Assembly (NCBI GenBank): GCA_029265905.1
Contig: JAJUGR010000003.1
Span: forward strand, 111,556-175,555
Origin: Sporomusaceae bacterium
Lineage (GTDB): Bacteria > Bacillota > Negativicutes > Acidaminococcales > JAJUGR01
Direction of reading: 5' to 3'
Length of the DNA stretch: 64,000 nucleotides
Of the stretch, positions 1 through 64,000 are shown one piece after another. The notes below the pieces were generated by a model. That model did no database searches. It was given only the letters and a program-made list of their open reading frames with translations, and was not told where the DNA came from. The first letter of the stretch is position 1. Each line of letters opens with the position of its first letter. Position numbers and translations under genes: made by a program.

Positions 1-846
1 GGTGATCGGACGAAACACCCCAACCTTCAAGCCTTTGGCGCGCGCCTTCGCCATCGCCGATTTGGCGACGCGCGCACTGATGCCGTAGGCCACCAGCACC
101 AGGTCGGCGTCTTCCGTTTGCAGCGCCTCGTATCGGACCTCATTGCGCCGCACCAGGGCGTACTTATCCTGCAGGGCGCGATTGTGCGCCTCCAATTCGT
201 CACGGTCAAGCGCCAGCGTCTGAACCACATTCAACTTTTCCCGCCCCCGCCGGCCAGCAACAGCCCACGGCTTGTCCGGCGCCGGTTTTGGTTCCCCTTC
301 AAGCTTTACAGCTTCCATCATCTGCCCCAGGGCGCCGTCCGCCAGCAACAGGGCCGGCATACGGTACTGATCCGCCAAGGCGAACCCCAACAGCGTAAAA
401 TCATACATTTCCTGCACGCTGTCCGGGGCCAGCACAAGCAGCCGGTAGTCGCCATGACCGCCGCCCTTGGTGGCCTGAAAATAATCCGCCTGTCCGGGCA
501 GGATCGTGCCCAAACCAGGTCCGCCGCGCTGCACGTTGACCAATAAGCACGGCAGCTCCGCTGCGGCCAAATAAGAAATCCCCTCCTGCTTCAGGCTAAA
601 GCCAGGGCTCGACGACGAGGTCATCGCCCGCGCCCCGCAAGCAGCCGCCCCATACACCATATTGACCGAGGCTATCTCGCTTTCCGCCTGAAGAAATACG
701 CCTCCGCGCTTTGGCAATTCTCTTGCCATAAACTCCGGCAATTCACTTTGCGGCGTAATCGGATACGCGAAGTAATACCGGCAGCCGGCGCGAAGGGCCG
801 CTTCCCCGATGGCTTCGTTTCCCTTCATCAGAACCTTTTCAACCAC
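1..846 (-). CDS. 2-oxoacid:ferredoxin oxidoreductase alpha subunit (KorA/VorB type), 3' end cut by window
   Basis: The reading frame runs off the left edge, so it is missing from the ORF track. Read on the minus strand it gives VEKVLMKGNEAIGEAALRAG, then the pyrimidine-domain signature RAMTSSSSPG and a later segment with LVAYGISARVAKSA, as in alpha subunits of KOR/VOR enzymes. It is a close paralogue of the complete gene at 45109-46179. The family decarboxylates 2-oxoacids to acyl-CoA and reduces ferredoxin in the cytoplasm. The GTG start at 846 is chosen because GAGGGG lies just upstream and the paralogue starts at the equivalent place. It follows the ferredoxin subunit gene by 18 bases; beta and gamma subunits would lie beyond the window. 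Substrate (2-oxoglutarate or branched 2-oxoacid) cannot be told. Confidence 0.9.
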   Translation of the reverse strand, partial: MVEKVLMKGNEAIGEAALRAGCRYYFAYPITPQSELPEFMARELPKRGGVFLQAESEIASVNMVYGAAACGARAMTSSSSPGFSLKQEGISYLAAAELPCLLVNVQRGGPGLGTILPGQADYFQATKGGGHGDYRLLVLAPDSVQEMYDFTLLGFALADQYRMPALLLADGALGQMMEAVKLEGEPKPAPDKPWAVAGRRGREKLNVVQTLALDRDELEAHNRALQDKYALVRRNEVRYEALQTEDADLVLVAYGISARVAKSAMAKARAKGLKVGVFRPIT

Positions 847-864
847 CGCTCTTCCCCTCGCTTC

Positions 865-1068
865 CTATTTATAAATCTCGATTACCGCGTCCGGGCACAT
901 GATCGCACAAAAGGCGCAGCCAATACAGGCTGTTTCGTCGATGCATCGCGCAACCGCATAACCGTTGCTGTTCAGGTCATGGCTCAGGACAAGAATTTTT
1001 TTGGGACAGACCGAGACGCACCTCTCACACGCCTTGCACTTTTTTTCGTTAAACACAGGTCTCGGCAC
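865..1068 (-). CDS. 4Fe-4S ferredoxin subunit of 2-oxoacid:ferredoxin oxidoreductase
   Basis: A 67-residue protein with two four-cysteine clusters: CKACERCVSVCP near the N-terminus and CIGCAFCAIMCPD near the C-terminus, the pattern of a 2[4Fe-4S] ferredoxin. It sits directly upstream of the alpha subunit, the usual order for four-subunit VOR/KOR enzymes (delta, alpha, beta, gamma). Its role is to carry electrons from the thiamine-containing catalytic subunits to soluble ferredoxin. It is the intact counterpart of the frameshifted gene at 46201-46403. The upstream coiled-coil gene ends only 33 bases away on the same strand, so readthrough or co-transcription is possible. Confidence 0.92.
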   Translation of the reverse strand: MPRPVFNEKKCKACERCVSVCPKKILVLSHDLNSNGYAVARCIDETACIGCAFCAIMCPDAVIEIYK

Positions 1069-1101
1069 ACCACCACTCCCTCTCGTTTATTTATGGACTT
1101 C

Positions 1102-2904
1102 TTACAGCCGTTTTAACAACGGCAAAGCCACCCCCAACATAGCGGCGTCATCCTGATGATACACCTCTGCATCATCCCGAATAAAAACCAGTACGTCGCC
1201 GAACGTAAAACCGACACCGACTAGCTCCTCGCTTTCGTTGTAAAACAGAGCCGCCTCGCGAACCCGCGTGCCATGGTACCAAAAATACCCCTGGTTGTGG
1301 CCATCGCCTTCATGCCATTTTTCCGACCGCAGGCCCGGAAAGAGCGAATTCCAGCCATGGCTGTCGATCGGCTCCAGCTGATACGCCGAAGAAGAAAAGC
1401 GTTCGCGCATGTCGCGCCGGGATTCGTGCCATTGAAACGGCGACGGCTCATTATAGTTGAAATTAGAGCGCCGCCAACGCTGCGCCAGGTCCCTCCCGCC
1501 AGTCCAGCCCTGTCCAGTTGGCCTTTGCTCCCGCAGCCCGACCGGCCGCCGCAACAGCGCACCTGACTGTTCCAGCCATGCGGCATCCGTGGGTTGATAG
1601 ACCGCGTTGTTGTCCCGGATAAAAATAAAAGCATCGTTCCACAACAAACCGACGCCGGACAATTCGTCGCGGTCATCATAGAACAGCATGGCATCGTAGA
1701 TGCGCTTGCCGCGATACCAAAAAGCGCCATCGGCAGTTTGGCCGCCGTCGTCATGCCAGCGATCCGCATGCAGCCCCGGGAGTTGGCTGTTCCACTGGCG
1801 GTCATACACCGGTCCCAACTGGACATTTGCGGCGGATAACCGCTCGAAAATGGCATATCTGGATTCCCGCCATTGCCAGGGCAGCTTGCCGTCAAAGCTC
1901 GCTGCAATTTGCCGCCAGGCCGGTTCACGATAGGCGTCGTGCAGCCAGTCAAAGCTTTTAAGCCCGGACTGACGGATATCTTTTTGCTGCTGTTCCAGCC
2001 GTTGCTGCTCAGCCAAACGCAATTGTTCCCGCACGATTTCCGCCTGCCGGTTGCGCTCTTCTTCCAGACGCTTCTGCGCTTCCAGCCGTTCTTGCTCTTC
2101 CAGGCGCTTCTGCGCCTCTATCCTTTGTTGTTCCTCCAGTCGCTTTTGCTCAGCGATGCGCTGTTGCTCCGCCAGGCGCTGCTCTTCCGCCAAGCGCGCT
2201 TCCTCGACCCGGCGTTTTTCTTCCGCCTCCAGCCGCTTCTGCGCTTCCAGCCGTTCTTGCTCTTCCAGGCGCTTCTGCTCCTCGATGCGCTGCTCTTGCG
2301 CAAGCCGCGCTTCCTCTACCCGGCGTTTTTCCTCCGCCTCCAGCCGTTTTTGCGCTTCCAACCGTTCTTGCTCTTCCAGGCGCTTCTGCGCCTCTATCCT
2401 CTGCTGTTCCTCCAGTCGCTTCTGCGCCTCGAGCTTCTGCTCCGCCAGACGCTGCTCTTGCGCAAGCCGCGCTTCCTCTACCCGGCGCTTTTCTTCCACC
2501 TCCAGCCGCTTCTGCGCTTCCAGCCGTTCTTGCTCTTCCAAGCGCTGCTGCGCCTCTATCCTCTGCTGTTCCTCCAGGCGCTTCTGCGCCTCGAGCTTCT
2601 GCTGTTCTTCCAGCCGTTGCTGTTCTTCTAAGCGCTTCTGCTCCTCGATGCGCTGCTCTTCCGCAAGTCGCGCTTGCTCCTGCCGCTTCTGTGCCTCGGC
2701 CCGCTCCTGTTCTTTGCGCGCTCGTTCGCGGCGCATCTCTTCCTGCCATTGCCGCCGTTGCTCGTCTTGCCAACGGCGGTATTCCTCCTGTTGCCGCTGC
2801 TCGTCACTTTGAGCCGTAGCTGCCAATAACGGCAGACTAATGCCAGCTTGCATAAGGGTCACCACCAGCGAACAGATAACGATTTTCTGCGACCGTCTCA
2901 TCAT
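1102..2904 (-). CDS. Secreted coiled-coil protein with two WHES/FPGL/FWYRG/FIRD domains (paralogue A)
   Basis: 600 residues. Residues 1-30 look like a signal peptide (MMRRSQ charge, then a hydrophobic stretch ending in LLAATA). Residues about 32-312 are an uninterrupted E/Q/R/K-rich coiled coil made of near-repeats such as RLEEQERLEAQKRLE. Two copies of a C-terminal domain follow (about 328-437 and 487-590), each with the ordered motifs WxES, WNSxxPGL, WHD/WHE, FWYxG, a hydrophobic strand plus acidic turn, and FIRD followed by VYxxxDA. I do not recognise the domain. Paralogues are at 9759-11513 and 11702-12496. It lies between glycogen phosphorylase and the oxidoreductase genes on the same strand. 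GGGGGCG upstream supports the start; the second Met is also possible. Likely exported; function unknown. Confidence 0.85.
   Translation of the reverse strand: MMRRSQKIVICSLVVTLMQAGISLPLLAATAQSDEQRQQEEYRRWQDEQRRQWQEEMRRERARKEQERAEAQKRQEQARLAEEQRIEEQKRLEEQQRLEEQQKLEAQKRLEEQQRIEAQQRLEEQERLEAQKRLEVEEKRRVEEARLAQEQRLAEQKLEAQKRLEEQQRIEAQKRLEEQERLEAQKRLEAEEKRRVEEARLAQEQRIEEQKRLEEQERLEAQKRLEAEEKRRVEEARLAEEQRLAEQQRIAEQKRLEEQQRIEAQKRLEEQERLEAQKRLEEERNRQAEIVREQLRLAEQQRLEQQQKDIRQSGLKSFDWLHDAYREPAWRQIAASFDGKLPWQWRESRYAIFERLSAANVQLGPVYDRQWNSQLPGLHADRWHDDGGQTADGAFWYRGKRIYDAMLFYDDRDELSGVGLLWNDAFIFIRDNNAVYQPTDAAWLEQSGALLRRPVGLREQRPTGQGWTGGRDLAQRWRRSNFNYNEPSPFQWHESRRDMRERFSSSAYQLEPIDSHGWNSLFPGLRSEKWHEGDGHNQGYFWYHGTRVREAALFYNESEELVGVGFTFGDVLVFIRDDAEVYHQDDAAMLGVALPLLKRL
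1990..2800. repeat. Degenerate tandem coding repeats of the coiled coil (paralogue A)
   Basis: The DNA is a run of imperfect repeats encoding (E/Q)(E/A)QxRLE units, with almost identical blocks such as cttctgcgcctc and cttgctcttccaggcg recurring many times. The strong codon pattern leaves long open frames on the opposite strand (for example 1873-2631 +), which are shadows. Such repeats are prone to expansion, contraction and assembly collapse, so the coiled-coil length here should be regarded as provisional. Confidence 0.85.
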
Positions 2905-2994
2905 CGTTCATCGCCCCCACGCTTATGCTGTATTTGCTGTTCATACAACGCATTTCCTGACGTCGCTGCGCCGGCGCCTCGGCTCCCGCAGTCG

Positions 2995-5367
2995 CTAAGG
3001 ATGAATTTTCCAAATTTCCGTTGCGTATTCGTCAACCGTGCGATCGCTGGAAAAACGCCCCGAGCAGGCAATGTTCACGCCTGCTACCCGCCAGCGGCGC
3101 TGCGGCTGGCGAAACAGATCGTCAATCCGCTCTTGGGCCTCGAGATAAGCGGCAAAATCCTGCAGCTCCAAAAACTCGCTTTTCGTGCGAATCAAATGGT
3201 CATACAGCAGCTTGAACTCGTACCGATCCGCCGTCAGGCTGCCGTCAATCAGTTGATTAATGCATCTTCTCACCCGCTCATCCTGATGGTAAATGTGCAT
3301 CGGATCCCCGTTCTCCGAGCGGTAACAGGCGTCTGCCTCCTGCGCATTGAGCCCGAAGATCACAATATTGTCGTCGCCGACCGCCTCCCTTATCTCGACC
3401 ACCGCCCCGTCCAGCGTCCCCACGGTGATCGCGCCGTTCATCATCAGCTTCATATTGCTGGTGCCGGAGGCCTCTTTGCCGGCCGTCGAAATCTGTTCGC
3501 TGATGTCCGCGGCAGGAATGATCCGTTCTGCGAGTGAAACACCGTAATCCTCCAAAAAAACCACTTTGATTTTGTCCTGAATGGCTTTGTCCGCGTTAAT
3601 CTTGGCGGCCAGCGCATTGATCAGCCGGATCACCTTCTTCGCCAGGTCATAGCCCGGCGCCGCCTTCCCGGCAAAAATGAACGTCCTGGGCAGCACATCA
3701 AGGTTGGGGTTGTCCCGCAGCCGGTTGTAAAGTTCCATGATGCGCAAAGCGTTCAGCAGCTGCCGCTTGTAACCATGTATGCGTTTGACCTGCACATCAA
3801 ACAAAGCGTGCGGGTCGACGCATAGTTGCCCATGTTCGGCAATATATTTCGCCAGCGCCCGTTTTTGCGCTTGCTTAACGGCGGCCAGTTTTTGCCCAAA
3901 CGCCGCATCATCGACAAGCGGATGCAATTTCGCCAGCTCCGACGGCTGTTGCACCCAGGCCGGACCGATTGCCTCCGTGATCAAATCGGCCAAGCCGGGG
4001 TTAGCGTGAAGAAGCCAGCGGCGATGCGTAATGCCGTTGGTTTTGTTGTTGAATTTCTCCGGCGTATACGCGTGGAATAATTTCAGCAGATCGTTTTCCA
4101 AAATAGCGGTATGAAGCGCCGCCACGCCATTGACGCTGTAACTTCCCACCACCGCCAGATGAGCCATGTTCACATAGCCGTAGGCAATCACCGCCATGTC
4201 CGCGATATGCCCCCACTCACCCGGATACCGCTGCCACAGCTGGCGGCAGAATCGTTCATTGATCTCATGCACGATTTCATACATGCGTGGCAGAATCTGC
4301 CTGAATTGGTCGACCGGCCACTTTTCCAAGGCTTCCGGCAGCACGGTGTGGTTCGTGTAGGAAATCGTGCTGGTCGTTATTTCCCAGGCTTCATCCCAGC
4401 CCATGCCTTCCTCATCCATCAAAATGCGCATCAGTTCCGGAATCGCCAGGGCCGGATGCGTATCGTTAATATGAACGGCAATTTGATTGGCCAGCATGGT
4501 TAGATCCGCGCCCTGCTTTTTCTTGATATGCCGGACAATGCTTTGCAAGCCGGCTGAAACCAAAAAATACTCCTGCACCAGCCTGAGCGTCCGCCCCTCC
4601 TGATAGCGGTCGTCCGGATACAAAATTTGCGAAATCGACTCCACCCAGGTTTTGCATTCCATCAGTTCATGCACGGTGGCGGGAGTCAGGCTGGAGTAGT
4701 TCAAGTCAAAGCCATCCCGCAATTCGGCACTCCAGAGCCGCAAGGTGTTGACTGTGCTGTTGCCGTAGCCGATGATCGGGATATCATACGGAACCGCCTT
4801 CACAAGCCCAATCGGCGCGCCAAATTGCACGTGAACCGCTTTTTGCGATTTGCGATACTCCCAAATATCCAATTCCTTCAGCCAGTTATCCGGCCTTTCC
4901 ACCTGTTCGCCGTTGGCAATGTCCTGTTCAAAAAGGCCATAGGTGTAGCGTATGCCGCAGCCATGCCCGGGGAGGCCCTTCGCCGCCATCGAATCCAAAA
5001 AACAAGCCGCCAGCCGTCCCAGTCCCCCGTTGCCAAGGTCCGCATCATGCTCGGCTTCCAGCAATTCATGATAATCTATTCCTAAATCAGCCAGCGCTTC
5101 AATCCATACCTCGCGGATTCCGGCGCCACGCAAGTTCATATCCAAAAAACGGCCGGGCAAGAACTCAATAGAAAAATAGTAAACTTGTTTTTGCCGTTTC
5201 GCATCATACCGCCGGGTAGTGTCGACCCAATTGCGGCCGATATAATCCCGGACAAGGCTCGCCAATGCGGCATAACGATCCCAAGCGGATGCTTCCTCCA
5301 GATCAACGCCCGACAGCGCCAGCAAGCGCTCCTGAAAAGCGGCTTTACACTGTTCCTTAGTGAACAT
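2995..5367 (-). CDS. glgP: Glycogen/maltodextrin phosphorylase
   Basis: A full-length GT35 phosphorylase of about 790 residues, which releases glucose-1-phosphate from alpha-1,4-glucan by phosphorolysis. Visible family marks are GNGGLGRLAACFLDSMA near the N-terminus, VHINDTHPALAIPELMRIL in the middle, KRIHGYKRQLLN, and the pyridoxal-phosphate lysine segment EASGTSNMKLMMNG near the C-terminus. The Met at 5367 is preferred over the longer ORF because GGAGGGGG lies 7 bases upstream. A plausible sigma-70 promoter lies at 5493-5521. The esterase gene is divergent; the coiled-coil gene follows 90 bases downstream. It is the only obvious glycogen-metabolism gene here, so its link to its neighbours is unclear. 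Confidence 0.96.
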   Translation of the reverse strand: MFTKEQCKAAFQERLLALSGVDLEEASAWDRYAALASLVRDYIGRNWVDTTRRYDAKRQKQVYYFSIEFLPGRFLDMNLRGAGIREVWIEALADLGIDYHELLEAEHDADLGNGGLGRLAACFLDSMAAKGLPGHGCGIRYTYGLFEQDIANGEQVERPDNWLKELDIWEYRKSQKAVHVQFGAPIGLVKAVPYDIPIIGYGNSTVNTLRLWSAELRDGFDLNYSSLTPATVHELMECKTWVESISQILYPDDRYQEGRTLRLVQEYFLVSAGLQSIVRHIKKKQGADLTMLANQIAVHINDTHPALAIPELMRILMDEEGMGWDEAWEITTSTISYTNHTVLPEALEKWPVDQFRQILPRMYEIVHEINERFCRQLWQRYPGEWGHIADMAVIAYGYVNMAHLAVVGSYSVNGVAALHTAILENDLLKLFHAYTPEKFNNKTNGITHRRWLLHANPGLADLITEAIGPAWVQQPSELAKLHPLVDDAAFGQKLAAVKQAQKRALAKYIAEHGQLCVDPHALFDVQVKRIHGYKRQLLNALRIMELYNRLRDNPNLDVLPRTFIFAGKAAPGYDLAKKVIRLINALAAKINADKAIQDKIKVVFLEDYGVSLAERIIPAADISEQISTAGKEASGTSNMKLMMNGAITVGTLDGAVVEIREAVGDDNIVIFGLNAQEADACYRSENGDPMHIYHQDERVRRCINQLIDGSLTADRYEFKLLYDHLIRTKSEFLELQDFAAYLEAQERIDDLFRQPQRRWRVAGVNIACSGRFSSDRTVDEYATEIWKIHP

Positions 5368-5492
5368 CGTCCAACCCCCTCCAATGCCTGTTGCCGGCAG
5401 GCGCCAAGCGTCCACTTCCATTTCCATCGCACCTGTTCGGCACATCCAATGGAAGCATTCTATTTTTTCCCAAGAAACCCTGCTAACGCGAC

Positions 5493-5521
5493 ATAATAAA
5501 ATGAATTTTTCAAATATTCAA
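5493..5521 (-). promoter_or_regulatory. Candidate sigma-70 promoter of glgP
   Basis: On the minus strand TTGAAT and TATTAT are separated by exactly 17 bases and lie about 125 bases upstream of the glgP start. Four of six and five of six bases match the -35 and -10 consensus. No operator is recognisable. Confidence 0.5.
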
Positions 5522-5595
5522 CCCACCCCAGCAGGCTTTCCTCTTTTGCTTGCAGAATGTAGCTCTTAACCACAATGAGCGAAGGAAGGAACAGC

Positions 5596-6393
5596 ATGAA
5601 ATTATTGAACTGGAAGGAAATGGCCACCCAAAAGGGATTGCCCACCTCAACAACCGGCAATGTCTTTGTCGTTGAAAACTTTGCCCTGCCGCAGTTGCGG
5701 CGCAAGCGGCGAATCTGGGTGTACTTGCCGCCGGATTACTTTGAAACAACCCGCCGGTATCCGGTGCTATATATGCACGACGGACAAAATTTGTTCGACG
5801 CTGCGACCGCCTTCGCCGGCGAGTGGGGCGTCGACAAGACCATCGACCGTCTCTTTTATGACCAGCCCTTGTCCGGCTTGATCGTGGTCGGCGTTGAAAA
5901 CGGGGCGAGCAAGCGGATGGAGGAATACATCCCGCAGCAAGCCGGCCTGCGCTATGCCGCTTTTATCACCGACACGCTGAAGCCAGCCATCGACAAAGCG
6001 CTGCGCACCATGCCGCAAAGGGAAACAACCGGCATTGCCGGCAGTTCTTTGGGCGGGCTGATTTCACTGCACATCGGCCTGACGCGCCAGGACGTCTTTT
6101 CAAAAATTGGCGCTTTTTCTCCGGCGATGTTTTTCGCCAACACCGCACTCGATCATGTGAAAAAAAGCCAGCCGATGAAAATCCGGCTTGATGTCGGAAC
6201 AAAAGAAACGCTGTCCTATACCGGGGCGAAAAAATACGCCGACCAAGTATGGGACAGCTATTATCAGCTGCTGACCGCCGGTTTCGACAACCGCGAAGTG
6301 CAGTTTGTCGTGGAAAAGGATGCCCCCCACAACGAAAGTGCCTGGGGCGCCCGTTTCGGCGAAGCGATATTATGGCTATACGGAGAACAATAG
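5596..6393 (+). CDS. Alpha/beta-hydrolase, putative esterase (esterase D / enterochelin-esterase-like fold)
   Basis: 265 residues. Motifs are RRIWVYLPPDYFETTRRYPVLYMHDGQNLFD (oxyanion side and Asp-Gly loop), the nucleophile elbow GSSLGGLIS, and a C-terminal His in KDAPHNESAW. This matches the PF00756 esterase family with Ser/His/Asp catalysis. No signal peptide, so probably cytoplasmic. The ATG at 5596 follows GAAGGAAGGAAC and is preferred to the ATG at 5575. It is divergent from glgP and convergent with a second, different esterase-fold protein. Together with the two ATP-grasp enzymes downstream it suggests a small pathway that builds and hydrolyses an amide or ester; the substrate is unknown. 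Confidence 0.85.
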   Translation: MKLLNWKEMATQKGLPTSTTGNVFVVENFALPQLRRKRRIWVYLPPDYFETTRRYPVLYMHDGQNLFDAATAFAGEWGVDKTIDRLFYDQPLSGLIVVGVENGASKRMEEYIPQQAGLRYAAFITDTLKPAIDKALRTMPQRETTGIAGSSLGGLISLHIGLTRQDVFSKIGAFSPAMFFANTALDHVKKSQPMKIRLDVGTKETLSYTGAKKYADQVWDSYYQLLTAGFDNREVQFVVEKDAPHNESAWGARFGEAILWLYGEQ

Positions 6394-6416
6394 TTTGTCT
6401 TCGTGGTGCGGCCGGC

Positions 6417-7151
6417 TCAGTATCCCAGCTTGCCCAAAAAATACGGCATCTGCACACGCCACCAAGGCCAGTCATGGGCGGCGTCGTGTCCCCAAATATC
6501 AACCCACGCCGGGATCCCCTTCGCTTCAAACAGCGCTTTTAACGCGTAGGTATCGCGCAACGTCTCCTCTTCCCACGCGCCTTGTCCGGAACACACGACA
6601 ATCTGGCTGTGCCGCAGCCGATCGAGGATCACCGGATCATTGAGGTTGGGCAAATAATGCAGCGGACTGTTGTAGTAGAGTTCGCTGTCCATGTAGTCGC
6701 CAACACTGAACCGCAGGGAATAAACGCCGCTGAGCGCGATGGCGGCGTCAAACACGCCGGTATGCTTCAACAGGAAGTTGATGGCGTGAAAAGCGCCCAA
6801 ACTGCAGCCGGTGGCCATGAACAGGTGATGCTGCGAGCGATAGCGGATGTAGGGCGTCAATTCATGCAGGATGTAACGCTCGAAGGCGGCATGGCGGGTG
6901 ATGCGCTGCTGATGGGGAATCGCCTGGTTCAGCCAGCTCTCCTGATCCAAGCTGGAGACAGTGAACAACTGGATCCTGCCAGCGTCTAAAAATGGCCGGC
7001 AAGCCTCCACCATGCCAAAATCCTCATATTCGAAAAATGAACCGCCGGAACTAGGAAAGACCACTACCGGTTTTCCCGCGTGTCCGTAGACCTTGAATTC
7101 CATGTCGCGGCCGACCGCCTCGCTCCAGTTGCGGTGATACTCGACATTCAT
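6417..7151 (-). CDS. Esterase-fold protein (COG4947-like alpha/beta hydrolase)
   Basis: 244 residues. It has an N-terminal strand pair with VVVFPSSGGSFFEYEDFGM, a nucleophile elbow ATGCSLGAFHAINFL and a late GHDAAHDWPWWRVQMPYFL that supplies His. This resembles uncharacterised esterase/PHB-depolymerase-superfamily proteins often found near ATP-grasp genes (recollection of the family, not checked). The start at 7151 is favoured by AAGGGTGGAG just upstream; the longer ORF start at 7193 overlaps the stop of a 36-codon ORF as TAATG. Its 3' end faces the plus-strand esterase. Probably acts in the cytoplasm on the product of the ATP-grasp pair; unproven. Confidence 0.82.
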   Translation of the reverse strand: MNVEYHRNWSEAVGRDMEFKVYGHAGKPVVVFPSSGGSFFEYEDFGMVEACRPFLDAGRIQLFTVSSLDQESWLNQAIPHQQRITRHAAFERYILHELTPYIRYRSQHHLFMATGCSLGAFHAINFLLKHTGVFDAAIALSGVYSLRFSVGDYMDSELYYNSPLHYLPNLNDPVILDRLRHSQIVVCSGQGAWEEETLRDTYALKALFEAKGIPAWVDIWGHDAAHDWPWWRVQMPYFLGKLGY

Positions 7152-7192
7152 CGTCTCCACCCTTTCTTGTGCCGTCTTAGCTTTCCACCCCA

Positions 7193-7303
7193 TTATTCGC
7201 GCCGTCCGCGCAAAATTCCTGTAATCAAAACCGTCAAAATTCCCGCCAAAAGCAGGAAATAGTAAACCAGGCTGAGAAATACATCAGATAGAAAAGCAAC
7301 CAT
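7193..7303 (-). CDS. Possible 36-residue membrane protein
   Basis: Too short for the ORF track. The frame reads MVAFLSDVFLSLVYYFLLLA and ends in a basic LRGRRE tail, giving one strongly hydrophobic membrane segment of about 24 residues with a positive C-terminus. Its stop overlaps the ATG at 7193 (TAATG), suggesting coupling to the esterase frame. The ribosome site is weak, and the space to the divergent ATP-grasp gene is only about 45 bases. It could be a chance frame; composition is the only support. Confidence 0.35.
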   Translation of the reverse strand: MVAFLSDVFLSLVYYFLLLAGILTVLITGILRGRRE

Positions 7304-7348
7304 CCGCCAGGAGCGGATTGACGCGTGAAAAAGAAGGGGGGCATCAGC

Positions 7349-8536
7349 GTGAACTTCGTCTTTTTATCACCTTATTTCCCCACAAACTATTATCGCTTCT
7401 GCGTGGCTTTGAAGCGGGCCGGAGCGAACGTGCTGGGGATAGGCGATCTCCCATACGACCAGCTGAATAACGAGTTGAAAGCGTCACTGACCGAATACTA
7501 CCGGGTTGATGACCTGCACTTCTTCGACCAGCTCCGCGCCGCCTGCGAGCACTTCACCCGCAAATACGGCCCCATCAACCGCCTCGAGTCCCATAACGAA
7601 TACTGGATGGAAACCGACGCCCGCCTGCGCAGCGAATTCAACATCCCCGGCGTTCAGCACGGCCAGGTCGGCCTCTTTAAATCCAAGCTGCGCATGAAAG
7701 AAACATTTGCCGAGGCCGGCATCGCCGTTGCCGCCGGCACAAGCGTGTTCAACCTGGAGCAGTCGCTGCAGTTTTGCCAAACCTATGGTTACCCGGTCAT
7801 ATTAAAACCGGAAGTCGGCGTCGGCGCTGTGGACACGTATAAAATCGACTCCCCGGCCGAGATGGAAGCGTTTTTTGAACAGCCCCATCATCAGGCTTAC
7901 ATTATCGAACAATTTATCGACGGCCGCATCGAAACCTTTGACGGCTTGGTCGATGCGGCAGGCAACATTGTTTTTTACACTTCCCATGTCTACCAAAACG
8001 GCATTATGGAAATTGTGCGCGACAATCTGAATGCCGCCTTTCATTCGCTGCGGCAAATCCCTGACGACTTGACCGAGGCCGGCCGGCGCACCTTGTCCGC
8101 CTTCGGTCTGCGGGAACGTTTTTTCCATCTGGAATTTTTCCGGCGCCCCGACGGCTCGTTGGTTGGCCTTGAAGCCAATATGCGCCCGCCCGGCGGTCCG
8201 ATCCTTGACATGTTCAATTTTGCCAATGACATTGATATTTACCAGGAATGGGCCAACATGATCGTCCACGGCCGCTTCGCCAACCATATTTACAACCCGC
8301 AATGCCGCAAGTATTTTTGCGGCTTCGCCGGCCGCAAGTTCAACCGCAGCTATGCCTTGAGCCACGAAGCCATCCTGGAACGCTACGGGCGCTTCATCGC
8401 CGCGCACGAGCCGCTGCCGCCGCTTTACAGCACCTCAATGGGTGACTACTTCTACCTGATCCGGTCCGAAGCCTTGTCCGACGTTCAGGAAGTGACGCAG
8501 GCGGTGTTTAAAACAACCGGGGAGGCAAGCGTATGA
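7349..8536 (+). CDS. ATP-grasp ligase, first of a tandem pair
   Basis: 395 residues. It has a Rossmann-like N-terminal domain (VNFVFLSPYFPTNYYRF) and then an ATP-grasp fold: nucleotide-binding lysine in GYPVILKPEVGVGAVDTYK, hinge IIEQFIDGRIETFDGL, and metal-binding acids in FHLEFF and LEANMRPPGG. ATP-grasp enzymes activate a carboxylate as acyl phosphate and join it to an amine, thiol or carboxylate. The GTG at 7349 is chosen because GGGGGG precedes it and the product then aligns with the MNVLFFSPQFP start of its neighbour; the track start at 7325 is 8 codons longer. Stop and next start overlap (ATGA), so the two are translationally coupled. Substrate unknown. Confidence 0.85.
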   Translation: MNFVFLSPYFPTNYYRFCVALKRAGANVLGIGDLPYDQLNNELKASLTEYYRVDDLHFFDQLRAACEHFTRKYGPINRLESHNEYWMETDARLRSEFNIPGVQHGQVGLFKSKLRMKETFAEAGIAVAAGTSVFNLEQSLQFCQTYGYPVILKPEVGVGAVDTYKIDSPAEMEAFFEQPHHQAYIIEQFIDGRIETFDGLVDAAGNIVFYTSHVYQNGIMEIVRDNLNAAFHSLRQIPDDLTEAGRRTLSAFGLRERFFHLEFFRRPDGSLVGLEANMRPPGGPILDMFNFANDIDIYQEWANMIVHGRFANHIYNPQCRKYFCGFAGRKFNRSYALSHEAILERYGRFIAAHEPLPPLYSTSMGDYFYLIRSEALSDVQEVTQAVFKTTGEASV

Positions 8537-9696
8537 ATGTCTTATTTTTCTCACCCCAGTTCCCACCGAACTACATCAATTTTTGCACCGCCTTGGCCCA
8601 ATTCAACTGCCGCGTCCTGGGGATCTCCAGCACGCCTTATGATGAGTTGCCCCTGAAACTGCGCGCGGCGCTGACGGATTATTACCAGGTTCAGGACATG
8701 GGCGATTACGATCAGGTGCTGCGTGCCGTTGCCTACTTTACGCATAAATACGGCAAAATTGATTGCTTCGAATCACACACCGAATATTGGCTGGAACAAG
8801 ATGCCCGCATCCGTACCGACTTCAATATACCCGGCATTAAAACCGACCAGATTTACCACATCAAGCGCAAATCCTTGATGAAGGCGAAGTTCATCGAAGC
8901 CGGCATTCCGGTCGCGCCGGGCGCTGTCGTACGCAGCCTGGCTGAAGCGGAAGCGCTGATTGCCAAAACCGGCTATCCGGTCATCGCCAAACCGGACATC
9001 GGCGTCGGCGCGGCCAACACCTACAAAATCAACTCACCGGACGATTTGCTGCTTTTCTTCCAGAACAAACCGCCGATCGACTACTTCATGGAAGGCTTTA
9101 TCAAGGGCCGCTTGTACTCATTCGACGGCCTGACCGACCAAAACGGCCACCCCGTGTTTTACACCGCCCACTGCTACAGCCAGGGCATCATGGAAACGGT
9201 CAATGAAGGCCTCGACCTTGCCTACTATTCCTTGCGCGACATCCCGCCGGCGCTCGAAGAAGCGGGGCTAAAGACCGTGCGGGCCTTTGACCTGCGGGCG
9301 CGCTTTTTCCATATCGAATTTTTTATTGACGACGCTGATCAGGTTGTTGCGCTGGAGGTCAACATGCGCCCGCCCGGCGGCCTGACGATGGACATGTTCA
9401 ACTATGCCAACGACATAGACCTGTATTACCAATGGGCCAACGTGATCGTGAACAACCGCTTCGACGCGCAGTATGACCGCCCGTACCACTGCGTTTACGT
9501 TGGCCGCAAAGCGGATAAAGCCTATCGCCACAGCCACCAGCAGGTGATGAACCACTTCGGCCGTGCAATCGTCCAGCATGAGCCGATCGCCGGCCTGTTC
9601 AGCGGCGCGCTGGGCAACTACGGCTACATCGCGCGCGTGACCGACCTGGCCGATGTCTTTGCAATTATCCGCTACATCCAGGCAAGAGAGTCCTAA
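8533..9696 (+). CDS. ATP-grasp ligase, second of a tandem pair
   Basis: 387 residues, a clear paralogue of the preceding gene along its whole length: MNVLFFSPQFPPNYINF, then GYPVIAKPDIGVGAANTYK, YFMEGFIKGRLYSFDGL, and FHIEFF with LEVNMRPPGG. The ATP-grasp lysines and metal-binding acids are intact in both, so both are probably active, either acting in sequence or as a heterodimer. A strong intrinsic terminator follows directly, so the two-gene unit ends here. The product is unknown; the neighbouring esterase-fold proteins and surface proteins make a peptide-like or cell-envelope product plausible, which is inference only. Confidence 0.85.
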   Translation: MNVLFFSPQFPPNYINFCTALAQFNCRVLGISSTPYDELPLKLRAALTDYYQVQDMGDYDQVLRAVAYFTHKYGKIDCFESHTEYWLEQDARIRTDFNIPGIKTDQIYHIKRKSLMKAKFIEAGIPVAPGAVVRSLAEAEALIAKTGYPVIAKPDIGVGAANTYKINSPDDLLLFFQNKPPIDYFMEGFIKGRLYSFDGLTDQNGHPVFYTAHCYSQGIMETVNEGLDLAYYSLRDIPPALEEAGLKTVRAFDLRARFFHIEFFIDDADQVVALEVNMRPPGGLTMDMFNYANDIDLYYQWANVIVNNRFDAQYDRPYHCVYVGRKADKAYRHSHQQVMNHFGRAIVQHEPIAGLFSGALGNYGYIARVTDLADVFAIIRYIQARES

Positions 9697-9697
9697 C

Positions 9698-9732
9698 AAA
9701 ACGAGCGAGCCATTGCGGCCCGCTCGTTTTTT
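9698..9732 (+). terminator. Intrinsic terminator after ATP-grasp pair
   Basis: AAAACGAGCG pairs with CGCTCGTTTT around a 13-base spacer and runs into six T residues two bases after the stop codon. Its A-rich left arm could also serve the minus strand. Confidence 0.85.
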
Positions 9733-9758
9733 CAACCACCACGCAACAAAGGCCCCAC

Positions 9759-11513
9759 CTAAAGGACTAATAGCAAAACCAGCAAGCCCACAATCCAGGC
9801 GTCGTTGCGGTGGTGTACTTCCTGGTTATCCCGGATCATGACAAACGTGCCTTCGTGCATGAATCCGACAGCGACCAACTCATCCCAGTCGTCAAAGAAC
9901 AGTACGGCTTCACGGATGCGCGTGCCACGGTACCAAAAGTAGCCCTGGCTGTAGCGGTCGACATCGCGCCACCGGTACGAATGCAAGCCCGGGAACCGGT
10001 CGTTCCATTCCGGGTCGTAGATGGGCTCCATCCAGTATTCGGCGGCCGGGAAACGTTCGAGCATTGCGTAGCGCGACTCATGCCACCGAAACGGCATAGA
10101 TTCATCATACCGGTAATCGCTCCGGCGCCAGTTGTCCGCATAATAGAAGTCATCCTGCCAGTAGTACCGCCGCTCTTCCCGCCAATACGGCCGCTCTTCC
10201 CGCGACAGAATTACAAGCAGCAGCTCGAAGAACCACGCATCATGGTCGTGATGGCGGTGATGGTATACGTCCCAATCATCCCGGATAAAAACAAACACAT
10301 TGTCATGCATGAACCCGATGCCGACCAGTTCGTCCCAGGTATCAAAGAACAAAACCGCATCGCGGATCCGCGTACCACGGTACCAAAAATACCCATGGCT
10401 GTAGCGGTCGTTATCGTGCCACCGGTACGAATGCAGGCCCGGGAACCGGTCGTTCCACTGGCGGTCATGAATGGGCTCCATCCAATATTCAAACGACAAA
10501 AAGCGTTTGCGCAGCGAGTAGCTTGATTCATGCCAGCGGAAAAGGGTCGGCTCTTCGTATCGGTTCACCCGCTGCCAGTTGTCGTCCCGATAGGCGTCAT
10601 GCGACCAGTCATGGCGGGTTCGCTCAGGCCGCCGCTGTTCCTCCCGGCGCCGCTGTTCCTCCCGGCGCCGTTGTTCTTCCCGGCGCTGCTCATCCATTCG
10701 GCGTTGCTGCTCCAGACGCCGCTCATCCTCTCGGCGTTGCGACTGGCGTTGCTCTTCTGCGCGTTGCTGCTCCTCGCGGCGCTGCTGTTCTACACGTTGC
10801 TGCTCTTGCCGTTGGGCTTCAACCCGGCGCTGGTCTTCCTGCCGCTGCCCTTCCACCCGGCGCTGCTCCTCGCGGCGCTGCTGTTCTGCACGTTGCTGTT
10901 CCTCGCGGCGCTGTTGTTCCATCCGTTGCTGCTCTTGCCGTTGGGCTTCAACCCGGCGCTGGTCTTCCTGCCGCTGCCCTTCCACCCGGCGCTGATCCTG
11001 GCGTTGCTGTTCCTCGCGGCGCTGCTGTTCTGCACGTTGCTGTTGTTCCATCCGTTGCTGCTCCTGCCGCTGGACATCAGCCCGGCGCTGGTCTTCCTGC
11101 CGCTGCGCTTCCACTCGGCGCTGGTCTTGACGTTGCTGTTCCTGCCGGCGTTGTTCCTGACGCTGCTGCTCTGCACGCTGCTGCTCCTCGCGCCGCTGCT
11201 GTTCCCACCGTTGCTGTTCTTCGCGGCGTTGCTCCTGCCACTGCCGGTGCTGCTCCTCGCGACGCTGCTGCTCCTCGCGCCGCTGGCCTTCCCGTCGCTG
11301 CTCCTGTTCCTGTTCCCGCCGCTGTGCTTCTCTGCGCTGTTCCTGTTCCCTGCGCTGTTGCTCCGCCTGGCGCTGCTGCTCCTCGCGGCGCTGTTGAGTT
11401 TGCTGCGCCTCGTTGCTGACCGGCGCCATTTCCAACAGCGGAGCATATACCCCGCCTTGCATCAAACTGACCACCAGAGAACAGACGATCGCTTTTTGCG
11501 CACGTTTATTCAT
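9759..11513 (-). CDS. Secreted coiled-coil protein with two WHES/FPGL/FWYRG/FIRD domains (paralogue B)
   Basis: 584 residues from the ATG at 11513, chosen for its GGAGGGGAGCATT ribosome site; the track ORF extends 42 codons into a riboswitch. Residues 1-27 (MNKRAQKAIVCSLVVSLMQG...) form a signal peptide like that of paralogue A. Residues about 30-300 are a Q/R/E-rich coiled coil. Two domain copies follow (about 320-430 and 471-584), each with FRWHES, WMEPI, WNDRFPGLHSYRW, GYFWYRGTRIR, AVLFFD-WDEL, VGFM, and IRD with V(Y/H)H. The chain ends in a hydrophobic tail DAWIVGLLVLLLVL. Expression is probably set by the GEMM riboswitch upstream. Function unknown; an adhesion or envelope role is inferred from export, coiled coil and riboswitch. 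Confidence 0.86.
   Translation of the reverse strand: MNKRAQKAIVCSLVVSLMQGGVYAPLLEMAPVSNEAQQTQQRREEQQRQAEQQRREQEQRREAQRREQEQEQRREGQRREEQQRREEQHRQWQEQRREEQQRWEQQRREEQQRAEQQRQEQRRQEQQRQDQRRVEAQRQEDQRRADVQRQEQQRMEQQQRAEQQRREEQQRQDQRRVEGQRQEDQRRVEAQRQEQQRMEQQRREEQQRAEQQRREEQRRVEGQRQEDQRRVEAQRQEQQRVEQQRREEQQRAEEQRQSQRREDERRLEQQRRMDEQRREEQRRREEQRRREEQRRPERTRHDWSHDAYRDDNWQRVNRYEEPTLFRWHESSYSLRKRFLSFEYWMEPIHDRQWNDRFPGLHSYRWHDNDRYSHGYFWYRGTRIRDAVLFFDTWDELVGIGFMHDNVFVFIRDDWDVYHHRHHDHDAWFFELLLVILSREERPYWREERRYYWQDDFYYADNWRRSDYRYDESMPFRWHESRYAMLERFPAAEYWMEPIYDPEWNDRFPGLHSYRWRDVDRYSQGYFWYRGTRIREAVLFFDDWDELVAVGFMHEGTFVMIRDNQEVHHRNDAWIVGLLVLLLVL
10610..11400. repeat. Degenerate tandem coding repeats of the coiled coil (paralogue B)
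   Basis: Imperfect repeats encode Q/R/E-rich units such as REEQQRAEQQR and VEGQRQEDQRR. Several 60-90 base blocks recur nearly unchanged (the block around 10795-10870 is close to that around 10905-10990). Antisense open frames at 10523-11419 and 10530-11537 are by-products. Copy number may vary between strains or be wrong in short-read assembly. Confidence 0.85.
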
Positions 11514-11544
11514 AATGCTCCCCTCCTTGTCTCTTAACGCCTGT

Positions 11545-11573
11545 CGGTTTTGCGTCTGACAAAGACAAAACCG
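11545..11573 (-). promoter_or_regulatory. Hairpin between GEMM aptamer and paralogue B start
   Basis: CGGTTTTG and CAAAACCG pair across a 13-base loop between the aptamer and the ribosome site. It has no following T-run, so it is not a typical terminator. It may be part of the expression platform, because CCTGGC just upstream of it can pair with GCCAGG in the aptamer's 3' strand. Confidence 0.4.
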
Positions 11574-11589
11574 CCAGGTCACAACCGAA

Positions 11590-11680
11590 ATCCGGTGCGG
11601 CCTGGCAGTCATACGCCCTGATCGGGCCTTTAGACCCATGGCTTTGCGTCCTCACCTTTCAGCGAGTTTGCCAATACTAT
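11590..11680 (-). ncRNA. GEMM-I riboswitch (cyclic di-GMP-I class)
   Basis: Read on the minus strand, the sequence has the GEMM-I hallmarks in order: GGCAAAC; a P2 stem CTCGCT/GGTGAG capped by a GAAA tetraloop; the invariant GACGCAAAGCC; a second stem with the tetraloop-receptor halves GTCTAA and GTATGAC; and a closing GCCAGG. This fold binds cyclic di-GMP (a few variants bind cGAMP). It lies 77 bases upstream of the paralogue B start. Paralogues A and C have no such element in their leaders. The 3' aptamer strand GCCAGG can also pair with CCTGGC downstream, a possible switching helix. The ligand is inferred from the class. Confidence 0.88.
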
Positions 11681-11701
11681 ACAGTTCTCTTTTCATCGGC
11701 A

Positions 11702-12496
11702 TCAATGGGCAAGCAGGATTGCCGCCAGGCCCACCAGCCAGGCGTCGCTGCGATGATAAACCTCGTGGTCGTCACGGATAAAAACGAACACATTGTCATA
11801 CATAAACCCGATGCCGACCAATCCGTCCCATTCGTCAAAGTACAACATCAGGACGCGAATGTGGCGGCCATGATACCAAAAATGCCCCAAGTGCCGCCCG
11901 TTGTCGTGCCAGCGGTAGCACCTAAGCCCTGGAAAACGGTCATGCCATGCGCGGTCATCGACCGGTTCCAGCCTGTAGCCGTGCGCAAGGAAGCGATCAT
12001 GCAGCGCGGGCCGCGATTCATGCCAGGCAAACGGCGACGGAGAACGATACATGAAGTAGGTCCGGCGCCAATTTGCGTCGCGGTAAAAATCGTGCGACCA
12101 ATCATGCCGCTTTCGTTCGTCAGGATGGCGATAATCCCGGCGCTGTTGCTCCTGCCATTCGCGCCGTTCTTGCTCCTGCCATTGCCGATGCTGTTCTTCA
12201 CGGCGGCGTTCATCGTCGCGGCGCTGCCGTTCGTTGTGACGCCGCTGCTCCTCGCGGCGTTTGGCATCTTCCCGCCGCCACTGTTCCTTTCTGCGCTCAT
12301 CCTCGCGGTTTTGCCCATCACGCCGCGGGTGGTCCTCTCGCCTTTGCAGCGCCAAGCGGGCATCCTCTTGTTCCATCCGCACAGCCCACGGCTCGCCGTT
12401 CGCCGGCGCCACCTTAGGCGGCGAAGCATCCACCCCACACGGGGCCAAACCAAGCAGCAGAGAATAGACAAGTATCTTATCCAGATTCTTCAACAC
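11702..12496 (-). CDS. Secreted coiled-coil protein with one WHES/FPGL/FWYRG/FIRD domain (paralogue C)
   Basis: 264 residues from the GTG at 12496, which follows GGGGGCGG and gives a proper signal peptide (VLKNLDKILVYSLLLGLAPCG); the ATG at 12535 adds 13 poorly fitting residues. A short R/E/Q-rich helix (about 35-125) is followed by a single domain copy (about 149-264) with FAWHES, YRLEPV, WHDRFPGLRCYRWHD, HFWYHG, VGIGFMYDNVFVFIRDD and EVYH. The tail DAWLVGLAAILLAH is hydrophobic, as in paralogue B. It lies upstream of B on the same strand with the riboswitch between them, so B can be transcribed separately. The gene looks like a compact version of the family. Confidence 0.85.
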   Translation of the reverse strand: MLKNLDKILVYSLLLGLAPCGVDASPPKVAPANGEPWAVRMEQEDARLALQRREDHPRRDGQNREDERRKEQWRREDAKRREEQRRHNERQRRDDERRREEQHRQWQEQERREWQEQQRRDYRHPDERKRHDWSHDFYRDANWRRTYFMYRSPSPFAWHESRPALHDRFLAHGYRLEPVDDRAWHDRFPGLRCYRWHDNGRHLGHFWYHGRHIRVLMLYFDEWDGLVGIGFMYDNVFVFIRDDHEVYHRSDAWLVGLAAILLAH

Positions 12497-12752
12497 ATCA
12501 CACCGCCCCCGTCCGCAAAAATTCGCCAACTTCATTGAGAGCTGCGTTTATCGCCGAATCATCCTTCGCTACTGCCTGTCACAGCTGGCGTATACCAATC
12601 CTATTATCATTGTACACCGTTTTCAGATAAAATTACATATCAGCTCGATAATGCCACTATGTCACTTGTTTGTTTTTACACAACAAAAGGTTTTCTCCGG
12701 CTGCCGAAAGCAATATAATAAGAGTAGATCCCTTTGAAGCGAGGTCCGGATA

Positions 12753-13442
12753 TTGTTTAAACAAATCATCTCTTTGCTGCTGGCCTTTTTGCTGCTGTCA
12801 CAGCCAGTTTTCGCCCTGAGCAAGCCCGATGGCGCCGATTGGAAATTCATCAAAAGCACGATCGGCACGCAGGCCTGGCACGATTTAAAAGACGGTGTCG
12901 TAACGATCCCCGAAACAGCGATCAATGATTATGCCGCCCTCCATCTGCCTGCTTATCCCAGCCTTCGTTCCGCGCATATCTCGATCCACAGCAACAACCG
13001 GCTGACGATCGACCTTGATACCCACACCCTGGGGCACATAAGAATCAACGGCACAATCACCCGCTTTGTCCAAAGCCGCGAGGAATCGACCATGAGCATT
13101 CGCATCACAAAACGCAAATTGCTGGACAAACCTGTCACATCCTGGTTTTTGGCACAGCTGAGCCTGGGCATGCTGACTAAGCTGTTCGGCAATCCGATGA
13201 ACGACGGCCAGCATCTATTCGCAACACAAATCAGCGGCGACACAGTCACCGTCAATTTTAAACCCTTCATGGAGCAGTCAGCGCTCAACGGGTTGTCAAT
13301 TGGCAACGTGTCGGTGCTAGACCTGATTACGGTTGAGTCCCTTTCAACGGTCGAAGGCGCCGTGCTGCTTCAGGCCGATTGCCACACGCCTCCTTACGCC
13401 GCCGCTTTGTTGCGCGGCCTAGCGGAAAAAACGCCCTTGTAG
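12753..13442 (+). CDS. Putative exported protein of unknown function
   Basis: 229 residues starting at TTG, with GAGGTCCGGATA upstream. The N-terminus MFKQIISLLLAFLLLSQPVFA is a clear signal peptide, so the protein is probably exported. The rest has alternating beta-type segments (SAHISIHSNNRLTIDLDTH, HIRINGTITRF) and amphipathic stretches. It loosely recalls LmeA/DUF2993-like lipid-binding proteins, but I cannot assign it. A TATAAT at 12714-12719 may be the -10 box. It is divergent from paralogue C and shares a 256-base intergenic region with it. Confidence 0.7.
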   Translation: MFKQIISLLLAFLLLSQPVFALSKPDGADWKFIKSTIGTQAWHDLKDGVVTIPETAINDYAALHLPAYPSLRSAHISIHSNNRLTIDLDTHTLGHIRINGTITRFVQSREESTMSIRITKRKLLDKPVTSWFLAQLSLGMLTKLFGNPMNDGQHLFATQISGDTVTVNFKPFMEQSALNGLSIGNVSVLDLITVESLSTVEGAVLLQADCHTPPYAAALLRGLAEKTPL

Positions 13443-13594
13443 AAGACAAACCATCCCAAGGCCGACCTGCACTAACGCCGACTAACGGGAGGTGGCTTGC
13501 CATGCACAACAATATCGATACATAGCCGCAGCTTGCTGGCACCCCGGCAACCTGACCGAGTCAATTTTGATATTACTGACAGGGGGTTATGCTT

Positions 13595-13783
13595 ATGTCC
13601 TCCCAAACGATCAAAATGCTTGCCGTTATCATTGCGCTGCTCGCCGGCCTTTACGTCTACAAAAATGCAAAAAACCGCGGCGGCTCGGGCGTTATGGCTT
13701 TCGGCTGGGCACTCGTCGTCATGTACTTTCCGATGCTCTTTTTCCCAGCCTACCTCCTCTTCCGACCCAAAAAAGCCAACTAA
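13595..13783 (+). CDS. Small membrane protein, two hydrophobic segments
   Basis: 62 residues. Two hydrophobic stretches (KMLAVIIALLAGLYVY and FGWALVVMYFPMLFFPAYLLF) are separated by a short basic loop KNAKNRGGSG; the C-terminus is RPKKAN. The second ATG (13595) has the better spacing to CAGGGGGTT than the first (13589). A perfect terminator follows its stop. No family recognised; it resembles the many small phospholipase-D-nuclease-N-like or YidH-size membrane proteins only in general shape. Confidence 0.6.
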   Translation: MSSQTIKMLAVIIALLAGLYVYKNAKNRGGSGVMAFGWALVVMYFPMLFFPAYLLFRPKKAN

Positions 13784-13822
13784 AAAACGTTCCCAAGCCA
13801 CTGCGGCCTTGGGAACGTTTTT
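13783..13822. terminator. Bidirectional intrinsic terminator
   Basis: AAAAACGTTCCCAAG and CTTGGGAACGTTTTT form a long perfect stem with A-run and T-run on either side. It separates the small membrane protein gene from the convergent metallophosphatase gene, whose stop lies inside it. Confidence 0.9.
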
Positions 13823-15073
13823 AGTTGTCAGGCGCTAGCTTGCGCCACGCATCAAACTGTTCTCCCCCTAGGGTAAAGGCTTTAACCCGCAACTCGCGCT
13901 CACTGACTTCCACCGTCAAGTAATTTGGCTCTTCCAGCGGGTTATAAAACGCCGCATCCCACGCCTTCCTTTGAAAGCGGCTGTGCCGTCTTTCCCCGCT
14001 TCTCCCGGTAGTAAAGTAAACCGTTCCCACCTCTGCTTCATCGCGCCACACCCCGTCACGGATTGGAAAGGAACGGGCATAGACATGCTCATGGCCGGCA
14101 AAAACCACATCCACCCGATGCCTGTCCAGCACCGGCGCAAACGCTTGTTGCAGCTCCCACCCCGCATAAACCGCGCGGTTGTGGTACAGCGGCCGGTGGA
14201 TGAACACCAGTTTCCACCGCCTGTCGGTCGCCGCCAAATCTTCTTCCAACCACGTTTTCTGCCACTCCAGCAACTGGTCTTTCGCTTCTTTTTCATCAAA
14301 AACCTGGCTGTCGAGGACAGCGAAATGCGCATCGCCATAATCAAAGGAATACACCCGGCCGCGCAAAGCCGCCGGCCCATTAGGGGGCACTGGGAAGAAG
14401 GACAGGTACAGCCGGGGCGGGACAACAGCCGCTTCTGCGCTGTAGGTTTCATGGTTGCCCAAAGTCGGCATAACGGGAATGGCATCGATGATCCCTCGCC
14501 CGGCGTCAAACCAGCTGCTCCACTGGCGATAACTAAGCCGACGTCCACCAAATCACCTGCGTTGATGACAAAGGCGGCGTCGCGATTTCGCTCGTACGCA
14601 GCCTGCAAGGTCAACTGCCACGCGGTGTACAGCACGCCTTGCGAATCACCGAACAGCAGGAACTTAAAGGGCGCCGGTGCTGCCGGCGCAGTGGTAAAAG
14701 TGCGGTATTCGCTCCAAAACAGTCCATTGCCAACCCGGTACTGATATTGCGCGCCGCTTTTAAGGCCTGTCAGTTGCGCCGAATGGACAGCGATCACGCC
14801 ATTATCTGTTTCAACCGCCGCTTTTTCCCCCGCCACCCTGATTGCGGGCCGCCGGCCTGCCGCTTCCCGGTACTCGACGTAACCACCGCCGGCATATCCT
14901 CCCGTGTGCCAGGTGATCGTCTGCGTCGTCGCCGGCGGTCCCGTCCAAGTCAGCAGCACGTGACGCGGCCAAAGCCCGAGCCGAGGGGCAAAATGGCTGA
15001 TTGCCAGGAAGCACAGGAGCACGGCGGCCACGCCCATTAGTTGTCGTTTAGAAAGAAACTGTCTTCCCCACAA
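13821..15073 (-). pseudogene. Purple-acid-phosphatase-like metallophosphoesterase, interrupted by a frameshift
   Basis: Two overlapping frames make one protein. The upstream frame gives a membrane anchor (VAAVLLCFLAISHF), a fibronectin-like domain (LTWTGPPATTQTITWHT) and metal motifs GDSQG and NAGDLVDVG; it then derails. The downstream frame resumes with YRQWSSWFDAGRGIID, then GNHETYS, FIHRPLYHN and AGHEHVYARS. All metallophosphatase metal ligands are present across the two frames. The break lies near 14531-14535 (CTTAG/TTATCGC), consistent with one missing base. The TTG at 15073 has AAAGGGGCG upstream and is the likely start; the track ORF begins at 15154. No slippery heptamer is seen, so programmed shifting is unlikely: a mutation or sequence error. 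Confidence 0.8.
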
Positions 15074-15236
15074 GGTAATCGCCCCTTTATGGCCAGCGCA
15101 GCCAATGCACTCTGAACATCTTGTCGAAAAAAGAATTCGCCAAACTTTTGTCAATCCCTCCGCGCACGTCTAACAGGAGATTGCGTGTTCATGTCAAAAT
15201 AGTCGGGAGGGAAACAAACATAGAGGAGGAATTGCT

Positions 15237-15887
15237 GTGGTCAAACGAATTGCCCGAATGCTCCTGCTGGCGGTATTTTCGCTTGTGGTGGTGAGTTCCG
15301 CCGCCTATGCGGCTGCGCCGCACGACAGCCATGGAACTGCACCGGCGCCAACGGCGTCCATGATGTCAATGACTACCCCGCAGTGGGATGGCAACCTGCC
15401 CTTTGACAAATGGTTTCTCGACAACATGGTTCCCCACCATCAGCAAGCGGTTATGATGTCGCGCATGCTGTTCATGCACACCCAGCGGGCGGAAATGAAA
15501 ACGCTAAGCAATGACATCATTCAGGCGCAGTTGAAGGAAATCGAGCAAATGCAAGCCTGGCGCTCCTACTGGTTCAACACGCAGCCGCTGGCAACTCACC
15601 CCGGCATGATGCACGGAATGACAGGGATCATGCGCATGGAATGCGGCGGCATGATGAACATGGCGCCAGGGCCCATGTCGCACATGATGAACATGGATAT
15701 CGACCTTTGGTTTATCAACAACATGATCCCGCATCACGAGGGTGCGATCGCCATGTCTACTCTAGCACTAACAAACGCCGAACACCCTGAGATTCTAACA
15801 CTGGCGCAATCGATTATCGCCACCCAGCAAAAAGAAATTGACCTGCTGAAACAATGGAAGGCCGCCTGGTATCCAACCGCTAAATAA
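15237..15887 (+). CDS. DUF305 family exported protein
   Basis: 216 residues, GTG start after GAGGAGGAATT. Signal peptide MVKRIARMLLLAVFSLVVVSSAAYA. Two copies of the DUF305 signature follow: NMVPHHQQAVMMSRM and NMIPHHEGAIAMSTL, each in a helical pair rich in Met and His. DUF305 proteins are ferritin-like four-helix exported proteins, often encoded next to copper or other metal resistance genes. The convergent neighbour is an OmpR-type two-component system and a Met-rich secreted protein gene lies a little further on, which supports a metal-handling role at the cell surface. The metal is not proven. Confidence 0.88.
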   Translation: MVKRIARMLLLAVFSLVVVSSAAYAAAPHDSHGTAPAPTASMMSMTTPQWDGNLPFDKWFLDNMVPHHQQAVMMSRMLFMHTQRAEMKTLSNDIIQAQLKEIEQMQAWRSYWFNTQPLATHPGMMHGMTGIMRMECGGMMNMAPGPMSHMMNMDIDLWFINNMIPHHEGAIAMSTLALTNAEHPEILTLAQSIIATQQKEIDLLKQWKAAWYPTAK

Positions 15888-15893
15888 ATGCAA

Positions 15894-15926
15894 GAAGGAC
15901 GTCTGCGATTTTCACAGGCGTCCTTT
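15894..15926. terminator. Bidirectional intrinsic terminator
   Basis: GAAGGACGTCTG pairs with CAGGCGTCCTTTC and is followed by TCTTTTTC. It sits between the DUF305 gene and the convergent histidine kinase gene. Confidence 0.8.
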
Positions 15927-15933
15927 CTCTTTT

Positions 15934-17076
15934 TCACACCGCTTTCAACGGCAGCCAGATATGAAACACGCTGCCTTCATTCACGCGGCTCTCGACCGTA
16001 ACCCGGCCGCCGTGAATTTCCACCAATTGCTTGACGATCGCCAGCCCCAGCCCGGAGCCGCCGCTCTTGCGGTCCCGCGATTTGTCGCCTCGGTAAAAAT
16101 GGTCGAACACGTACGGCAAATCTTCCGGGGCAATGCCTTCCCCCTCATCGGCAATGGATACTTTGAGCCAGGGATCAGTTTGCTCCATCACCCTCGCGGT
16201 ATACACCCGGATCGCCCCTTGTGCCGGCGAATAGCGGATCGCATTGACCAAAATGTTGTACAGCACCTGGTTCATGCGGTCGGGATCGACCACAACGTCC
16301 GGCAAGCAGTCCGCCAAGGCGCATTCGATCCGAATTTGCTTTGCATCCGCCAGCGGCTTGAGCATCAGCACCGTCCGCGCCACCAGCTGGTTCATGTCCG
16401 TGGGCCGCTTTTCCAGCACCAACTGGCGCACCTCGGCCAAGGACAGGTCGCGCAAATCCTTGATCAGCCGGTTCAGCCGCACGGCCTCGTCGTGCAGCGA
16501 GCGCAGCTGCGCCTTGTCCGGCGCAATGACGCCATCCACCATTCCTTCCAGGTTGCCCTGGATGACGGCCAGCGGCGTCCGCAGCTCATGGGCGATATTG
16601 GCCAGCAGTTGACGCCTAAGCGTGGCGTTAGCCGCCAGACTCTGCGACATGCGGTTGAAAATATCCGCCAAATGACCGACCTCGTCATTCGTCTCCACCG
16701 GAGCTGTTTTGCCCAGCTCCCCTTGCGCCACTTGCTCGGCAACCTGCCCCAGTTTGCGGATTGGAATGGTAATGCTGCGGGCCAGGGCATAGCTGGCCGC
16801 CAAACCGAGCGCCATAATTCCAACCCCCACCCAGCGCAGCGAGGCATGCACCGATTCGAGAAAATTCTTCTCCAGCGACCCCATGACCAGCGTCATGGTC
16901 GGCGAACCGGACGCTTGCCCGCCTTGCGTCATTTCCATATGCTGCACGACCAGGTACTGCTGAAACAACTCGACCATCTGCGCATCGGCCAGGTAAATCA
17001 GCAAAAAAACCGTGACGGAAATCGACAAAAACATCAAGCCGGTGATGCGGTACGTGATAGAGTTGAATCTATTCAT
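15934..17076 (-). CDS. Sensor histidine kinase (HAMP, HisKA, HATPase_c)
   Basis: About 380 residues. An N-terminal membrane segment (ITGLMFLSISVTVFLLIYLA), a short extracytoplasmic loop and a second membrane segment (VGVGIMALGLAASYAL) lead into a HAMP linker, then the phospho-acceptor box LLANIAHELRTPLAVIQGN, an N box (NQVLYNILVNAIRYSP), and G boxes DEGEGIAPEDL and GGSGLGLAIVK. The sensory loop of roughly 55 residues holds several Met (VVQHMEMTQ, GSPTMTLVMGS). The start overlaps the stop of the response regulator gene (TATGAATAG), so both are coupled. By context it may sense a metal such as copper. Confidence 0.93.
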   Translation of the reverse strand: MNRFNSITYRITGLMFLSISVTVFLLIYLADAQMVELFQQYLVVQHMEMTQGGQASGSPTMTLVMGSLEKNFLESVHASLRWVGVGIMALGLAASYALARSITIPIRKLGQVAEQVAQGELGKTAPVETNDEVGHLADIFNRMSQSLAANATLRRQLLANIAHELRTPLAVIQGNLEGMVDGVIAPDKAQLRSLHDEAVRLNRLIKDLRDLSLAEVRQLVLEKRPTDMNQLVARTVLMLKPLADAKQIRIECALADCLPDVVVDPDRMNQVLYNILVNAIRYSPAQGAIRVYTARVMEQTDPWLKVSIADEGEGIAPEDLPYVFDHFYRGDKSRDRKSGGSGLGLAIVKQLVEIHGGRVTVESRVNEGSVFHIWLPLKAV

Positions 17077-17764
17077 AGCCGTCACCGGCAAATTTGTAGC
17101 CTACCCCGTAGACCGTGAGCACGTATTTGGGCGCCTTCGGATCATCCTCCAGCTTGCGGCGCAAATTCTTGATGTGCGCGTCGACAGTCCGCTCATAGCC
17201 TTCAAAGGAGTAGCCCTGCGTCTGCTCCACGATCTGCAGTCGGCTGAACACCTTGCCCGCATTGCCGGCCAGCACCTCTAAAAGCTTGAACTCAGTGGGC
17301 GTCAGTTCCACTACCGCCCCGCTTTTCAGCACCTGGTGGCGCTCCAGGTCGATAGTCAGCGCGCCGGCTTTAATCACCTCCGGCTGCACCACCGCGTTGC
17401 GGGTGCGCCGCAAAATCGCTTTGGCGCGGGCGACGACCTCCTTGGGACTGAAAGGCTTCGTCACGTAATCATCGGCGCCGATTTCCAGGCCAATCAGCCG
17501 ATCGCTTTCTTCATCCCTGGCCGTCAGCATCAGAATCGGCAAATCGCTGTCGCGGCGAATCCGCCGGCATACGTCCCAGCCGGCGAGGCCGGGCAGCATC
17601 AAGTCCAGGATCATAATGTCCGGCTTTTTCTCCCGGACGGCCTGCAGCGCGTCCAGCCCGTCATGAACCGTATGCGTGACAAACCCTTCTTTGTCAAAAT
17701 AGGTCTTGAGCAATTGCGCCAGTTTGACATCGTCGTCAACAATCAACACCGAATTATGGGCCAC
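17069..17764 (-). CDS. OmpR/PhoB-family response regulator
   Basis: 231 residues. Receiver domain with VLIVDDDVKLAQ acid pocket, phospho-acceptor Asp in IMILDLMLPGLAGWDV, and Lys in DYVTKPFSPKE; then a winged-helix domain with LTPTEFKLLEVLAGNAGKVFSR and RTVDAHIKNLRRKLED. The GTG at 17764 directly follows GAGGGGAGGGGC, a strong ribosome site, so the track start at 17788 is too long. It pairs with the kinase downstream. The 11-bp-spaced repeats at 18441-18469 upstream of the Met-rich protein gene are the most likely binding site. Confidence 0.93.
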   Translation of the reverse strand: MAHNSVLIVDDDVKLAQLLKTYFDKEGFVTHTVHDGLDALQAVREKKPDIMILDLMLPGLAGWDVCRRIRRDSDLPILMLTARDEESDRLIGLEIGADDYVTKPFSPKEVVARAKAILRRTRNAVVQPEVIKAGALTIDLERHQVLKSGAVVELTPTEFKLLEVLAGNAGKVFSRLQIVEQTQGYSFEGYERTVDAHIKNLRRKLEDDPKAPKYVLTVYGVGYKFAGDGYE

Positions 17765-17890
17765 GCCAGCCCCTCCCCTCGAAACCATTCACTTTCTATA
17801 AATTCTTGACCAGACGTCGAACTCCTCCCCTTCGGGAAAACTTGCCGAGACCCACTGTCTCGTTTGAGTAATTTCGCCTCGTTTAGACAA

Positions 17891-17926
17891 GTGTGGCCCA
17901 GCATCCGTCGGACGCTGGGCCACACG
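17891..17926. terminator. Strong hairpin, likely terminator of the Met-rich protein gene
   Basis: GTGTGGCCCAGC and GCTGGGCCACAC form a 12-base perfect stem. The T-run is weak on both sides. It separates the Met-rich protein gene from the response regulator operon on the same strand, within an otherwise empty 212-base spacer. Confidence 0.65.
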
Positions 17927-17976
17927 CTTTAGCATCGGCTTGATTATGAGTTATGCGCCGGCCGCCAAGCGGCGTT

Positions 17977-18378
17977 TCAGCCGGCATGATGCGCGCTATG
18001 GTCCTGTCCGGCCGGGGCTGCCGCCCGCGGTGCCGGGACCGACTCGGCCGCATTGAGCATTTCCTTCATCATCTTTTTGAACTCCGGATCGCTCGCCAGC
18101 ATCTGCTTCATCATCGCCTGCATCTGCGGCTGCTTCACCATGCCTTGCATCATTTTTTGCATGTCAGCGTCCTTCATCATCTCGCCGCAAGCCGCTTGCA
18201 TATCCGCTGTTTTAGCGCTATCGCCATGCGTTTGTCCGCATTGCATCGGCCCGGAAGCGGCCGGCGGTTCTGGTTTCGCTGCCGCGCTGCCGATCGCGTT
18301 GCCGCCAAAAGTCACGCCCAATACTGCCGCGGCCATCAATCCGCCTACCACAAAACCTGCCATTTTATTATTTTTCAT
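17977..18378 (-). CDS. Met- and His-rich exported protein, probable metal binding
   Basis: 133 residues. Signal peptide MKNNKMAGFVVGGLMAAAVLG. The mature part has Cys in PMQCGQTHGD and AACGEMM, many Met pairs (DADMQKMMQGMVKQPQMQAMMKQML, here read as several short repeats) and a His tail ending DHSAHHAG. Methionine plus His/Cys clusters are typical of proteins that bind Cu(I) or similar soft metals, but no family is recognised with certainty. Upstream lie three TTCTTCA repeats at 11-base period, a classic OmpR-family site. It is next to the two-component system and near the DUF305 gene. Confidence 0.8.
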   Translation of the reverse strand: MKNNKMAGFVVGGLMAAAVLGVTFGGNAIGSAAAKPEPPAASGPMQCGQTHGDSAKTADMQAACGEMMKDADMQKMMQGMVKQPQMQAMMKQMLASDPEFKKMMKEMLNAAESVPAPRAAAPAGQDHSAHHAG

Positions 18379-18440
18379 TTTCAGTTCTCCTTTTTCATCA
18401 GCATCGCTGCTTGCTATGGTTTTATCTTACCAGCACAATG

Positions 18441-18469
18441 TGAAGAAGTTATGAAGAACTGTTGAAGAA
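18441..18469 (-). promoter_or_regulatory. Three 11-bp-period direct repeats, likely OmpR-type operator
   Basis: On the plus strand TGAAGAA occurs at 18441, 18452 and 18463, exactly 11 bases apart (TTCTTCA on the coding strand), about 65-90 bases upstream of the Met-rich protein start. OmpR/PhoB regulators bind such helical-period direct repeats. The adjacent response regulator is the obvious candidate. Confidence 0.6.
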
Positions 18470-18553
18470 CTTCTGCTTTTTAGCCGCGCAGTGAACCGGC
18501 CCAGGCTTTGAGTTATGTGGTTATGTGAAGCCTGACCCTGTTTTTTCACTGTT

Positions 18554-18955
18554 TTAAAAGGTAAACTTCTTCGGCGGTTGACCGGAGAAGTCAGCCATTA
18601 CCACTTCGCCATGCGCCAGGTAAAACAGCTCAAACACAGGATTGTCCGGCGTTTGGTAAATCGACTTGACCAGCTCGTTTTCCGTTAAAATGCGTGCTTT
18701 GATAGCCGCGTCGTCGCTAAAGACTGCCTGGCCGCTGACGCGAATCCAGGCAAACGCCGGTGAAGTGCTGCAAAACTCCAGATTCGAATTGGCCTTCAGT
18801 TGCGTCGAGACGTCTTTTGTGCTGCCCGTGCAAAAGTAGAGCCTGCCGCCATCTTCCAGCATAAACTGGAACGGCCGCACCCTCGGCTTGTCGCCGTCAA
18901 CCGTAGCAAAGCAACCGATCGGATTTTCCTGTAAAAACTTAATGGCTTCTTTCAT
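18554..18955 (-). CDS. Pyridoxamine 5'-phosphate oxidase-family flavin protein (NimA-like)
   Basis: About 133 residues: MKEAIKFLQENPIGCFATVD, then PRVRPFQFMLEDGGRLYFCT and STSPAFAWIRVSGQAVFSDD, the split-barrel FMN-binding fold of the PNPOx-like family. These proteins often reduce small molecules or bind flavin or haem; some (Nim) reduce nitroimidazoles. The ATG at 18955 is preferred since GGGGGTA lies at a proper distance; the track ORF begins 16 codons earlier. The promoter carries the same palindrome as the marR promoter, so it is probably repressed by that regulator. Confidence 0.82.
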   Translation of the reverse strand: MKEAIKFLQENPIGCFATVDGDKPRVRPFQFMLEDGGRLYFCTGSTKDVSTQLKANSNLEFCSTSPAFAWIRVSGQAVFSDDAAIKARILTENELVKSIYQTPDNPVFELFYLAHGEVVMADFSGQPPKKFTF

Positions 18956-19016
18956 ATTCATTACCCCCAATAGTCTTTTATCAACAGCCCGTCGCCAGGC
19001 CATTCACCATGCTGCA

Positions 19017-19046
19017 AATATATTAGATGTCTAACTATTTGATCAA
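19017..19046 (-). promoter_or_regulatory. Promoter with MarR-type operator for the PNPOx-family gene
   Basis: On the minus strand TTGATC and TATATT are 18 bases apart, and the spacer holds TTAGACATCTAA, one mismatch from the perfect palindrome at the marR promoter. Binding there would block RNA polymerase. Confidence 0.7.
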
Positions 19047-19096
19047 AAAACAACGCGCCCTCCGCCCACCGGCGAAGCAGCGCGCTAGAAAGCCCG

Positions 19097-19525
19097 CTAT
19101 TGGTTTATATTGTGTTTGATTTTTTCCAGCAACCGCTCGACAAGCTCAGCTTCCGCATCAGAAAGCCCGGCGTACACAACCGCGTTCAACTGCGCCGACA
19201 CCGCCGCCATGATTGGCTGCAAAGCGCGTCCGGCCTCTGTCAGATGCAGATACGTGACACGGCTGTCTTCGGGGCTTTTTCCCTTCGCCACATAGCCCAA
19301 ATCAACCAGCTTGTCGACCAGAACCGTTACCGTTGGCTTGGTCCGATGGATCTTCTCCGCCAGCTCTCGCATTGTATGCCGCTCGCCGGTAAATAAAAGC
19401 GACAAGATACCGCCGTGCGAAGGAACGATGCCGCGAACGCCCCGCGCTTCCAGCTCCTTCACAATCAGGCGGTTTGCGCTTTCCGTTATTCTGCTTGCCA
19501 GTGCTACTACATTGTTTTGTTTCAT
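19097..19525 (-). CDS. MarR-family transcriptional regulator
   Basis: About 142 residues. The winged helix is clear: GGILSLLFTGERHTMRELAEKIHRTKPTVTVLVDKLVDLGYV, then the wing KGKSPEDSRVTYLHLTEAGRAL and C-terminal dimerisation helices. It probably represses itself and the neighbouring flavin-protein gene through the shared TTAGAC/GTCTAA palindrome. No ribosome site precedes the start; the -10 box TAAAAT ends six bases before the ATG at 19525, so transcription would begin at or beside the start codon. I therefore choose the ATG at 19525 over that at 19531, with a leaderless message as the likely reading. Confidence 0.88.
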   Translation of the reverse strand: MKQNNVVALASRITESANRLIVKELEARGVRGIVPSHGGILSLLFTGERHTMRELAEKIHRTKPTVTVLVDKLVDLGYVAKGKSPEDSRVTYLHLTEAGRALQPIMAAVSAQLNAVVYAGLSDAEAELVERLLEKIKHNINQ

Positions 19526-19531
19526 GCTCAT

Positions 19532-19560
19532 ATTTTAATTAGACGTCTAACTTTTGTCAA
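19532..19560 (-). promoter_or_regulatory. marR promoter with operator between -35 and -10
   Basis: Perfect TTGACA, 17-base spacer, TAAAAT. The spacer contains the perfect 12-base palindrome TTAGACGTCTAA. The predicted start of transcription coincides with the ATG at 19525. Confidence 0.8.
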
Positions 19561-19639
19561 GCCTTAACGAATTGGCCAGGCCGGTTTATTGACCATATCA
19601 CTTTGAAAAGCAAGCGCGCTTATCCCGGGATGCCGATCT

Positions 19640-20503
19640 TTAGCCGCGGTACTTCGCTTCCATTTCGTTAAACGCGCTCAGGCTGGTGATTTCATTACGC
19701 TCCTTCATGGTGATCATCAAGTGCTCGCAATCGGCTGTCGTCCCATTTGCCTGCAAGTGAGCCAGCAGATCTTTGGCCCCTTTGACAGCGGCCTTCAGCG
19801 GGGCGTTGGCGTACAGGGCGATTTTAAAGCCCAGTTTTTCAAGTTCCTGATTCGACAAAATCGGCGTTTTCCCGCCTTCCACCATATTCGCGATATGATA
19901 GCCCTTGAGGCTGCCTGTGATGAGCTGCATCTGCTCGACCGAAGTCGGGGCTTCCACGAACAGGATGTCGGCCCCGGCCTCCAGATAGGCGGCGCCGCGC
20001 GCCAGCGCTTCATCCAGACCGTCGGTTGCGATGGCGTCCGTTCTGGCGATCAGCATCACCTCCGGGTCCTGCAGGGCATCTTTGGCGGCCTTGATCTTGC
20101 TGACCATTTCTTCTTGGCTGATGACGGCCTTGCCGCTAAAGTGCCCGCAGCGCTTCGGCAACTGCTGGTCTTCAAGCTGCACGGCGGCGATACCGGCGGC
20201 GGAAAACTCTTTGACCGTGCGGTATACGCTGAGCGCATTGCCGTACCCATTGTCAATGTCGGCAATAACCGGCAGAGTGGTCGCGTCGTTGATCCGTTTG
20301 ACCGTCTCCAGCATTTCGCTCATCGTCACCAGGCCGATGTCCGGCACGCCAAACTGCATATTCGCAATCCCGGCGCCGGTCGCATACACGGCTTTGAAGC
20401 CCGTCAGCTCGACCAATTTGCCCAGCAGGGCGGACGACGCGCCCGGGACAACCAGCAAGCCTTCTTCTTTCAGCAAGTTCCGCAGTATCGTTGACTTTTT
20501 CAT
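19640..20503 (-). CDS. Isocitrate lyase / PEP mutase superfamily lyase (2,3-dimethylmalate lyase or methylisocitrate lyase-like)
   Basis: 287 residues from MKKSTILRNLLKEEG; the ribosome site GAGGGAGCG fits this Met and not the longer ORF start. Superfamily marks: VVPGASSALLGKLVELTGFKAVYATG, the Mg-binding VIADIDNGYGN, the catalytic loop PKRCGHFSGK (KKCGH variant) and LIARTDA. Enzymes of this group cleave a C-C bond in 2-hydroxy or 2-methyl-substituted dicarboxylates (isocitrate, methylisocitrate, dimethylmalate) or decarboxylate oxaloacetate. It stands alone between a MarR gene and the lctP terminator, so substrate is undecided; the citrate and hydroxyacid genes elsewhere in the window fit the general theme. 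Confidence 0.85.
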   Translation of the reverse strand: MKKSTILRNLLKEEGLLVVPGASSALLGKLVELTGFKAVYATGAGIANMQFGVPDIGLVTMSEMLETVKRINDATTLPVIADIDNGYGNALSVYRTVKEFSAAGIAAVQLEDQQLPKRCGHFSGKAVISQEEMVSKIKAAKDALQDPEVMLIARTDAIATDGLDEALARGAAYLEAGADILFVEAPTSVEQMQLITGSLKGYHIANMVEGGKTPILSNQELEKLGFKIALYANAPLKAAVKGAKDLLAHLQANGTTADCEHLMITMKERNEITSLSAFNEMEAKYRG

Positions 20504-20606
20504 CGCGCTCCCTCTTTTCTCCCGCTGCCAGCGGCAGCCATTATGACATGTCAGTATATATTTGCCGTCCGCAACGCAAAAACCTGTTATTCCCGTTAAG
20601 CAATGC

Positions 20607-20641
20607 AAAAAACACTTGCCGCAGCCTGAGCAGGCTGCGGC
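20607..20641 (-). terminator. Intrinsic terminator of the citB-citC-citG-lctP unit
   Basis: On the minus strand GCCGCAGCCTG/CAGGCTGCGGC is followed by AAGTGTTTTTTGC, 35 bases past the lctP stop. Confidence 0.85.
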
Positions 20642-20675
20642 GTTGATAATTCAATGTTCACAAGCAGGCGGTTCG

Positions 20676-22235
20676 CTAGGCAAACCAGTACACAAGCGCC
20701 CCCACGCCCAGCAAAAACGGCGCCGTATACCAGACAGTCGTCCGCAAGAGGTCACCTTCGCGGCCGCTCAAGCCGGCAGCCGCCGCGACGATGGCGATGC
20801 TTTGCGGCGAAACCAGCTTGCCGATGCAGCCGCCGCTCGTATTGGCCGCTGCCAGCCACACTTCGTTCATCCCCAGCTGCTGGGCCGTCTGCTTTTGCAG
20901 CAGGCCAAACAGAATGTTCGCGCTCGTATCGCTGCCGGTGATAAACGTGCCGAGCGCCCCGATGGCGGGCGAAACAAGCGGGTAATAAGCGCCCGTAGCG
21001 CCGGCCAGCGCTACGGCCAGCGCGCCGACCATGCCGCTGTAGCCAAGCACCTTGGCCATGGCGACGATCGAGATGACCGTAACCGCAGTCTTGCGCAGCT
21101 GCACGGCGGTTTTCCCTAAAATGCCGGCCAACTCCCGCGGCGAAGCGCCTTGGATCAGACCGCCAGCGACCGCCGTCAGCATCACCATGCTGCCCGGCGT
21201 CAGCAGCCATTCCACGGTCAGCGGCTTAGCCCCCGGCCCGTCGTAAAACCAGATACTGGTTTTGACCGCCCCCAGCAATTGGTTTGCCGCCGGAACCAGC
21301 TTGCTCGTTCCCAGCACGACGACAAGCAGCAGCAAATACGGGCTCCAGGCCGACAACTGCTCGCGCCAGCGCACCGGCGGGCGGTCCGGCAGCGCGTCGC
21401 CCTGCTCGTGCGGGAACCGCCAAACGCGCTTGGGCGGCGTCAGCTTGGCACACAGGACAATCGCGCCGAACGAAGCCAGCGAACCGATGATCGCCGGCAA
21501 TTCCGGCCCCACGTATTTGGCCATGACAAACTGCGCCGCGCCGAAGCTAACGCCAGCAGCCAGCGTCGTGGCAAAAACGCCATGAAACGCCCGCACGCTT
21601 TTTGTCAGCACATAAACGAGGGAAAACGGCACCACCAGCACAAACGGTGTCAATTGCAACACTATATCGGTCGCCAGCGCCATCGCCGGCAAGTCCGTAA
21701 TCTTGGCCAGCGTCGTCACCGGAATGCCGACCACGCTGAACGCCACGGCGACCGTATTAGAGAGCAGGCACAAGGTGGCGGCTAAGAACGCGTCAAAACC
21801 CAAGGCGATCAATAGCACCGCCGGCACAGCGACGGCCGTGCCAAAGCCCGCCACCGATTCCAAAAAGCCGCCAAACCCCCAGGCGATGATGAGCGCCTGA
21901 ATCCGGCGGTCCTCCGACAGCCCGGACATAAAGCGTTTGATCTGCTCGCTCGCCCCGGTCGCCAGCGAAATATTATACGTAAAAAAGGCCGCTAAAATAA
22001 CCCACAGGATCGGCACGGCGGCGAAAAACGCCCCCTCCGCCAGCGCCTTGCCGATCAGACCATACTCCATCTGCCAGATCCGGTCGGCAATGGCGGCGCT
22101 CAAGGTCAGGCCGATCACGCAGGCCCGGTCGGCCGGCATTCTGAACACGCCCAGGCTGATCAAGAGCCACAGAATCGGCAGCATCGCGCTTGCTGTTTTC
22201 AGCAGCGTAGCCACACTGTCGGCAGCCACGGCCAC
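20676..22235 (-). CDS. LctP-family permease (L-lactate permease family)
   Basis: 519 residues with about 13 membrane segments. Family marks include GFGGFLESVAGFGTAVAVPAVLLIALGFDAF, FSVVGIPVTTLA and a late GALGTFITGSDTSANILFG with QSIAIVAAAAGL. Family members carry lactate, glycolate and related monocarboxylates with protons. Because it is the last gene of the citrate lyase unit (24 bases after citG), it may export or import a product or substrate of citrate fermentation such as lactate or acetate. Cytoplasmic membrane. Assignment to the family is firm; the substrate is not. Confidence 0.9.
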   Translation of the reverse strand: MAVAADSVATLLKTASAMLPILWLLISLGVFRMPADRACVIGLTLSAAIADRIWQMEYGLIGKALAEGAFFAAVPILWVILAAFFTYNISLATGASEQIKRFMSGLSEDRRIQALIIAWGFGGFLESVAGFGTAVAVPAVLLIALGFDAFLAATLCLLSNTVAVAFSVVGIPVTTLAKITDLPAMALATDIVLQLTPFVLVVPFSLVYVLTKSVRAFHGVFATTLAAGVSFGAAQFVMAKYVGPELPAIIGSLASFGAIVLCAKLTPPKRVWRFPHEQGDALPDRPPVRWREQLSAWSPYLLLLVVVLGTSKLVPAANQLLGAVKTSIWFYDGPGAKPLTVEWLLTPGSMVMLTAVAGGLIQGASPRELAGILGKTAVQLRKTAVTVISIVAMAKVLGYSGMVGALAVALAGATGAYYPLVSPAIGALGTFITGSDTSANILFGLLQKQTAQQLGMNEVWLAAANTSGGCIGKLVSPQSIAIVAAAAGLSGREGDLLRTTVWYTAPFLLGVGALVYWFA

Positions 22236-22259
22236 ACCCCCTCTATAACTTTAATTATA

Positions 22260-23192
22260 CTAAAAATCACTTTCCGCCAGCCGGTGCAAAAACCACGTGG
22301 CCGCCAGCAGGTCGGCCGCCCCGCCCGGGCTGATGCGACGCCCGCTGAACACCTTGTCCAACTCCGCCACATACGCACGGCCCGCTTCCGAGGCCATGCC
22401 GCCGAGCGCCAACGCCTGCTGCGCCGCCTGGCGGACAAACCGCAGCGTCGCCATATCATGTCGGTGCAGAATCGTCGTATCATCCACCGTTGTCATGATG
22501 ACCAAGAGCGCCTGAACGAGCGCGTCGTTGACCGCCAGTCCTTGCTCCAGGGCGGCGCGCAGCGCCGGCAAGCCGCCTTCGCGCACAGCCGGCAGCCCCG
22601 CTTCCAGCTCGCCCCGGATGCCGGTTACGCCGTAAGCCAAATATAGCCGTTCGCCCGCCGTCAGCTTCCGCGCCGGAGGCTTCGCCTGCAGGGGCATCAA
22701 TTCCCGCGCCACGACGCCCCTTGTCATCTCCGCGACCGCCAGCAGAACAACATCCGGGGCCGGGCGTTGCCGGCGGCGGACAGTTTGCGCCGCGGCCGCC
22801 GTCAGCACGCCCAAGAGAAAAACGAGTCCTTTTTGCGTATTCACGCCCCGCGTCGCCCGGTACATCGCCTGTTCCGCCTGCATGCCGATCGGCCGCAGCT
22901 GGTCAAACAGCGCGGACGCCGGACCGCGATGCTGCCAGCCGGCCAGGGCGCAGGCGCACAGGCCGGGGCCCAGCGCGCTGCTTGACGCCAGGAAAGAGAA
23001 AATATCCATATCGGCGTGCGCGCCGGGATTGAAACGGTCGACAAGGCCCGGGGCTGGCGCGCAGGCGGCCTCAAACAGCATCGCCTCCACCGCCAGCGTC
23101 CCGATCAATTCGACCGCCGGCGGATATGGCGATGCATCAGAAAAGGGTGCGCTTGGCGCACGCTCTATAGATGCCTTGATATTTTCATTCAT
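22260..23192 (-). CDS. citG: Triphosphoribosyl-dephospho-CoA synthase
   Basis: 310 residues. It makes 2'-(5''-triphosphoribosyl)-3'-dephospho-CoA, precursor of the citrate lyase prosthetic group, from ATP and dephospho-CoA. The family signature is present: ACAPAPGLVDRFNPGAHADMDIFSFLASSSAL and, later, RGVNTQKGLVFLLG and DDTTILHRHDMATLRFVR. The ATG at 23192 has AAGGGGTG upstream; the track uses a GTG three codons earlier. It overlaps no other gene and follows citC by 12 bases. The holo-ACP transferase gene citX is absent from the window, so loading of CitD must rely on a gene elsewhere. Confidence 0.93.
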   Translation of the reverse strand: MNENIKASIERAPSAPFSDASPYPPAVELIGTLAVEAMLFEAACAPAPGLVDRFNPGAHADMDIFSFLASSSALGPGLCACALAGWQHRGPASALFDQLRPIGMQAEQAMYRATRGVNTQKGLVFLLGVLTAAAAQTVRRRQRPAPDVVLLAVAEMTRGVVARELMPLQAKPPARKLTAGERLYLAYGVTGIRGELEAGLPAVREGGLPALRAALEQGLAVNDALVQALLVIMTTVDDTTILHRHDMATLRFVRQAAQQALALGGMASEAGRAYVAELDKVFSGRRISPGGAADLLAATWFLHRLAESDF

Positions 23193-23204
23193 GCCTGACA
23201 CCCC

Positions 23205-24239
23205 TTAATGACGCGACTCGCTCGCGCGGATTCGTTTCAGCACCGTTTCGGCCTCCGACGACTGCAAATACGCCAGCGTCGTATCAGGAACCAGCTTTCG
23301 CACCGTGCCCCAGTCGCCGCGCCGCAATGCCTCCCGCACGCTCGACGCGCTGATGGCGGCTTCGCCTTGCGTCACGCGGGGCATAACCACCAGCTCCACA
23401 CCGCGTGGCGGCAGAATGTCAGCCAAGGCGTCGTTATACGCATTTGTCACCGGGCAATACGGCTCTTCGCCGACATAGCGGCGGATGATGCCAAGCGCCG
23501 GGGCGATGCGTTCGGCAAACAGCGTGGCATCCAGCCGCGTCTGCGTAGCGATCAGATTTTCCTCGCGGGTAAAATAAGCCGGAAACGTTGCCGCTGAAAT
23601 GATATAGTCGTCGCCCGATACGACGAGCACATTCTCCAAATGGCCTACCCCCTGACGGATCAGCGACAGCCGCACCTCGAACGGGAATAAAGAGCGGTCT
23701 TCACGCACGACAAACAAAATGACCGCGTCGTTTTCAGCCGCCGCCCGGGCGACAATCGCCTGATGGCCCAGCGTAAACGGGTTGCAATTCATGACCAGCG
23801 CCGCCCGCTGCCCCTTAGGCAGCCGCTCCGCTTGGCGCGCAATCGAACGGCAAAAGGCGTCAAACCCCCCTAACCCTTGCTCCAAGAGCGCAGCATGCGG
23901 TTCGCACCTCGCCAATTCGCGAAAACCGAGCGCAGCAAACAAAAAGGCTTTCTTCGGCCGCGTAAACAGCAGTCGGTGAAAAATCCCGCGCCGCCCCTGC
24001 TCCTCCATCAAATCCGTCATGATCGCCCCCAGCAGGCCTTCGCCCTGCATCGATTCATCAATCGCGACATTGCGGATCACCTTGCCCTGAAACGAGCCGG
24101 TCGCCACCATACGGTCGTCATCCCAAAAGGAAACCGTGTAATCAACCTCGCCGTCAAACGTCAATTCAAATTCGGTCAAAAAGGCCCTTACTTCCGCCAG
24201 TTCCCGCGCATCACCCAACCGAACTATCCTGCGCTCCAT
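23205..24239 (-). CDS. citC: [Citrate (pro-3S)-lyase] ligase
   Basis: 344 residues. It acetylates the thiol of the CitD prosthetic group with acetate and ATP, activating citrate lyase. An N-terminal GNAT-like part (DRMVATGSFQGKVIRNVAIDESMQGEGLLGAIM) precedes a nucleotidyltransferase domain with MNCNPFTLGHQAIV and the late ISASSVREALRRGDW. The start codon overlaps the end of the upstream regulator gene by 16 bases, so translation is coupled. It follows the usual citrate-locus neighbours. Confidence 0.95.
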   Translation of the reverse strand: MERRIVRLGDARELAEVRAFLTEFELTFDGEVDYTVSFWDDDRMVATGSFQGKVIRNVAIDESMQGEGLLGAIMTDLMEEQGRRGIFHRLLFTRPKKAFLFAALGFRELARCEPHAALLEQGLGGFDAFCRSIARQAERLPKGQRAALVMNCNPFTLGHQAIVARAAAENDAVILFVVREDRSLFPFEVRLSLIRQGVGHLENVLVVSGDDYIISAATFPAYFTREENLIATQTRLDATLFAERIAPALGIIRRYVGEEPYCPVTNAYNDALADILPPRGVELVVMPRVTQGEAAISASSVREALRRGDWGTVRKLVPDTTLAYLQSSEAETVLKRIRASESRH

Positions 24240-24925
24240 GCCGCTTCCTCCTCATGCGTCCTGCACGGCAGGCAAAACCGGTGTACCGGCCGTCCCACCG
24301 CCAAATATTGAATGACGCGCTCCACCCTTCCCGTCTTCTGGAAATATTCCAGATAGCGGCGCGTCGTGGTCCGCGAAAGCCGGACGCCATCCGCCACCTC
24401 ATCAGCGGACAAGGGGTTGCCCCGCTCCGCCAAACACTGCAAAATCAAGGTCATGGTCTGGCAGCTGAAATTCTTCGGCATTTCCCCAACCTTCGACTCG
24501 GTGACGCGGCAAATCCCGTCAATGTCCCGTTGCGTCAGCCGGCTTTGCTGGCGCAATTTCAGCCAGAACGCATAGTAAGCTTCCAAGACGGCCTGCAAGC
24601 GGGTGCACGCGAACGGTTTGACCAGGTAGGCGATGACGCCCTGCCGCAGTACATGACTGACGGTTTGTGCATCATCAACCCCGGAAATGGCGATTACGTC
24701 GACCGCCCTGGCCTGCCGCCGAAGCTCCTGCAACACGGCCAAGCCGCCGCGATCCGGCAACAGCAACGCCAGGATCACCAGATCGACCGGATGTTGTTCG
24801 ACAAATGCCAGCGCCTCCTCACCATCTGAAACGGAGGCAACAACCCGAAAGCCATTTGTCGCTTCCGTGAACTGCTTGTTGATGGCTGCTACCATCGGAT
24901 CCTTTTCCACAATCAGGACACGCAC
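24224..24925 (-). CDS. CitB/DctR-like response regulator lacking the phospho-acceptor Asp
   Basis: About 233 residues. Receiver domain begins VRVLIVEKDPMVAAINKQF and keeps the switch lysine (AYLVKPF), but the phospho-acceptor position reads VILALLLPDRGG: the codon is GCG (Ala) where the family has Asp. A C-terminal helix-turn-helix follows (NPLSADEVADGVRLSRTTTRRYLEYFQKTGRVE), as in CitB/DpiA/MalR regulators of citrate or C4-dicarboxylate genes. No histidine kinase gene is nearby. It therefore probably works without phosphorylation. The GTG at 24925 is chosen by alignment with family N-termini; the track ORF is 17 codons longer. Confidence 0.85.
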   Translation of the reverse strand: MRVLIVEKDPMVAAINKQFTEATNGFRVVASVSDGEEALAFVEQHPVDLVILALLLPDRGGLAVLQELRRQARAVDVIAISGVDDAQTVSHVLRQGVIAYLVKPFACTRLQAVLEAYYAFWLKLRQQSRLTQRDIDGICRVTESKVGEMPKNFSCQTMTLILQCLAERGNPLSADEVADGVRLSRTTTRRYLEYFQKTGRVERVIQYLAVGRPVHRFCLPCRTHEEEAAWSAG

Positions 24926-25029
24926 GCTTTCATTGCGCCTATCTTCGTTATAACACTCCGTCTTCAAAAAAAACACCTCCTCGAAGTAACGAACATTTTT
25001 TCATCATGGCAGACGGACCCGCCTTAAGC

Positions 25030-25075
25030 AAAAGGAGGGCGCCCAAGATGACCTTAGCGGCCTGGCGCCCTCCTT
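25030..25075 (-). terminator. Intrinsic terminator after citF
   Basis: AAGGAGGGCGCC and GGCGCCCTCCTT form a 12-base stem followed on the minus strand by TTGC. It divides citDEF from the regulator-citC-citG-lctP group. Confidence 0.8.
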
Positions 25076-25089
25076 GCTGAGACGGAAGT

Positions 25090-26631
25090 TTATAAAATGG
25101 GACGGCGGATAACGTCCAGCACCGTGCCGTCGCGGTATTCAACGACGCCCATGATGTCGTCGCTGTACTCGATTTTCTCCGGCTTGCCGCCTAGCGCATA
25201 AGCTTTTTCTTTCAATGCTTCGATCGACATGATCGGTAGGCCGCTGTTTTTCAGGTTTTCCAGCAGATCGGCCCGGTTCGGGTTAACGGCGATTCCGCGG
25301 TCGGTGACGATAACGTCAACCGTTTCGCCCGGCGTGGAGATCGTTTGGACGGCGTCCGTAACCATCGGCAAGCGGCCGCGCAAGAGCGGCGCGACGATGA
25401 TCGTACATTTGGCGCCGGCGGAGGCATCGGGATGGCCGCCAAGCGCGCCCATCATGATGCCGGAAGAATCGGTCATGACGTTGACGTTGAAGTTCGTATC
25501 AACCTCCGTCGCGCCCAGCACGACGTAGTCGAGCTGATTGACCATCGCCCCCTTGTTCCAGGGGTTGGCGTAGAAGGAACACTCGTATTCGCGGTGTTTC
25601 GGATTGCTGCGGATCGATTCGATCGCCCGCAAATCAAAGCTCTGCACGTCAAACAGCGTCCCGATCAAGCCTTCGTCCAGCAGGTCGCAAAACGGGCCAG
25701 GGATGCCGCCGATCGCCAGTCTGGCGCGGATTTTCTCGCGCAGCATCGTTTCGCGCAGGTATTTTCCGGTCGCGACGGAAGCCGCGCCAGCGCCAAGCTG
25801 CATGGCGAATTCAGGCTTGAAGTAGCCGGCCCGTTCAATGACTTTAGCCGCCATTTTAGCGATGTGCAGGTCGCGGGGGTTGGTCGTCACGCGCAGCGCG
25901 CCGGAGGAAATCCCGGCCGGATTGCCGATTGAATCGACCTTGACGATGTAGTCGACCTGGTACTGCGGGATGCTGACCGGGAAGACCGGATGGTCGACCA
26001 GGTTGTCCGTAATGGCGACCACCGTATCGGCCATGCGGGCGTCGACCATGGCGTAACCCATGGAACCGCAAGCCGCCGGGCCGTCGACGCCGTTGATGTT
26101 GCCGTAGGTGTCGCAGGTTGGTGCGGCAATGAAGGTTACGTCGATCTTCAGTTCGCCGCACTCAATTGCGCGCACGCGGCCGCCGTGCGAGCGGATGACC
26201 GTCGGTTTCGACAGTTGGTTTAACGTCAGGAAACGCCCCAGCTTGTTGCGCAAGCCGCTTGTTTCGGCAGCGATCAGCACGCCTTGTTCAAAATAGGGGA
26301 TCAACTCGTCATTCGTGTCGAGAAATGAACTGGGCGCCAGCGTCAAGTTTTTAATCCCGCGGCGGGCGATGGCGCTAATCACCATATTCATGACATAGTC
26401 GCCGTTGCGGAGGCCGTGATGGAAAGAAATCGTCATGCCGTCTCTCAGGCCCGAAGCATCGATCGCCTCTTCAATCGACTTCAGCACCTTCTCCGTGCCG
26501 GGGAAAACCGCCTTGAGCTTCGGCCCGGCCATTCGTCCGTCCGGCTGCGTGGCAAACGGACCGGCGTACGGTTTCACCTCTTTATAACCCTGTATGCTAA
26601 CGGGTATTTCCCGTCCTGCTGCATTTTTCAT
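25090..26631 (-). CDS. citF: Citrate lyase alpha subunit (citrate:acetyl-ACP transferase)
   Basis: 513 residues, the usual CitF length. It swaps the acetyl group on CitD for citrate, giving citryl-ACP. The product has the expected CitF features: MKNAAGREIPVSIQGYKEVKPYAG, GMTISFHHGLRNGD, IRSHGGRVRAIECGELKIDVTFIAAPTCD and a late VTDRGIAVNPNRADL. The ATG overlaps the citE stop (TAATG), with GGAGGAAGCC upstream, so translation is coupled. The complex acts in the cytoplasm during anaerobic citrate fermentation. Confidence 0.97.
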   Translation of the reverse strand: MKNAAGREIPVSIQGYKEVKPYAGPFATQPDGRMAGPKLKAVFPGTEKVLKSIEEAIDASGLRDGMTISFHHGLRNGDYVMNMVISAIARRGIKNLTLAPSSFLDTNDELIPYFEQGVLIAAETSGLRNKLGRFLTLNQLSKPTVIRSHGGRVRAIECGELKIDVTFIAAPTCDTYGNINGVDGPAACGSMGYAMVDARMADTVVAITDNLVDHPVFPVSIPQYQVDYIVKVDSIGNPAGISSGALRVTTNPRDLHIAKMAAKVIERAGYFKPEFAMQLGAGAASVATGKYLRETMLREKIRARLAIGGIPGPFCDLLDEGLIGTLFDVQSFDLRAIESIRSNPKHREYECSFYANPWNKGAMVNQLDYVVLGATEVDTNFNVNVMTDSSGIMMGALGGHPDASAGAKCTIIVAPLLRGRLPMVTDAVQTISTPGETVDVIVTDRGIAVNPNRADLLENLKNSGLPIMSIEALKEKAYALGGKPEKIEYSDDIMGVVEYRDGTVLDVIRRPIL

Positions 26632-27539
26632 TAGGCTTCCTCCTTCCGGTAAACGCCCGCGGCCGTGGCAAGGGCCAGCACGCGTTGGGCGCGAATGACC
26701 ATCGGCATGTCAATCATCTTGCCGTCGAGCGCAATAACGCCGGATTTTTTCGTCTGGGCTTCCTCAAATACGCCCAGCACGCGGTGCGCGTAATGAATCT
26801 CTTTTTCCGACGGGGTGAAGACTTCGTGGATAATGTCAATTTGGCGCGGATTGACGCAGGACTTGCCGTCAAAGCCCAGCTCCTTGACGAGCTGCACTTC
26901 GTTGCGCAGCGTTTCTTCGTCGCGGATGTCGGAGAAAACCGAGTCAATCGCCTGGATGCCGGCTTCGCGCGCGGCAAATACGATCATGCTTCGGGCCACA
27001 AACAGCTCGCGGCCGGCGGTGATGGCGTTGCCCTTTGTTTTCTCCGTTTTCAGGGAAGCGGAAAAATCCTCGCCGCCGATCGCCAGCGCCATCATGCGTG
27101 GGCTGGCCGAAGCGATTTCATACGCATTGCGGAGCCCTTTCGGCGTTTCCACCGAAACCATGATCTGGATCGAACCCGGCTCATAGCCGTATTCCTTCTC
27201 CGCTTTCGTGATGATGTTGTCGATGTCGCGGATTTCGTCGCCGGTTTCGCCCTTCGGCAGGCGGATGTAATCCGGCTTGGCGGCGAGCAGGCATTCCAGA
27301 TCGTCATAACCCCAAGGCGTGCTGATGTGGTTGATCCGGACGCCGATTTCACAAGAATACTGCAAGTTTTTTATCGCATGGTAAACCAGGTCGCGGGCGC
27401 TGTCCTTCTCCATAACGGAAACGGAATCCTCCACGTCAAAAATGACGCTGTCCGCCCCATAAATATCAGCGTTTTGCAGCAGGCCAGGATTGTTGCCGGC
27501 CGCATACATAACGGTTCGCCGCAATTTTTCTTTCGCCAC
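26631..27539 (-). CDS. citE: Citrate lyase beta subunit (citryl-ACP lyase)
   Basis: 302 residues from the GTG at 27539, which follows GGAGGAGTTATC; the track ORF runs 37 codons upstream through citD. CitE cleaves citryl-ACP into oxaloacetate and acetyl-ACP. Visible marks are RRTVMYAAGNNPGLLQNADIYGADSVIFDVEDSV, VRINHISTPWGYDDL, the Mg-binding MALAIGGEDFSASL and GFDGKSCVNPRQI. It lies between citD (13 bases) and citF (overlapping), the standard citDEF order. Confidence 0.97.
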   Translation of the reverse strand: MAKEKLRRTVMYAAGNNPGLLQNADIYGADSVIFDVEDSVSVMEKDSARDLVYHAIKNLQYSCEIGVRINHISTPWGYDDLECLLAAKPDYIRLPKGETGDEIRDIDNIITKAEKEYGYEPGSIQIMVSVETPKGLRNAYEIASASPRMMALAIGGEDFSASLKTEKTKGNAITAGRELFVARSMIVFAAREAGIQAIDSVFSDIRDEETLRNEVQLVKELGFDGKSCVNPRQIDIIHEVFTPSEKEIHYAHRVLGVFEEAQTKKSGVIALDGKMIDMPMVIRAQRVLALATAAGVYRKEEA

Positions 27540-27552
27540 GATAACTCCTCCT

Positions 27553-27828
27553 TTATTCGTTGCTGGCGCGTTTGATCGCCGTTTTGATCCGCGCTTCGAT
27601 CGTGCAGTCCATGGCGCCCTTTTCCGTCGCATGAACGACGGCGTCTGCAATCCCCGCCGCTTGCAGCGTCTTAGCGATTAACTGCTTAATATGGCTGCCA
27701 TGCTGACGCATCGTCGGGCTGACCAATTCCACCTGGATACCCGCACCGGCCTCCGCCGGGGCTAAGACAACCAGAATATCTGTCGACTCCATCGTGCCGG
27801 CTTGCGCCGTTCTTACTAACTTGCTCAT
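27553..27828 (-). CDS. citD: Citrate lyase acyl carrier protein (gamma subunit)
   Basis: 91 residues. CitD carries the phosphoribosyl-dephospho-CoA arm on a serine; here that segment is QAGTMESTDILVVLAP. GGGGGATTGG precedes the ATG. It is first in the citDEF transcript, so the promoter lies in the 188-base region shared with the divergent LysR gene. Confidence 0.96.
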   Translation of the reverse strand: MSKLVRTAQAGTMESTDILVVLAPAEAGAGIQVELVSPTMRQHGSHIKQLIAKTLQAAGIADAVVHATEKGAMDCTIEARIKTAIKRASNE

Positions 27829-27909
27829 CCAATCCCCCTGCCTTCTTATTTGTTATCTGTACGCAACTTCAGTGTAGCAGAAGCGCGTAAATTCAGATAA
27901 TATCGCCTG

Positions 27910-27927
27910 CTTATCACCAGCGATAAG
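27910..27927. promoter_or_regulatory. Palindromic operator in the citD/LysR divergent region
   Basis: CTTATCACCAGCGATAAG is an inverted repeat (CTTATC/GATAAG, six-base centre) with T-N11-A spacing typical of LysR-family sites. It lies about midway between citD and the divergent LysR gene. Related half sites (GATATCG, GATAATATC) surround it. Confidence 0.55.
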
Positions 27928-28016
27928 AAACCGATATCGCGCATCAAGAAACAGGATTTCGCCTAAGCCAACGCGAATCAATAGTTTTAATCTCTTGAGC
28001 GAACGGAGGTCTCGTT

Positions 28017-28910
28017 GTGGAAGATCTGGACTGGCTATTATTAAAGACGTTGTACGAGAAAAAGACGATCACCAAGACAGCGGAAGCGCTGTTCATCTCG
28101 CAACCGGCCATTACCAATCGTTTGCGCAAAATTGAGGACGAATTTGGCGTCACCATCGCCCACCGCGATAACAAAGGCATTTACCTGACGCCGCAGGGCG
28201 AGTTTTTGGCTGTCTCAGCGGAAAAGGTCCTGCAAACCATGCGCGACATCAAGGATCAGGTGTTGAGCATGGATCAGGAAGTGAAGGGCACGCTGCGCAT
28301 CGGCGCCTCCAACTTTTTCACCAAATATGTCCTGCCCGGCCTGCTCAAACAGTTCAGCGCCGACAATCCCCACGTAGAGTTCCAGGTGACGACTACCTGG
28401 AGCAAGGACGTGCTCCAGCTGCTCTATAAGCACGCCATCCACGTCGCGTTTATCCGCAGCGAACACACGTGGCCCGGCGGGGCGCAGTTATTGTTCGAGG
28501 AACCGATTTGTATCGTTTCGAAAAAAACCATTGATTTGAATAAATTGCCCACCCTTCCCCGCATCGATTACCAAACCGAGCATTCCATCAAAAGCCTGAT
28601 CGACGCCTGGTGGTGCGCCCGCTATAACGCACCGCCGACGATCAGCATGAACGTCGACCGGGTGGATACCTGCAAGGAAATGGTATTAAACGGCTTAGGA
28701 TACGCCTTCTTGCCCGGCATGATCATTCGCGACACGCCGGAGCTAGAGACGATTGTCCTCACCGACGCCGCCGGCCAGCCGCTGTCGCGCAAAACCTGGA
28801 TGCTCTATCACCACTCCGTCGAAAACGTCCGCTTCGCCAAGGTCTTCATTGACTTTGTCCGCAGCATTCCGTTTGCGTCCTGGCCGATAACGGACAAAAA
28901 GCCGCGTTGA
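28017..28910 (+). CDS. LysR-family transcriptional regulator
   Basis: 297 residues, GTG start after GAACGGAGGTCTC. The N-terminal helix-turn-helix is plain (LYEKKTITKTAEALFISQPAITNRLRKIEDEFG), followed by the effector domain with LRIGASNFFTKYVLPGLLKQF and a late FLPGMIIRD. It is divergent from citDEF and probably regulates it, as CitR-like LysR proteins do, with the operator at 27910-27927. The gene's last codons form the left arm of a terminator hairpin. Confidence 0.92.
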   Translation: MEDLDWLLLKTLYEKKTITKTAEALFISQPAITNRLRKIEDEFGVTIAHRDNKGIYLTPQGEFLAVSAEKVLQTMRDIKDQVLSMDQEVKGTLRIGASNFFTKYVLPGLLKQFSADNPHVEFQVTTTWSKDVLQLLYKHAIHVAFIRSEHTWPGGAQLLFEEPICIVSKKTIDLNKLPTLPRIDYQTEHSIKSLIDAWWCARYNAPPTISMNVDRVDTCKEMVLNGLGYAFLPGMIIRDTPELETIVLTDAAGQPLSRKTWMLYHHSVENVRFAKVFIDFVRSIPFASWPITDKKPR

Positions 28911-28936
28911 AACGTCGTGTTCAACGCGGCTTTTTG
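28896..28936 (+). terminator. Intrinsic terminator of the LysR gene
   Basis: AAAAAGCCGCGTTGA and TCAACGCGGCTTTTT make a 15-base perfect stem; the stop codon lies within the left arm. Confidence 0.9.
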
Positions 28937-29095
28937 CTTGCCAGGATCGACGTCATACATTTTCACTATGGAACCGGTATTTTATTGGTATTATTCATGT
29001 GGTCTCGACTTTGCTATGATGAGAGAAAAATGCGCGTTCCCACCAAGGAACAGCGGCGGCCAACGCGCACCAGCAAACACCGGAGGTGACCAACC

Positions 29096-30367
29096 ATGCT
29101 TTTTGCCGGCGTGGCCATTATTCTTGCGGCCGTATATCTGTTGATCAAGCGCTATGAATCCCGCATGATTTTGATCGGGGCGGGGCTGTTAATGACGGCG
29201 CTAGCCGGGACGCCGCTGGCGGCCTTCCAGGCCTTCAGCCAGTCGATGGTGACCAAAGAACTGATCCAAACGATTTGCCCGGTCATGGGCTTTGCCTACG
29301 TCATGCAGGCCACCAAGTGCGACAAGCACCTCATTAGCCTCGTCGCCAAAGCGTTGCAAAAAGTGCGCCCCGTCCTGATCCCCGGGGCTGTCCTAGGCAC
29401 CTTTGCCATCAACATCTCCCTGCCCAGCGCGGCTGGTACCGGCGCCGCCGTCGGGGCCATCTTTATTCCGCTGCTGATTTCGTCGGGCGTGCATCCGGCG
29501 ACCGCCGCTGCTGCCGTGCTAGCCGGGACGTTCGGCAGCAACCTTAGTCCCGGGCTGCCCCACAACCCCTTCGTCGCCAAGCTGGCGAACACGGATGTGT
29601 TGACCGTCATCAGCGTCCATGCGCTGACCGATATCGTCTGCGGCCTCATTGCCGCGTTCGGGCTGTTGCTGGTTGACAAATTTCTCGCCAAGCGAGCGCT
29701 TGACAATTCTTATCTGGAAACGGGCGACGCGCTCATGCCCGACAGCCTGTCAGACGAAAAAGCCAATCTGCTTTACGCCATCGTCCCAGTGGTGCCCGTC
29801 GTGCTGCTGGTATTAGGGGCGACCAACGCCGTTCCCGCCTTGGCCAAGCTCGAAGTGGCGCACAGCATGCTGATCGGCTGCTTATTAGGCATACTTGTTA
29901 CGAGACAAAATCCTGGAAAGATCACCAAAGAGTTTTTCAAGGGTTTGGGGGACGCCTACGGCGACATCCTGGGGATCATCATTGCCGCCTATGTCTTTGT
30001 CGCCGGCATGGAAAGCCTGGGGCTGGTCAAGGCGCTGATTGCGGCGATGGTCGACTCCTCCGCCTGGGCCAAGTACGCCGCTGTTTTCGGCCCGTTTTTG
30101 CTGGCCGTCATCTCCGGAACAGGCAATGCGGCGGCGTTTGCCTTCAACCAGGCCGTGACGCCGAACGCCGCACAGTTCGGCATGGACATCGTCAACATGG
30201 GCAGCCTCGCCACGCTCGGCGGCGTCCTGGGCCGCACCATGTCGCCAATCGCTGGCGTGACGATCGTCTGCGCGTCTTTGGCCGGCGCCTCGCCGTTTGA
30301 AGTGGCCAAGCGAAACACGCCAGCGATGCTTGTTGCCGCCGGCGCCACGATCGTCATGCTGACGTGA
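29096..30367 (+). CDS. DcuC-family C4-dicarboxylate transporter
   Basis: 423 residues with around 12 membrane segments. DcuC family features: FAINISLPSAAGTGAAVGAIFIPLLISSGVHPATAAAAVLAGTFGSNLSPGLPHNPFVAK, and near the C-terminus SGTGNAAAFAFNQAVTPNAAQFGMDI and LGRTMSPIAGV. Such carriers exchange or export succinate, fumarate, malate or aspartate under anaerobic conditions. Here it would fit export of succinate from citrate-derived oxaloacetate. Ribosome site GGAGGTG. A TATGAT at 29015-29020 may be its -10 box. Confidence 0.88.
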   Translation: MLFAGVAIILAAVYLLIKRYESRMILIGAGLLMTALAGTPLAAFQAFSQSMVTKELIQTICPVMGFAYVMQATKCDKHLISLVAKALQKVRPVLIPGAVLGTFAINISLPSAAGTGAAVGAIFIPLLISSGVHPATAAAAVLAGTFGSNLSPGLPHNPFVAKLANTDVLTVISVHALTDIVCGLIAAFGLLLVDKFLAKRALDNSYLETGDALMPDSLSDEKANLLYAIVPVVPVVLLVLGATNAVPALAKLEVAHSMLIGCLLGILVTRQNPGKITKEFFKGLGDAYGDILGIIIAAYVFVAGMESLGLVKALIAAMVDSSAWAKYAAVFGPFLLAVISGTGNAAAFAFNQAVTPNAAQFGMDIVNMGSLATLGGVLGRTMSPIAGVTIVCASLAGASPFEVAKRNTPAMLVAAGATIVMLT

Positions 30368-30400
30368 AAACAGGCGCATGAATTATCCGTTGCAACAATA

Positions 30401-30450
30401 AAACCGCTTCCATCGTGCTGTAAACGCGATTGAGGCGGTTTCATTTTTTC
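30401..30450. terminator. Terminator between the convergent dcuC-like and EamA genes
   Basis: AAACCGCTTCCATCG and CGATTGAGGCGGTTT pair with one mismatch and one wobble around a ten-base loop, followed by TCATTTTTTC on the plus strand. Confidence 0.8.
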
Positions 30451-31336
30451 ACATGCGTTGTTCGTCCGTCCGCAAGTTCGGCAACTGCGTCGCCAGCATG
30501 CCCAGCGCCATCAGCGCCATGCCCAGCAGTTCGCGCGTGCCCAGCACCTCGTGCAGGATCAAATAGCCGCCCAGCGCGGCAAACACGGTTTCCAGACTCA
30601 AAATAATGGCGGCATGCGTCGGTTCGGCATGCTTTTGGCCAATGATTTGCAGCGTGTAGGCCACGCCGACCGAACAAAGGCCGCCGTATAAAATCGGCAC
30701 GGCCGCCTGGATGATGCCGTGCAGCAGAATTTCCTCCGTCAGCAGGGCCACGCCAAGGCTCAGCACGGCGCACGCCACAAACTGATAAAAAGCCAGCTGC
30801 AGGCTGTCAACGCGGTTGGCATAGCGGTCAATCAGCAAAATATGGGCTGTCCAAAAACTGGCGCCAATGAACTCCAATAAATCGCCATAGGAAATCGTAA
30901 AATTGCTTTTGACGCAGAGAAAATACAGCCCGCTGATCGCCAAAACAGCGCCGAACCAGGTGTTGGCGGTAATCTGCTGCCGAAGAAACACGCCCGCCAG
31001 CGGCACCAAGACAATGTACAAGCAGGTGATGAACGCCGCTTTTCCAGCCGTCGTATACACAAGCCCGATCTGCTGCAAGGACGAGGCAATAAATAAAATG
31101 ACTCCGAAGACAAGGCCAATGCGCCAGCAGCAGCCGGCGTCAGCGGCCTGCGCCCGTTTGTCGCGGATTCGCGCAAAATGCCAAATTAACGGGAGCAGAG
31201 AAACCGCCCCCAGCGCAAACCGAATGCCATTAAAGGTATACGGTCCCACATAGTCCATCCCCACCCGTTGAGCCACGAACGCAAAACCCCAGATAAACGC
31301 CGTCAGCATCAACATCAAATTAGCTTTTGTTTTCAC
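30449..31336 (-). CDS. DMT-superfamily (EamA) transporter
   Basis: 295 residues, ten predicted membrane segments in two EamA halves. First half starts MKTKANLMLMLTAFIWGFAFVAQRVGM and includes NGIRFALGAVSLLPL; second half starts GDLLEFIGASFWTAHILLID and ends with the diagnostic AIILSLETVFAALGGYLILHEVLGTRELLGMALM. Members export amino acids or other small metabolites. Neither upstream nor downstream neighbours point to a substrate. The last gene part overlaps the terminator. Confidence 0.88.
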   Translation of the reverse strand: MKTKANLMLMLTAFIWGFAFVAQRVGMDYVGPYTFNGIRFALGAVSLLPLIWHFARIRDKRAQAADAGCCWRIGLVFGVILFIASSLQQIGLVYTTAGKAAFITCLYIVLVPLAGVFLRQQITANTWFGAVLAISGLYFLCVKSNFTISYGDLLEFIGASFWTAHILLIDRYANRVDSLQLAFYQFVACAVLSLGVALLTEEILLHGIIQAAVPILYGGLCSVGVAYTLQIIGQKHAEPTHAAIILSLETVFAALGGYLILHEVLGTRELLGMALMALGMLATQLPNLRTDEQRM

Positions 31337-31434
31337 CGAATCCCTCCCCTAGCCGCGCACGCTTCAGCCAAGCGCGACGTGCGCCATCTGACAAGTTTCG
31401 CGGCCCTTTCCGGCACGGGCTCGACGATGCTTGG

Positions 31435-32358
31435 CTAAAACAGCAAAGGCGCCAGGTATACCGCCACGGTCAACGTAATGCAACTGAGCAAAGTGGACAC
31501 CAACACCGCCTGCGCCGCAAATTCAGGTTCATTGTGATATTCCAGCGCCAAGGCCGCACTGTTGCGCGAAGAGGGCATGGCGCTGGCAATCCACAAGGTT
31601 TGCGCAACGATTCCGTCCAGTTGGAATAAATGGATCAGGCCAAAAGAGAGGGCGGGAGAAACGAGCAAGCGCACCGCACTGCTCAACAGCACCTTCGCGC
31701 CGTCTTTTCCCAACTTCACGGCGGCGATTTGCGCGCCGATCGCCACCAGCGCCAACGCCAACATGCCATTGGCCGCCGCACTCATCGGGATCCAGATAAA
31801 ATCCGGCACCTTGATTCCCCGGACGTTGCAGATCAACCCCAAAATCAAGCAGTAAAAAACCGGCATTTTCCCTAATTGCCGCAGTGTTTTCCCCAAACCA
31901 ACCTGTGCGGAACTCGTATTGATGATGCCATAAGTGAAAACAGCAATGACTTCAAACAAGACCACTACCATTTGGACGGACATGGCCAACGGGTTGTGAT
32001 GGAAAGCCAAGTCATTCACAGGAATCCCCACGTTGCCGTTATTGGTAAGCACGACACTGTTTGAAAAAGCCACGCCCATCTTTTTATCATGGCGGCATAT
32101 TTTGTTGATGAGCAGCGACAACAAATATAATGATGCAAATTGAACCGCCAAAAAGCCAAAAATCGCTAACAGCAGCCCGGCGGTGGCTTTTGCCTCATAG
32201 ATTTTCACAAAGGCTAGCGCCGGTATATAGTAGTAAAAAAGCAGTTTGGACAAAGTGTTCATTTCCAATTTAAACGAACGATGCAGCAACACGCCCACGC
32301 CAATGGACAGCATAATCGGTAAGACCACCTGCTGCATGAGATTATATAAAATCGCCAT
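31435..32358 (-). CDS. AEC-family transporter (auxin efflux carrier / malate permease type)
   Basis: 307 residues with about ten membrane segments in two halves, starting MAILYNLMQQVVLPIMLSIGVGVLLHRSF and containing GIPVNDLAFH after NNGNV, and near the end the family segment IASAMPSSRNSAALALEY. Bacterial AEC members move malate, malonate or other carboxylates. GGAGGTTTTCATTT precedes the ATG, but that site is one arm of a hairpin (32365-32408), so initiation may be controlled by folding. A carboxylate substrate fits the rest of the window. Confidence 0.87.
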   Translation of the reverse strand: MAILYNLMQQVVLPIMLSIGVGVLLHRSFKLEMNTLSKLLFYYYIPALAFVKIYEAKATAGLLLAIFGFLAVQFASLYLLSLLINKICRHDKKMGVAFSNSVVLTNNGNVGIPVNDLAFHHNPLAMSVQMVVVLFEVIAVFTYGIINTSSAQVGLGKTLRQLGKMPVFYCLILGLICNVRGIKVPDFIWIPMSAAANGMLALALVAIGAQIAAVKLGKDGAKVLLSSAVRLLVSPALSFGLIHLFQLDGIVAQTLWIASAMPSSRNSAALALEYHNEPEFAAQAVLVSTLLSCITLTVAVYLAPLLF

Positions 32359-32364
32359 AAATGA

Positions 32365-32408
32365 AAACCTCCATTATCAAGTTCTATTTTACCTGACAAT
32401 GGAGGTTT
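32365..32408 (-). promoter_or_regulatory. Hairpin that pairs with the ribosome site of the AEC transporter gene
   Basis: AAACCTCCATT and AATGGAGGTTT form an 11-base perfect stem with a 22-base loop. The right arm on the minus strand contains GGAGG, the ribosome site of the AEC gene, and the arm ends in TTTTCATTT, so it could also stop transcription coming from the membrane ferredoxin operon. Confidence 0.6.
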
Positions 32409-32424
32409 ACACATGCCTTTTCGT

Positions 32425-33525
32425 TTATTTCCTGCGCAATTTCGCAACGGCCTGACGGAATTTCTCCTCAGAAATACCGAATTCGCCGCGGATATCCTTC
32501 ACCGTCCGGTTGGGGTCGACCTGTTCCGGCAGCCCCAATTCAGCCAACAGTTGTTTTTCATCCACGCCGAAAGCAGCCGCCGCTTCCGACCACTTCATCC
32601 AGCCTTTTATCTCGCTCGGATCGGTAATCTGCGCCGCCACGCGGTAGCTGGGACTCTTGGCGTTCCACTGCCCGGACACCTGCGCCGCCCCGATAATCCC
32701 CAAAAACAGCACCACCCCGAGCACCCCGGCAACAAGCGGCTTCAAATTCGGCAGGCCGCCGACTTTGGCTTTGACGCTAAGGGCGCTGACCGGGCACGTT
32801 TCGACGCACTGCATGCACTTGACGCAGCGGCTGTCCTGCAGGCGCTGCGCCTCGGAAACCGTAATGCCGGTCGGACACGTCCGGTCGCATCGGTGGCAGT
32901 GAATGCAGGACGAGTCACGCTCGATGTCAAACAAGGCGAAACGCGATAAAACGCCGTTAAAAGCGCCGAGCGGGCAGAGGAAGCGGCACCAGGCCCGTTC
33001 GACCACCAGCGACGCGGCGACGAAGCTCCCGATGATCAGCCAGCCGGTCGCCCCCTCCACGTTCATGTGGAAAATCGCCTTGTAGGGGTCGAATTCCTCA
33101 AACCACAGTTTTTTCAGCAGCCAGGAAAAATAAACAATGCCGGCGAGGGTTGCAAACCGTCCGTAGCTCAAGAGGCGCATCACCGACGGCGAAATGCTCA
33201 CTTTGCGGTTCGAAACAGTTTGCCTCAGTTTGTAGAGCCAGTCCGCCAGACCGCCCAACGGGCAAATCCAGCCGCAAAAAAGCGCACCGCCGAGCAGCGT
33301 GGTTACGCCCACCGCCACAAGCAGCCAAAAGTTGCTCGGCGCCGTTTTTTGCAAAAAGCTGCCCGTAGTCAGATAGGGCGGCAGCGTTTCCAGCCCGCCG
33401 AACGGACAATAGGCGTCAATCGGGGGCACCCCGGCCGGACCGCCCCCGAGCACCTGATGCCGGTAGCCAAGATACGCCGCCAGGACCATAAAACCCGTCT
33501 GCAGTGCCAAACGAACTTTGTTCAT
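32425..33525 (-). CDS. NapH/RnfB-like membrane protein with two 4Fe-4S clusters
   Basis: 366 residues. Four to five membrane segments alternate with polyferredoxin-type loops: CGWICPLGGLADW and CRFLCPLGAFNGV, then two full clusters CIHCHRCDRTCPTGI and CVKCMQCVETCPVSAL, and a C-terminal cytoplasmic part with a small helix domain (KGWMKWSEAAAAFGV). Such proteins pass electrons across or along the membrane. The Met at 33525 is preferred over the longer ORF start. It follows a second similar protein and a YeeE/YedE pair on the same strand. Redox partner unknown. Confidence 0.85.
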   Translation of the reverse strand: MNKVRLALQTGFMVLAAYLGYRHQVLGGGPAGVPPIDAYCPFGGLETLPPYLTTGSFLQKTAPSNFWLLVAVGVTTLLGGALFCGWICPLGGLADWLYKLRQTVSNRKVSISPSVMRLLSYGRFATLAGIVYFSWLLKKLWFEEFDPYKAIFHMNVEGATGWLIIGSFVAASLVVERAWCRFLCPLGAFNGVLSRFALFDIERDSSCIHCHRCDRTCPTGITVSEAQRLQDSRCVKCMQCVETCPVSALSVKAKVGGLPNLKPLVAGVLGVVLFLGIIGAAQVSGQWNAKSPSYRVAAQITDPSEIKGWMKWSEAAAAFGVDEKQLLAELGLPEQVDPNRTVKDIRGEFGISEEKFRQAVAKLRRK

Positions 33526-33586
33526 CACACACCTCCCGTTTTGGGGCTGCACGGCCGCTCCGACGCATAAGCGCCGGTCCGTTGAA

Positions 33587-34219
33587 TCAAAACGACAACG
33601 ACTTCTTCGGGCACTTGTCGACGCACCGCCCGCACTTCAGGCAGTCGCTGTCTGTAAACCCGTCCGGACTGCCCTTGGCCGTGTACGGGGCGAGCTGCAG
33701 CGGGCACGCCTTCGTGCAAAGCTTGCAGCTGACGCACGAATCGGCGACCATGAGCGGCAGGGGCTTTTTCCTGGCGCTGACCCAGCTGGCCAGCGACCCC
33801 ATCGGACAAAACGAGCACCAGGTGCGCTGATGATACAGCAACCCAAGCCCGATGCCGACCAGCGTGGTCACCAGGATGATGCGGATAAACACCGCTCCCA
33901 TCGCCGGCAAATCACCCCAAGCGGCAGCCATCTGCACGCTGAAAACCGTCATAAGGAGCGCCAGCATGAACACCCGCAGCCCCTTGCTCCGAAAAAAAGG
34001 CGGGATGGGCTTTTGCGGCGACCACTTGGCCAGCACATGGTCATAAAAGCTGCCGCGCGGGCAAAAGTTACCGCACCAGTACCGCCCCTTGTAAAAGGAC
34101 ATCGCGACCGGCGCCAGCATGCAGACTAGCGCGATTAAGCCGATGACCGGATAGACAAGCCCGGCCGCCAGAAACGCCAGCAGCACCCAAAACAAATATG
34201 GTTGAACCTTATTTTTCAT
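33587..34219 (-). CDS. Membrane-bound 4Fe-4S protein (NapH-like), short form
   Basis: 210 residues. N-terminal hydrophobic segments (YLFWVLLAFLAAGLVYPVIGLIALVCMLAP) lead to CGNFCPRGSFYD, then FCPMGSLASW and two clusters CVSCKLCTKACPLQL and CLKCGRCVDKCPKKSL. It resembles the gene downstream and probably forms part of the same electron-transfer unit. It begins 44 bases after the YeeE-like gene. Confidence 0.85.
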   Translation of the reverse strand: MKNKVQPYLFWVLLAFLAAGLVYPVIGLIALVCMLAPVAMSFYKGRYWCGNFCPRGSFYDHVLAKWSPQKPIPPFFRSKGLRVFMLALLMTVFSVQMAAAWGDLPAMGAVFIRIILVTTLVGIGLGLLYHQRTWCSFCPMGSLASWVSARKKPLPLMVADSCVSCKLCTKACPLQLAPYTAKGSPDGFTDSDCLKCGRCVDKCPKKSLSF

Positions 34220-34263
34220 CTGTATTCCCTTTCCAACTGCGCCGCCAGCGGCATGTCACGCAT

Positions 34264-34791
34264 TTATAAGCCCTTCTTCTCCAGCCAGCGGAAGAGCAAC
34301 ACGGTCAAGAGCACGAACGGGACGATTACCAGCCAGTGGTTGACCCCCAAAACCTGCGGAATCGTGATTCTGCCGTAGTTGCCCCAGGTGAGCACCGTCT
34401 TTTGCATAGCGGGGTACGCTTCCGCATAGAGGCCGGCGCCCACGAGCATGCCCGCCATCCCCCACAACGCGTCCAACCGCCCTTCGCCCACCGCGCCAAG
34501 CGACGTCCCCGGGCAATAACCCAGCAGCCCCCAGCCCAAGCCAAAGATCAGTCCGCCGATGACAACGCCGCCCAAAATCGTCGGCTTGAGCGACAGCTTA
34601 ACCAGCCCCATGTCGTACAGAAAGTAAACCCCGACCATCGCCACCGCGATGTGCGAGAGCATAAATTTTACGATCGTCATATCCTGCAGGCGCAGAGCGG
34701 CAATCTGCTTGTCATAACGCAGCACCCGGCCTTTTTGCAGGAAGAAACCGAACAACACGCCGGTAATCAGGCCATACCACAGATCCGTCAT
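34264..34791 (-). CDS. YeeE/YedE-family membrane protein (half 1)
   Basis: 175 residues, about five membrane segments. Key cysteine motif GLLGYCPGTSLGAVGEGR. Paired small YeeE/YedE proteins form a transporter-like unit for thiosulfate or related sulfur (or selenium) species, with the conserved cysteine relaying the substrate. Start overlaps the stop of the partner gene by four bases (ATGA). Confidence 0.85.
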   Translation of the reverse strand: MTDLWYGLITGVLFGFFLQKGRVLRYDKQIAALRLQDMTIVKFMLSHIAVAMVGVYFLYDMGLVKLSLKPTILGGVVIGGLIFGLGWGLLGYCPGTSLGAVGEGRLDALWGMAGMLVGAGLYAEAYPAMQKTVLTWGNYGRITIPQVLGVNHWLVIVPFVLLTVLLFRWLEKKGL

Positions 34792-35306
34792 CTCCCGTCA
34801 CCGCCTTTGTACAGCCAGTTGGCCGAAATCATTCCGCCAATAAAGAAGCAGGCCAACGCGATATAGCCGCTGACCGACAACTGCAGCCCGCCGCTCAGCC
34901 CGTGGCCGCTCGGGCAGCCGTCAGCCAGCCGCGCGCCGAACATCGCGATGATGCCGCCGATAAACGCGACAAGCGCCCGCGACGGCCCCCCATAGCCGAA
35001 CCGTCTTTCCCACATGTCCGGCACAGCCTGGATGCGGAAGCTGCCCGAAGTGATGGCGGCAACAAAAGAGCCGAGCGCAATGCCAATGACAAACATCCAC
35101 TGCCAATCAATAATCGGCGCTTCTTTAATAAAATAGGGCATCTTGGCCACCCTTTCGGGAGAAAACAGCTTTTCCACCATGCCGGTCGTGCGGACAAACG
35201 TCGTCGACGCGCCCAGGTACTTGCCGACAAACCAGACCGATCCGATCGAAACCAGGCCGCTGAGCGCACCTGCTACGTAAGGACTCCAGCCATTGTCTTC
35301 TTTCAT
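34788..35306 (-). CDS. YeeE/YedE-family membrane protein (half 2)
   Basis: 172 residues from the Met at 35306 (GAGGAGGGTGGCAAG upstream). Several membrane segments and the motif ARLADGCPSGHGLSGGLQLS, the counterpart of the cysteine motif in the partner. Together the two halves correspond to one full-length YeeE. With the downstream membrane ferredoxins they suggest uptake and reduction of a sulfur compound; no sulfurtransferase gene is visible beside them. Confidence 0.85.
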   Translation of the reverse strand: MKEDNGWSPYVAGALSGLVSIGSVWFVGKYLGASTTFVRTTGMVEKLFSPERVAKMPYFIKEAPIIDWQWMFVIGIALGSFVAAITSGSFRIQAVPDMWERRFGYGGPSRALVAFIGGIIAMFGARLADGCPSGHGLSGGLQLSVSGYIALACFFIGGMISANWLYKGGDGR

Positions 35307-35473
35307 CTTGCCACCCTCCTCGCCACCTTTATCCACCCCCCGTACGGGAGGGGCTCTTGATTCAAATATAAACTACTGCCGGTCAAAAAGCAATACCGAA
35401 TAATCGTCAGGAAATTCAGCAAGGGTGCTTTCCGCAGCAGTAGTCATTGCCGTGAATGCGCTATGCGCCTTGA

Positions 35474-35956
35474 CTAACGGCTAAAGGCCTGCAAATGGCG
35501 TTTGGAAGCCGCCAGCAAGCGTTCAACAACAAACTTCACATCATCCGGCAAATCGGGCTGCCGCAAAAAATGTTCGTACATGGCAATGTTGTCAACCTCA
35601 GCCTGCTGTCCGATCTGCAGCGCCTCGGCAAAAGTGTTCGGCACAACGACATGCGGTTTGCTCTCATCGGCCGGCACGTCCCAGCCGCGGTCCGTGAACA
35701 GCGGCTTCAGCAAGGCGATATGGTGTTCTTCCGACTGCACGATGTTCGAAAAGGGGCGAACCTTGCCAAACGCATCCATCACCGCCGTGTACTGGGCGCG
35801 GGCCAAATACTCGTCTTGAATGGCAAACTGCAGCATCTCCTGGACAGTCGGCTGCGCCACCTTCACCGCCCCTCTTGCCCCATAGCCCTCGTCAGCAGCG
35901 AGAGCGGTACCCGCCATCAAAAACAGCCCCAGCAGCACCCCCCACAAGATTCGCAT
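35474..35956 (-). CDS. DUF2202 ferritin-like exported protein
   Basis: 160 residues from the Met at 35956 (GGGGGAACGG upstream). Signal peptide MRILWGVLLGLFLMAGTALA. The helical part has Glu/His positions of the ferritin-like fold: AIQDEYLARAQYTAVMDAF, QSEEHHIALLKPLF, and QAEVDNIAMYEHFLR. DUF2202 proteins are exported di-metal four-helix bundles of unknown role. No partner gene is obvious. Confidence 0.85.
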   Translation of the reverse strand: MRILWGVLLGLFLMAGTALAADEGYGARGAVKVAQPTVQEMLQFAIQDEYLARAQYTAVMDAFGKVRPFSNIVQSEEHHIALLKPLFTDRGWDVPADESKPHVVVPNTFAEALQIGQQAEVDNIAMYEHFLRQPDLPDDVKFVVERLLAASKRHLQAFSR

Positions 35957-36137
35957 ATCCGTTCCCCCTCCTTTGTTTGTCTGATAAAGAGACTCCCTCA
36001 CTTTTACTTTAAAACCATTCATTCGCAAAAGCAAGAATTTTCAGTTTTAAATATGTTTCGGAAAATATGCAAACCAAAACGCGGAAGCGGCTGCCGACAT
36101 TTCCGTCGGCAACCGCGCCCTTTAGACCATCAGTTCA

Positions 36138-37382
36138 CTACATCTCCATAACCAAGCGTCTGGCGTCCAATCGCCTTTTGCAATAAACCGCCCCGGCGAG
36201 CAGCACTAAGGCAATCGCATTAAGCGCTGCTGCAATAATAAACGCCTGTCCGTAACCGTCGCTGGCGGCCTTGACTACCGCCGCCAGCCGCGGGCCGACA
36301 AAGGCGCCGATCCCAACGGTCAGGAACATCACGCCGAAATTGACCCCCAGGTTTTTCGCGCCGAACAATTCGGCCGTGACCGGCGCCATGATCGACAAAA
36401 ACCCGCCGTAGTAAAAGCCGATCGCCATGATCATCGCCACCACCATGGCATACGTGGTCGCCAACGATAACCCCACCATGGCCGCCGCCCCGACAATCAG
36501 CATCAGGCCGATCACCGGGAACCGCCCCAACCGGTCGGATACGGCGCCCCAGGCAAGGCGTCCGCCCGTGTTAGCGACCGACAACAGCATCACGACGCTC
36601 GCCGCCGCCTGCGGCGTCAGCTTCAGCACATCCTGCACGATCGGCGACACGTAGCCAATGATCATCATCCCGGACGTAGCGGCCGCCAAGAACACCCCGG
36701 CCACCAGGTAAAACAGCGGGCTTTTCAGCATCCCCGCCCAGTTCACGTCCGAGACTGCGACCGCCGGTTTTTGCTGCCGCGCCGCGCCAACCGCCTTGCC
36801 CGCCGGCCTATAATCGCGGGGCGCCCGTTCCACAATCAGGCTAGAGAGGCAAATGACCGTCAGACCAATTGCCCCGATCCACCGAAAAGCAGTCAGCACG
36901 TCATAGGCCGCCATCAGCGCAACCGCTGCCGGAGCCCACATGAGCGCGCCCAAGCTGGCACCGCCGGTCAGCAAGCCCGACGCCAACCCCCTCCTGTCCG
37001 GGAAGAAGGCGACCATGTTGCTGACCGTCCCGCCGGGATATACCGTCGCCACGCCAAGGCCGACCAGGCTGGCACATACGTACAAGTGCGTCAGCGAATT
37101 CGTAAAGCTCAGACCCAGCATGCCGCCGCCGAACAAGAGCCCTCCGGCAAACAGCACCTGGCGCGGGGACACGTAGTCCATCGCTTTCCCGACGACAATC
37201 GGCATGAATGATCCCATCGACAACATCAGGGTGAAAGACAGCGACACCTCGGCAGGCGATGCGTTTATCAAAGCGACAAGCGGTTTTTGAAAGACGCTCC
37301 ACGCATAAATGATGCCGGCACAAACATTGATCAATATGCACAAAGCGAGAAACACCCAGCGCTTCGAATCGTATTTATTCAC
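36138..37382 (-). CDS. OFA-family MFS transporter (oxalate/formate antiporter-like)
   Basis: 414 residues with 12 membrane segments. Start GTG at 37382 after GGAGGGTAAC. Features: FLALCILINVCAGIIYAWSVFQKPL at the N-terminus, a long GGTVSNMVAFFPDRRGLASGLLTGGASLGAL loop, and the second-half GGRLAWGAVSDRLGRF. OFA proteins exchange small carboxylates such as oxalate and formate, or take up other acids. It is the last gene before the DUF2202 gene and could belong to the end of the 2HCT-containing operon; 60 bases separate them. Confidence 0.88.
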   Translation of the reverse strand: MNKYDSKRWVFLALCILINVCAGIIYAWSVFQKPLVALINASPAEVSLSFTLMLSMGSFMPIVVGKAMDYVSPRQVLFAGGLLFGGGMLGLSFTNSLTHLYVCASLVGLGVATVYPGGTVSNMVAFFPDRRGLASGLLTGGASLGALMWAPAAVALMAAYDVLTAFRWIGAIGLTVICLSSLIVERAPRDYRPAGKAVGAARQQKPAVAVSDVNWAGMLKSPLFYLVAGVFLAAATSGMMIIGYVSPIVQDVLKLTPQAAASVVMLLSVANTGGRLAWGAVSDRLGRFPVIGLMLIVGAAAMVGLSLATTYAMVVAMIMAIGFYYGGFLSIMAPVTAELFGAKNLGVNFGVMFLTVGIGAFVGPRLAAVVKAASDGYGQAFIIAAALNAIALVLLAGAVYCKRRLDARRLVMEM

Positions 37383-37442
37383 GTTACCCTCCACCAACAA
37401 GCTATTTGCGATCTTCTGACTCCTCGGCAACCGCCGTCCCGA

Positions 37443-38726
37443 TTATTTCACAAAAAGCGGCATTAAAAAGCTAATTTCAAGGATCATGAGCGCGCCGCCG
37501 ATGCGAGTTGAAATCGAGGAGAAGGGCAAGAGCTGCATCCTGTTCGACGCCGACAGGATGGCGATGTCGCCCGAGCCGCCCACGTCGCAGGAGCAAAGCG
37601 CGGCTGTAATGCCGGCCTCCAGCGGCCAAAGCTTGAACAGGCGGCCGAAAATCATCGCGCCGATAAACGCGCCCGCGATGCCCATGATAATGACGAAGAA
37701 GGCGCCAAAAGTGAAGTATTTGCCGAGCAGGGTGATATCAAACGAGGTGATGCCGATGCCCGCAATCAGAACCGGCAGCAGGTTTTTGAGCATGAAATTG
37801 AACCAGAAGTTGGCGTAATCGCAGAATTCATCACTGATCCAGCCGGCCGCTTTAAGGAACAGGGCGAGCAGAATTGTCCAGGCCAGCCCGTGAATTTGAG
37901 GAATCATCGCCCCGATCAAATAGCCGCCTGTCATCAGCGAAATGGAGATCATCAACCCCGCGCCGAGCTTGCCGTAGTCCTTGTCCGAGCCGGGACGGCT
38001 TTCTTCCGCCAAAATGTCATCGCTGGACTCATCCATCAGCAACCGGCCTTGACCATTAAGGTGTTTAGAATCGAGCCAGAGCTTGGAGAGCACGGCGGCG
38101 CTAAGGATAGAAATGACGTTGGCAATCGAGCAATAACCGAGGAACGGGCCAGCCATGCTTTGTGCGTCCCGCCCCAGGATGCCGCTGTACATGGCGGGCA
38201 GCGTGGCGATCGCCCCGGCCGAACCGCCCGACATCATCGGGGCACCGATCATGAAGATCGCTTCAAACACGCCGTAACCGGTGACGATTCCGGCAATCGC
38301 CAGGAAAACAATTGCCATGACCTGCGAACCAATAATGGTTGGCAAGTAGCGGTAAACCGAGCGGACAATCGAGTTCCGGCTGAGCGACAAAATCGAGCCG
38401 ACGAGAATCGCCGCGATGTACAGGTTCTGAAAGCCGCCTTGCATAAACGCCCCGACGCCCTTTTGAATATACTGCGGCACCAAGCCCATCGCCACCATGG
38501 CCCCGGCGCCGAACAGCGGCAAGACCGTCGCCCCGCCCATATAATCATTGATAACGGGAATTTTCCCGCCGATGTAGAAGAAGGCGCCGCCGACCACCAT
38601 CAGGTAGGCAATCGTGCCGACATAGTCTTTCGGCAGCTTGCCGATATAGGCCGTGACCAACACGACGCAGGAAAGCGCTAAGAACGCACCCAAGGAGAGC
38701 CCAAAAATTTTATCGCTCTTAAACAT
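37443..38726 (-). CDS. 2-hydroxycarboxylate transporter (2HCT/CitS family)
   Basis: 427 residues, about 11 membrane segments. The two re-entrant loop motifs of the family are visible: APMMSGGSAGAIATLPAMYS and DVGGSGDIAILSAS. Members carry citrate, malate, lactate or related 2-hydroxyacids, coupled to Na+ or H+ or exchange. It lies 46 bases after the aconitase large-subunit gene, at the end of the sigma-54-driven operon, and so probably imports the substrate of that pathway. The exact hydroxyacid is not determined. Confidence 0.93.
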   Translation of the reverse strand: MFKSDKIFGLSLGAFLALSCVVLVTAYIGKLPKDYVGTIAYLMVVGGAFFYIGGKIPVINDYMGGATVLPLFGAGAMVAMGLVPQYIQKGVGAFMQGGFQNLYIAAILVGSILSLSRNSIVRSVYRYLPTIIGSQVMAIVFLAIAGIVTGYGVFEAIFMIGAPMMSGGSAGAIATLPAMYSGILGRDAQSMAGPFLGYCSIANVISILSAAVLSKLWLDSKHLNGQGRLLMDESSDDILAEESRPGSDKDYGKLGAGLMISISLMTGGYLIGAMIPQIHGLAWTILLALFLKAAGWISDEFCDYANFWFNFMLKNLLPVLIAGIGITSFDITLLGKYFTFGAFFVIIMGIAGAFIGAMIFGRLFKLWPLEAGITAALCSCDVGGSGDIAILSASNRMQLLPFSSISTRIGGALMILEISFLMPLFVK

Positions 38727-38772
38727 GAAAAATCCTCCTCTTATTCTATCTGTTCTTCCTCAATCATTTCTT

Positions 38773-40020
38773 CTACCTTGGGTCGGTAATCACGCCCGTC
38801 AGCGCCGAAGCGGCCGCCACGGCCGGCGAAGACAAGTAAATCAGCGATTTTTTCGTCCCCATCCGCCCGATGAAATTCCGGTTGTTCGTTCCCAAAACAA
38901 CTTCGCCGTCGCTCATCAGCCCATACGGCTGCCCGCAGCAAAGGCCGCAGCAGGGATGGGTCACCATGCCGCCAGCTTTGATAAAGGTTTGAATATAGCC
39001 CCGCTTCATCGACTCTTTAAACACGTGGTTCGTCGCTGGGATCACGACCAGCTTCAAATGCGGGGCAATTGTTTTGCCCTCTAGAATCTTGGCCGCAACC
39101 TCCATGTCCTCAAGGCTGCCGTTGGTGCAGGATCCGATATACACCTCGTTAATCTTCACGCCTTTGACTTCATCGATCGGGTGCACGTTATCCACTCCCT
39201 GCGGGCAGGACAGTTGCGGCACCAGCTCTTGTGCCTGGTAATGGAGGATCTTCTCGTAATTGGCATCGGCATCGATCTTAATCCAGCTGATTTCATTATA
39301 ATCCATATCATAATATTCAGCTGTTTTCTCGTCCGCTTCAAACAAACCGCATTTTGCGCCGGCCTCCAGGGCCATGTTGGCGATCGTAAACCGGGCCTGC
39401 ATGCTGAGATCGGCCACCGTGCTGCCGGTGAACTCCAGCGATTTATACTGGCCGCCGTCCGACTTGATGTCGCCTAAGATCTTTAGAATAATGTCCTTGG
39501 CGTACACGCCCTGCGGCAGCTCGCCGTCAATCACGATCTTGATCGCCTGCGGCACCTTCATCCACAATTCGTCCGTCGCGAGCGCCGCCGCCATTTCCGT
39601 GTGGCCGATGCCGGTGCAGAAGCAGCCCGCCCCGCCGTAAGTAGTGGTGTGGCTGTCCGTCGCCGTCACCACCGTGCCGGGTCTGGCGTAGCGCAATTCA
39701 TGCATCAGGGAATGGCTGATGCCTTCGCCTTTGTGGAAATTCGGAATGTTGTATTTGCGCACGATCTCAATGCCGTCGCGGTAATGCTCCGGATCGGTTG
39801 TCGCCTGGTTGGTCGGCATGAGGTGGTCAAGAAACATGACCGCCTTTTCCGGGTGCTTGATTTTCTTGACGCCCATTTCATTAAGCGCCCGCTTCAAAAA
39901 GGACGTATAAATGTCGTGCATCATGTAGGCATCAGGGTGGGTGATGACGATGTTGCCCGGCTCCAAATGCTTCTCCCCGGTATTTTTCATAAGGATTTTT
40001 TCTGCCAGCGTATAGCCCAT
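38773..40020 (-). CDS. Aconitase-superfamily large subunit (LeuC/HacA/DmdA-like)
   Basis: 415 residues from MGYTLAEKILMKN; a GGAGGCC in the upstream gene supports this Met over the longer ORF. The catalytic pieces are canonical: VVTATDSHTTTYGGAG, cluster cysteines in GSCTNG and HPCCGLCCG (three needed), and NNRNFIGRMGTKKS. This is the large subunit of a hydrolyase that shifts a hydroxyl group on a dicarboxylate, as isopropylmalate isomerase, homoaconitase or dimethylmalate dehydratase do. With the small subunit upstream it makes a complete enzyme. No leuB-like dehydrogenase is present, so leucine biosynthesis is unlikely. Confidence 0.9.
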   Translation of the reverse strand: MGYTLAEKILMKNTGEKHLEPGNIVITHPDAYMMHDIYTSFLKRALNEMGVKKIKHPEKAVMFLDHLMPTNQATTDPEHYRDGIEIVRKYNIPNFHKGEGISHSLMHELRYARPGTVVTATDSHTTTYGGAGCFCTGIGHTEMAAALATDELWMKVPQAIKIVIDGELPQGVYAKDIILKILGDIKSDGGQYKSLEFTGSTVADLSMQARFTIANMALEAGAKCGLFEADEKTAEYYDMDYNEISWIKIDADANYEKILHYQAQELVPQLSCPQGVDNVHPIDEVKGVKINEVYIGSCTNGSLEDMEVAAKILEGKTIAPHLKLVVIPATNHVFKESMKRGYIQTFIKAGGMVTHPCCGLCCGQPYGLMSDGEVVLGTNNRNFIGRMGTKKSLIYLSSPAVAAASALTGVITDPR

Positions 40021-40024
40021 GAGT

Positions 40025-40534
40025 TTACATGGCCTCCTTTTCCGCTTGTTGCATGCGCTTGATCGTATTGTTGACCAGGCCGCCGTCTTGAATAATGGCA
40101 AAGAGGTTTTGCGGCACTTTCGGGATCGGAAAAGACTTGCCGTTTACCGTGACCTGCTTATTCACCTCGACGGTCAGAATGTCCCCTTCTTCGCAATGGG
40201 CAGGGATCTCCTCGCTTTCAATCAGCAGCATGCCGTTATTGATCGCGTTGCGGAAAAAAATCCGGGCAAACGATTTTGCCACGATGCAGTACACGCCATG
40301 GACGGCAATGCTTTCCGGGGCCATTTCCCGCGACGAGCCGCAGCCGAAATTCTTCCCTGCGACAAGGATGTCCCCGGGCTTAACGGTGGAGGCAAACTCC
40401 GGCCGCAGCGTCTCCAGGCAGTGCGAGCCCATCTCCTTTTTATCGACAATCACGCCGTGCCGGCCGGCGATAATCGTGTCCGTATCGACGTCATCCGGCA
40501 ACTTCCACACTTTCCCGCTGAACTTTTGTTCCAT
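40025..40534 (-). CDS. Aconitase-superfamily small (swivel) subunit (LeuD-like)
   Basis: 169 residues from MEQKFSGKVWKLPDDVDTD; GGAGAGAG precedes it. Family signature: VDTDTIIAGRH, GKNFGCGSSREMAPESI, and FARIFFRNAINNGMLL. It completes the active site of the large subunit encoded four bases downstream. The stop and the large-subunit start are adjacent, indicating coupled translation. Confidence 0.92.
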   Translation of the reverse strand: MEQKFSGKVWKLPDDVDTDTIIAGRHGVIVDKKEMGSHCLETLRPEFASTVKPGDILVAGKNFGCGSSREMAPESIAVHGVYCIVAKSFARIFFRNAINNGMLLIESEEIPAHCEEGDILTVEVNKQVTVNGKSFPIPKVPQNLFAIIQDGGLVNNTIKRMQQAEKEAM

Positions 40535-40548
40535 TTTTCTCTCTCCGT

Positions 40549-41697
40549 TCATTTATTCGGTATGCAGATATGACCCGCCAAAGCCGAGGCGGCAACCGTA
40601 GTTGCGTTTGAAACAAAGACTTTGGCGTCCTTCGTGCCGTTGCAGCCCGTATAGTTGTAGCAGGACGCGGAAAGCATCGTCTCGCCGTCGCCGACCACGC
40701 CCTTGGAGGTGGTCACGCAGCTCGCGCAACCCGGGTTGAGGATCTGCGCGCCGCAATCGATGAAGATATCGATCAGCCCCTCATCGATCGCCGCCAAATA
40801 CACCGCATTTGTGGCCGGCGCGATCGTCAGCCTGGTGTCCGTCGCCACGCGGTTGCTCCTGAGAATCGCAGCGCAAGCGCGCAGCTCTTCCAGGCTCCCG
40901 CCGGTGCAGCCGCCAACAAAGCAGGCTTCTACCGGTGTTTTAGCCAATGAAGCGATTTTTTCCACCGTGTGCAAGTCGCCCGGCAGCGCAACCACCGGTT
41001 CGACGGCGCCCAAAGCGTATTCCCGCTGTTCAGTTGCATTCACCGCTTCTGATCGTTCATTGACGAAAGCCGTCACGGCGCCGGTCCGGCCGGCCAGCAT
41101 GCAGAGGGTCATTTTGTCCGCCAGCGTCAACGCTTGAAGCGCCGGTCCGTAAAACTCAACCGCTTTACCGCCAAAGCCATCCTTGCCGACTTCTCCGAGC
41201 AGTTTCAGCATGAAGTCTTTGCATGTGGCGGGTGCCGTCAGCGCGCCCGTCAGCCGGATTGCCACGGTTTCCGGCACCTGAAATGCCAAGCTGCCGGTCT
41301 TGAGTACGCCGGCCATTTCCGCGTCGCTCAGATCAAGTCCCAGCGCGCCAACTGCGCCATAAACGGCATTATGCTCGCCGCAGGAAACCACCACGTCGCC
41401 CGGCTTTACCGCCTCGTTGACCATCACGTAATATCCGATCCCCTTTGATTGGATAAACTTCAAGTCGCCTTCCTGCGCGGTTTGAATCAGTTCTTTTTGG
41501 ATCTGCGCCGAAGCGAAGCTGCCCGCCGGAATATCGTGATCTAAAATAATAACGACTTTTTCCTTGTCCTTGATTTCAGGCACGCTGACCTGGTTGAAAA
41601 CAGCGTGGCCAGGACCATCCGTAATGACACAGAACATTGGCGCCAGCTGCGCTATTTCGCCGGCCTTTTTATTTAATAAACTTTCAATGAAAGCCAT
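40549..41697 (-). CDS. Aconitase-superfamily large-subunit paralogue with altered active site
   Basis: 382 residues, collinear with LeuC-type large subunits: ILDHDIPAGSFASAQIQKELIQ, KGIGYYVMVNEAVKPGDVVVS, and the iron-sulfur cysteines GGCTGGS and PGCASC. But the usual DSHT motif reads CGEHNAVYGAVGA, and the substrate-binding NRNFxGR motif reads ASCYNYTGCNGTK, losing both Arg and the Asp-Ser pair. The chain is a little shorter than usual. It is therefore either an enzyme with a different substrate or a non-catalytic partner of the neighbouring pair. Ends four bases inside the small-subunit ORF region, so it belongs to the same transcript. Confidence 0.85.
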   Translation of the reverse strand: MAFIESLLNKKAGEIAQLAPMFCVITDGPGHAVFNQVSVPEIKDKEKVVIILDHDIPAGSFASAQIQKELIQTAQEGDLKFIQSKGIGYYVMVNEAVKPGDVVVSCGEHNAVYGAVGALGLDLSDAEMAGVLKTGSLAFQVPETVAIRLTGALTAPATCKDFMLKLLGEVGKDGFGGKAVEFYGPALQALTLADKMTLCMLAGRTGAVTAFVNERSEAVNATEQREYALGAVEPVVALPGDLHTVEKIASLAKTPVEACFVGGCTGGSLEELRACAAILRSNRVATDTRLTIAPATNAVYLAAIDEGLIDIFIDCGAQILNPGCASCVTTSKGVVGDGETMLSASCYNYTGCNGTKDAKVFVSNATTVAASALAGHICIPNK

Positions 41698-41781
41698 GTT
41701 GTCGCTCCTTGTCTCAGGGATTTGTCTGATTTATGGGATAATTTCGTGCAAAACAGCGGGGGCAACGCCCCCTTCTGCAAC

Positions 41782-42888
41782 CTATCTGGCAAACCCGGAC
41801 CAGACCGGCTGGCCGGTATACGTTTTCGGCTGCTCCTGGCCGGACAAAACGCGCAGTGCGCCCGCCGCCAGCGCCTCCATTTCAAACTCGCCGGGCATGA
41901 CCGTAATCGGTGCGATCCAGTCGACCATGCCGGACAACTGGCTGACCAAATACTTGTCATGGGAAATGCCGCCGGTAAAGATAATTCCGTCCACTTTTCC
42001 CAAGAGCGCCGCGGCACAGGCCCCGACGCTCTTGGCGATCTGGTAGATCATGGCGTCGTAAATGAGTTTTGCATACTGGTCGCCCCGTCCGATCCTCGCG
42101 ACCACTTCCCGGGCGTCCGACGTCCCCAGGTGATCGACCAGGCCGCCGTTTTTGCTGATTAAGTCCAGCAGATCCTGCTGCGAATACTTGCCCGAAAAGC
42201 ACAGCTTGATCAGCGGCGCGGCCGGAACGGCCCCCGCCCTGGTGGGCGCCATCGGCCCGTCGCCTTGGGCGATATCGTTGGAGTCGACCATGCGGCCTTT
42301 TTTGTGGGCGGTCACAGAGATTCCGCCACCGATATGGCAGATGATCAAGTTCATCTCCTCATAACGCGAGCCGGCCGCCGCCGCATAGCGGATGCCGATT
42401 TCCTTTTGGTTAAGCGCATGAATCTTGCTTTCCCGGCAGATTTTCGCCAGGCCGCAGACGCGCGCCACTTCCTCAAACTCGTCAACGTCAGGCGGGTTGA
42501 CTACGAAAGCCTGGCCGCCGTACGTCTGGGCAAACTCATGGGCCAATTGGGCGCCAAACACCGCCGGATGCTTGACGGTAAAGCCAATTTTGGCATGGTG
42601 CAGCAGGATGTCGTTGACGGGATAGACGCCGCCCTCAAGCGATACCAGTCCGCCGCCCCGGCCAACAAAAGCATCGACGCCGGCGAGCGAAATGTTGTTT
42701 TTGGCCAGCTCATTTAAAATCGTTTCTTTGCGATAAGGCAACTGGTCCTGCAGTTCGGCGTACCCTTTCAAGACTTCTGCGTCGTGGTCGATATTGAAGC
42801 TGAACACTTTTTGATCGTTTTCGAACATGGCTACCTTGGTGGAGGTGGAACCGGGATTGATCGCTAGAATTTTGACCGTCTTATTCAT
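41782..42888 (-). CDS. buk: Butyrate kinase (first copy)
   Basis: 368 residues. ASKHA acetate-kinase fold: KILAINPGSTSTKVAMFEND at the N-terminus, VGRGGGLVSLEGGVYPVND, NLIICHIGGGISVTAHKKGRMVDS and DGIIFTGGISHDKYL. It transfers phosphate from an acyl phosphate (butyryl-, isobutyryl- or other branched acyl) to ADP. The ATG at 42888 has AAGGAG upstream. Directly follows the ptb gene, giving an acyl-CoA to ATP module for the acyl-CoA made by the upstream oxidoreductase. A second butyrate kinase gene lies at 51091. Confidence 0.93.
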   Translation of the reverse strand: MNKTVKILAINPGSTSTKVAMFENDQKVFSFNIDHDAEVLKGYAELQDQLPYRKETILNELAKNNISLAGVDAFVGRGGGLVSLEGGVYPVNDILLHHAKIGFTVKHPAVFGAQLAHEFAQTYGGQAFVVNPPDVDEFEEVARVCGLAKICRESKIHALNQKEIGIRYAAAAGSRYEEMNLIICHIGGGISVTAHKKGRMVDSNDIAQGDGPMAPTRAGAVPAAPLIKLCFSGKYSQQDLLDLISKNGGLVDHLGTSDAREVVARIGRGDQYAKLIYDAMIYQIAKSVGACAAALLGKVDGIIFTGGISHDKYLVSQLSGMVDWIAPITVMPGEFEMEALAAGALRVLSGQEQPKTYTGQPVWSGFAR

Positions 42889-42898
42889 ATTCATCTCC

Positions 42899-43798
42899 TT
42901 AGCATGCCGCCGCGGCTAACACCACAGACATATATTTATCCTCCACCGTGGAGGAGCGGGAGGTCAGCACAACCGGCACCTTCGCCCCGACAATAAAGCC
43001 GGCGGCCTTGGCCCCCCCGGAGAAAGTCAGCGCTTTGATCAACAGGTTGCCGGCCACCAGGTTCGGTACCAGCATCAGATCCGTGTCGCCTGCCACTTCA
43101 CTGTTGAAGCGTTTGATCGCCACCGCTTCCTTGTCGATTGCCAAATCGTAGGATAGCGGCCCTTCCACAACACAGCCCGTGATTTCCCCGGCGAGGTTCA
43201 ACTGCTTCAGTTCATAGGCGTCAACGCTTTCCGACAGCTTCGGATTCACCTCTTCGGCCGCCGCCATGACCGCCACCTTCGGCTTATCGATGCCCATGTT
43301 CCGCATGGTCAGCACGGCGTTTTCAAGGATCTGCCGCTTTTGGGCCAAATCCGGCGTCGTGTTGAGCGCCACATCGGTAACGGCCAGCAGTTTGTGGTAA
43401 GTCGGCACTTCCAGAAAGGCCAGGTGCGACATGACCCGTCCGGTCCGCAAGTTGCTCTCCTTGCTGACAATGATCTTCATCAGCGTCGCGGTTTCCAGCA
43501 GTCCCTTCATGATAAAATCCGCTTCGCCATCATGAATCATCGCCACGGCTTTTTGCGCCGCCTCTTCATGGCTGCCGGCCTGGACGACAAACGCCGCATC
43601 GGCCGGGAAGCCCACTTCTTCCAGATAGGCGGAAATAACGGGTGCATTCCCGATCAGAATCGGCGTGGCGATGCCGTTTTGATAAGCCAGGAGCAGCGCT
43701 TCAAGCGTATGCTTGTCTTCAGCCGCCACAACCGCCACGCGTTTTGGCGCGTTCTCCTTCAGCCGCTGCACCAACTGGGCAAAATTCGCAATGCTCAT
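42899..43798 (-). CDS. ptb: Phosphate butyryltransferase (acyl-CoA phosphotransacylase)
   Basis: 299 residues from MSIANFAQLVQRL. Family marks: RVAVVAAEDKHTLEALLLAYQNGIATPILIG, EADFIMKGLLETATLMKIIV, VTDVALNTTPDLAQK and LMLVPNLVAGNLLIKALTF. It converts acyl-CoA and phosphate to acyl phosphate, feeding butyrate kinase. Its start overlaps the gamma subunit gene by four bases (ATGA). Confidence 0.93.
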   Translation of the reverse strand: MSIANFAQLVQRLKENAPKRVAVVAAEDKHTLEALLLAYQNGIATPILIGNAPVISAYLEEVGFPADAAFVVQAGSHEEAAQKAVAMIHDGEADFIMKGLLETATLMKIIVSKESNLRTGRVMSHLAFLEVPTYHKLLAVTDVALNTTPDLAQKRQILENAVLTMRNMGIDKPKVAVMAAAEEVNPKLSESVDAYELKQLNLAGEITGCVVEGPLSYDLAIDKEAVAIKRFNSEVAGDTDLMLVPNLVAGNLLIKALTFSGGAKAAGFIVGAKVPVVLTSRSSTVEDKYMSVVLAAAAC

Positions 43799-44361
43799 CC
43801 CTGCGCCCCCTTGCCGGCGGCGCATTGGCTTTCCGCCAACTCCTTGCCAGCCCGAATCGCGGCTTCGTTCAGCGGCAGGAATTTTGCCTTGGACGCCATC
43901 TTCACCCGCATCGTTTCAATCACCGGCTCGACCGCCAGCGCCTGGCTTGCGCCCAGATAGCTGCCCAGAATGACCATGTTGGCGCTTTTTTCCGAACCGA
44001 GCTGTTCCGCCAGTTCATTGGCTGGGATGTAGAGCGCCCGCACGTCGCTTCTTGCCACTTTTTTATGCACCAGCGAGCTGTTCACGATGATCGTGCCGCC
44101 CGGCTTCACCCAGGATTCAAACTTCGCTAGCGACGGCTCGTTCATGGCGATGACCGTATCTAGCCGCGTCACCACCGGCGAACCGATCGCCTCGTCCGCA
44201 ATAACGACCGTACAATTGGCCGTGCCGCCGCGCTGCTCCGCCCCGTAGGACGGGAAAAAGGTTGCGTTTTTCCCCGCGGCCGTCGCGGAATAACCGAGCA
44301 GCTGGCCGATCAGAATAACGCCCTGCCCGCCAAAGCCTGCAATAATCAAGCTGTTTTCCAA
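43795..44361 (-). CDS. 2-oxoacid:ferredoxin oxidoreductase gamma subunit
   Basis: 188 residues starting at TTG after GGAGGTGGCAGCG. LIIAGFGGQGVILIGQLLGYSATAAGKNATFFPSYGAEQRGG is the classic gamma-subunit start; MNEPSLAKFE and LGAYLGAS-like segment (VILGSYLGASQALAV) follow. Part of the four-subunit enzyme with 44375-46403. The enzyme makes acyl-CoA, CO2 and reduced ferredoxin; the adjacent Ptb/Buk suggests a branched-chain or short acyl product. Confidence 0.93.
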   Translation of the reverse strand: MENSLIIAGFGGQGVILIGQLLGYSATAAGKNATFFPSYGAEQRGGTANCTVVIADEAIGSPVVTRLDTVIAMNEPSLAKFESWVKPGGTIIVNSSLVHKKVARSDVRALYIPANELAEQLGSEKSANMVILGSYLGASQALAVEPVIETMRVKMASKAKFLPLNEAAIRAGKELAESQCAAGKGAQG

Positions 44362-44374
44362 CGCTGCCACCTCC

Positions 44375-45109
44375 TCAATTGTTTCTTAATTCCCCGAGCG
44401 GGAAGTACGGAATGCTTTTTTCTTGAATCCATTTCAGGCTATCTTCCGGCGATACGCCCCAGTTGGTCGGGCAGTTGCTCAGCAGCTCCACGAATGAATA
44501 CCCTTTGCCCTCGAGCTGGTTTTTGAACGCCTTTTCGATGCCGGCCTTTGCCTTGAGCACATTGGCAGGCGTATTCAGGGCGAACCGCGCCACATACACC
44601 GGCGCCTCCAGCGTGTTGATGATTTCCGCCATCCGCATCGGATAGCCGGCTTGCGCAGGGTCGCGCCCGTTTACGCAGGTCGTCGCTTTTTGCCCGACCA
44701 AGGTCGTTGGCGCCATTTGACCGCCGGTCATGCCATAGATGCCGTTGTTGACGAAAATCGTCGTGAGTTTTTCCCCGCGGTTGGCGCAATGCATGATTTC
44801 CGCCAGGCCGATCGCCGCCAAGTCGCCATCCCCCTGGTAGGTAAACACCAGGTTATCCGGGCGGCAGCGTTTGTAGCCCGTCGCCACGGCCGGCGCGCGT
44901 CCGTGGGCGGAGACAACCATGTCGAAGTTGTAGTATTCCATGCTTAACGTGGCGCAGCCGATCGGCAAAATGCCAACCGCTTTTTCCCGCATGTCGAACT
45001 TGTCAATCGCTTCCGCGACTAATTTACAAACCATGCCATGCAAGCAGCCGGGGCAGAATCCGCTGACCGTCGGCTGCAACGAAACGGGTCTCGCATACGT
45101 CTTTTGCAC
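44375..45109 (-). CDS. 2-oxoacid:ferredoxin oxidoreductase beta subunit (TPP-binding)
   Basis: 244 residues. Thiamine diphosphate motif GDGDLAAIGLAEIMHCANRGEKLTTIFVNN, substrate-side cysteine segments FCPGCLHGMVCKL and GCATLSM, and TTLVGQKATTCVNGRDP, as in VOR/KOR beta subunits. The ATG overlaps the last base of the alpha-subunit frame, so translation is coupled. Confidence 0.94.
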   Translation of the reverse strand: MQKTYARPVSLQPTVSGFCPGCLHGMVCKLVAEAIDKFDMREKAVGILPIGCATLSMEYYNFDMVVSAHGRAPAVATGYKRCRPDNLVFTYQGDGDLAAIGLAEIMHCANRGEKLTTIFVNNGIYGMTGGQMAPTTLVGQKATTCVNGRDPAQAGYPMRMAEIINTLEAPVYVARFALNTPANVLKAKAGIEKAFKNQLEGKGYSFVELLSNCPTNWGVSPEDSLKWIQEKSIPYFPLGELRNN

Positions 45110-46179
45110 TATTGGGCCCCTCCCTTGCTGATCAAGTCTTTGACCGCGCCGACCACTTCATCCGGCGACACGACAAAACCGGCGCCGCGCGTATAGGCGC
45201 TGACCGGCGTCCGTCTGGCGACGGCGCATTTGACGTCCTCCACCATCAGGGCCGGGATGCACATCTCCACAGCCAAAATATGCTTCACCTGGCTGTAATC
45301 CAACTTGTCAAACGCGATGTACGGGAAAGGCGATACCGTGATCGGCCGGATAAGCCCGACCCGGAACCCTTCCTTGCGCAGTTCGCGAATGGCCGTTTTG
45401 GCCACGCGGGCGCTGGTGCCGTAGGCGGCGATGACAAGGTCGGCGTCTTCCGTCAGGTATTCCTCATAGCGCACGTCTTCTTGCTGCCAGCGTTCGTACA
45501 TAGCCGCGCAGTCGCGCTGGAACTGTTCGAGCTTCACCGTGTCATTATCAAGCGAGCGGTTGACACGCCGCTCCCGGCCCTGGCAGCCGTCAATCTGCCA
45601 GTCGCGCTTTTCGGGGAACGCGGTTTTCGGCTCCGGCAGCACAACCGCTTCCATCATGCCGCCGATGACGCCGTCCGCCAATAAAATCACCGGATTGCGG
45701 TCCCGGTCGGCATAATCGAACGCTTCATAAGTCAGGTCGACCGCTTCCTGCACCGTCGCCGGGGCCAGGGCGATCACCTTGAACCCGCCGTGTCCGGGCG
45801 CTTTCGTCGCCACATTGTACTGGTTCTGCCCCGGGTAAATCTGGCCCGTGCCCGCGCCGGTCCGGGCGACGTCAACGATGACCGCCGGCAGCTGCGCCCC
45901 GGCCAGCGTCGAGATGCCTTCCGTCTTCAGGCTGATGCCCGGGCTCGACGACGACGTCATCGCCCGCACGCCCGCCGCCGCCGCGCCAATCACCATGTTG
46001 ACCGAGGCAATTTCGCTCTCGCCCTGGATGAACACGCCGCCGACTTCCGGCAGCCGTTTCGTCAAATATTCAGGAATTTCGCTCTGCGGCGTAATCGGAT
46101 AGCCGGCAAAAAACCGGCACCCGGCCCGTACGGCCGCTTCCGCAATCGCTTCATTCCCCTTCATGAATTTTTTCTCCAC
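45109..46179 (-). CDS. 2-oxoacid:ferredoxin oxidoreductase alpha subunit (VorB/KorA type)
   Basis: 356 residues, GTG start with GGAGGGGAAAAC. MKGNEAIAEAAVRAGCRFFAGYPITPQSEIPEY, RAMTSSSSPGISLKTEGIS, GLIRPITVSPFPY and IPALMVEDVKCAV are typical. Close paralogue of the partial gene at 1-846. The gene order delta, alpha, beta, gamma is complete here. Confidence 0.94.
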   Translation of the reverse strand: MEKKFMKGNEAIAEAAVRAGCRFFAGYPITPQSEIPEYLTKRLPEVGGVFIQGESEIASVNMVIGAAAAGVRAMTSSSSPGISLKTEGISTLAGAQLPAVIVDVARTGAGTGQIYPGQNQYNVATKAPGHGGFKVIALAPATVQEAVDLTYEAFDYADRDRNPVILLADGVIGGMMEAVVLPEPKTAFPEKRDWQIDGCQGRERRVNRSLDNDTVKLEQFQRDCAAMYERWQQEDVRYEEYLTEDADLVIAAYGTSARVAKTAIRELRKEGFRVGLIRPITVSPFPYIAFDKLDYSQVKHILAVEMCIPALMVEDVKCAVARRTPVSAYTRGAGFVVSPDEVVGAVKDLISKGGAQ

Positions 46180-46200
46180 GTTTTCCCCTCCTTGAGCCCC

Positions 46201-46403
46201 TTATTTATAGACCTCGATGGCCGCCTCCGGACACATGATGGCGCACAGCCTGCAACCGGTGCACTTCTCAGCGTCAAACTGTTCGACATACTTGTCCCTT
46301 TAGCATTGACAACCTCGCCAACCCGAATAATCTTCTGCGGGCAGGCCGCGATACAAAAACCGCAGCTTTTGCACAATTCCGGGTTCACATCAATTTTCGC
46401 CAT
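46201..46403 (-). pseudogene. 4Fe-4S ferredoxin subunit (delta) with single-base frameshift
   Basis: The frame opens MAKIDVNPELCKSCGFCIAACPQKII and then runs out of frame after VNAKG. In the next frame the sequence continues DKYVEQFDAEKCTGCRLCAIMCPEAAIEVYK and stops at 46201. The whole region is 203 bases against 204 for the intact paralogue at 865-1068, so one base is missing near 46293-46298 (AAAGGGACAAG where AAAGGGTACAAG would be in frame). If real, the second iron-sulfur cluster of the oxidoreductase is lost. The rest of the operon is intact, which favours a sequencing or assembly error; the ORF track shows a false 80-residue product. Confidence 0.85.
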
Positions 46404-46426
46404 TTCGCTCCTCCTCTTTTTTACTG

Positions 46427-47107
46427 TTACTTCTCCCAGGGCGCCTTGATGCAGCGCGCAACGCCGAGCACGGCGACATGCGGCAGTTCGTCCTGCACCG
46501 CCGCCGCCAGCTCAGCCGGCGCGGCTAAAAATGCCGGCACATACCCGGTTTCTTGCAGCATGGCGGCCGTCTGCCTATAGCCGCCCACCACATCAGCCAG
46601 CGTCGTCTGTTCGCCAAAATTCGGATTGCAAATGACGCTCACGCTTCTCACCCGGGCGGCGCGGGCGATCGCCTCAAGCCCTTGCGCCATATCGCCTTCG
46701 CTGCTTGAAAACGGGCGGAAGCAATTGGCCACAAAATATGCCGCCACCGGGTCACCCCAGGCCTCGGCGAGCTGGCCGATCACCCGGGCGCCAACCACAT
46801 TCCCGCCTACGTCAAGAATGGCAATGTTCGCGGGGTCTTTGATTTTTTCCAGCACGGCGTTGGGAATGATCGGCGAATCAAGAAACTGATAGCCCGTCTC
46901 AAGCATTACGTTGTTTTTCCGCAACAAGTCGACCGCCTCCCGTGAGCGAAACAGCGGCTTGGTTTGATCCATGTCAAAAAACCGTACGGTTCTTCCCTGG
47001 CCCGCCAACCGCAGCCCCCAATGAATGGCGATTTCCGATTTGCCGCAGCCCGTTTCGCCTAAAAAGATAAACACCCGTTTATTATCCGCAAGCATTTTCT
47101 CCCCCAC
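46427..47107 (-). CDS. P-loop NTPase associated with 2-oxoacid oxidoreductase genes
   Basis: About 226 residues. Walker A GETGCGKSEIA, an acidic segment VRFFDMDQTKPLF, and a Walker-B-like IAILDVGGNVVGARVIG; then VSVICNPNFGEQTTLADVV. This looks like a SIMIBI-class ATPase (MinD/ArsA/CooC relatives), many of which mature metallo- or iron-sulfur enzymes. The GTG at 47107 follows GGGGGCGG; the ATG at 47095 is an equally possible start. Placed between the AhpD-like gene and the ferredoxin subunit gene, it may help assemble or activate the oxidoreductase or the aconitase-type enzymes. That role is inference. Confidence 0.75.
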   Translation of the reverse strand: MGEKMLADNKRVFIFLGETGCGKSEIAIHWGLRLAGQGRTVRFFDMDQTKPLFRSREAVDLLRKNNVMLETGYQFLDSPIIPNAVLEKIKDPANIAILDVGGNVVGARVIGQLAEAWGDPVAAYFVANCFRPFSSSEGDMAQGLEAIARAARVRSVSVICNPNFGEQTTLADVVGGYRQTAAMLQETGYVPAFLAAPAELAAAVQDELPHVAVLGVARCIKAPWEK

Positions 47108-47147
47108 GGCAACCGCCCCCAGACAGCCTGCTTGCTCGCCAAGCGGC

Positions 47148-47528
47148 TTATTTTTCTTCAATTGGTTCAAACACATTCAGACCCGGGGTGAAGCCGGTCA
47201 CGCCCGTCAAGAAGAACAGCATGCGCAACACTTCGCCCAATTCGTCAACCGTTGCGCCGTTTTCGATCGCCAGCTTGGCATGGACGTCAATGGTGACTTG
47301 CGTTTTCGTCGCAACCCCGACCGCAAAAATAATCAGTTCGCGGTATTTTTTCGGAATATGCTTCATGTCGGCATTGCAGATTTCATACATTTGGGAAAAG
47401 GCCTTCAAAATGCCCGGGTCGTTGGCCATCTGCCGATGGAACTGCAGCACGCTGCCGCCCCGCTGCACCGCCAACTTGTCCAGTAATTCGTGCGCTTCTT
47501 TCAAGATCTCCGGATTTGTCTGCTTCAT
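47148..47528 (-). CDS. Carboxymuconolactone decarboxylase (AhpD-like) family protein without redox cysteines
   Basis: 126 residues, all helical: a segment KKYRELIIFAVGVATKTQVTIDVHAKLAIENGATVDELGEVL aligns with the AhpD/CMD core, where the family normally has CxxCxxxH. Here the two cysteines are replaced (Thr and Val) while the His remains, so thiol chemistry is unlikely. Similar small CMD proteins act as decarboxylases or as oligomeric helper proteins. It is the second gene of the sigma-54 operon. Ribosome site GGGGAG. Confidence 0.8.
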   Translation of the reverse strand: MKQTNPEILKEAHELLDKLAVQRGGSVLQFHRQMANDPGILKAFSQMYEICNADMKHIPKKYRELIIFAVGVATKTQVTIDVHAKLAIENGATVDELGEVLRMLFFLTGVTGFTPGLNVFEPIEEK

Positions 47529-47577
47529 GTCATTCTCCCCTTACCTGTTATTGAGCACCGCCTCATAAAGAGGCGAT

Positions 47578-48924
47578 CTAACCGCCGTATTTTTGCGTCA
47601 AAAACTCCTTGCCTACCTGCGGGAACAGGATGTACGTCAGCACATCTTCATCGCACCTGGCCAGGCCGCCAATCTCCGCTTTCATTTTCTCGAACTCCGG
47701 CTCCAGCAAATCAGCCGGCCGGCAGGTGATCCGCCGTTCGGCGCCAAGGACTTTTTCTTCCAGATCAGCCGCAATCTCGCCCGGCGGGGTGCCGTAGAGT
47801 CCGCGGATATAGGCCTTGCTTTCCGTCGGAATCACGGAATACCGCTGGCCCGTGATCACATTCATCGCCGCCTGTACGCCGACAATCTGGCTCATCGGCG
47901 TGCCGAGCGGCGGGTAGCCGAATTCTTTGCGCACCAGATGTGTTTCCGCCAGCACCTCGTCAATGCGGTCGCCGGCGTCCATGGCTTTCAATTGATGCTC
48001 CAGGTTGGACAGCATCCCGCCCGGAACCTGGTGCTGGAACACGGCGATATCGACGCCCGTGAATTTGCTTTCATACTCGCGGTACTTTTGCCGGACGCCG
48101 AGCAAATAGCGGTTGATCTCTTCCAATAGGCCCAAATCCAGCCCAGTGTCGCGCGGCGTGCCCTGCAAAGCCACAACCATGCTTTCCGCCGGCGGATGCG
48201 CCGTTCCGAGCGCGAGCGCCGACAGGTCGGTGTCAACCACATCCACCCCGGCCTTGATCGCTTCCCAATAAGCTAAATCAGCCAAGCCGCCCGTGCAATG
48301 GCAGTGAAGATGGATCGGGACGCTGACCGCCGCTTTCAGCGCCTTCACCAATTCGTAGGCCGCCGTCGGCGTCAACAAGCCGGAGCCGTCCTCGACGTGG
48401 ATTGACTCAACGCCCAACTGCTCAAACTCCTTCGCGAGCTTTGCGTACAGCTCCAGGTTATGAACGGGGCTGATGGTATAGGGAATCTGCCCGGCCGCAA
48501 CCTTCCCGGCCTTCTTGACAGCGCGGATCGCCGTTTCGCAGTTTCGCAGGTCGCCGAGGATATCGAAAATCAGGAACACATCGATGCCAGCCTCGGCGGC
48601 CTTCTCCACGAATTTTTCGACCACATCATCCGGGTAGTGTCTGTAGCCCAGCAAATTCTGCCCGCGCAACAGCATGCGCAAGGGCGTGTTGGGCATGCCT
48701 TTTTTGAAGGCGCGCAGGCGCTCCCACGGATCCTCCTGCAAAAACCGGATGCAGGAATCAAATGTCGCTCCGCCCCATACTTCAGCGCTAACAAAACCAA
48801 CGCGGTCAAGCTGGCCCAAAATCGGGAGCATATCTTCCGTTCTTACGCGCGTCGCCAACAGCGATTGCTGGCCGTCCCGCAGATCAACGCTGGTTAAGCG
48901 CAGCGGCTTATTTGTTTCAAACAT
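47578..48924 (-). CDS. Carboxyltransferase-fold enzyme (OadA/PycB-like) lacking biotin domain and carbamylated Lys
   Basis: 448 residues. HMGL-like TIM barrel: [66 protein letters not shown] and metal-binding HLHCHCTGG, followed by the conserved C-terminal carboxyltransferase region ([17 protein letters not shown]). This is the carboxyltransferase part of oxaloacetate decarboxylase or pyruvate carboxylase. However, the segment that normally reads IKDMAGLL, with the lysine that is carbamylated and handles carboxybiotin, reads HVEDGSGLL. No biotinyl domain follows. It may therefore be a lyase/aldolase or decarboxylase that does not use biotin. First gene of the operon, with a sigma-54 promoter upstream. 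Confidence 0.85.
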
Positions 48925-48972
48925 GCCTTGCCTCCTCCATAAAGAATTGTCAGTGTACTGTGGTTGCTATTA

Positions 48973-48989
48973 TGCAAATAGCGTGCCAA
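48973..48989 (-). promoter_or_regulatory. Sigma-54 promoter of the catabolic operon
   Basis: On the minus strand TTGGCACGCTATTTGCA matches the -24 (TGGCAC) and -12 (TTGCA) elements with GG and GC ten bases apart. It lies about 50 bases upstream of the carboxyltransferase-like gene. Confidence 0.9.
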
Positions 48990-49053
48990 TTCATAAAACC
49001 AAGAAAAAAAGCAAGTTTTCGAGCATTTTCGCGTTGCCACGGTTGCTTAGTTA

Positions 49054-49069
49054 TGGCATAATCATTGCA
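49054..49069 (+). promoter_or_regulatory. Sigma-54 promoter of the activator gene
   Basis: TGGCATAATCATTGCA has GG and GC ten bases apart and the usual TTGCA. It lies 33 bases upstream of the TTG start at 49103, which fits a start of transcription near 49080. The activator would then control itself. Confidence 0.75.
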
Positions 49070-49102
49070 AGCAAGTTCATTTTCGTTGCGGAGGCGTTGC
49101 AT

Positions 49103-51037
49103 TTGAGCGGTATAGCCTTTCTTGTTCCCTACGAACCCGAGGCCTCAAGCCTAAAAGAGATTCTCGCCCCTTATCCGGAAGTTCATGTCGAATTCTTTCA
49201 GCTCAATGAGCACGACCAGGCGATTGCCAAAATCATTGAACAAGGGTATGAAATCATCGTCGCCCGGGCCGGCACAGCCAACCGCATCCGGCAGTCCGGC
49301 CTAAAGCTTACGCTCGTCGAACTCCAGATCATGCACGTCGATATCATCCGCGCCATCGAAAAGGCCCATATGCTCGGCGACAAAGTCGCCGTCGTCGCCT
49401 ATCCGCCGATGATGCACGGCATAAACAGCCTGATGCCATACCTGAACCTGTCCTTCCAGCAGTATTTAGTCGACAGCAGCGATGCCGGTCTCGAGGACAC
49501 AGTTTTGCGCGCCGCCCGCGACGGCGCGAACGCTATAGTCGGCGGCGGCCTGATTTGCCAGGCAGCAGAAAAAAACAACTTGCCATCCGTATACATCGCC
49601 ACCGGCCGCGAGGCTGTCTTGCAAGCGCTGCAAGAAGCGCTGCGGCTGAAAGAAGCGATCGACGCGGAAAAAGTGAAGCGCCGCTTGTTTTCGGCGATTT
49701 TGGACTATGTCCACGACGGCATCCTGACGGTTGACTGCGAGCAGAAAATCACCAGCATCAACCTGCGGGCCCAGCAACTGCTAAACACCACCCCGCTGCT
49801 CGCCGCCGGGCAACCCATCGGCAAGTTTTGGCCCGGCCTCAGCCTGTCGGAACTGATCCGAACCCGGCAGGAAGAATTGAACAAGCTCGTGCAAATAAAG
49901 GGGCAAAAACTGATCTGCAACAAGGTGCCCCTGCTGGCGAACGGGAAATTAAACGGCGCCTTGGTGACGTTCCAGGAAATCGCCTCCATCCAGCGCGCCG
50001 AGGCCCATATCCGCAAAGAAATGTACAACAAAGGACACGTGGCAAGAAAAACGTTTTCCGACATCGCGGGCAAAAGCGCCAGCCTGCTGCGGACGATCAC
50101 GCTGGCCAAAGAATTTGCCGCGACAAGTTCAAACATCCTGATCGTCGGCGAAACCGGCACCGGCAAAGAAGTGTTCGCCCAAAGCATTCATAACCACAGC
50201 GTGCGCCAACCCGGCCCCTTCGTGGCCGTAAACTGCGCCGCTCTGCCCGCTCAAATTCTCGAAAGCGAATTGTTCGGTTATGTCGGCGGGGCGTTCACCG
50301 GCGCCAACAAGGAGGGGAAACCCGGCCTGTTCGAATTGGCCCACGGCGGAACCATCTTCCTGGATGAGATTTCCGAGATGGACTACACCAACCAAAGCCG
50401 TTTGCTGCGCGTCCTGCAGGAGCGCTCCGTCATGCGCCTCGGCAGCGACCGCGTCATCGCCATCGATGTCCGGGTCATCGCCGCCACCAACAAGGATCTG
50501 AAGAGCCTGGTCCGGAGCCAAAAGTTCCGCGAAGACCTGTTCTTCCGCCTCAACGTGCTGAAGCTCGAACTGCCGCCGTTGCGCGAGCGGACCCAGGACA
50601 TCGAGCAATTGATCAGCCACTTCGCCGCCCAACTCGCACCGTACCGCAGCCTGGCCTTTGACGCCGCCGCCTTGCGCACATTGGAAAGGCATAGCTGGCC
50701 GGGCAACATTCGCGAACTGCAAAACACGATCGAACGGCTCATGGCCTCCTGCCAGTCGGATACCGTCCGCGCCGCCGACATTGAGGGCGTGCTGGAAAAG
50801 TGGGATAGCGACATAGCGGCGGAAGCCAACCACGCCAGCTTGCCCGCGTCCCCCCTCCCCGCGCCGAGAGGCTCGTTTTTCGACGAGGAAATTGCCGCCA
50901 TTTCCGCCGCCCTTTATGCCGCCAAAGGCAACCTGACCGAAGCGGCGCAAGCGCTCGGCATCAACCGGACGACGCTGTGGCGAAAAATGAAGCGCCTCGG
51001 CCTGCAAATCAACAACGGCGTCGTTGAAAAATGCTGA
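49103..51037 (+). CDS. PrpR-like sigma-54-dependent transcriptional activator
   Basis: 644 residues. N-terminal PrpR_N-type sensor domain ([18 protein letters not shown]..., [25 protein letters not shown]), then a PAS-like region ([22 protein letters not shown]), and an AAA+ domain with [15 protein letters not shown] (Walker A), the sigma-54 contact loop [23 protein letters not shown] (Walker B) and [12 protein letters not shown] Fis-type HTH closes the protein ([23 protein letters not shown]). PrpR_N domains sense small organic acids or acyl-CoA-related metabolites. The track ORF starts at 48674, but the TTG at 49103 follows GGAGGCG and gives the domain's proper start. Confidence 0.92.
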
Positions 51038-51038
51038 A

Positions 51039-51084
51039 CTAGCAAAAAGCCGACCGGGAATTTTCCCGGTCGGCTTTTTGCTAG
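51039..51084. terminator. Bidirectional intrinsic terminator
   Basis: CTAGCAAAAAGCCGACCGGGAA and TTCCCGGTCGGCTTTTTGCTAG form a 22-base perfect stem with a two-base loop, between the activator gene and the convergent butyrate kinase gene. Confidence 0.92.
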
Positions 51085-51090
51085 AAAGGT

Positions 51091-52155
51091 TCAATTGTCA
51101 CGATACTCATGGGCCGCCTCTTCGCCGCGCAACACCCGAAGCGTCCCGAGCGCCAAGGACTCCAGTTCGTTTTCCCCCGGCACGATTTCCACCGGCGCAA
51201 TGAAGCTGACGCGGTCGGCAATCCATGCCATCTGCATTGCCGAGTAGGCGATGCCGCCCGTTAAAACAATGGCGTCGACTTGTCCCTTGACGACGGTCGC
51301 CAACGAACCAATCGCCTTGGCAACCTGATAAGCCATTGCTTCATACACCAGCCGGGCGGTCTCGTCGCCGGCGGCTATTTTCGCTTCGACTTCGATGGCG
51401 CTGCTCGTGCCAAGGTAACCGACCAACCCGCCTCGCCCGCGGAGCTGCTTGCGCATCGCCCCATGATCGTATTTGCCGGCGTAGCAAAGGTCCAAAAAGT
51501 CACGGCACGGCACGCCGCCGGCCCGCTCCGGCGAAAACGGCCCTTCATCATCGGAGACGAGGTCAACCATTCTCCCCTGCTGATGAATGCTGGCCGTAAT
51601 GCCGCCGCCCAAGTGCACCACAATAAGGTTCATCTCCTCATAGCGCTTTTGCAGCTTCTCCGCCGTTTTCCGGGCAACCGCCCGCATATTCAACACATGG
51701 CAGAGGCTGGCGCGGGGCAACTCCGGCATGCCGGACAGCCGGGCGATATCCGTCAGCTCATCGGCCGAGATCGCATCGTAAATATACGACGGAATGCCCA
51801 GTTCCCCGGCTAGGTCATAGGCGATCAGCGCCGCCACATTGGAGGCGTGTTCCGCCGCCGGGTTGAATCGCAGGCGCTTCGTCATCGCCTCGTTGATGCG
51901 GTAAGCGCCGCCTTTTAACGGCGGCAGCGCCCCGCCGCGGGCGACAATTGCGTCAAGCGTTGTGATGTCGAAGTTTTTTTCGCGCAAGACGTTCAGCACC
52001 GCGCTTTTGCGCATATCGTACTGGTCAGCCACCTTGGCGTACGGCGCAAGCTCTGCCGCGGAATGGTCGATGTTGATTTTAAACTGTTCCTTTTCATCCT
52101 CATAAACAGCAATTTTGGTTGACGTCGATCCAGGGTTAATCGCTAAAATCTGCAT
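51091..52155 (-). CDS. buk: Butyrate kinase (second copy)
   Basis: 354 residues: MQILAINPGSTSTKIAVYEDE, VARGGALPPLKGGAYRINEAM, NLIVVHLGGGITASIHQQGRMVDL and DAIVLTGGIAYSAMQMAWI. Acyl-phosphate:ADP phosphotransferase of the acetate-kinase fold. It has its own sigma-54 promoter and is therefore likely switched on with the rest of the regulon, either for a different acyl phosphate or for the CoA-transferase pathway. The two kinases differ noticeably along their length. Confidence 0.93.
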   Translation of the reverse strand: MQILAINPGSTSTKIAVYEDEKEQFKINIDHSAAELAPYAKVADQYDMRKSAVLNVLREKNFDITTLDAIVARGGALPPLKGGAYRINEAMTKRLRFNPAAEHASNVAALIAYDLAGELGIPSYIYDAISADELTDIARLSGMPELPRASLCHVLNMRAVARKTAEKLQKRYEEMNLIVVHLGGGITASIHQQGRMVDLVSDDEGPFSPERAGGVPCRDFLDLCYAGKYDHGAMRKQLRGRGGLVGYLGTSSAIEVEAKIAAGDETARLVYEAMAYQVAKAIGSLATVVKGQVDAIVLTGGIAYSAMQMAWIADRVSFIAPVEIVPGENELESLALGTLRVLRGEEAAHEYRDN

Positions 52156-52582
52156 GGTTATCCTCCTAACACGTAGTCGCAGCGCGCGGCTAATTTTTCA
52201 ATAGTATTATGATTTGCAAAATTCATGCCAAAACAAAAATCCGCTGCAAGAACGGGTTTTTCAAATCGAGCATTTTCTTCAATTGCATTCTCGACGCAGG
52301 TACGCTGCCGGTTCGTTGCGCAACCGTTGCAGACAAGACCGCAGAGCAACAGCTCAACCGGCGGTTACTCCGGCAACATTTTCCCTAACCATTCCAGCAG
52401 TGCGATGACTCGATTTTTTTCCGTTTGTCTTTATCTCGCCACTAGGCACTCTCCCCTATTTCCCGCGTTAGTGGTATGATTGCCTTAGAAGGAATAGCAT
52501 GATGCCAGGAAGAACTTCGTTATTGAACGCCATATTCACACCGACTGCAGCCACGTTACTAGGATTGAAGGAGTGATGCGAG
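52156..52582. other. Intergenic region between butyrate kinase 2 and the zinc-finger gene
   Basis: 427 bases without a convincing gene. It holds the sigma-54 promoter for the kinase (52215-52231) and, near 52474, a TATGAT that could be the -10 box of the small plus-strand gene. No repeat or RNA motif recognised; short ORFs here have no ribosome site. Confidence 0.6.
52215..52231 (-). promoter_or_regulatory. Sigma-54 promoter of butyrate kinase 2
   Basis: On the minus strand TTGGCATGAATTTTGCA: TGGCAT, then TTGCA with GG and GC ten bases apart, 60 bases upstream of the kinase start. Confidence 0.85.
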
Positions 52583-52819
52583 ATGACGAAAACGGTATGC
52601 CTTGAATGCGGAAAGCTTGCGGATATGACATACTGCTTTGATTGCCGGGCAAAACACCGCGACGCAGCGGTACAAAAGCTGCAACAGGCGCTAGCACTCA
52701 TAAGCGAGGCATGGCTATTGCTGGATGACGGCACCAACGACTCCATTCCGAGGGACGTCAAGAAAATGGAAGAAACAGCAAAAAGCACCATTACCAGATT
52801 GCATGGCAAAGTAAAATAA
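52583..52819 (+). CDS. Small protein with a four-cysteine zinc-ribbon-like motif
   Basis: 78 residues. The N-terminus has CLECGKLADMTYCFDC, two CxxC pairs nine residues apart, likely binding zinc. The rest is a helical region (DAAVQKLQQALALISEAWLLL) with a basic tail. Ribosome site is weak (GGAGTGATGCGAG). No family recognised. A strong terminator follows directly. Confidence 0.6.
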   Translation: MTKTVCLECGKLADMTYCFDCRAKHRDAAVQKLQQALALISEAWLLLDDGTNDSIPRDVKKMEETAKSTITRLHGKVK

Positions 52820-52836
52820 ACTGCCCCTAACAGACA

Positions 52837-52886
52837 GAAAACACCCTGCCGGATGCGACGTGTGAAACGTCCGGCAGGGTGTTTTC
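52837..52886. terminator. Bidirectional intrinsic terminator
   Basis: GAAAACACCCTGCCGGA and TCCGGCAGGGTGTTTTC form a 17-base perfect stem, between the small zinc-ribbon gene and the convergent 60-residue gene. Confidence 0.92.
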
Positions 52887-52894
52887 TATATACG

Positions 52895-53077
52895 CTATGC
52901 TTCTCGCACATATTTCACTATGGTGATTTTTCCCGGATCGATTTCCGCCTTTTGACGCAGAACCCCGTTGACAACCTGTCTGGCCCGCACTTCAGTATCA
53001 TACGCGCACTTTATCCGAAACTGCCGCAGCTTGAGCGGTTTGCCCTCAAAATAAAGCACATATAGTGCTTCTTCCAT
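52895..53077 (-). CDS. Small conserved-looking protein of unknown function
   Basis: 60 residues: MEEALYVLYFEGKPLKLRQFRIKCAYDTEVRARQ with a C-terminal ITIVKYVREA, probably a small beta-alpha-beta protein. The ATG at 53077 has GAGGTAAG upstream; the track ORF begins six codons earlier. It is immediately downstream of the membrane protein gene on the same strand. No function seen. Confidence 0.5.
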   Translation of the reverse strand: MEEALYVLYFEGKPLKLRQFRIKCAYDTEVRARQVVNGVLRQKAEIDPGKITIVKYVREA

Positions 53078-53091
53078 GCTTACCTCTTGCC

Positions 53092-53763
53092 TCATGCGCT
53101 TTGAAGCTTTGCCGCCTTGGCATAGGAGAGAATCGCCCCAAGCGCAATCGCCAACGAGGCGGCGACCAGAACCCGGTATTCAGGCGGCAGCAGAAACACG
53201 ATCGTATGCGCCGGTATCCAAAAAAATGGAATCGTCTTCATTATTACGAAAGAAATCATACTTTGCCAATCGATATGCGCAATTACCCGGCTCAGGTTAA
53301 GCGCACTTAGCGGCACGCCCTCGCCGCAGATTAAGTCAATATAGGTGTCGCTAATCCGGTGGGCAATCATAAAGGTTGGCGCAAAAGCCAAGTTCATCGT
53401 GGCGCTGATCAGAAAAGCGCCTATAACCTGGGCGTAGCCGCCCGCGCCGGTCCACAGCAAGCCCTTTGCCGCCGCTCCCGCAACGCCGCTGGAGAACAGC
53501 TCGAACATCAGGACGATCAACATGCCAATCAGGCCCCAAACAGCAGTTCTGTACGGCAAGCCGGCCGGTTTTTTCCACTCACCAACCCCGATGCGGAGGG
53601 CTAATAATTCACCCATCGTCGCTAAAATGGCGAATTTGACAAACCCCATCAGGTACGGATGCGCTTTTGTCACACCAATAAATATTTCGTGGCTGGCCGG
53701 AACCACCAGCAAGGACAGCAACCCGCCCAGACAGGCCAGCCAAACAGCATCTCCTCGGTTCAA
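53092..53763 (-). CDS. Membrane protein, possibly Mpv17/PMP22-like
   Basis: 223 residues from the TTG at 53763 (GGGGG upstream). Four or five hydrophobic segments (AVWLACLGGLLSLLVVP, VWGLIGMLIVLMFELF, GAFLISATMNLAFAPTFMIAH) and a C-terminal pattern IPAHTIVFLLPPEYRVLVAASLAIALGAILSY that recalls Mpv17/PMP22 proteins, though only loosely. The track ORF starts at the ATG at 53829 inside the MFS stop; a 34-base hairpin lies between the two starts, which favours the TTG. Confidence 0.6.
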   Translation of the reverse strand: MNRGDAVWLACLGGLLSLLVVPASHEIFIGVTKAHPYLMGFVKFAILATMGELLALRIGVGEWKKPAGLPYRTAVWGLIGMLIVLMFELFSSGVAGAAAKGLLWTGAGGYAQVIGAFLISATMNLAFAPTFMIAHRISDTYIDLICGEGVPLSALNLSRVIAHIDWQSMISFVIMKTIPFFWIPAHTIVFLLPPEYRVLVAASLAIALGAILSYAKAAKLQSA

Positions 53764-53787
53764 GGATGAATACCCCCTATCAACGTA

Positions 53788-53821
53788 TTTCCAAGCATGC
53801 ACGGACGTGCATGCCTGGAAA
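53788..53821. terminator. Hairpin downstream of the MFS gene
   Basis: TTTCCAAGCATGCAC and GTGCATGCCTGGAAA pair with one mismatch around GGAC. It sits seven bases after the stop of the MFS gene and before the TTG start of the membrane protein gene. No T-run follows, so it may be an mRNA 3'-end stabiliser rather than a terminator. Confidence 0.55.
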
Positions 53822-53828
53822 CCTTTCA

Positions 53829-55199
53829 TTATACCAACGGATTGTCGACCGGTTCCTCAATCGTCAAAACAATCGCAAAGCAAATCAAGCAACCGGCCGC
53901 CAGGGCGCCAAACACAACATTCCAGCTGAATTTGTCTAAAATCATCCCGATGGCAAGCGGTGTGCAAAAGCCGCCCAGCTGGCCCAGCGTGTTCGTAATC
54001 GACGTCGCAATTGAGAACTGATCTTTCGTCACCAAGCCCATCGGATATACGGTGAACGCCGAGAAGCCGAGGGCAACAAAAAAACCCGTAACGAACAACA
54101 GAATACCCAGGAGCCAGGGGTCAGCCGGCGAAGAAATCAAGGAATACATGGTGACTGACGAGGTCAGGCAAGTCACCATCATCAGCGGCTTCCGGCGCTG
54201 GCCGAACACATTGTCCGACAGCCAGCCGCCGACCATGTTGCCAATTACCGAGCCGGCAAACGGCGCCGCGGCGGCAAAGGCCATTTTCATGATCGCCATT
54301 TTCTTGACGGTAACGAGATACGTGGGAATCCAGGACATCATCGTCGTGGTAATCGCAATCATAAAGAAATAGCCGCAAGCGCTGCCCATCATGTTCCAGG
54401 ACGTGAAGAGCTTTTTCGCGCTGTCAAGTTTTTCAATCTTGCGGGCGCGGACGATTTTATCCAGCCAGACCATGTTGTAAGGTTTCGCCGTTTTTTTCTT
54501 GGCGTCGAAAGCCCGTTCATTTTCGATATATTCGACTTCCGCCGGAGAAGTGAAGCGGCTTTGCGAAGGCTTGTTGGCTACCAAAAAGTACCACGCAATC
54601 CCCAAAAAGATCCCCGGAATGGCAAAGATGCGGAAAATTTCCCGCCAGCCCCACAGGTTGATAATAACCGCGCACACCGGTGGCACAACCAGCGGGCCGA
54701 ATTTGGAGGCGCCGATGAAGATGCCGGTAGCAAAGCCTTTTTCCTTGGCCGGAAACCAATTGTTAATCGTGGTCGGCATCCCGACCGCCAACGGCCCTTC
54801 CGACAAGCCGACCCCAAGCCGGGCCGCTTGCATTTGCCAAATGGCCGTTGAGTAGCCGAGCGCGCCGGTGAAAAGCGAGGTCAGTGTCATGAAGAGGCCA
54901 AAGATTTTGTTTACCCCTAGCTTGCGGCAGATAAAGCCGCCGGGAATCATCGACAGAACGTAACCTGCGAAAAACAAGCTCATCAGCGCGCCCGCCTCGG
55001 TATTGCTCATCGCAAATTCCTTGCGGATATACGGCATCGCAACACCAATGTTGGCGCGGTCAGCCGTTGCAAGGGTGTAAATAAGAAAAATGAAAGCCAG
55101 AACTACCCACCGGAAGCTCGTCATCTTCTGCGCGCCTTCCTTGGCTGAAACAGCAGCCACTTCAACCCCATCCACTTTCGCTTCGACAGAATCTTGCAT
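53829..55199 (-). CDS. MFS transporter (ACS-family-like organic anion carrier)
   Basis: 456 residues, 12 membrane segments. The first half has ADRANIGVAMPYIRKEFAMSNTEAGALMS and LGVGLSEGPLAVGMPTTINNWFPAKEKGFATG, typical of the anion:cation symporter (ACS) branch; the second half has GNMVGGWLSDNVFGQRRKPL. ACS proteins carry sugar acids, tartrate, phthalate and other organic anions with protons. It is the last gene of the sigma-54 CoA-transferase/lyase operon and so is likely to import that pathway's acid. Confidence 0.9.
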   Translation of the reverse strand: MQDSVEAKVDGVEVAAVSAKEGAQKMTSFRWVVLAFIFLIYTLATADRANIGVAMPYIRKEFAMSNTEAGALMSLFFAGYVLSMIPGGFICRKLGVNKIFGLFMTLTSLFTGALGYSTAIWQMQAARLGVGLSEGPLAVGMPTTINNWFPAKEKGFATGIFIGASKFGPLVVPPVCAVIINLWGWREIFRIFAIPGIFLGIAWYFLVANKPSQSRFTSPAEVEYIENERAFDAKKKTAKPYNMVWLDKIVRARKIEKLDSAKKLFTSWNMMGSACGYFFMIAITTTMMSWIPTYLVTVKKMAIMKMAFAAAAPFAGSVIGNMVGGWLSDNVFGQRRKPLMMVTCLTSSVTMYSLISSPADPWLLGILLFVTGFFVALGFSAFTVYPMGLVTKDQFSIATSITNTLGQLGGFCTPLAIGMILDKFSWNVVFGALAAGCLICFAIVLTIEEPVDNPLV

Positions 55200-55319
55200 G
55201 TTAATCCCCCATTCATCTTATTTTATTGAAGGTAAACAGGTCAAATAAATTCTTTGCAACAGATTGCAAAATTTTCCGAAAACAACGACGCCTGTGCGGG
55301 AATATTCGCCGGGAGGTAA

Positions 55320-55352
55320 ACCCTGTGCGCCGCCAACCGGGGCGCACAGGTT
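55320..55352 (-). promoter_or_regulatory. Hairpin between lyase and MFS genes
   Basis: CCTGTGCGCC and GGCGCACAGG pair around a nine-base loop within the 186-base gap. It could attenuate or protect the message; no T-run follows on the minus strand. Confidence 0.45.
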
Positions 55353-55385
55353 CATTCTTAAGCAGGGCTCATCATTTTTAATTGA

Positions 55386-56294
55386 TCAGGAAGGATGTAT
55401 TTCACAAGACAAAGCACTCACCATCCGGCTGGCTACCGGTACAGGCAAAAGTTCCTGCGCAAGATAAGCTGATTGCATGATCTTATCAAGGTCAAGCCCT
55501 GTTTCGATCCCCATGCCCTGCAGCATATTGACCAAATCCTCAGTGGCAACATTGCCGGCCGCGCCTGGCGCAAACGGACAGCCGCCCAAGCCGCCAATCG
55601 CCGTCTCAAACCGCCTGATGCCGATCTGCAGCGCCGCCAGGATGCTCGCCATGGCCATGCCGCGCGTATCATGCAGATGCAGAACGGGATCCACTTGCGG
55701 GAACTCTTTTTTGACGATTTGCAGCAACTCCTGTACCTGCAGCGGGTGCGCCGATCCGACGGTATCCGCCAAGCCAAAATCGGTTACCCCGGCCGCCAGG
55801 CCGTATTCGATGATTTTGATTGTGTTTTCCGCCGGCACCCGGCCGCCCCACGGGCAGTTGAAAACCGTCGGGATCGCCAGTTGAACCTTCGTGCCGCCTT
55901 TAATCTTGCACACTTCGCCCAAGCCTTGAAGCGACTCATCAATCGTCTGCTTGGTATTGGCGAAGTTGTGTTTTTCGCTGGCGGAAATGATATAGGCGAC
56001 TTGGTCCGCCCCGGCTTCGATCGCATCCTTCACCCCCCGCAAATTCGGGGTCAGCGCCATGACAACCAGGTCTTTGTGCTTTGCCTTAACCGCCGCGATA
56101 ATTTCCTTGGCGTCCGCCATCTGCGGCACAGCCTTCGGGTGAACGAACGCTGTGACCTCCATTTTTTTGAAGCCGCACCCCACCAGGCTGTCGATTATCG
56201 CCAGTTTTTTTTCTGTCGGAATCCACTCTTTGATATTCTGAAACCCATCGCGGGGGCCAACTTCCGTTATTTCAACGCTTTTGGGCATTTCCAT
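55386..56294 (-). CDS. HMG-CoA lyase family enzyme (HMG-CoA or citramalyl-CoA-type lyase)
   Basis: 302 residues from MEMPKSVEITEVGPRDGFQN with AAGGAGCGATCAC upstream. DRE-TIM metallolyase features: VGPRDGFQNIKEW, the metal-binding HLHDTRGMAMA and the catalytic cysteine loop GGLGGCPFAPGAAGNVATEDLV. It splits a 3-hydroxy-3-methylglutaryl-CoA-like thioester into acetyl-CoA and a ketoacid. Directly downstream of a class III CoA-transferase, which would make its substrate. HMG is one option; citramalyl-CoA or a related compound cannot be excluded. Confidence 0.9.
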   Translation of the reverse strand: MEMPKSVEITEVGPRDGFQNIKEWIPTEKKLAIIDSLVGCGFKKMEVTAFVHPKAVPQMADAKEIIAAVKAKHKDLVVMALTPNLRGVKDAIEAGADQVAYIISASEKHNFANTKQTIDESLQGLGEVCKIKGGTKVQLAIPTVFNCPWGGRVPAENTIKIIEYGLAAGVTDFGLADTVGSAHPLQVQELLQIVKKEFPQVDPVLHLHDTRGMAMASILAALQIGIRRFETAIGGLGGCPFAPGAAGNVATEDLVNMLQGMGIETGLDLDKIMQSAYLAQELLPVPVASRMVSALSCEIHPS

Positions 56295-56335
56295 GTGATC
56301 GCTCCTTTTAATCAGTCCTAGCAACCGCTTGCAAA

Positions 56336-57538
56336 TTAAATGATTTTCTTTTCCTTGTACGCCTTCAGCGTTTCCGCATCCAGTCCCAGCGAGCCATAGA
56401 CCGATTCATTATCCTGACCCAGGAGCGGAGCGCATTTGGTCGGCGTTGTGGGGGTCGCGGACATCTTGATCGGGTTGCCGGTGATCGTGATTTTCCCGGC
56501 GACCGGGTGCTCGACCTCGACAAACATTTCCCGCGCGTTGCGGATGTGTTCGTCCTCCGTAGCCTGCTTGATATCATAGATCGGCGCGACAGGGATATCG
56601 ACCGACATAATCAGCTCGACACATTCCGCCACGGTCTTGTCGCTGCTCCACTCGTCGATAATGGCTTTCAGCTCATCCATGTGGGGATTGCTTTTGCGGG
56701 TTACGAAGTCATTGAACCGCGGATCCTCCAGCAGTTCCGGCTTGCCCATGACCGTAGCCAAGGCGGCAAAGTGCGGATCCGTGCCGCAGGCGATTACATA
56801 TTCCCCATCCTTTGCCGAGAACGAATCATAGGGATAGGCGTTGAAGTACCGGTTGGCGCTGCGGCCGGGAACCTTGCCCGTGACCAGGTAGCCCATTGTA
56901 TTCGTCAGCATGCTGGACACCAGGCCATCCACCAGCGCGGTATCGATGTGCTGGCCTTCGCCGGTGCGCGTGCGATGATGAAGCGCTGCCAGGATGCCGA
57001 GGGCGCCGTTCATGCCGCCCAGCACGTCCCCAATCGGAACGCCATATTTCAACGGAACATGCCCTTCCATGCCAGTAATGCTCATCGCCCCCGACATCGC
57101 CTGGCCGATCAGGTCGTAGCCGGGCCGCTGGCTGTACGGGCCAGTCTGGCCAAAGCCGGAGATGGAACAGTAGATGATGCCGGGGTTGATTTTTTTCGCG
57201 TCTTCATAGGCGAACCCGAGGCGCTCCATCACGCCAGGCCGGTTGTTCTCGATCAGCACATCCGCCTCAGCAATCAGCTTGGCAAATAGCTCTTTGCCCT
57301 CTTTTGTTTTCAGGTTTAACGTTACGCTTTTCTTGCCCCGGTTCATGTTCTCGTAATAAATGCTTACCCCATTGATTTGCGGAACAGCAATCCGGACAAA
57401 ATCGCCGCCGGGCGGGTTTTCAATTTTAATAACTTCAGCGCCCATATCCGCCAAGGTCAGCCCGCAGTACGGGCCCGCCAAAAATTGGGTCATGTCCAGG
57501 ACTTTAACTCCGGCTAACGCTTTTGCTTCAGTTGTCAT
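56336..57538 (-). CDS. Class III CoA-transferase (CaiB/BaiF family)
   Basis: 400 residues. VKVLDMTQFLAGPYCGLTLADMGAEVIKIENPPGGD at the N-terminus, NMNRGKKSVTLNLKTKEGKELF, the catalytic aspartate in RPGYDLIGQAMSG, and GEGQHIDTALVDGLVS. It moves CoA between carboxylic acids (for example succinyl-CoA to a hydroxydicarboxylate). AAGGAGCG precedes the ATG and a sigma-54 promoter lies 75 bases further up. First gene of the CoA-transferase/lyase/MFS operon. Confidence 0.93.
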   Translation of the reverse strand: MTTEAKALAGVKVLDMTQFLAGPYCGLTLADMGAEVIKIENPPGGDFVRIAVPQINGVSIYYENMNRGKKSVTLNLKTKEGKELFAKLIAEADVLIENNRPGVMERLGFAYEDAKKINPGIIYCSISGFGQTGPYSQRPGYDLIGQAMSGAMSITGMEGHVPLKYGVPIGDVLGGMNGALGILAALHHRTRTGEGQHIDTALVDGLVSSMLTNTMGYLVTGKVPGRSANRYFNAYPYDSFSAKDGEYVIACGTDPHFAALATVMGKPELLEDPRFNDFVTRKSNPHMDELKAIIDEWSSDKTVAECVELIMSVDIPVAPIYDIKQATEDEHIRNAREMFVEVEHPVAGKITITGNPIKMSATPTTPTKCAPLLGQDNESVYGSLGLDAETLKAYKEKKII

Positions 57539-57612
57539 TTTTTTCGCTCCTTGCTGTTTTAATTATTGGACGTCTGCTTTTCGCAGCGCCTGTCATCTTG
57601 CTACCATCCTTA

Positions 57613-57629
57613 TGCAAAATCCGTGCCAA
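57613..57629 (-). promoter_or_regulatory. Sigma-54 promoter of the CoA-transferase operon
   Basis: On the minus strand TTGGCACGGATTTTGCA: TGGCAC and TTGCA with GG and GC ten bases apart. It is nearly the same as the site at 48973-48989. Confidence 0.9.
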
Positions 57630-57749
57630 TTCAAAATAGCCAGATAAATCGGCGGTTTCCGCCGCATACGGTTCTGCTATTTGTTCCATTTCAGGAATAT
57701 TTGTTCCGTTTTCAGTTTTTCTGCGCCAAGCCGCCTTGTGAAACAACAA

Positions 57750-57789
57750 AAAAATCCACAACCAAAACTTTCGTTCTGATTGTGGATTG
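57750..57789 (-). terminator. Intrinsic terminator of the YnfM-like MFS gene
   Basis: AATCCACAA and TTGTGGATT pair around an 18-base spacer and are followed by TTTTT on the minus strand, eight bases past the stop codon. Confidence 0.75.
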
Positions 57790-57796
57790 ACTGGCC

Positions 57797-58987
57797 CTAA
57801 CCTTTTTCTTGATCGTCCGTCACGGATTTTTGCTGCCGCAAAACAAGCATTAACGCAACGATGAGCATAGCGACGATCATGCCGACCACGCCCGGCCAGG
57901 CATAGCGGCTCCAAAAACGGCCGCCCGCCGTTCCAGCGATGACAGAGCCGGCATAATAAAAGGTGAGATACCAGGCTGACGCCTGGGCCTTGTCAAAGGT
58001 CGCACAGCGCCCGACCCAGCCGCTGATCGTAGTATGATTGGCCGCAAAGGCGCCGCTAAACAAGATCATGCCCGCCAATTTTATTTCGAAGGGTGCCGCC
58101 AGCGTCACCAGGCACCCCAGCAGCATCAGCGCGACACCGCCAATCAGCACCGCACCATGTGAATACAGCGCAGCAAGCCGCCCCACCAGCGGAGCAATCA
58201 TTGTCCCCACTGCGTTCAACAGAAACAGGCTGCCGATTGCCGCCGGCGATAAATTGTAGGGTTCGGCCATCAGCAGATAACTAATGTAATTGAACAAGGT
58301 TACAAAAGAGCCCATGAGCAAGAAGCCGCATGCATACAAATTCATCAGCTGCCGCTCTTTAATCGCCCGCCGCAGTGATTCCATCAAGCCGAGTGTCTTG
58401 CCCCCCTGCCCGCCCTGGTGCTGCGATCGGGGCAAGGAATAAACAAACCAAATCGCAGCCAGCGCAGCAATAACCGCCAACAAAAACAGGGCCACGCGCC
58501 AGGAGTACCACGAGGTAAACCAGCCGGCCGAAAGCCTGCCCATCATTCCCCCAACGGTGGTGCCACTAATGTACAGCCCCATGATGATCCCTGCTTGGTG
58601 CGGCGGAAATTCCTCCATCACGTAAGCCATGGCGTTGGCGGGAAAACCGGCCAGCGCCAGGCCTTGCAAGCTGCGCAAGGCCAAGAACACTTCATATTGC
58701 GGGCTGAGCGCCGCCAGCCCTTCCAAAACCGCCGCCGTTAGCAACGCCGCGGACATAATCCGCTTGCGGCCCCACCGTTTCGACAACTGCGGGGCGGCCA
58801 GCATCCCGACAATTACCCCCGCCAGGGTCACTGACAGCGACAAACTCGCTAGCATTGGCGTCACCTGAAAATAGGCAGAAAAGATCGGCAGCAACGGTTG
58901 CGTGCAATACATCAGCGAATAGGTTGTAAATCCGCCAAGAAACAATGCCAGCACCGCTTGCCACAAGGCCTTGTTTGTGCGGCTCAC
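57797..58987 (-). CDS. MFS transporter (YnfM/arabinose-efflux type)
   Basis: 396 residues, GTG start after GAGGGGGGAAG, 12 membrane segments: TTYSLMYCTQPLLPIFSAYFQVTP and LAAPQLSKRWGRKRIM at the start, RSLQGLALAGFPANAMAYVMEEFPP in the middle, and AANHTTISGWVGRCA in the second half. These are drug/metabolite exporters of the DHA1 group. Its own terminator and start suggest a single-gene unit. Substrate unknown. Confidence 0.88.
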   Translation of the reverse strand: MSRTNKALWQAVLALFLGGFTTYSLMYCTQPLLPIFSAYFQVTPMLASLSLSVTLAGVIVGMLAAPQLSKRWGRKRIMSAALLTAAVLEGLAALSPQYEVFLALRSLQGLALAGFPANAMAYVMEEFPPHQAGIIMGLYISGTTVGGMMGRLSAGWFTSWYSWRVALFLLAVIAALAAIWFVYSLPRSQHQGGQGGKTLGLMESLRRAIKERQLMNLYACGFLLMGSFVTLFNYISYLLMAEPYNLSPAAIGSLFLLNAVGTMIAPLVGRLAALYSHGAVLIGGVALMLLGCLVTLAAPFEIKLAGMILFSGAFAANHTTISGWVGRCATFDKAQASAWYLTFYYAGSVIAGTAGGRFWSRYAWPGVVGMIVAMLIVALMLVLRQQKSVTDDQEKG

Positions 58988-59159
58988 CTACTTCCCCCCT
59001 CTCACACGCTAGTTTTGCAGTTTCCCCCCAATCGATCCAATGCTCCGGCCAGAATCGACGCCCCACCTCACCCGTCGCCAAAAGACCTCGGGTTGTTGTG
59101 CCAGGCGCGCGATCCAGCCAGAGCATAAAACCAGCACTACTATATTGAATAAAGAGGCT

Positions 59160-60398
59160 TTAGATAAAGACTTTGAACACCCCGGCAAAATTAAGCACCA
59201 TAGCGAAGGTCATACAGACAAACGCAGCCACCATTAACTGTGTAAAGACTCGTTTGGAATCGACGTCAGCGGGCAGCGCCGCCATGGCCAGGGCGCCCAG
59301 CGATGACAGCGGGCTATAGCAGACCCCGTATCCGACGGATTGTATCGCCTGTATTAACTGCACCGGCTCCACTGCCCCATGAAATTCTTGCACCAAACTT
59401 GGCACCAAGGGAATCAAGGTTGGTGCTACCACCCCGACAAAACTGGAAACAAAGGTCATCAACCCGGCGACTAAGCCAATGATTGGCGCCGCTGTGTTTG
59501 GGTTCATGATGCTCGTCAAAAATTTGGCTACCATCTTCACGCCGCCCACATGAGACATCACTTCCACGAGCATGCCCGTTCCCCCAACCATGAGCAGAAC
59601 GCCCCAGCTGACATTTTTAATAACGTCTTTCTCGTTTGCTACATTGGACAGCAGCATTAATGCTGCACCAATAAACATAGCACCACCGAGAGGCATTTTC
59701 AAGAACATGATTAACACGAGAACCAACAGGATTACGCCCAGCGTTATCTTTTGCTTCATACTAAACGCTTCGGGCTTGTTCAGCGCCACGTCTTCAAGAG
59801 ATTTGGCTGTATAACCACCAAAGACAAAATAAACTATCGTTGCTTGCAAGAGCATGCTCGTGAAGGTAGCCGCCCAGATTGGCAGATAAGAATCCACCCC
59901 CACTTTCGCGGCCAACCCGGCCGTCACAAGGCCGATGATACTAATCGGCCCGGCTCCGCCCATGATCGCACCCGCCAAAATCATGACGCACATGATAATC
60001 GGATTGATTTGGCTTTTTCCGCCGGCGATCAGCGCAACAGGCAGCATGAAGATAACCACTGCCGGATCAGCGCCGCAGACCGTCAAGGCCGTGGTTGCGA
60101 ACATGAACGCCCAAGGCAAAAATTTGGCATAATTTCTAATTTTGTATGCCAACTTTTCCGCCACCAATTTGGTCGTTCCGTTTGTGGAGGCAAAAGAGAA
60201 CATAAACTGCGCAGCCATCATCATGAAGAAAACATCCAAAGGCCAATACCGGACGAGCTCTTTCCCTTTTATGCCGAAGACAAAATGCCCGAGCAGGAAC
60301 GCGAAACTCATTGCGACAACACCGATGTTAACCTTCCGCACCACACCTAGGACAATTGACGCTACCAGCGCCACAATGGACATCAATGCGAAACTCAT
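59160..60398 (-). CDS. MatC-like dicarboxylate carrier (SLC13/IT-superfamily)
   Basis: 412 residues, about 11 membrane segments, beginning MSFALMSIVALVASIVLGVVRKVNIGVVAMSFAFLLG, which resembles the MatC N-terminal domain found in malonate and other dicarboxylate carriers, and with GADPAVVIFMLPVALIAGG and GGAGPISIIGLVTAGL. It is 43 bases downstream of the aconitase-type gene on the same strand, so the two form one unit that likely imports a tricarboxylate or dicarboxylate and isomerises it. Confidence 0.82.
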   Translation of the reverse strand: MSFALMSIVALVASIVLGVVRKVNIGVVAMSFAFLLGHFVFGIKGKELVRYWPLDVFFMMMAAQFMFSFASTNGTTKLVAEKLAYKIRNYAKFLPWAFMFATTALTVCGADPAVVIFMLPVALIAGGKSQINPIIMCVMILAGAIMGGAGPISIIGLVTAGLAAKVGVDSYLPIWAATFTSMLLQATIVYFVFGGYTAKSLEDVALNKPEAFSMKQKITLGVILLVLVLIMFLKMPLGGAMFIGAALMLLSNVANEKDVIKNVSWGVLLMVGGTGMLVEVMSHVGGVKMVAKFLTSIMNPNTAAPIIGLVAGLMTFVSSFVGVVAPTLIPLVPSLVQEFHGAVEPVQLIQAIQSVGYGVCYSPLSSLGALAMAALPADVDSKRVFTQLMVAAFVCMTFAMVLNFAGVFKVFI

Positions 60399-60441
60399 TT
60401 TTAACGCCCCTTCACTTTAAATTTCCCCCGCAAGGGACGCT

Positions 60442-62382
60442 TTACTGCATTTTCCCCTTCAAATAATTGATCGCTCCGCCTGCTTTCAAGACCTGCTTGT
60501 CATAGTCAGATGCTTCCACTAGTGCTGTTAGGGCAAGCTTTTTATTCAGCACTTTTACTATGACTTCCCCCTTATCGACTTGATCATACACGTCGTCGAT
60601 TTCAAGCACGTCATTCATTTCAAGCACGTCATAGTCTTCCTTGTTTTTAAATACCAGCGGCAGTATGCCATAATTAAACAAGTTTTCCTTATGGATCCGG
60701 GCATAAGACTTGGCCACTACCGCTTTAACGCCAAGGAACATGGGCAGCAACGCCGCATGCTCGCGGCTGGAGCCTTGCCCGTAGTTTTCCCCACCGATGA
60801 TGATCGTGCTCTTCAGGCGTTTTGCCCGGCTTACAAATTCCGGATCAGTATAACAGAAGGTATATTCCGCAAATTTAGGAATATTGGCGATGTACTTTAA
60901 GATATTAGAACCGGCCGGAATGATGTCATCGGTGGTAATATTGTCGCCAACTTTCAGCGCGGCCGTTGCTTGGATCGCCTTTTCCAGCGGGCCCCGTTCC
61001 GGCAATTGAACAATATTGTTCCCGCGAACAATTTCTACGTTTGCGGGGTCTTTTACATCGGCGGGACTGATGATCATGCTATCGTCAACAGGATATTCGC
61101 TTGGCTCCACGATATTTTTGAGGCTATTTACATCGACGACATCGCGAGGATCGGTTATTTTTCCGGTTAGCGCCGTCGCCGCCGCGGTCTCCGGACCGAC
61201 CAGGTATACCGATGCATCAGGCGTGCTGCTACGCCCCGGGAAGTTGCGGTTGGAAGTTCTCACCGCTACTCCCTGAGCCGGCGGGGCTTGGCCGATGCCG
61301 ACGCACGGCCCGCAGGCACATTCGAGAATACGAGCGCCGCTGGCGACCAAATCCGCCAAGACACCTTCCGCGATCAATTGCTCCAACACTTGTTTGGAAC
61401 CAGGCCCCACCGTCAAATCCACTTCTTTATGAACTTTTTTGCCTTTTAAAATTTTGGCCGCCTTCGCAATGTCCGAATAGGATGCATTCGTGCAGCTGCC
61501 GATAAATACCGACCCTACCTTGACTTCGCCCACTTCCCGCACCTTGCAGACCAAATCCGGCATATGGGGCTTGGCAACCAACGGTTCCAGCTCGCTCATA
61601 TTGATTTCAATTTCGCTGTCGTAGGCTGCATCAGCGTCCGGCAGCAGTTCTACCCAATCTTGCTCTCTGCCCTGCGCTTTCAAAAACGCTCTGGTCACTT
61701 CATCGCTGGGGAAGATGCCCGTCGTGGCACCCATCTCGATGCACATATTGGCGATGGTTGCCCGCTGCGGCACCGACAACGTCCTGATCCCCGCCCCGGC
61801 AAACTCGAATATATAGCCTACGCCGCCCTTAACCGTCAATATTCTGAGGAGTTCCAACGTAATATCTTTAGCCGATACCCCTGGCTGCAGTTCACCGATC
61901 AAATTAACCTTCATCACTTTGGGCGTGACCAATTTAAACCCATCACCCAGCATGCCCTTGGCAACAGTAAGTCCGCCGCTGCCGATGGCAAGCATCCCCA
62001 GCGCCCCCGAGGTAGGCGTATGGCTGTCCGCCCCCAGCATCACTTGTCCCGGCTTTGCGAAGCGCTGAACATGGAGAAAGTGGCAAACCCCATTCCCAGG
62101 TTTGGAAAAATAGGCTCCGTAGCGTTGGGAGGCGCTCCGAATATAGGCATGGTCATCCGATGTTTCTGTCGCCGTAACCAACGTGTTGTGGTCTACATAA
62201 AACACGGAAGGGTTGGCACTCAGTTTTTCCGGCTTCAGGCTTTCAAGAATTTGCGCCCCCATAACGCCAGTTAAATCTGACCACAACGTTTGGTCTACCT
62301 TGATGGTGATCTGTTCTTTCGGCTGCATGCTGCCCTCCAGCAGATGGCCGGCAAGAATTTTTTTTGTAATGTTCCACCCCAT
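60442..62382 (-). CDS. Aconitase-family hydratase, fused large and small domains (about 646 residues)
   Basis: One chain with catalytic core and swivel domain: GADSHTPTSGALGMLAIGSGG, cluster cysteines in GSCTNAS and CACGPCVGIGQ, substrate Arg in TSNRNFPGRSSTP, and C-terminal GGENYGQGSSREHAALLPMFLGVKAVVAKSYARIHKENLFNYGILPL. At about 646 residues it is shorter than AcnA and AcnB and close to the aconitase/LeuC-LeuD-fusion type found in anaerobes, so citrate/aconitate/isocitrate isomerisation is the best guess. The ATG at 62382 follows GGAGG by nine bases. The direct repeats at 62449-62466 lie in the promoter region. Confidence 0.9.
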   Translation of the reverse strand: MGWNITKKILAGHLLEGSMQPKEQITIKVDQTLWSDLTGVMGAQILESLKPEKLSANPSVFYVDHNTLVTATETSDDHAYIRSASQRYGAYFSKPGNGVCHFLHVQRFAKPGQVMLGADSHTPTSGALGMLAIGSGGLTVAKGMLGDGFKLVTPKVMKVNLIGELQPGVSAKDITLELLRILTVKGGVGYIFEFAGAGIRTLSVPQRATIANMCIEMGATTGIFPSDEVTRAFLKAQGREQDWVELLPDADAAYDSEIEINMSELEPLVAKPHMPDLVCKVREVGEVKVGSVFIGSCTNASYSDIAKAAKILKGKKVHKEVDLTVGPGSKQVLEQLIAEGVLADLVASGARILECACGPCVGIGQAPPAQGVAVRTSNRNFPGRSSTPDASVYLVGPETAAATALTGKITDPRDVVDVNSLKNIVEPSEYPVDDSMIISPADVKDPANVEIVRGNNIVQLPERGPLEKAIQATAALKVGDNITTDDIIPAGSNILKYIANIPKFAEYTFCYTDPEFVSRAKRLKSTIIIGGENYGQGSSREHAALLPMFLGVKAVVAKSYARIHKENLFNYGILPLVFKNKEDYDVLEMNDVLEIDDVYDQVDKGEVIVKVLNKKLALTALVEASDYDKQVLKAGGAINYLKGKMQ

Positions 62383-62448
62383 AATAATCAACCTCCATCT
62401 TCGTTGTTCAAAAAACCAGTCCCCCTACTCGATAGCATAACGCCTGAT

Positions 62449-62466
62449 TGTGTCACCACTGTGTCA
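62449..62466 (-). promoter_or_regulatory. Two TGACACA direct repeats at 11-base period, possible operator of the aconitase unit
   Basis: TGTGTCA (plus strand) occurs at 62449 and 62460, exactly 11 bases apart, about 70-85 bases upstream of the aconitase-type start. An OmpR-type regulator is expected because a histidine kinase gene sits immediately upstream. Only two copies are visible. Confidence 0.45.
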
Positions 62467-62495
62467 ACATTTAGAAAAATCAATTTTCGGTAGCT

Positions 62496-63971
62496 TTATT
62501 CGATTCTAGGCATTGTAATGATAAAAGTCGCACCGGCTCCTTTTTGACTAAAGGCCTCAATCTCTCCCCCCATGGCGTGAATCAAGCTTCTGCTAATGGT
62601 CAGGCCTAGGCCATTGCCGCCACCCGTACGGACCCGGGATTTATCGGTCCGATAGAATCGGTCCCAGATTAAAGGCAGATCTGCCTCCGCAATCCCTTCT
62701 CCCTCATCTATCACTAAAACTTGCAACTGATTCTCTGTTGCCCTTAACTGCAAGGTAATCGTCGCACCAATCGGCGAACATCGGATCGCATTACTCAACA
62801 GATTATCCAACACCTGTTCCATACGACCTTCATCGCCCAACAAATAACAATGCTCTATTCGCAAGGAGAGAAGCAACGTGAGTTTATTTTCCCACAGCAG
62901 CGAAGACCACTTATCCTCCAGTTTCCGAAGCAGCCTGGCGATATCGAACTTTTCTTGCCTAATCAGGAGCTTGCCTGATTCTAATTGCTCCATGTCCATA
63001 ATGTCAGCCACTAAGCGCGCCATTCTGTCCGTTTCCGCCAAGATTCGCTGCAGATAATGATCTCTAGAAGTTTCATCCTCGCCAATCCCATCAACCAGCG
63101 CCTCGGCCGTAGCCTTGATGCAAGTAATCGGCGTCTTTAATTCATGCGATATATTGGCGAAGAATTCGCGCCGTGTGCGGTGAGTTTGCGCAATCGACTC
63201 AGCCATCGCATTAAAGGTATTGCCCAACGCCCCAATTTCATCTTCTCCGGAAGTACGGGTGCGACTTGCATAATCGCCGGCAGAAAAGCGTTTTGCCGCC
63301 GCCGCAATATCGGCAATTGAATGGGTTAAGTTGTGGGATAAAAACATACCAAATAAAACAGCCGCTCCGCCGCCAACGATGGTCGGCCAAAAGTAAAAGC
63401 GAATAATTCGTTGCAGGACAAGGCCAATATTATCAAAGAAAAAATACCCCATCAGCATTGCTTTTTTGTCGCCGATCAATACCGGTTCCGACATTACCAA
63501 AGCACTCTGCCCATCCGGCAAAAAGACAACTTGCGATTTCGACCCGTCAGGTGACCTGCGTAGATTATAGGCGTTTTCTCCCCTTTGCACGGTGGCAACG
63601 CCCTGCAACACCTGCCCCGCTTCATCCTCGACCCACAAATTTGCACCGCTGGCAACCATTGCCAACTGCCATAATCGATCATCAATCTGCCGATCTTCCC
63701 TAAACTCCGCCGCAAAAAAACTCGCGATATTCTCAACCCGCTTGCTCAATTCCCCTTTGCTTTCAACAAATTCACCCTTATAGCCAATATAGAACAAAAT
63801 AATTGTTATAAACATAACCAAAACTACCGCTAAATGGCTTATGACCTGCCGATAAAAGAGAGTCAAGTCCAATATTGTGTGTAAAAACGATTCGGTAGAA
63901 TATGGCATTTCGCTACATGATGCGTACGACTGGGCTGGACGATAACTTTGCAGCTGTTCGCCAATCGTCAT
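62496..63971 (-). CDS. Sensor histidine kinase with large extracytoplasmic domain
   Basis: About 490 residues. A membrane segment near residues 40-65 (VISHLAVVLVMFITIILFYIGY), an extracytoplasmic sensor of about 130 residues (with DRLWQLAMVASGANLWVEDEAG), a second membrane segment (FYFWPTIVGGGAAVLFGMFL), HAMP, HisKA box FFANISHELKTPITCIK, and HATPase_c with DEGEGIAEADL and GGNGLGLTISR. The start at 63971 overlaps a TGA in the upstream frame (ATGA), as expected for a response regulator-kinase pair; the ATG of MPYSTESF is an alternative. It may control the aconitase and carrier genes downstream. Confidence 0.88.
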   Translation of the reverse strand: MTIGEQLQSYRPAQSYASCSEMPYSTESFLHTILDLTLFYRQVISHLAVVLVMFITIILFYIGYKGEFVESKGELSKRVENIASFFAAEFREDRQIDDRLWQLAMVASGANLWVEDEAGQVLQGVATVQRGENAYNLRRSPDGSKSQVVFLPDGQSALVMSEPVLIGDKKAMLMGYFFFDNIGLVLQRIIRFYFWPTIVGGGAAVLFGMFLSHNLTHSIADIAAAAKRFSAGDYASRTRTSGEDEIGALGNTFNAMAESIAQTHRTRREFFANISHELKTPITCIKATAEALVDGIGEDETSRDHYLQRILAETDRMARLVADIMDMEQLESGKLLIRQEKFDIARLLRKLEDKWSSLLWENKLTLLLSLRIEHCYLLGDEGRMEQVLDNLLSNAIRCSPIGATITLQLRATENQLQVLVIDEGEGIAEADLPLIWDRFYRTDKSRVRTGGGNGLGLTISRSLIHAMGGEIEAFSQKGAGATFIITMPRIE

Positions 63972-64000
63972 ATTCGCTCAGATTGAGGTAACGCTTGCCG
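63968..64000 (-). CDS. Possible C-terminal end of an upstream response regulator
   Basis: Ten codons (reading RQALPQSERI, then TGA) enter from the right edge and stop at 63968, overlapping the kinase ATG. The overlap and the position upstream of a kinase suggest a response regulator, but the stretch is too short to assign. Confidence 0.3.
   Translation of the reverse strand, partial: RQALPQSERI

Follow-up and report, generated by a model that had tools for sequence, protein, structure and literature searches.

The window, the whole 64,000-nucleotide stretch of Sporomusaceae bacterium DNA analysed here, encodes three paralogous proteins, A, B and C, and a riboswitch aptamer followed by two hairpins lies between the genes of the latter two. 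The genes and the copies of the approximately 135-residue domain common to all three proteins are the following.

1102..2904, minus strand: paralogue A, 600 aa, no riboswitch nearby
9759..11513, minus strand: paralogue B, 584 aa, the putatively regulated gene, with a Sec-type N-terminus, a Q/R/E-rich repeat and two copies of the 135-aa Negativicutes domain
11702..12535, minus strand: paralogue C, 277 aa, upstream neighbour of B on the same strand
9768-10169, 10203-10616, 11705-12109, 1114-1482 and 1552-1953: copies of the ~135-aa domain, each ending in a short hydrophobic segment

The protein family itself is undescribed and uncharacterised. In B, a Sec-like N-terminus is recognizable by eye and no anchor domain is found in Pfam or NCBIfam, so the surface location given in the preliminary description is putative. 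The repeat occupies a 290-residue segment made up of 29% Q, 28% R and 21% E with 12% hydrophobic residues, and as its heptad power of 0.30 equals the shuffled mean of 0.30, the coiled-coil label given to B in the preliminary description does not hold in the strict sense; the segment is rather a Q/R/E-rich repeat free of heptad periodicity. The domain is present in 31 of 381 genomes of the class, with Propionispira, Sporomusa, Pelosinus and Lucifera among its named relatives, and when the contigs of all GTDB genomes were scanned, only Bacillota/Negativicutes records came up. Most of the relatives are short proteins in which a single copy stands behind a signal-peptide-like start, and those closest to C and B are found in the Negativicute MAG CTSoil_073, with 60-62% identity to C. 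Neither B nor C has a known domain above the curated Pfam/NCBIfam cut-offs or a credible sequence match in the PDB, and no viral relatives of B were found. The structure model of the domain is confident (pLDDT 84) and of mixed alpha/beta type. No structure in the PDB matched its fold with an E-value below 0.2, and the best match in a viral library had 0.1.

The leader between C and B contains the following elements.

11593..11682, minus strand: c-di-GMP-I (GEMM-I) riboswitch aptamer, full length (Rfam RF01051)
11672, minus strand: specificity base G20, in GGCAAAC (cmscan alignment)
11651..11666, minus strand: aptamer stem P2 with GAAA tetraloop (cmscan alignment; compensatory changes in 3 of 6 pairs among the 11 leaders compared below)
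11599..11643, minus strand: aptamer stem P3 with tetraloop receptor
11610..11599, minus strand: P3 3′ strand GACTGCCAGGCC, common to P3 and the terminator
11569..11610, minus strand: terminator-like hairpin that excludes P3 and sequesters C92 (-26.6 kcal/mol, z -5.4)
11558..11570, minus strand: U-rich tail UUUUGUCUUUGUC behind the terminator hairpin (T-tract score 4.85; four other leaders score 4.67-5.64)
11540..11578, minus strand: second hairpin CCUGGCGGUUUUG...CAAAACCGACAGG, a candidate antiterminator lock that pairs with the terminator 3′ strand and the U tail
11520..11528, minus strand: Shine-Dalgarno sequence AAGGAGGGG of B

The aptamer, by its covariance score and alignment, is a genuine member of the known c-di-GMP-I riboswitch class. 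The RF01051 match (minus strand, 11682..11593, model positions 1-87 of 87) reaches 64.8 bits, where the gathering score is 35, with an E-value of 2.1e-10 over the window and 4227 Rfam families, and is the sole Rfam hit in the window. The core GACGCAAAGCC at 11650..11640, the GAAA loop, both receptor halves (UCUAAA/GUAUGA) and the stems P1b, P2 and P3 are all present, as is the ligand-contact C92, placed by the alignment at 11597, which bears out the preliminary description of a GEMM-I aptamer with all core elements in front of B. Likewise, the claim that such an element precedes B but not A or C stands, since no c-di-GMP riboswitch match was obtained near A, or in a position to serve C, even at E 0.5. 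The aptamer itself is an ordinary one of a class already known, and its departures from that class are a minimal P1, a longer P3 arm and a location that is probably between two operon genes, not at the 5′ end of a transcript. Position 18 is a U where the consensus has an A, and all P3 pairs are intact except for the outermost one, an A-C mismatch.

The likely ligand can be read from position 20 in the Vc2 numbering, which we take to be the base that separates c-di-GMP binders from those of 3′,3′-cGAMP. Inspection of this base, proposed in the preliminary description, gave a G at 11672, and c-di-GMP is therefore the predicted ligand of the window aptamer. The same G rules out for it the cGAMP specificity (A20) of the described GEMM-Ib subclass (PMC6456294, PMC8835794).

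The 3′ strand of P3 (GAC-UG-CCA-GGCC) doubles as the 5′ strand of the terminator-like hairpin, where it pairs with the downstream CCUGGCGGUU, and the two pairings are mutually exclusive. The alternative pairing of GCCAGG with CCTGGC noticed earlier is therefore real and forms part of this longer hairpin, although the distance between the two strands is about 22 bases and not a few; the sharing of one strand by the terminator and P3 also strengthens the earlier suggestion of a plausible switch. None of 200 shuffles folded as well as the hairpin at 11610..11569, which was not listed by a generic terminator scan because its stem is bulged. The U tail is not continuous, and termination may therefore be incomplete. 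The second hairpin, also correctly anticipated, follows at 11578..11540 with an energy of -16.3 to -17.4 kcal/mol (z -2.9 in context), and ends 11 nt before the Shine-Dalgarno sequence of B with no clean U run behind it. A stretch in its loop and 3′ arm (11546..11556, GACGCAAAACC) is identical to the aptamer core in 10 of 11 bases, a likeness which may be due to chance or may be the remnant of a duplicated aptamer.

Both folds are conserved in homologous leaders. A search of relatives revealed 25 GEMM-I copies in the single genome of CTSoil_073, and ten of them (L071-L073, L075 and L077-L082) share the window leader almost base for base, with the aptamer, the shared strand TGACTGCCAGGCCGCACCGGAT and the terminator nearly identical. 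Among these ten and the window leader (n=11), the pairs of P1b, P2 and P3 hold in 92.6% of cells, compared to 23-50% when slid, and nine compensatory cells are found among the aptamer pairs; failure of P2/P3 in homologous leaders, put forward earlier as grounds for rejecting the assignment, is thus not observed. The terminator pairs hold in 95.3% of cells with weak covariation, since there is little variation in the shared strand. L071 has a G at the shared base A82, with a C as its partner in both the aptamer and the terminator; however, at the same site only the aptamer partner is changed in L079 and L080 and only the terminator partner in L081, so the covariation is suggestive only. Unlike the window leader, the CTSoil_073 leaders have clean U runs, the second hairpin is not seen in them, and some carry A20. 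Exact copies of the leader signature GACTGCCAGGCYGCWCCGG are confined to the genome studied here and CTSoil_073 among 381 genomes of the class, in which three other hits with one mismatch may be chance. A widespread leader subtype is thereby ruled out.

In RNAfold energies, which leave out tertiary contacts, the ligand and kinetics, the aptamer fold of the growing transcript lies no more than 0.4 kcal/mol from the optimum up to nt 108 and is 7-14 kcal/mol worse at nt 112-125, as the terminator is completed; with the second hairpin formed (nt 145), its cost has dropped from 14.0 to 3.9 kcal/mol, because this hairpin takes the 3′ strand of the terminator, and in the full leader the terminator fold leads once more, by 9.5 kcal/mol. 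The leader thus has, in its folding and predicted termination, the strand-sharing terminator of a transcriptional ON-switch platform. A proven ON switch of this kind is the GEMM-Ib riboswitch of Geobacter metallireducens pilM, in which the terminator and the aptamer cannot form together and the ligand-binding C is taken up into the terminator (PMC9262584). Both of these features are shared by the window leader; in contrast, pilM senses cGAMP, where the G20 of the window predicts c-di-GMP, and the window leader has an extra hairpin behind its terminator. Since the 3′ strand of P3 is the 5′ strand of the terminator, ligand binding should prevent termination, and the layout in common with pilM predicts an ON switch whose second hairpin would act like an antiterminator. 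We therefore regard it as likely that the class I c-di-GMP riboswitch acts as a transcriptional ON switch for B, probably within a two-gene C-B operon. In such a model, at low c-di-GMP the nascent RNA would fold into the hairpin 11610..11569 followed by the U-rich tail, and most polymerases would halt after C. At high c-di-GMP, the ligand would keep P3 closed and GACUGCCAGGCC unavailable to the terminator, the released CCUGGCGGUUUUG and CAAAACCGACAGG would form the second hairpin, re-formation of the terminator would be blocked, and B would be transcribed. C would accordingly be produced regardless of the c-di-GMP level, whereas B would require a high signal.

The placement in an operon follows from the spacing, as 20 nt separate the end of the C stop codon (11702) from the start of the aptamer (11682), so the switch is probably inside a C-B operon with B as its second gene, judging from the sequence. 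The preliminary description had implied that B is an independent c-di-GMP-regulated unit, in which case the leader would be transcribed from a separate promoter near the 3′ end of C. One promoter-like site does lie between C and the aptamer, overlapping the 5′ edge of the latter, TTGATG-18-TATAGT at 11705..11676, with a 9/12 sigma-70-like match, and in CTSoil_073 the first of two tandem aptamers behind a paralogue is accompanied by an intergenic TATAAA, by eye a possible -10 element (L052). However, the start predicted from the site in the window is near 11669, inside the aptamer and beyond G20, so that the RNA would be devoid of G20 and part of P1b and would escape c-di-GMP control, and the region from C to the aptamer has no further promoter-like match. 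Such an arrangement is possible but less probable than the operon.

The direction of the switch could also be the opposite, with the same aptamer working as an OFF or translational switch whose ligand-favoured fold lowers the expression of B. GEMM-I switches are known in both directions, Cd1 being OFF and pilM ON (PMC9262584), and the close approach of the second hairpin to the Shine-Dalgarno sequence with no clean U run after it would suit a translational mechanism. Yet the competition of the aptamer and the terminator for a single strand leads to ON and not OFF, AAGGAGGGG is outside both hairpins, and the equivalent of the terminator hairpin in the ten other leaders ends in U runs, all of which render this direction unlikely. 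Finally, that the aptamer is a degenerate relic with a good score but no switching, and the hairpin simply the terminator of C, appears very improbable, for while its score of 64.8 bits is below those of the two other GEMM-I copies in the genome (72.4 and 76.5 bits), the U tail is interrupted and position 18 is a U, both G20 and C92 and all P3 pairs but the outermost are intact, and the A-C mismatch of that pair recurs in 10 of the 11 leaders and is thus typical of the leader type and not a sign of decay.

The genes behind related leaders associate the predicted ON switch with the cell surface. Of the two further GEMM-I copies in the same genome, the 76.5-bit copy precedes a CAP-domain secreted protein and the 72.4-bit copy a Cache-HAMP protein, apparently a chemotaxis receptor. 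In CTSoil_073, leaders of the same type precede a TPS exoprotein (adhesin) and its ShlB/FhaC-type secretion pore as well as PglD-like and nucleotidyl-transferase (surface-sugar) genes, and other GEMM-I copies of that genome lie in front of genes for a YadA-head protein, CpsB/CapC and a sugar transferase. The link to attachment and motile-sessile decisions drawn in the preliminary description is thus supported by association only, through adhesin, surface-polysaccharide and chemotaxis genes behind other leaders, and is indirect; B may have a role in the sessile state. The same-type leader L081 heads a CTSoil_073 gene cluster with a paralogue in fourth place (L056), and at another locus (L055) the stop codon of a paralogue is followed after 24 nt by a tandem GEMM-I pair (7003-7087 and 7356-7447), the second of the same type. 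Behind this pair is a gene which by eye belongs to a DUF202-like family, and the arrangement resembles that of C and the aptamer in the window.

The predicted ON switch would place an uncharacterised family of secreted repeat proteins in the c-di-GMP regulon of diderm Firmicutes, and offers a testable case of a riboswitch between genes, through which a second messenger would control how much of one paralogue is made relative to the other. The interest, which is moderate, lies in a switch placed between paralogues, in a leader subtype that is private and in a target family not yet described. A more speculative proposal, which we consider doubtful, is that A, B and C form an undescribed Negativicutes family with a secreted domain of a fold unmatched in the PDB, which here and in CTSoil_073 travels with its private GEMM-I ON-switch subtype; in the window, the switch would lie between two genes and let c-di-GMP adjust the amount of the short form (C) relative to the long one with the repeat (B).

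As to the A20 variants, none were found in the genome of the window. In CTSoil_073, aptamers of this GEMM-Ib-like kind (AGCAAAC), predicted cGAMP sensors, occur in L064, L073, L078, L081 and L082, and they appear common in Negativicutes, with up to 25 of 102 genera, some of these matches being chance. The Hypr GGDEF signature NDxxGHxxGS did not occur in any of 30 genomes of the class, among them A20-bearing ones, and the control signature NDxxGHxxGD gave 8-43 matches in each of seven genomes. One of the same-type leaders, on the minus strand near position 1580 of L075, has a C at position 20 (AGCGCAAAC), which is neither the c-di-GMP nor the cGAMP base.

Follow-up and report, generated by a model that had tools for sequence, protein, structure and literature searches.

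The window analyzed here, a stretch of 64,000 nucleotides from a Sporomusaceae bacterium, encodes a 382-residue homologue of aconitase and IPMI large subunits, here called P, that is catalytically disabled and is followed by the genes of a small subunit, D, and an intact large subunit, C2 (Table 1); opposite P, the plus strand has no open frame. We surmise that the D-C2 hydro-lyase probably has P as a third subunit without catalytic function, in a stabilizing or regulatory role. The initial annotation had offered two choices, an enzyme for a substrate lacking the usual carboxylates or a regulatory or structural partner; we now favor the second and put less weight on the first, because the kinship with C2, the constant company of D and C2, the loss of its own small subunit (D1), the overlap of the P and D genes and the fusion of P to D in some relatives point to a subunit, while P has lost its catalytic residues and, at a later stage, the cysteines, which makes a catalyst unlikely.

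Table 1. Features in and around the P cluster, with positions in the window and the basis of each assignment
Feature	Position	Strand	Basis
MFS transporter, L-lactate/oxalate-formate type	36138..37430	(-)	NCBIfam
2-hydroxycarboxylate (2HCT) transporter	37443..38726	(-)	Pfam, NCBIfam
C2, intact LeuC-type large subunit (DSHT, GSCTN, NRNFIGR)	38773..40020	(-)	Pfam, NCBIfam, alignment
D, small (swivel-domain) subunit, LeuD type, 175 aa, GSSRE intact	40025..40552	(-)	Pfam, NCBIfam
P, catalytically disabled aconitase/IPMI large-subunit homologue	40549..41697	(-)	Pfam, NCBIfam, PDB comparison, alignment, predicted fold
Butyrate-kinase-type acyl kinase (Buk)	41782..42894	(-)	Pfam, NCBIfam
Phosphate acyltransferase, Ptb type	42899..43825	(-)	Pfam, NCBIfam
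2-oxoacid:ferredoxin oxidoreductase gamma subunit	43795..44370	(-)	NCBIfam
2-oxoacid:ferredoxin oxidoreductase beta subunit	44375..45109	(-)	NCBIfam
2-oxoacid:ferredoxin oxidoreductase alpha subunit (VorB type)	45109..46179	(-)	NCBIfam
Biotin-dependent carboxyltransferase, OadA/PycB type	47578..48924	(-)	PRK09282, 683 bits vs cut-off 402

Membership of P in the aconitase superfamily is evident from both sequence and fold homology. P matched the Pfam Aconitase model (PF00330) with an E of 2.2e-47 and 162 bits vs. a cut-off of 28.7, but its scores with the NCBIfam subfamilies of IPMI/homoaconitase large subunits reached at most 270 bits, well under the curated cut-offs of 385-410 expected of active large subunits (270 against 385; 261 against 410). 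Annotation by family name would label P a LeuC-type enzyme, an activity that is probably absent. In a sequence comparison with the PDB, the best solved relatives were the IPMI and homoaconitase large subunits of M. jannaschii. Structure prediction, based on an alignment of the window's own proteins and the related loci found, with P relatives left out, gave a model (pLDDT 83.7, pTM 0.85) in which P is predicted to keep the IPMI large-subunit fold, as judged by a TM of 0.88-0.91 to these M. jannaschii subunits (structure match 4kp1/4kp2). The P and D genes share 4 bases (ATGA), in which the TGA of P and the ATG of D overlap, and a 4-base gap separates D from the likely start of C2, for which the ORF list gives TTG 40101 but ATG 40020 is likelier.

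The initial annotation had described P as an aconitase-like protein without its two catalytic motifs, encoded beside an intact LeuC/LeuD-type pair, and the alignment confirmed both observations: GEHN stands in place of DSHT and CYNYTGCNG in place of NRNFxGR, with GGCTGG and PGCASC also present, and the motifs of D and C2 are intact. In the residue numbering of mitochondrial aconitase, P of the window carries the replacements D165>G, S166>E, H147>Y, E262>R, N446>C, R447>Y and R452>C, and retains D100, H101, H167 and the three cluster cysteines. Six catalytic or substrate-binding residues (H147, D165, S166, E262, R447 and R452) are present in every C2, C1 (the large subunit most closely related to P, see below) and LeuC compared; all six are replaced in the window P, which thus lacks the residues of an active large subunit. 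The only position of the catalytic set that varies among C2, C1 and ordinary LeuC is N446. Across the family, H147, D165, S166, R447 and R452 are replaced in 11/11 unfused P and E262 in 10 of the 11, with R452 most often giving way to Cys, whereas D100, H101 and H167 are kept except in one short frame (G345) without the D100/H101 region. A further claim, that the iron-sulfur cysteines persist, holds for the window P, where all three are present as in active large subunits, and for six relatives (7/11 unfused P), but fails as a family feature: the cysteines have been lost together in the other four, which make up one clade (G380, G017, G007 and G022), and in both P-D fusions (G058 and G321), where H167 has gone as well. 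Because of these joint losses, cluster binding is, as read from the sequences, not the core function of the P family.

Orthologues of P were readily found. The window's own genome harbors a second P with 42% identity, again with D and then C2 downstream, and further relatives are spread over several other families, so that the altered protein is more than a chance event. When 381 genomes of the class, which its gene content suggests may be Negativicutes, were searched with a profile, the scores set unfused P and the intact C1 (at least 310 bits) apart from ordinary LeuC (at most 268 bits); matches at 330-345 bits were rejected as P members, nearly all of them being intact C1. With a C2 profile, the same 381 genomes yielded 13 close loci (at least 659 bits) in 12 genomes, the window's genome having two, and P adjoined C2 in 13/13, a constant association with an active paralogue as expected of a pseudoenzyme partner; the remaining C2 matches, next below these loci, were the second large subunit of intact D1-C1-D2-C2 clusters. 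The frame of P was open at all loci, across many families. Outside the class, no P was seen in samples of ~390-400 genomes of the phylum, a thin sampling, in which one genome (G515) had an intact D1-C1-D2-C2 cluster. A search of genome contigs with the single protein returned only ordinary aconitases and LeuC. Viral contigs gave no match, and plasmids gave only matches below 60% identity (best ~30%), the annotated ones being LeuC or aconitase.

In 2/13 loci (G058 and G321), P and D make up a single fused polypeptide (536 and 603 aa), and C2 is a separate gene downstream; since the C2 genes of these two loci are sisters, the fusion is, on this phylogenetic evidence, one event. In four others (G007, G022, G017 and G343), D is fused to C2 instead. 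D therefore appears to be a part that can be joined to either partner. As evidence for a complex of P with D and C2, fusions between neighbors that are transcribed together count for less than fusions between distant genes.

The trees point to the origin of P. P formed one clade, with a support of 100/100 without the fusions and 100/99 with the fusions included, and P and intact C1 together made up one side of a branch (100/99). In addition, the C2 sequences from P clusters and from intact clusters were sister groups (100/100), and D from the P clusters grouped with D2 and not with D1 (100/98), D1 being absent from every P cluster. The branching of P followed that of C2 apart from G343, which has a long P branch in the tree without fusions; in the tree with fusions the fused P were also placed differently, a placement that carries a warning of long-branch attraction. 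Based on the sister relation to C1, the grouping of D with D2 and the sister relation of the C2 genes, P is evidently a C1 that has decayed and no longer has a small subunit (D1) of its own. We propose that D1 was lost from a cluster of the D1-C1-D2-C2 type and that the once-active C1 decayed as a catalyst but stayed on beside D2-C2 as its partner, giving P. Four intact clusters (L088, L089, L090 and L093) hold two small-large pairs in this order, with a LysR-like regulator near three of them; their C1, the sister clade of P at the same site upstream of D2-C2, keeps all catalytic residues except for Thr at the N446 position and, unlike P, has its own small subunit. The initial annotation had counted homologues with standard motifs in the same operon position as evidence against it, and such homologues do lie upstream of D2-C2 elsewhere, but as these come with a small subunit of their own and belong to a distinct sister clade, we judge that this objection does not apply. 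Intact C1, cysteine-bearing P, cysteine-less P and fused P survive side by side, so that the change from enzyme to partner subunit may be readable step by step.

P is under purifying selection, although it changes faster than C2. The dN/dS of P was ~0.12 for the G007/G022 pair, with dS near saturation; across four pairs, the dN of P was 2.7-4.6 times the C2 value, and 21 columns are invariant among the 11 unfused sequences at ~30-40% identity. The former active site takes part in this constraint: its columns had a conservation of 0.70 vs. an average of 0.51 among unfused P, a value which random column sets reached in 0.02% of trials, and the cleft is therefore not free of selection. Lack of conservation of the altered residues, which the initial annotation had also named as an argument against it, does not apply either, given that GxH, mostly Tyr at R447 and Cys at R452 in most members are shared, even though the S166 and E262 positions vary widely. 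We surmise that the old cleft may still hold a ligand or, in cysteine-bearing members, an iron-sulfur cluster.

The conservation of this cleft could reflect a bound ligand or, alternatively, a new activity, and to that extent it counts against P as a subunit and leaves room for P as an enzyme. P could be a neofunctionalized enzyme, either a remodeled hydro-lyase or an iron-sulfur enzyme of another kind, with D as a shared small subunit and with a substrate without the usual carboxylates, at another step of the same pathway. Besides the cleft itself, this view can draw on the cluster cysteines of seven members, on D100, H101 and H167 in nearly all unfused P and on replacements that have become fixed in part (Tyr at H147, Gly at D165 and Cys at R452 in most), and within the superfamily AcnX shows that new chemistry can go with a different set of residues in the active site (PMC8184944). 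We nevertheless deem it unlikely, as the positions of S166 and E262 are filled by many different residues, the gene has been kept in four members and both fusions despite joint loss of the cysteines, and P clusters provide one small subunit for two large subunits. Less likely still, P might act on behalf of the operon or the enzyme as a sensor, of the iron-sulfur or redox/iron kind; Cys at R452 would then possibly saturate the cluster, and later lineages would have lost it. The canonical cysteines and the additional Cys in most cysteine-type members are consistent with such a sensor, but this Cys persists in 2/4 members devoid of the others and is thus not tied to a cluster. That P is a decaying remnant without present function, as its fast evolution and lost catalytic residues might suggest, is highly improbable in view of the open frames, invariant columns, low dN/dS and co-inheritance with C2.

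Favoring P as a non-catalytic subunit, we propose that D and C2 would be the working parts of the hydro-lyase and that P would bind D-C2 and stabilize or regulate it. To our knowledge, proteins of the aconitase fold are thought of as working enzymes, with few exceptions such as IRP2, which has the aconitase fold without aconitase activity, is put to a non-catalytic use and was matched to P through 6vcd; IRP2 is an animal RNA-binding regulator, however, whereas gene order ties P to a dehydratase. The beta and gamma subunits of mitochondrial NAD-isocitrate dehydrogenase are catalytically dead, are kept with an active subunit and stabilize or regulate the enzyme, as we propose for P; they resemble this putative subunit as paralogues without catalysis beside an active one, but belong to another enzyme family. 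In comparison to the archaeal-type IPMI/homoaconitase large subunits (LeuC/HacA; PF00330, NF001614, TIGR02086), P is alike in fold, domain order and an operon with a LeuD-type small subunit, but has lost catalytic and substrate-binding residues, scores far below the family cut-offs and comes in addition to, rather than instead of, a working large subunit. Aconitase X (AcnX), like P, has a divergent aconitase fold without most of the active-site residues of mitochondrial aconitase (PMC8184944), but P is nearer to IPMI (TM 0.9 vs. ~0.6) and adjoins an intact enzyme; with no AcnX model among its NCBIfam matches and with cysteines at the canonical aconitase sites (compare PMC10040528), we rejected P as an AcnX. 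Our literature search turned up no paper joining isopropylmalate dehydratase with a pseudoenzyme and nothing on such a subunit.

The gene neighborhood of P points to an organic-acid fermentation pathway in anaerobic bacteria that has not yet been assigned. An OadA-type carboxyltransferase or an RraA-type protein is encoded in 11/11 unfused P clusters, including both copies of the window's genome, where the two OadA-type genes share 68% identity; a pyruvate- or 2-oxoacid:ferredoxin oxidoreductase occurs in 8 of the 11 and Ptb together with Buk in 6. Transporters in the clusters are of the 2HCT, KdgT or MatC/CitMHS type, and no recurring dehydrogenase was seen among the neighbors. Near the two fused loci (G058 and G321) no OadA or RraA was found, and the pathway proposed here is confined to the unfused clusters. 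The activity common to the OadA and RraA types is oxaloacetate decarboxylation, the RraA-fold HMG/CHA aldolase being known to decarboxylate oxaloacetate (PMC5065237), and the neighbors as a whole suggest a route via oxaloacetate and pyruvate to acetate. In this route, D-C2 would probably dehydrate an imported hydroxy-dicarboxylate, for which a tartrate isomer is our best guess, toward oxaloacetate; OadA- or RraA-type enzymes would then decarboxylate oxaloacetate to pyruvate, if they run in that direction, and the 2-oxoacid:ferredoxin oxidoreductase, Ptb and Buk would convert pyruvate to acetate and ATP. With tartrate, for example, the dehydration to oxaloacetate is redox-neutral, and a step of this kind would suit these genes, but we offer it tentatively and with considerable doubt. 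In one locus (L045, 11947-13752; G036), C2 is fused to an RraA-type aldolase/decarboxylase domain, tying the dehydratase to that reaction.

A route through citrate lyase, by which Acidaminococcus fermentans ferments trans-aconitate and citrate (PMC3035267), was also considered for the P module. It is weakened because CitF is missing in the carriers G321, G334 and G345, all three near-complete, as well as in G058 (79% complete), and because genomes of genus g7 that are free of the module do have CitF. The route is unlikely to be general to P carriers. A bolder and rather improbable extension of P as a subunit is that its former active site has become a sensing site, allosteric or cluster-based, through which a three-part hydro-lyase is controlled; that enzyme would convert a hydroxy-dicarboxylate, perhaps meso- or D-tartrate, directly to oxaloacetate. 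If true, both the dehydratase architecture and the pathway would be new to description.

Several other features were recorded along the way. Between the OadA-type and 2-oxoacid oxidoreductase genes of the window lies a 249-aa ORF (46427-47176, minus strand) without a Pfam (E<=1e-8) or NCBIfam (E<=1e-10) match. A full-length aconitase of 649 aa with its small-subunit domain is encoded at 60442-62391 (minus strand), and other LeuC-type genes are found elsewhere in the genome. The window also comprises a cluster of the citrate/citramalate-lyase type at 20676-27650 (minus strand) with CitE-like, CitF, CitC ligase and CitG genes together with a lactate permease, and the genome has five CitF homologues. 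Finally, PrpR-type regulators are divergent from two P clusters (L084, 10797-12677; L087, 10985-12898).
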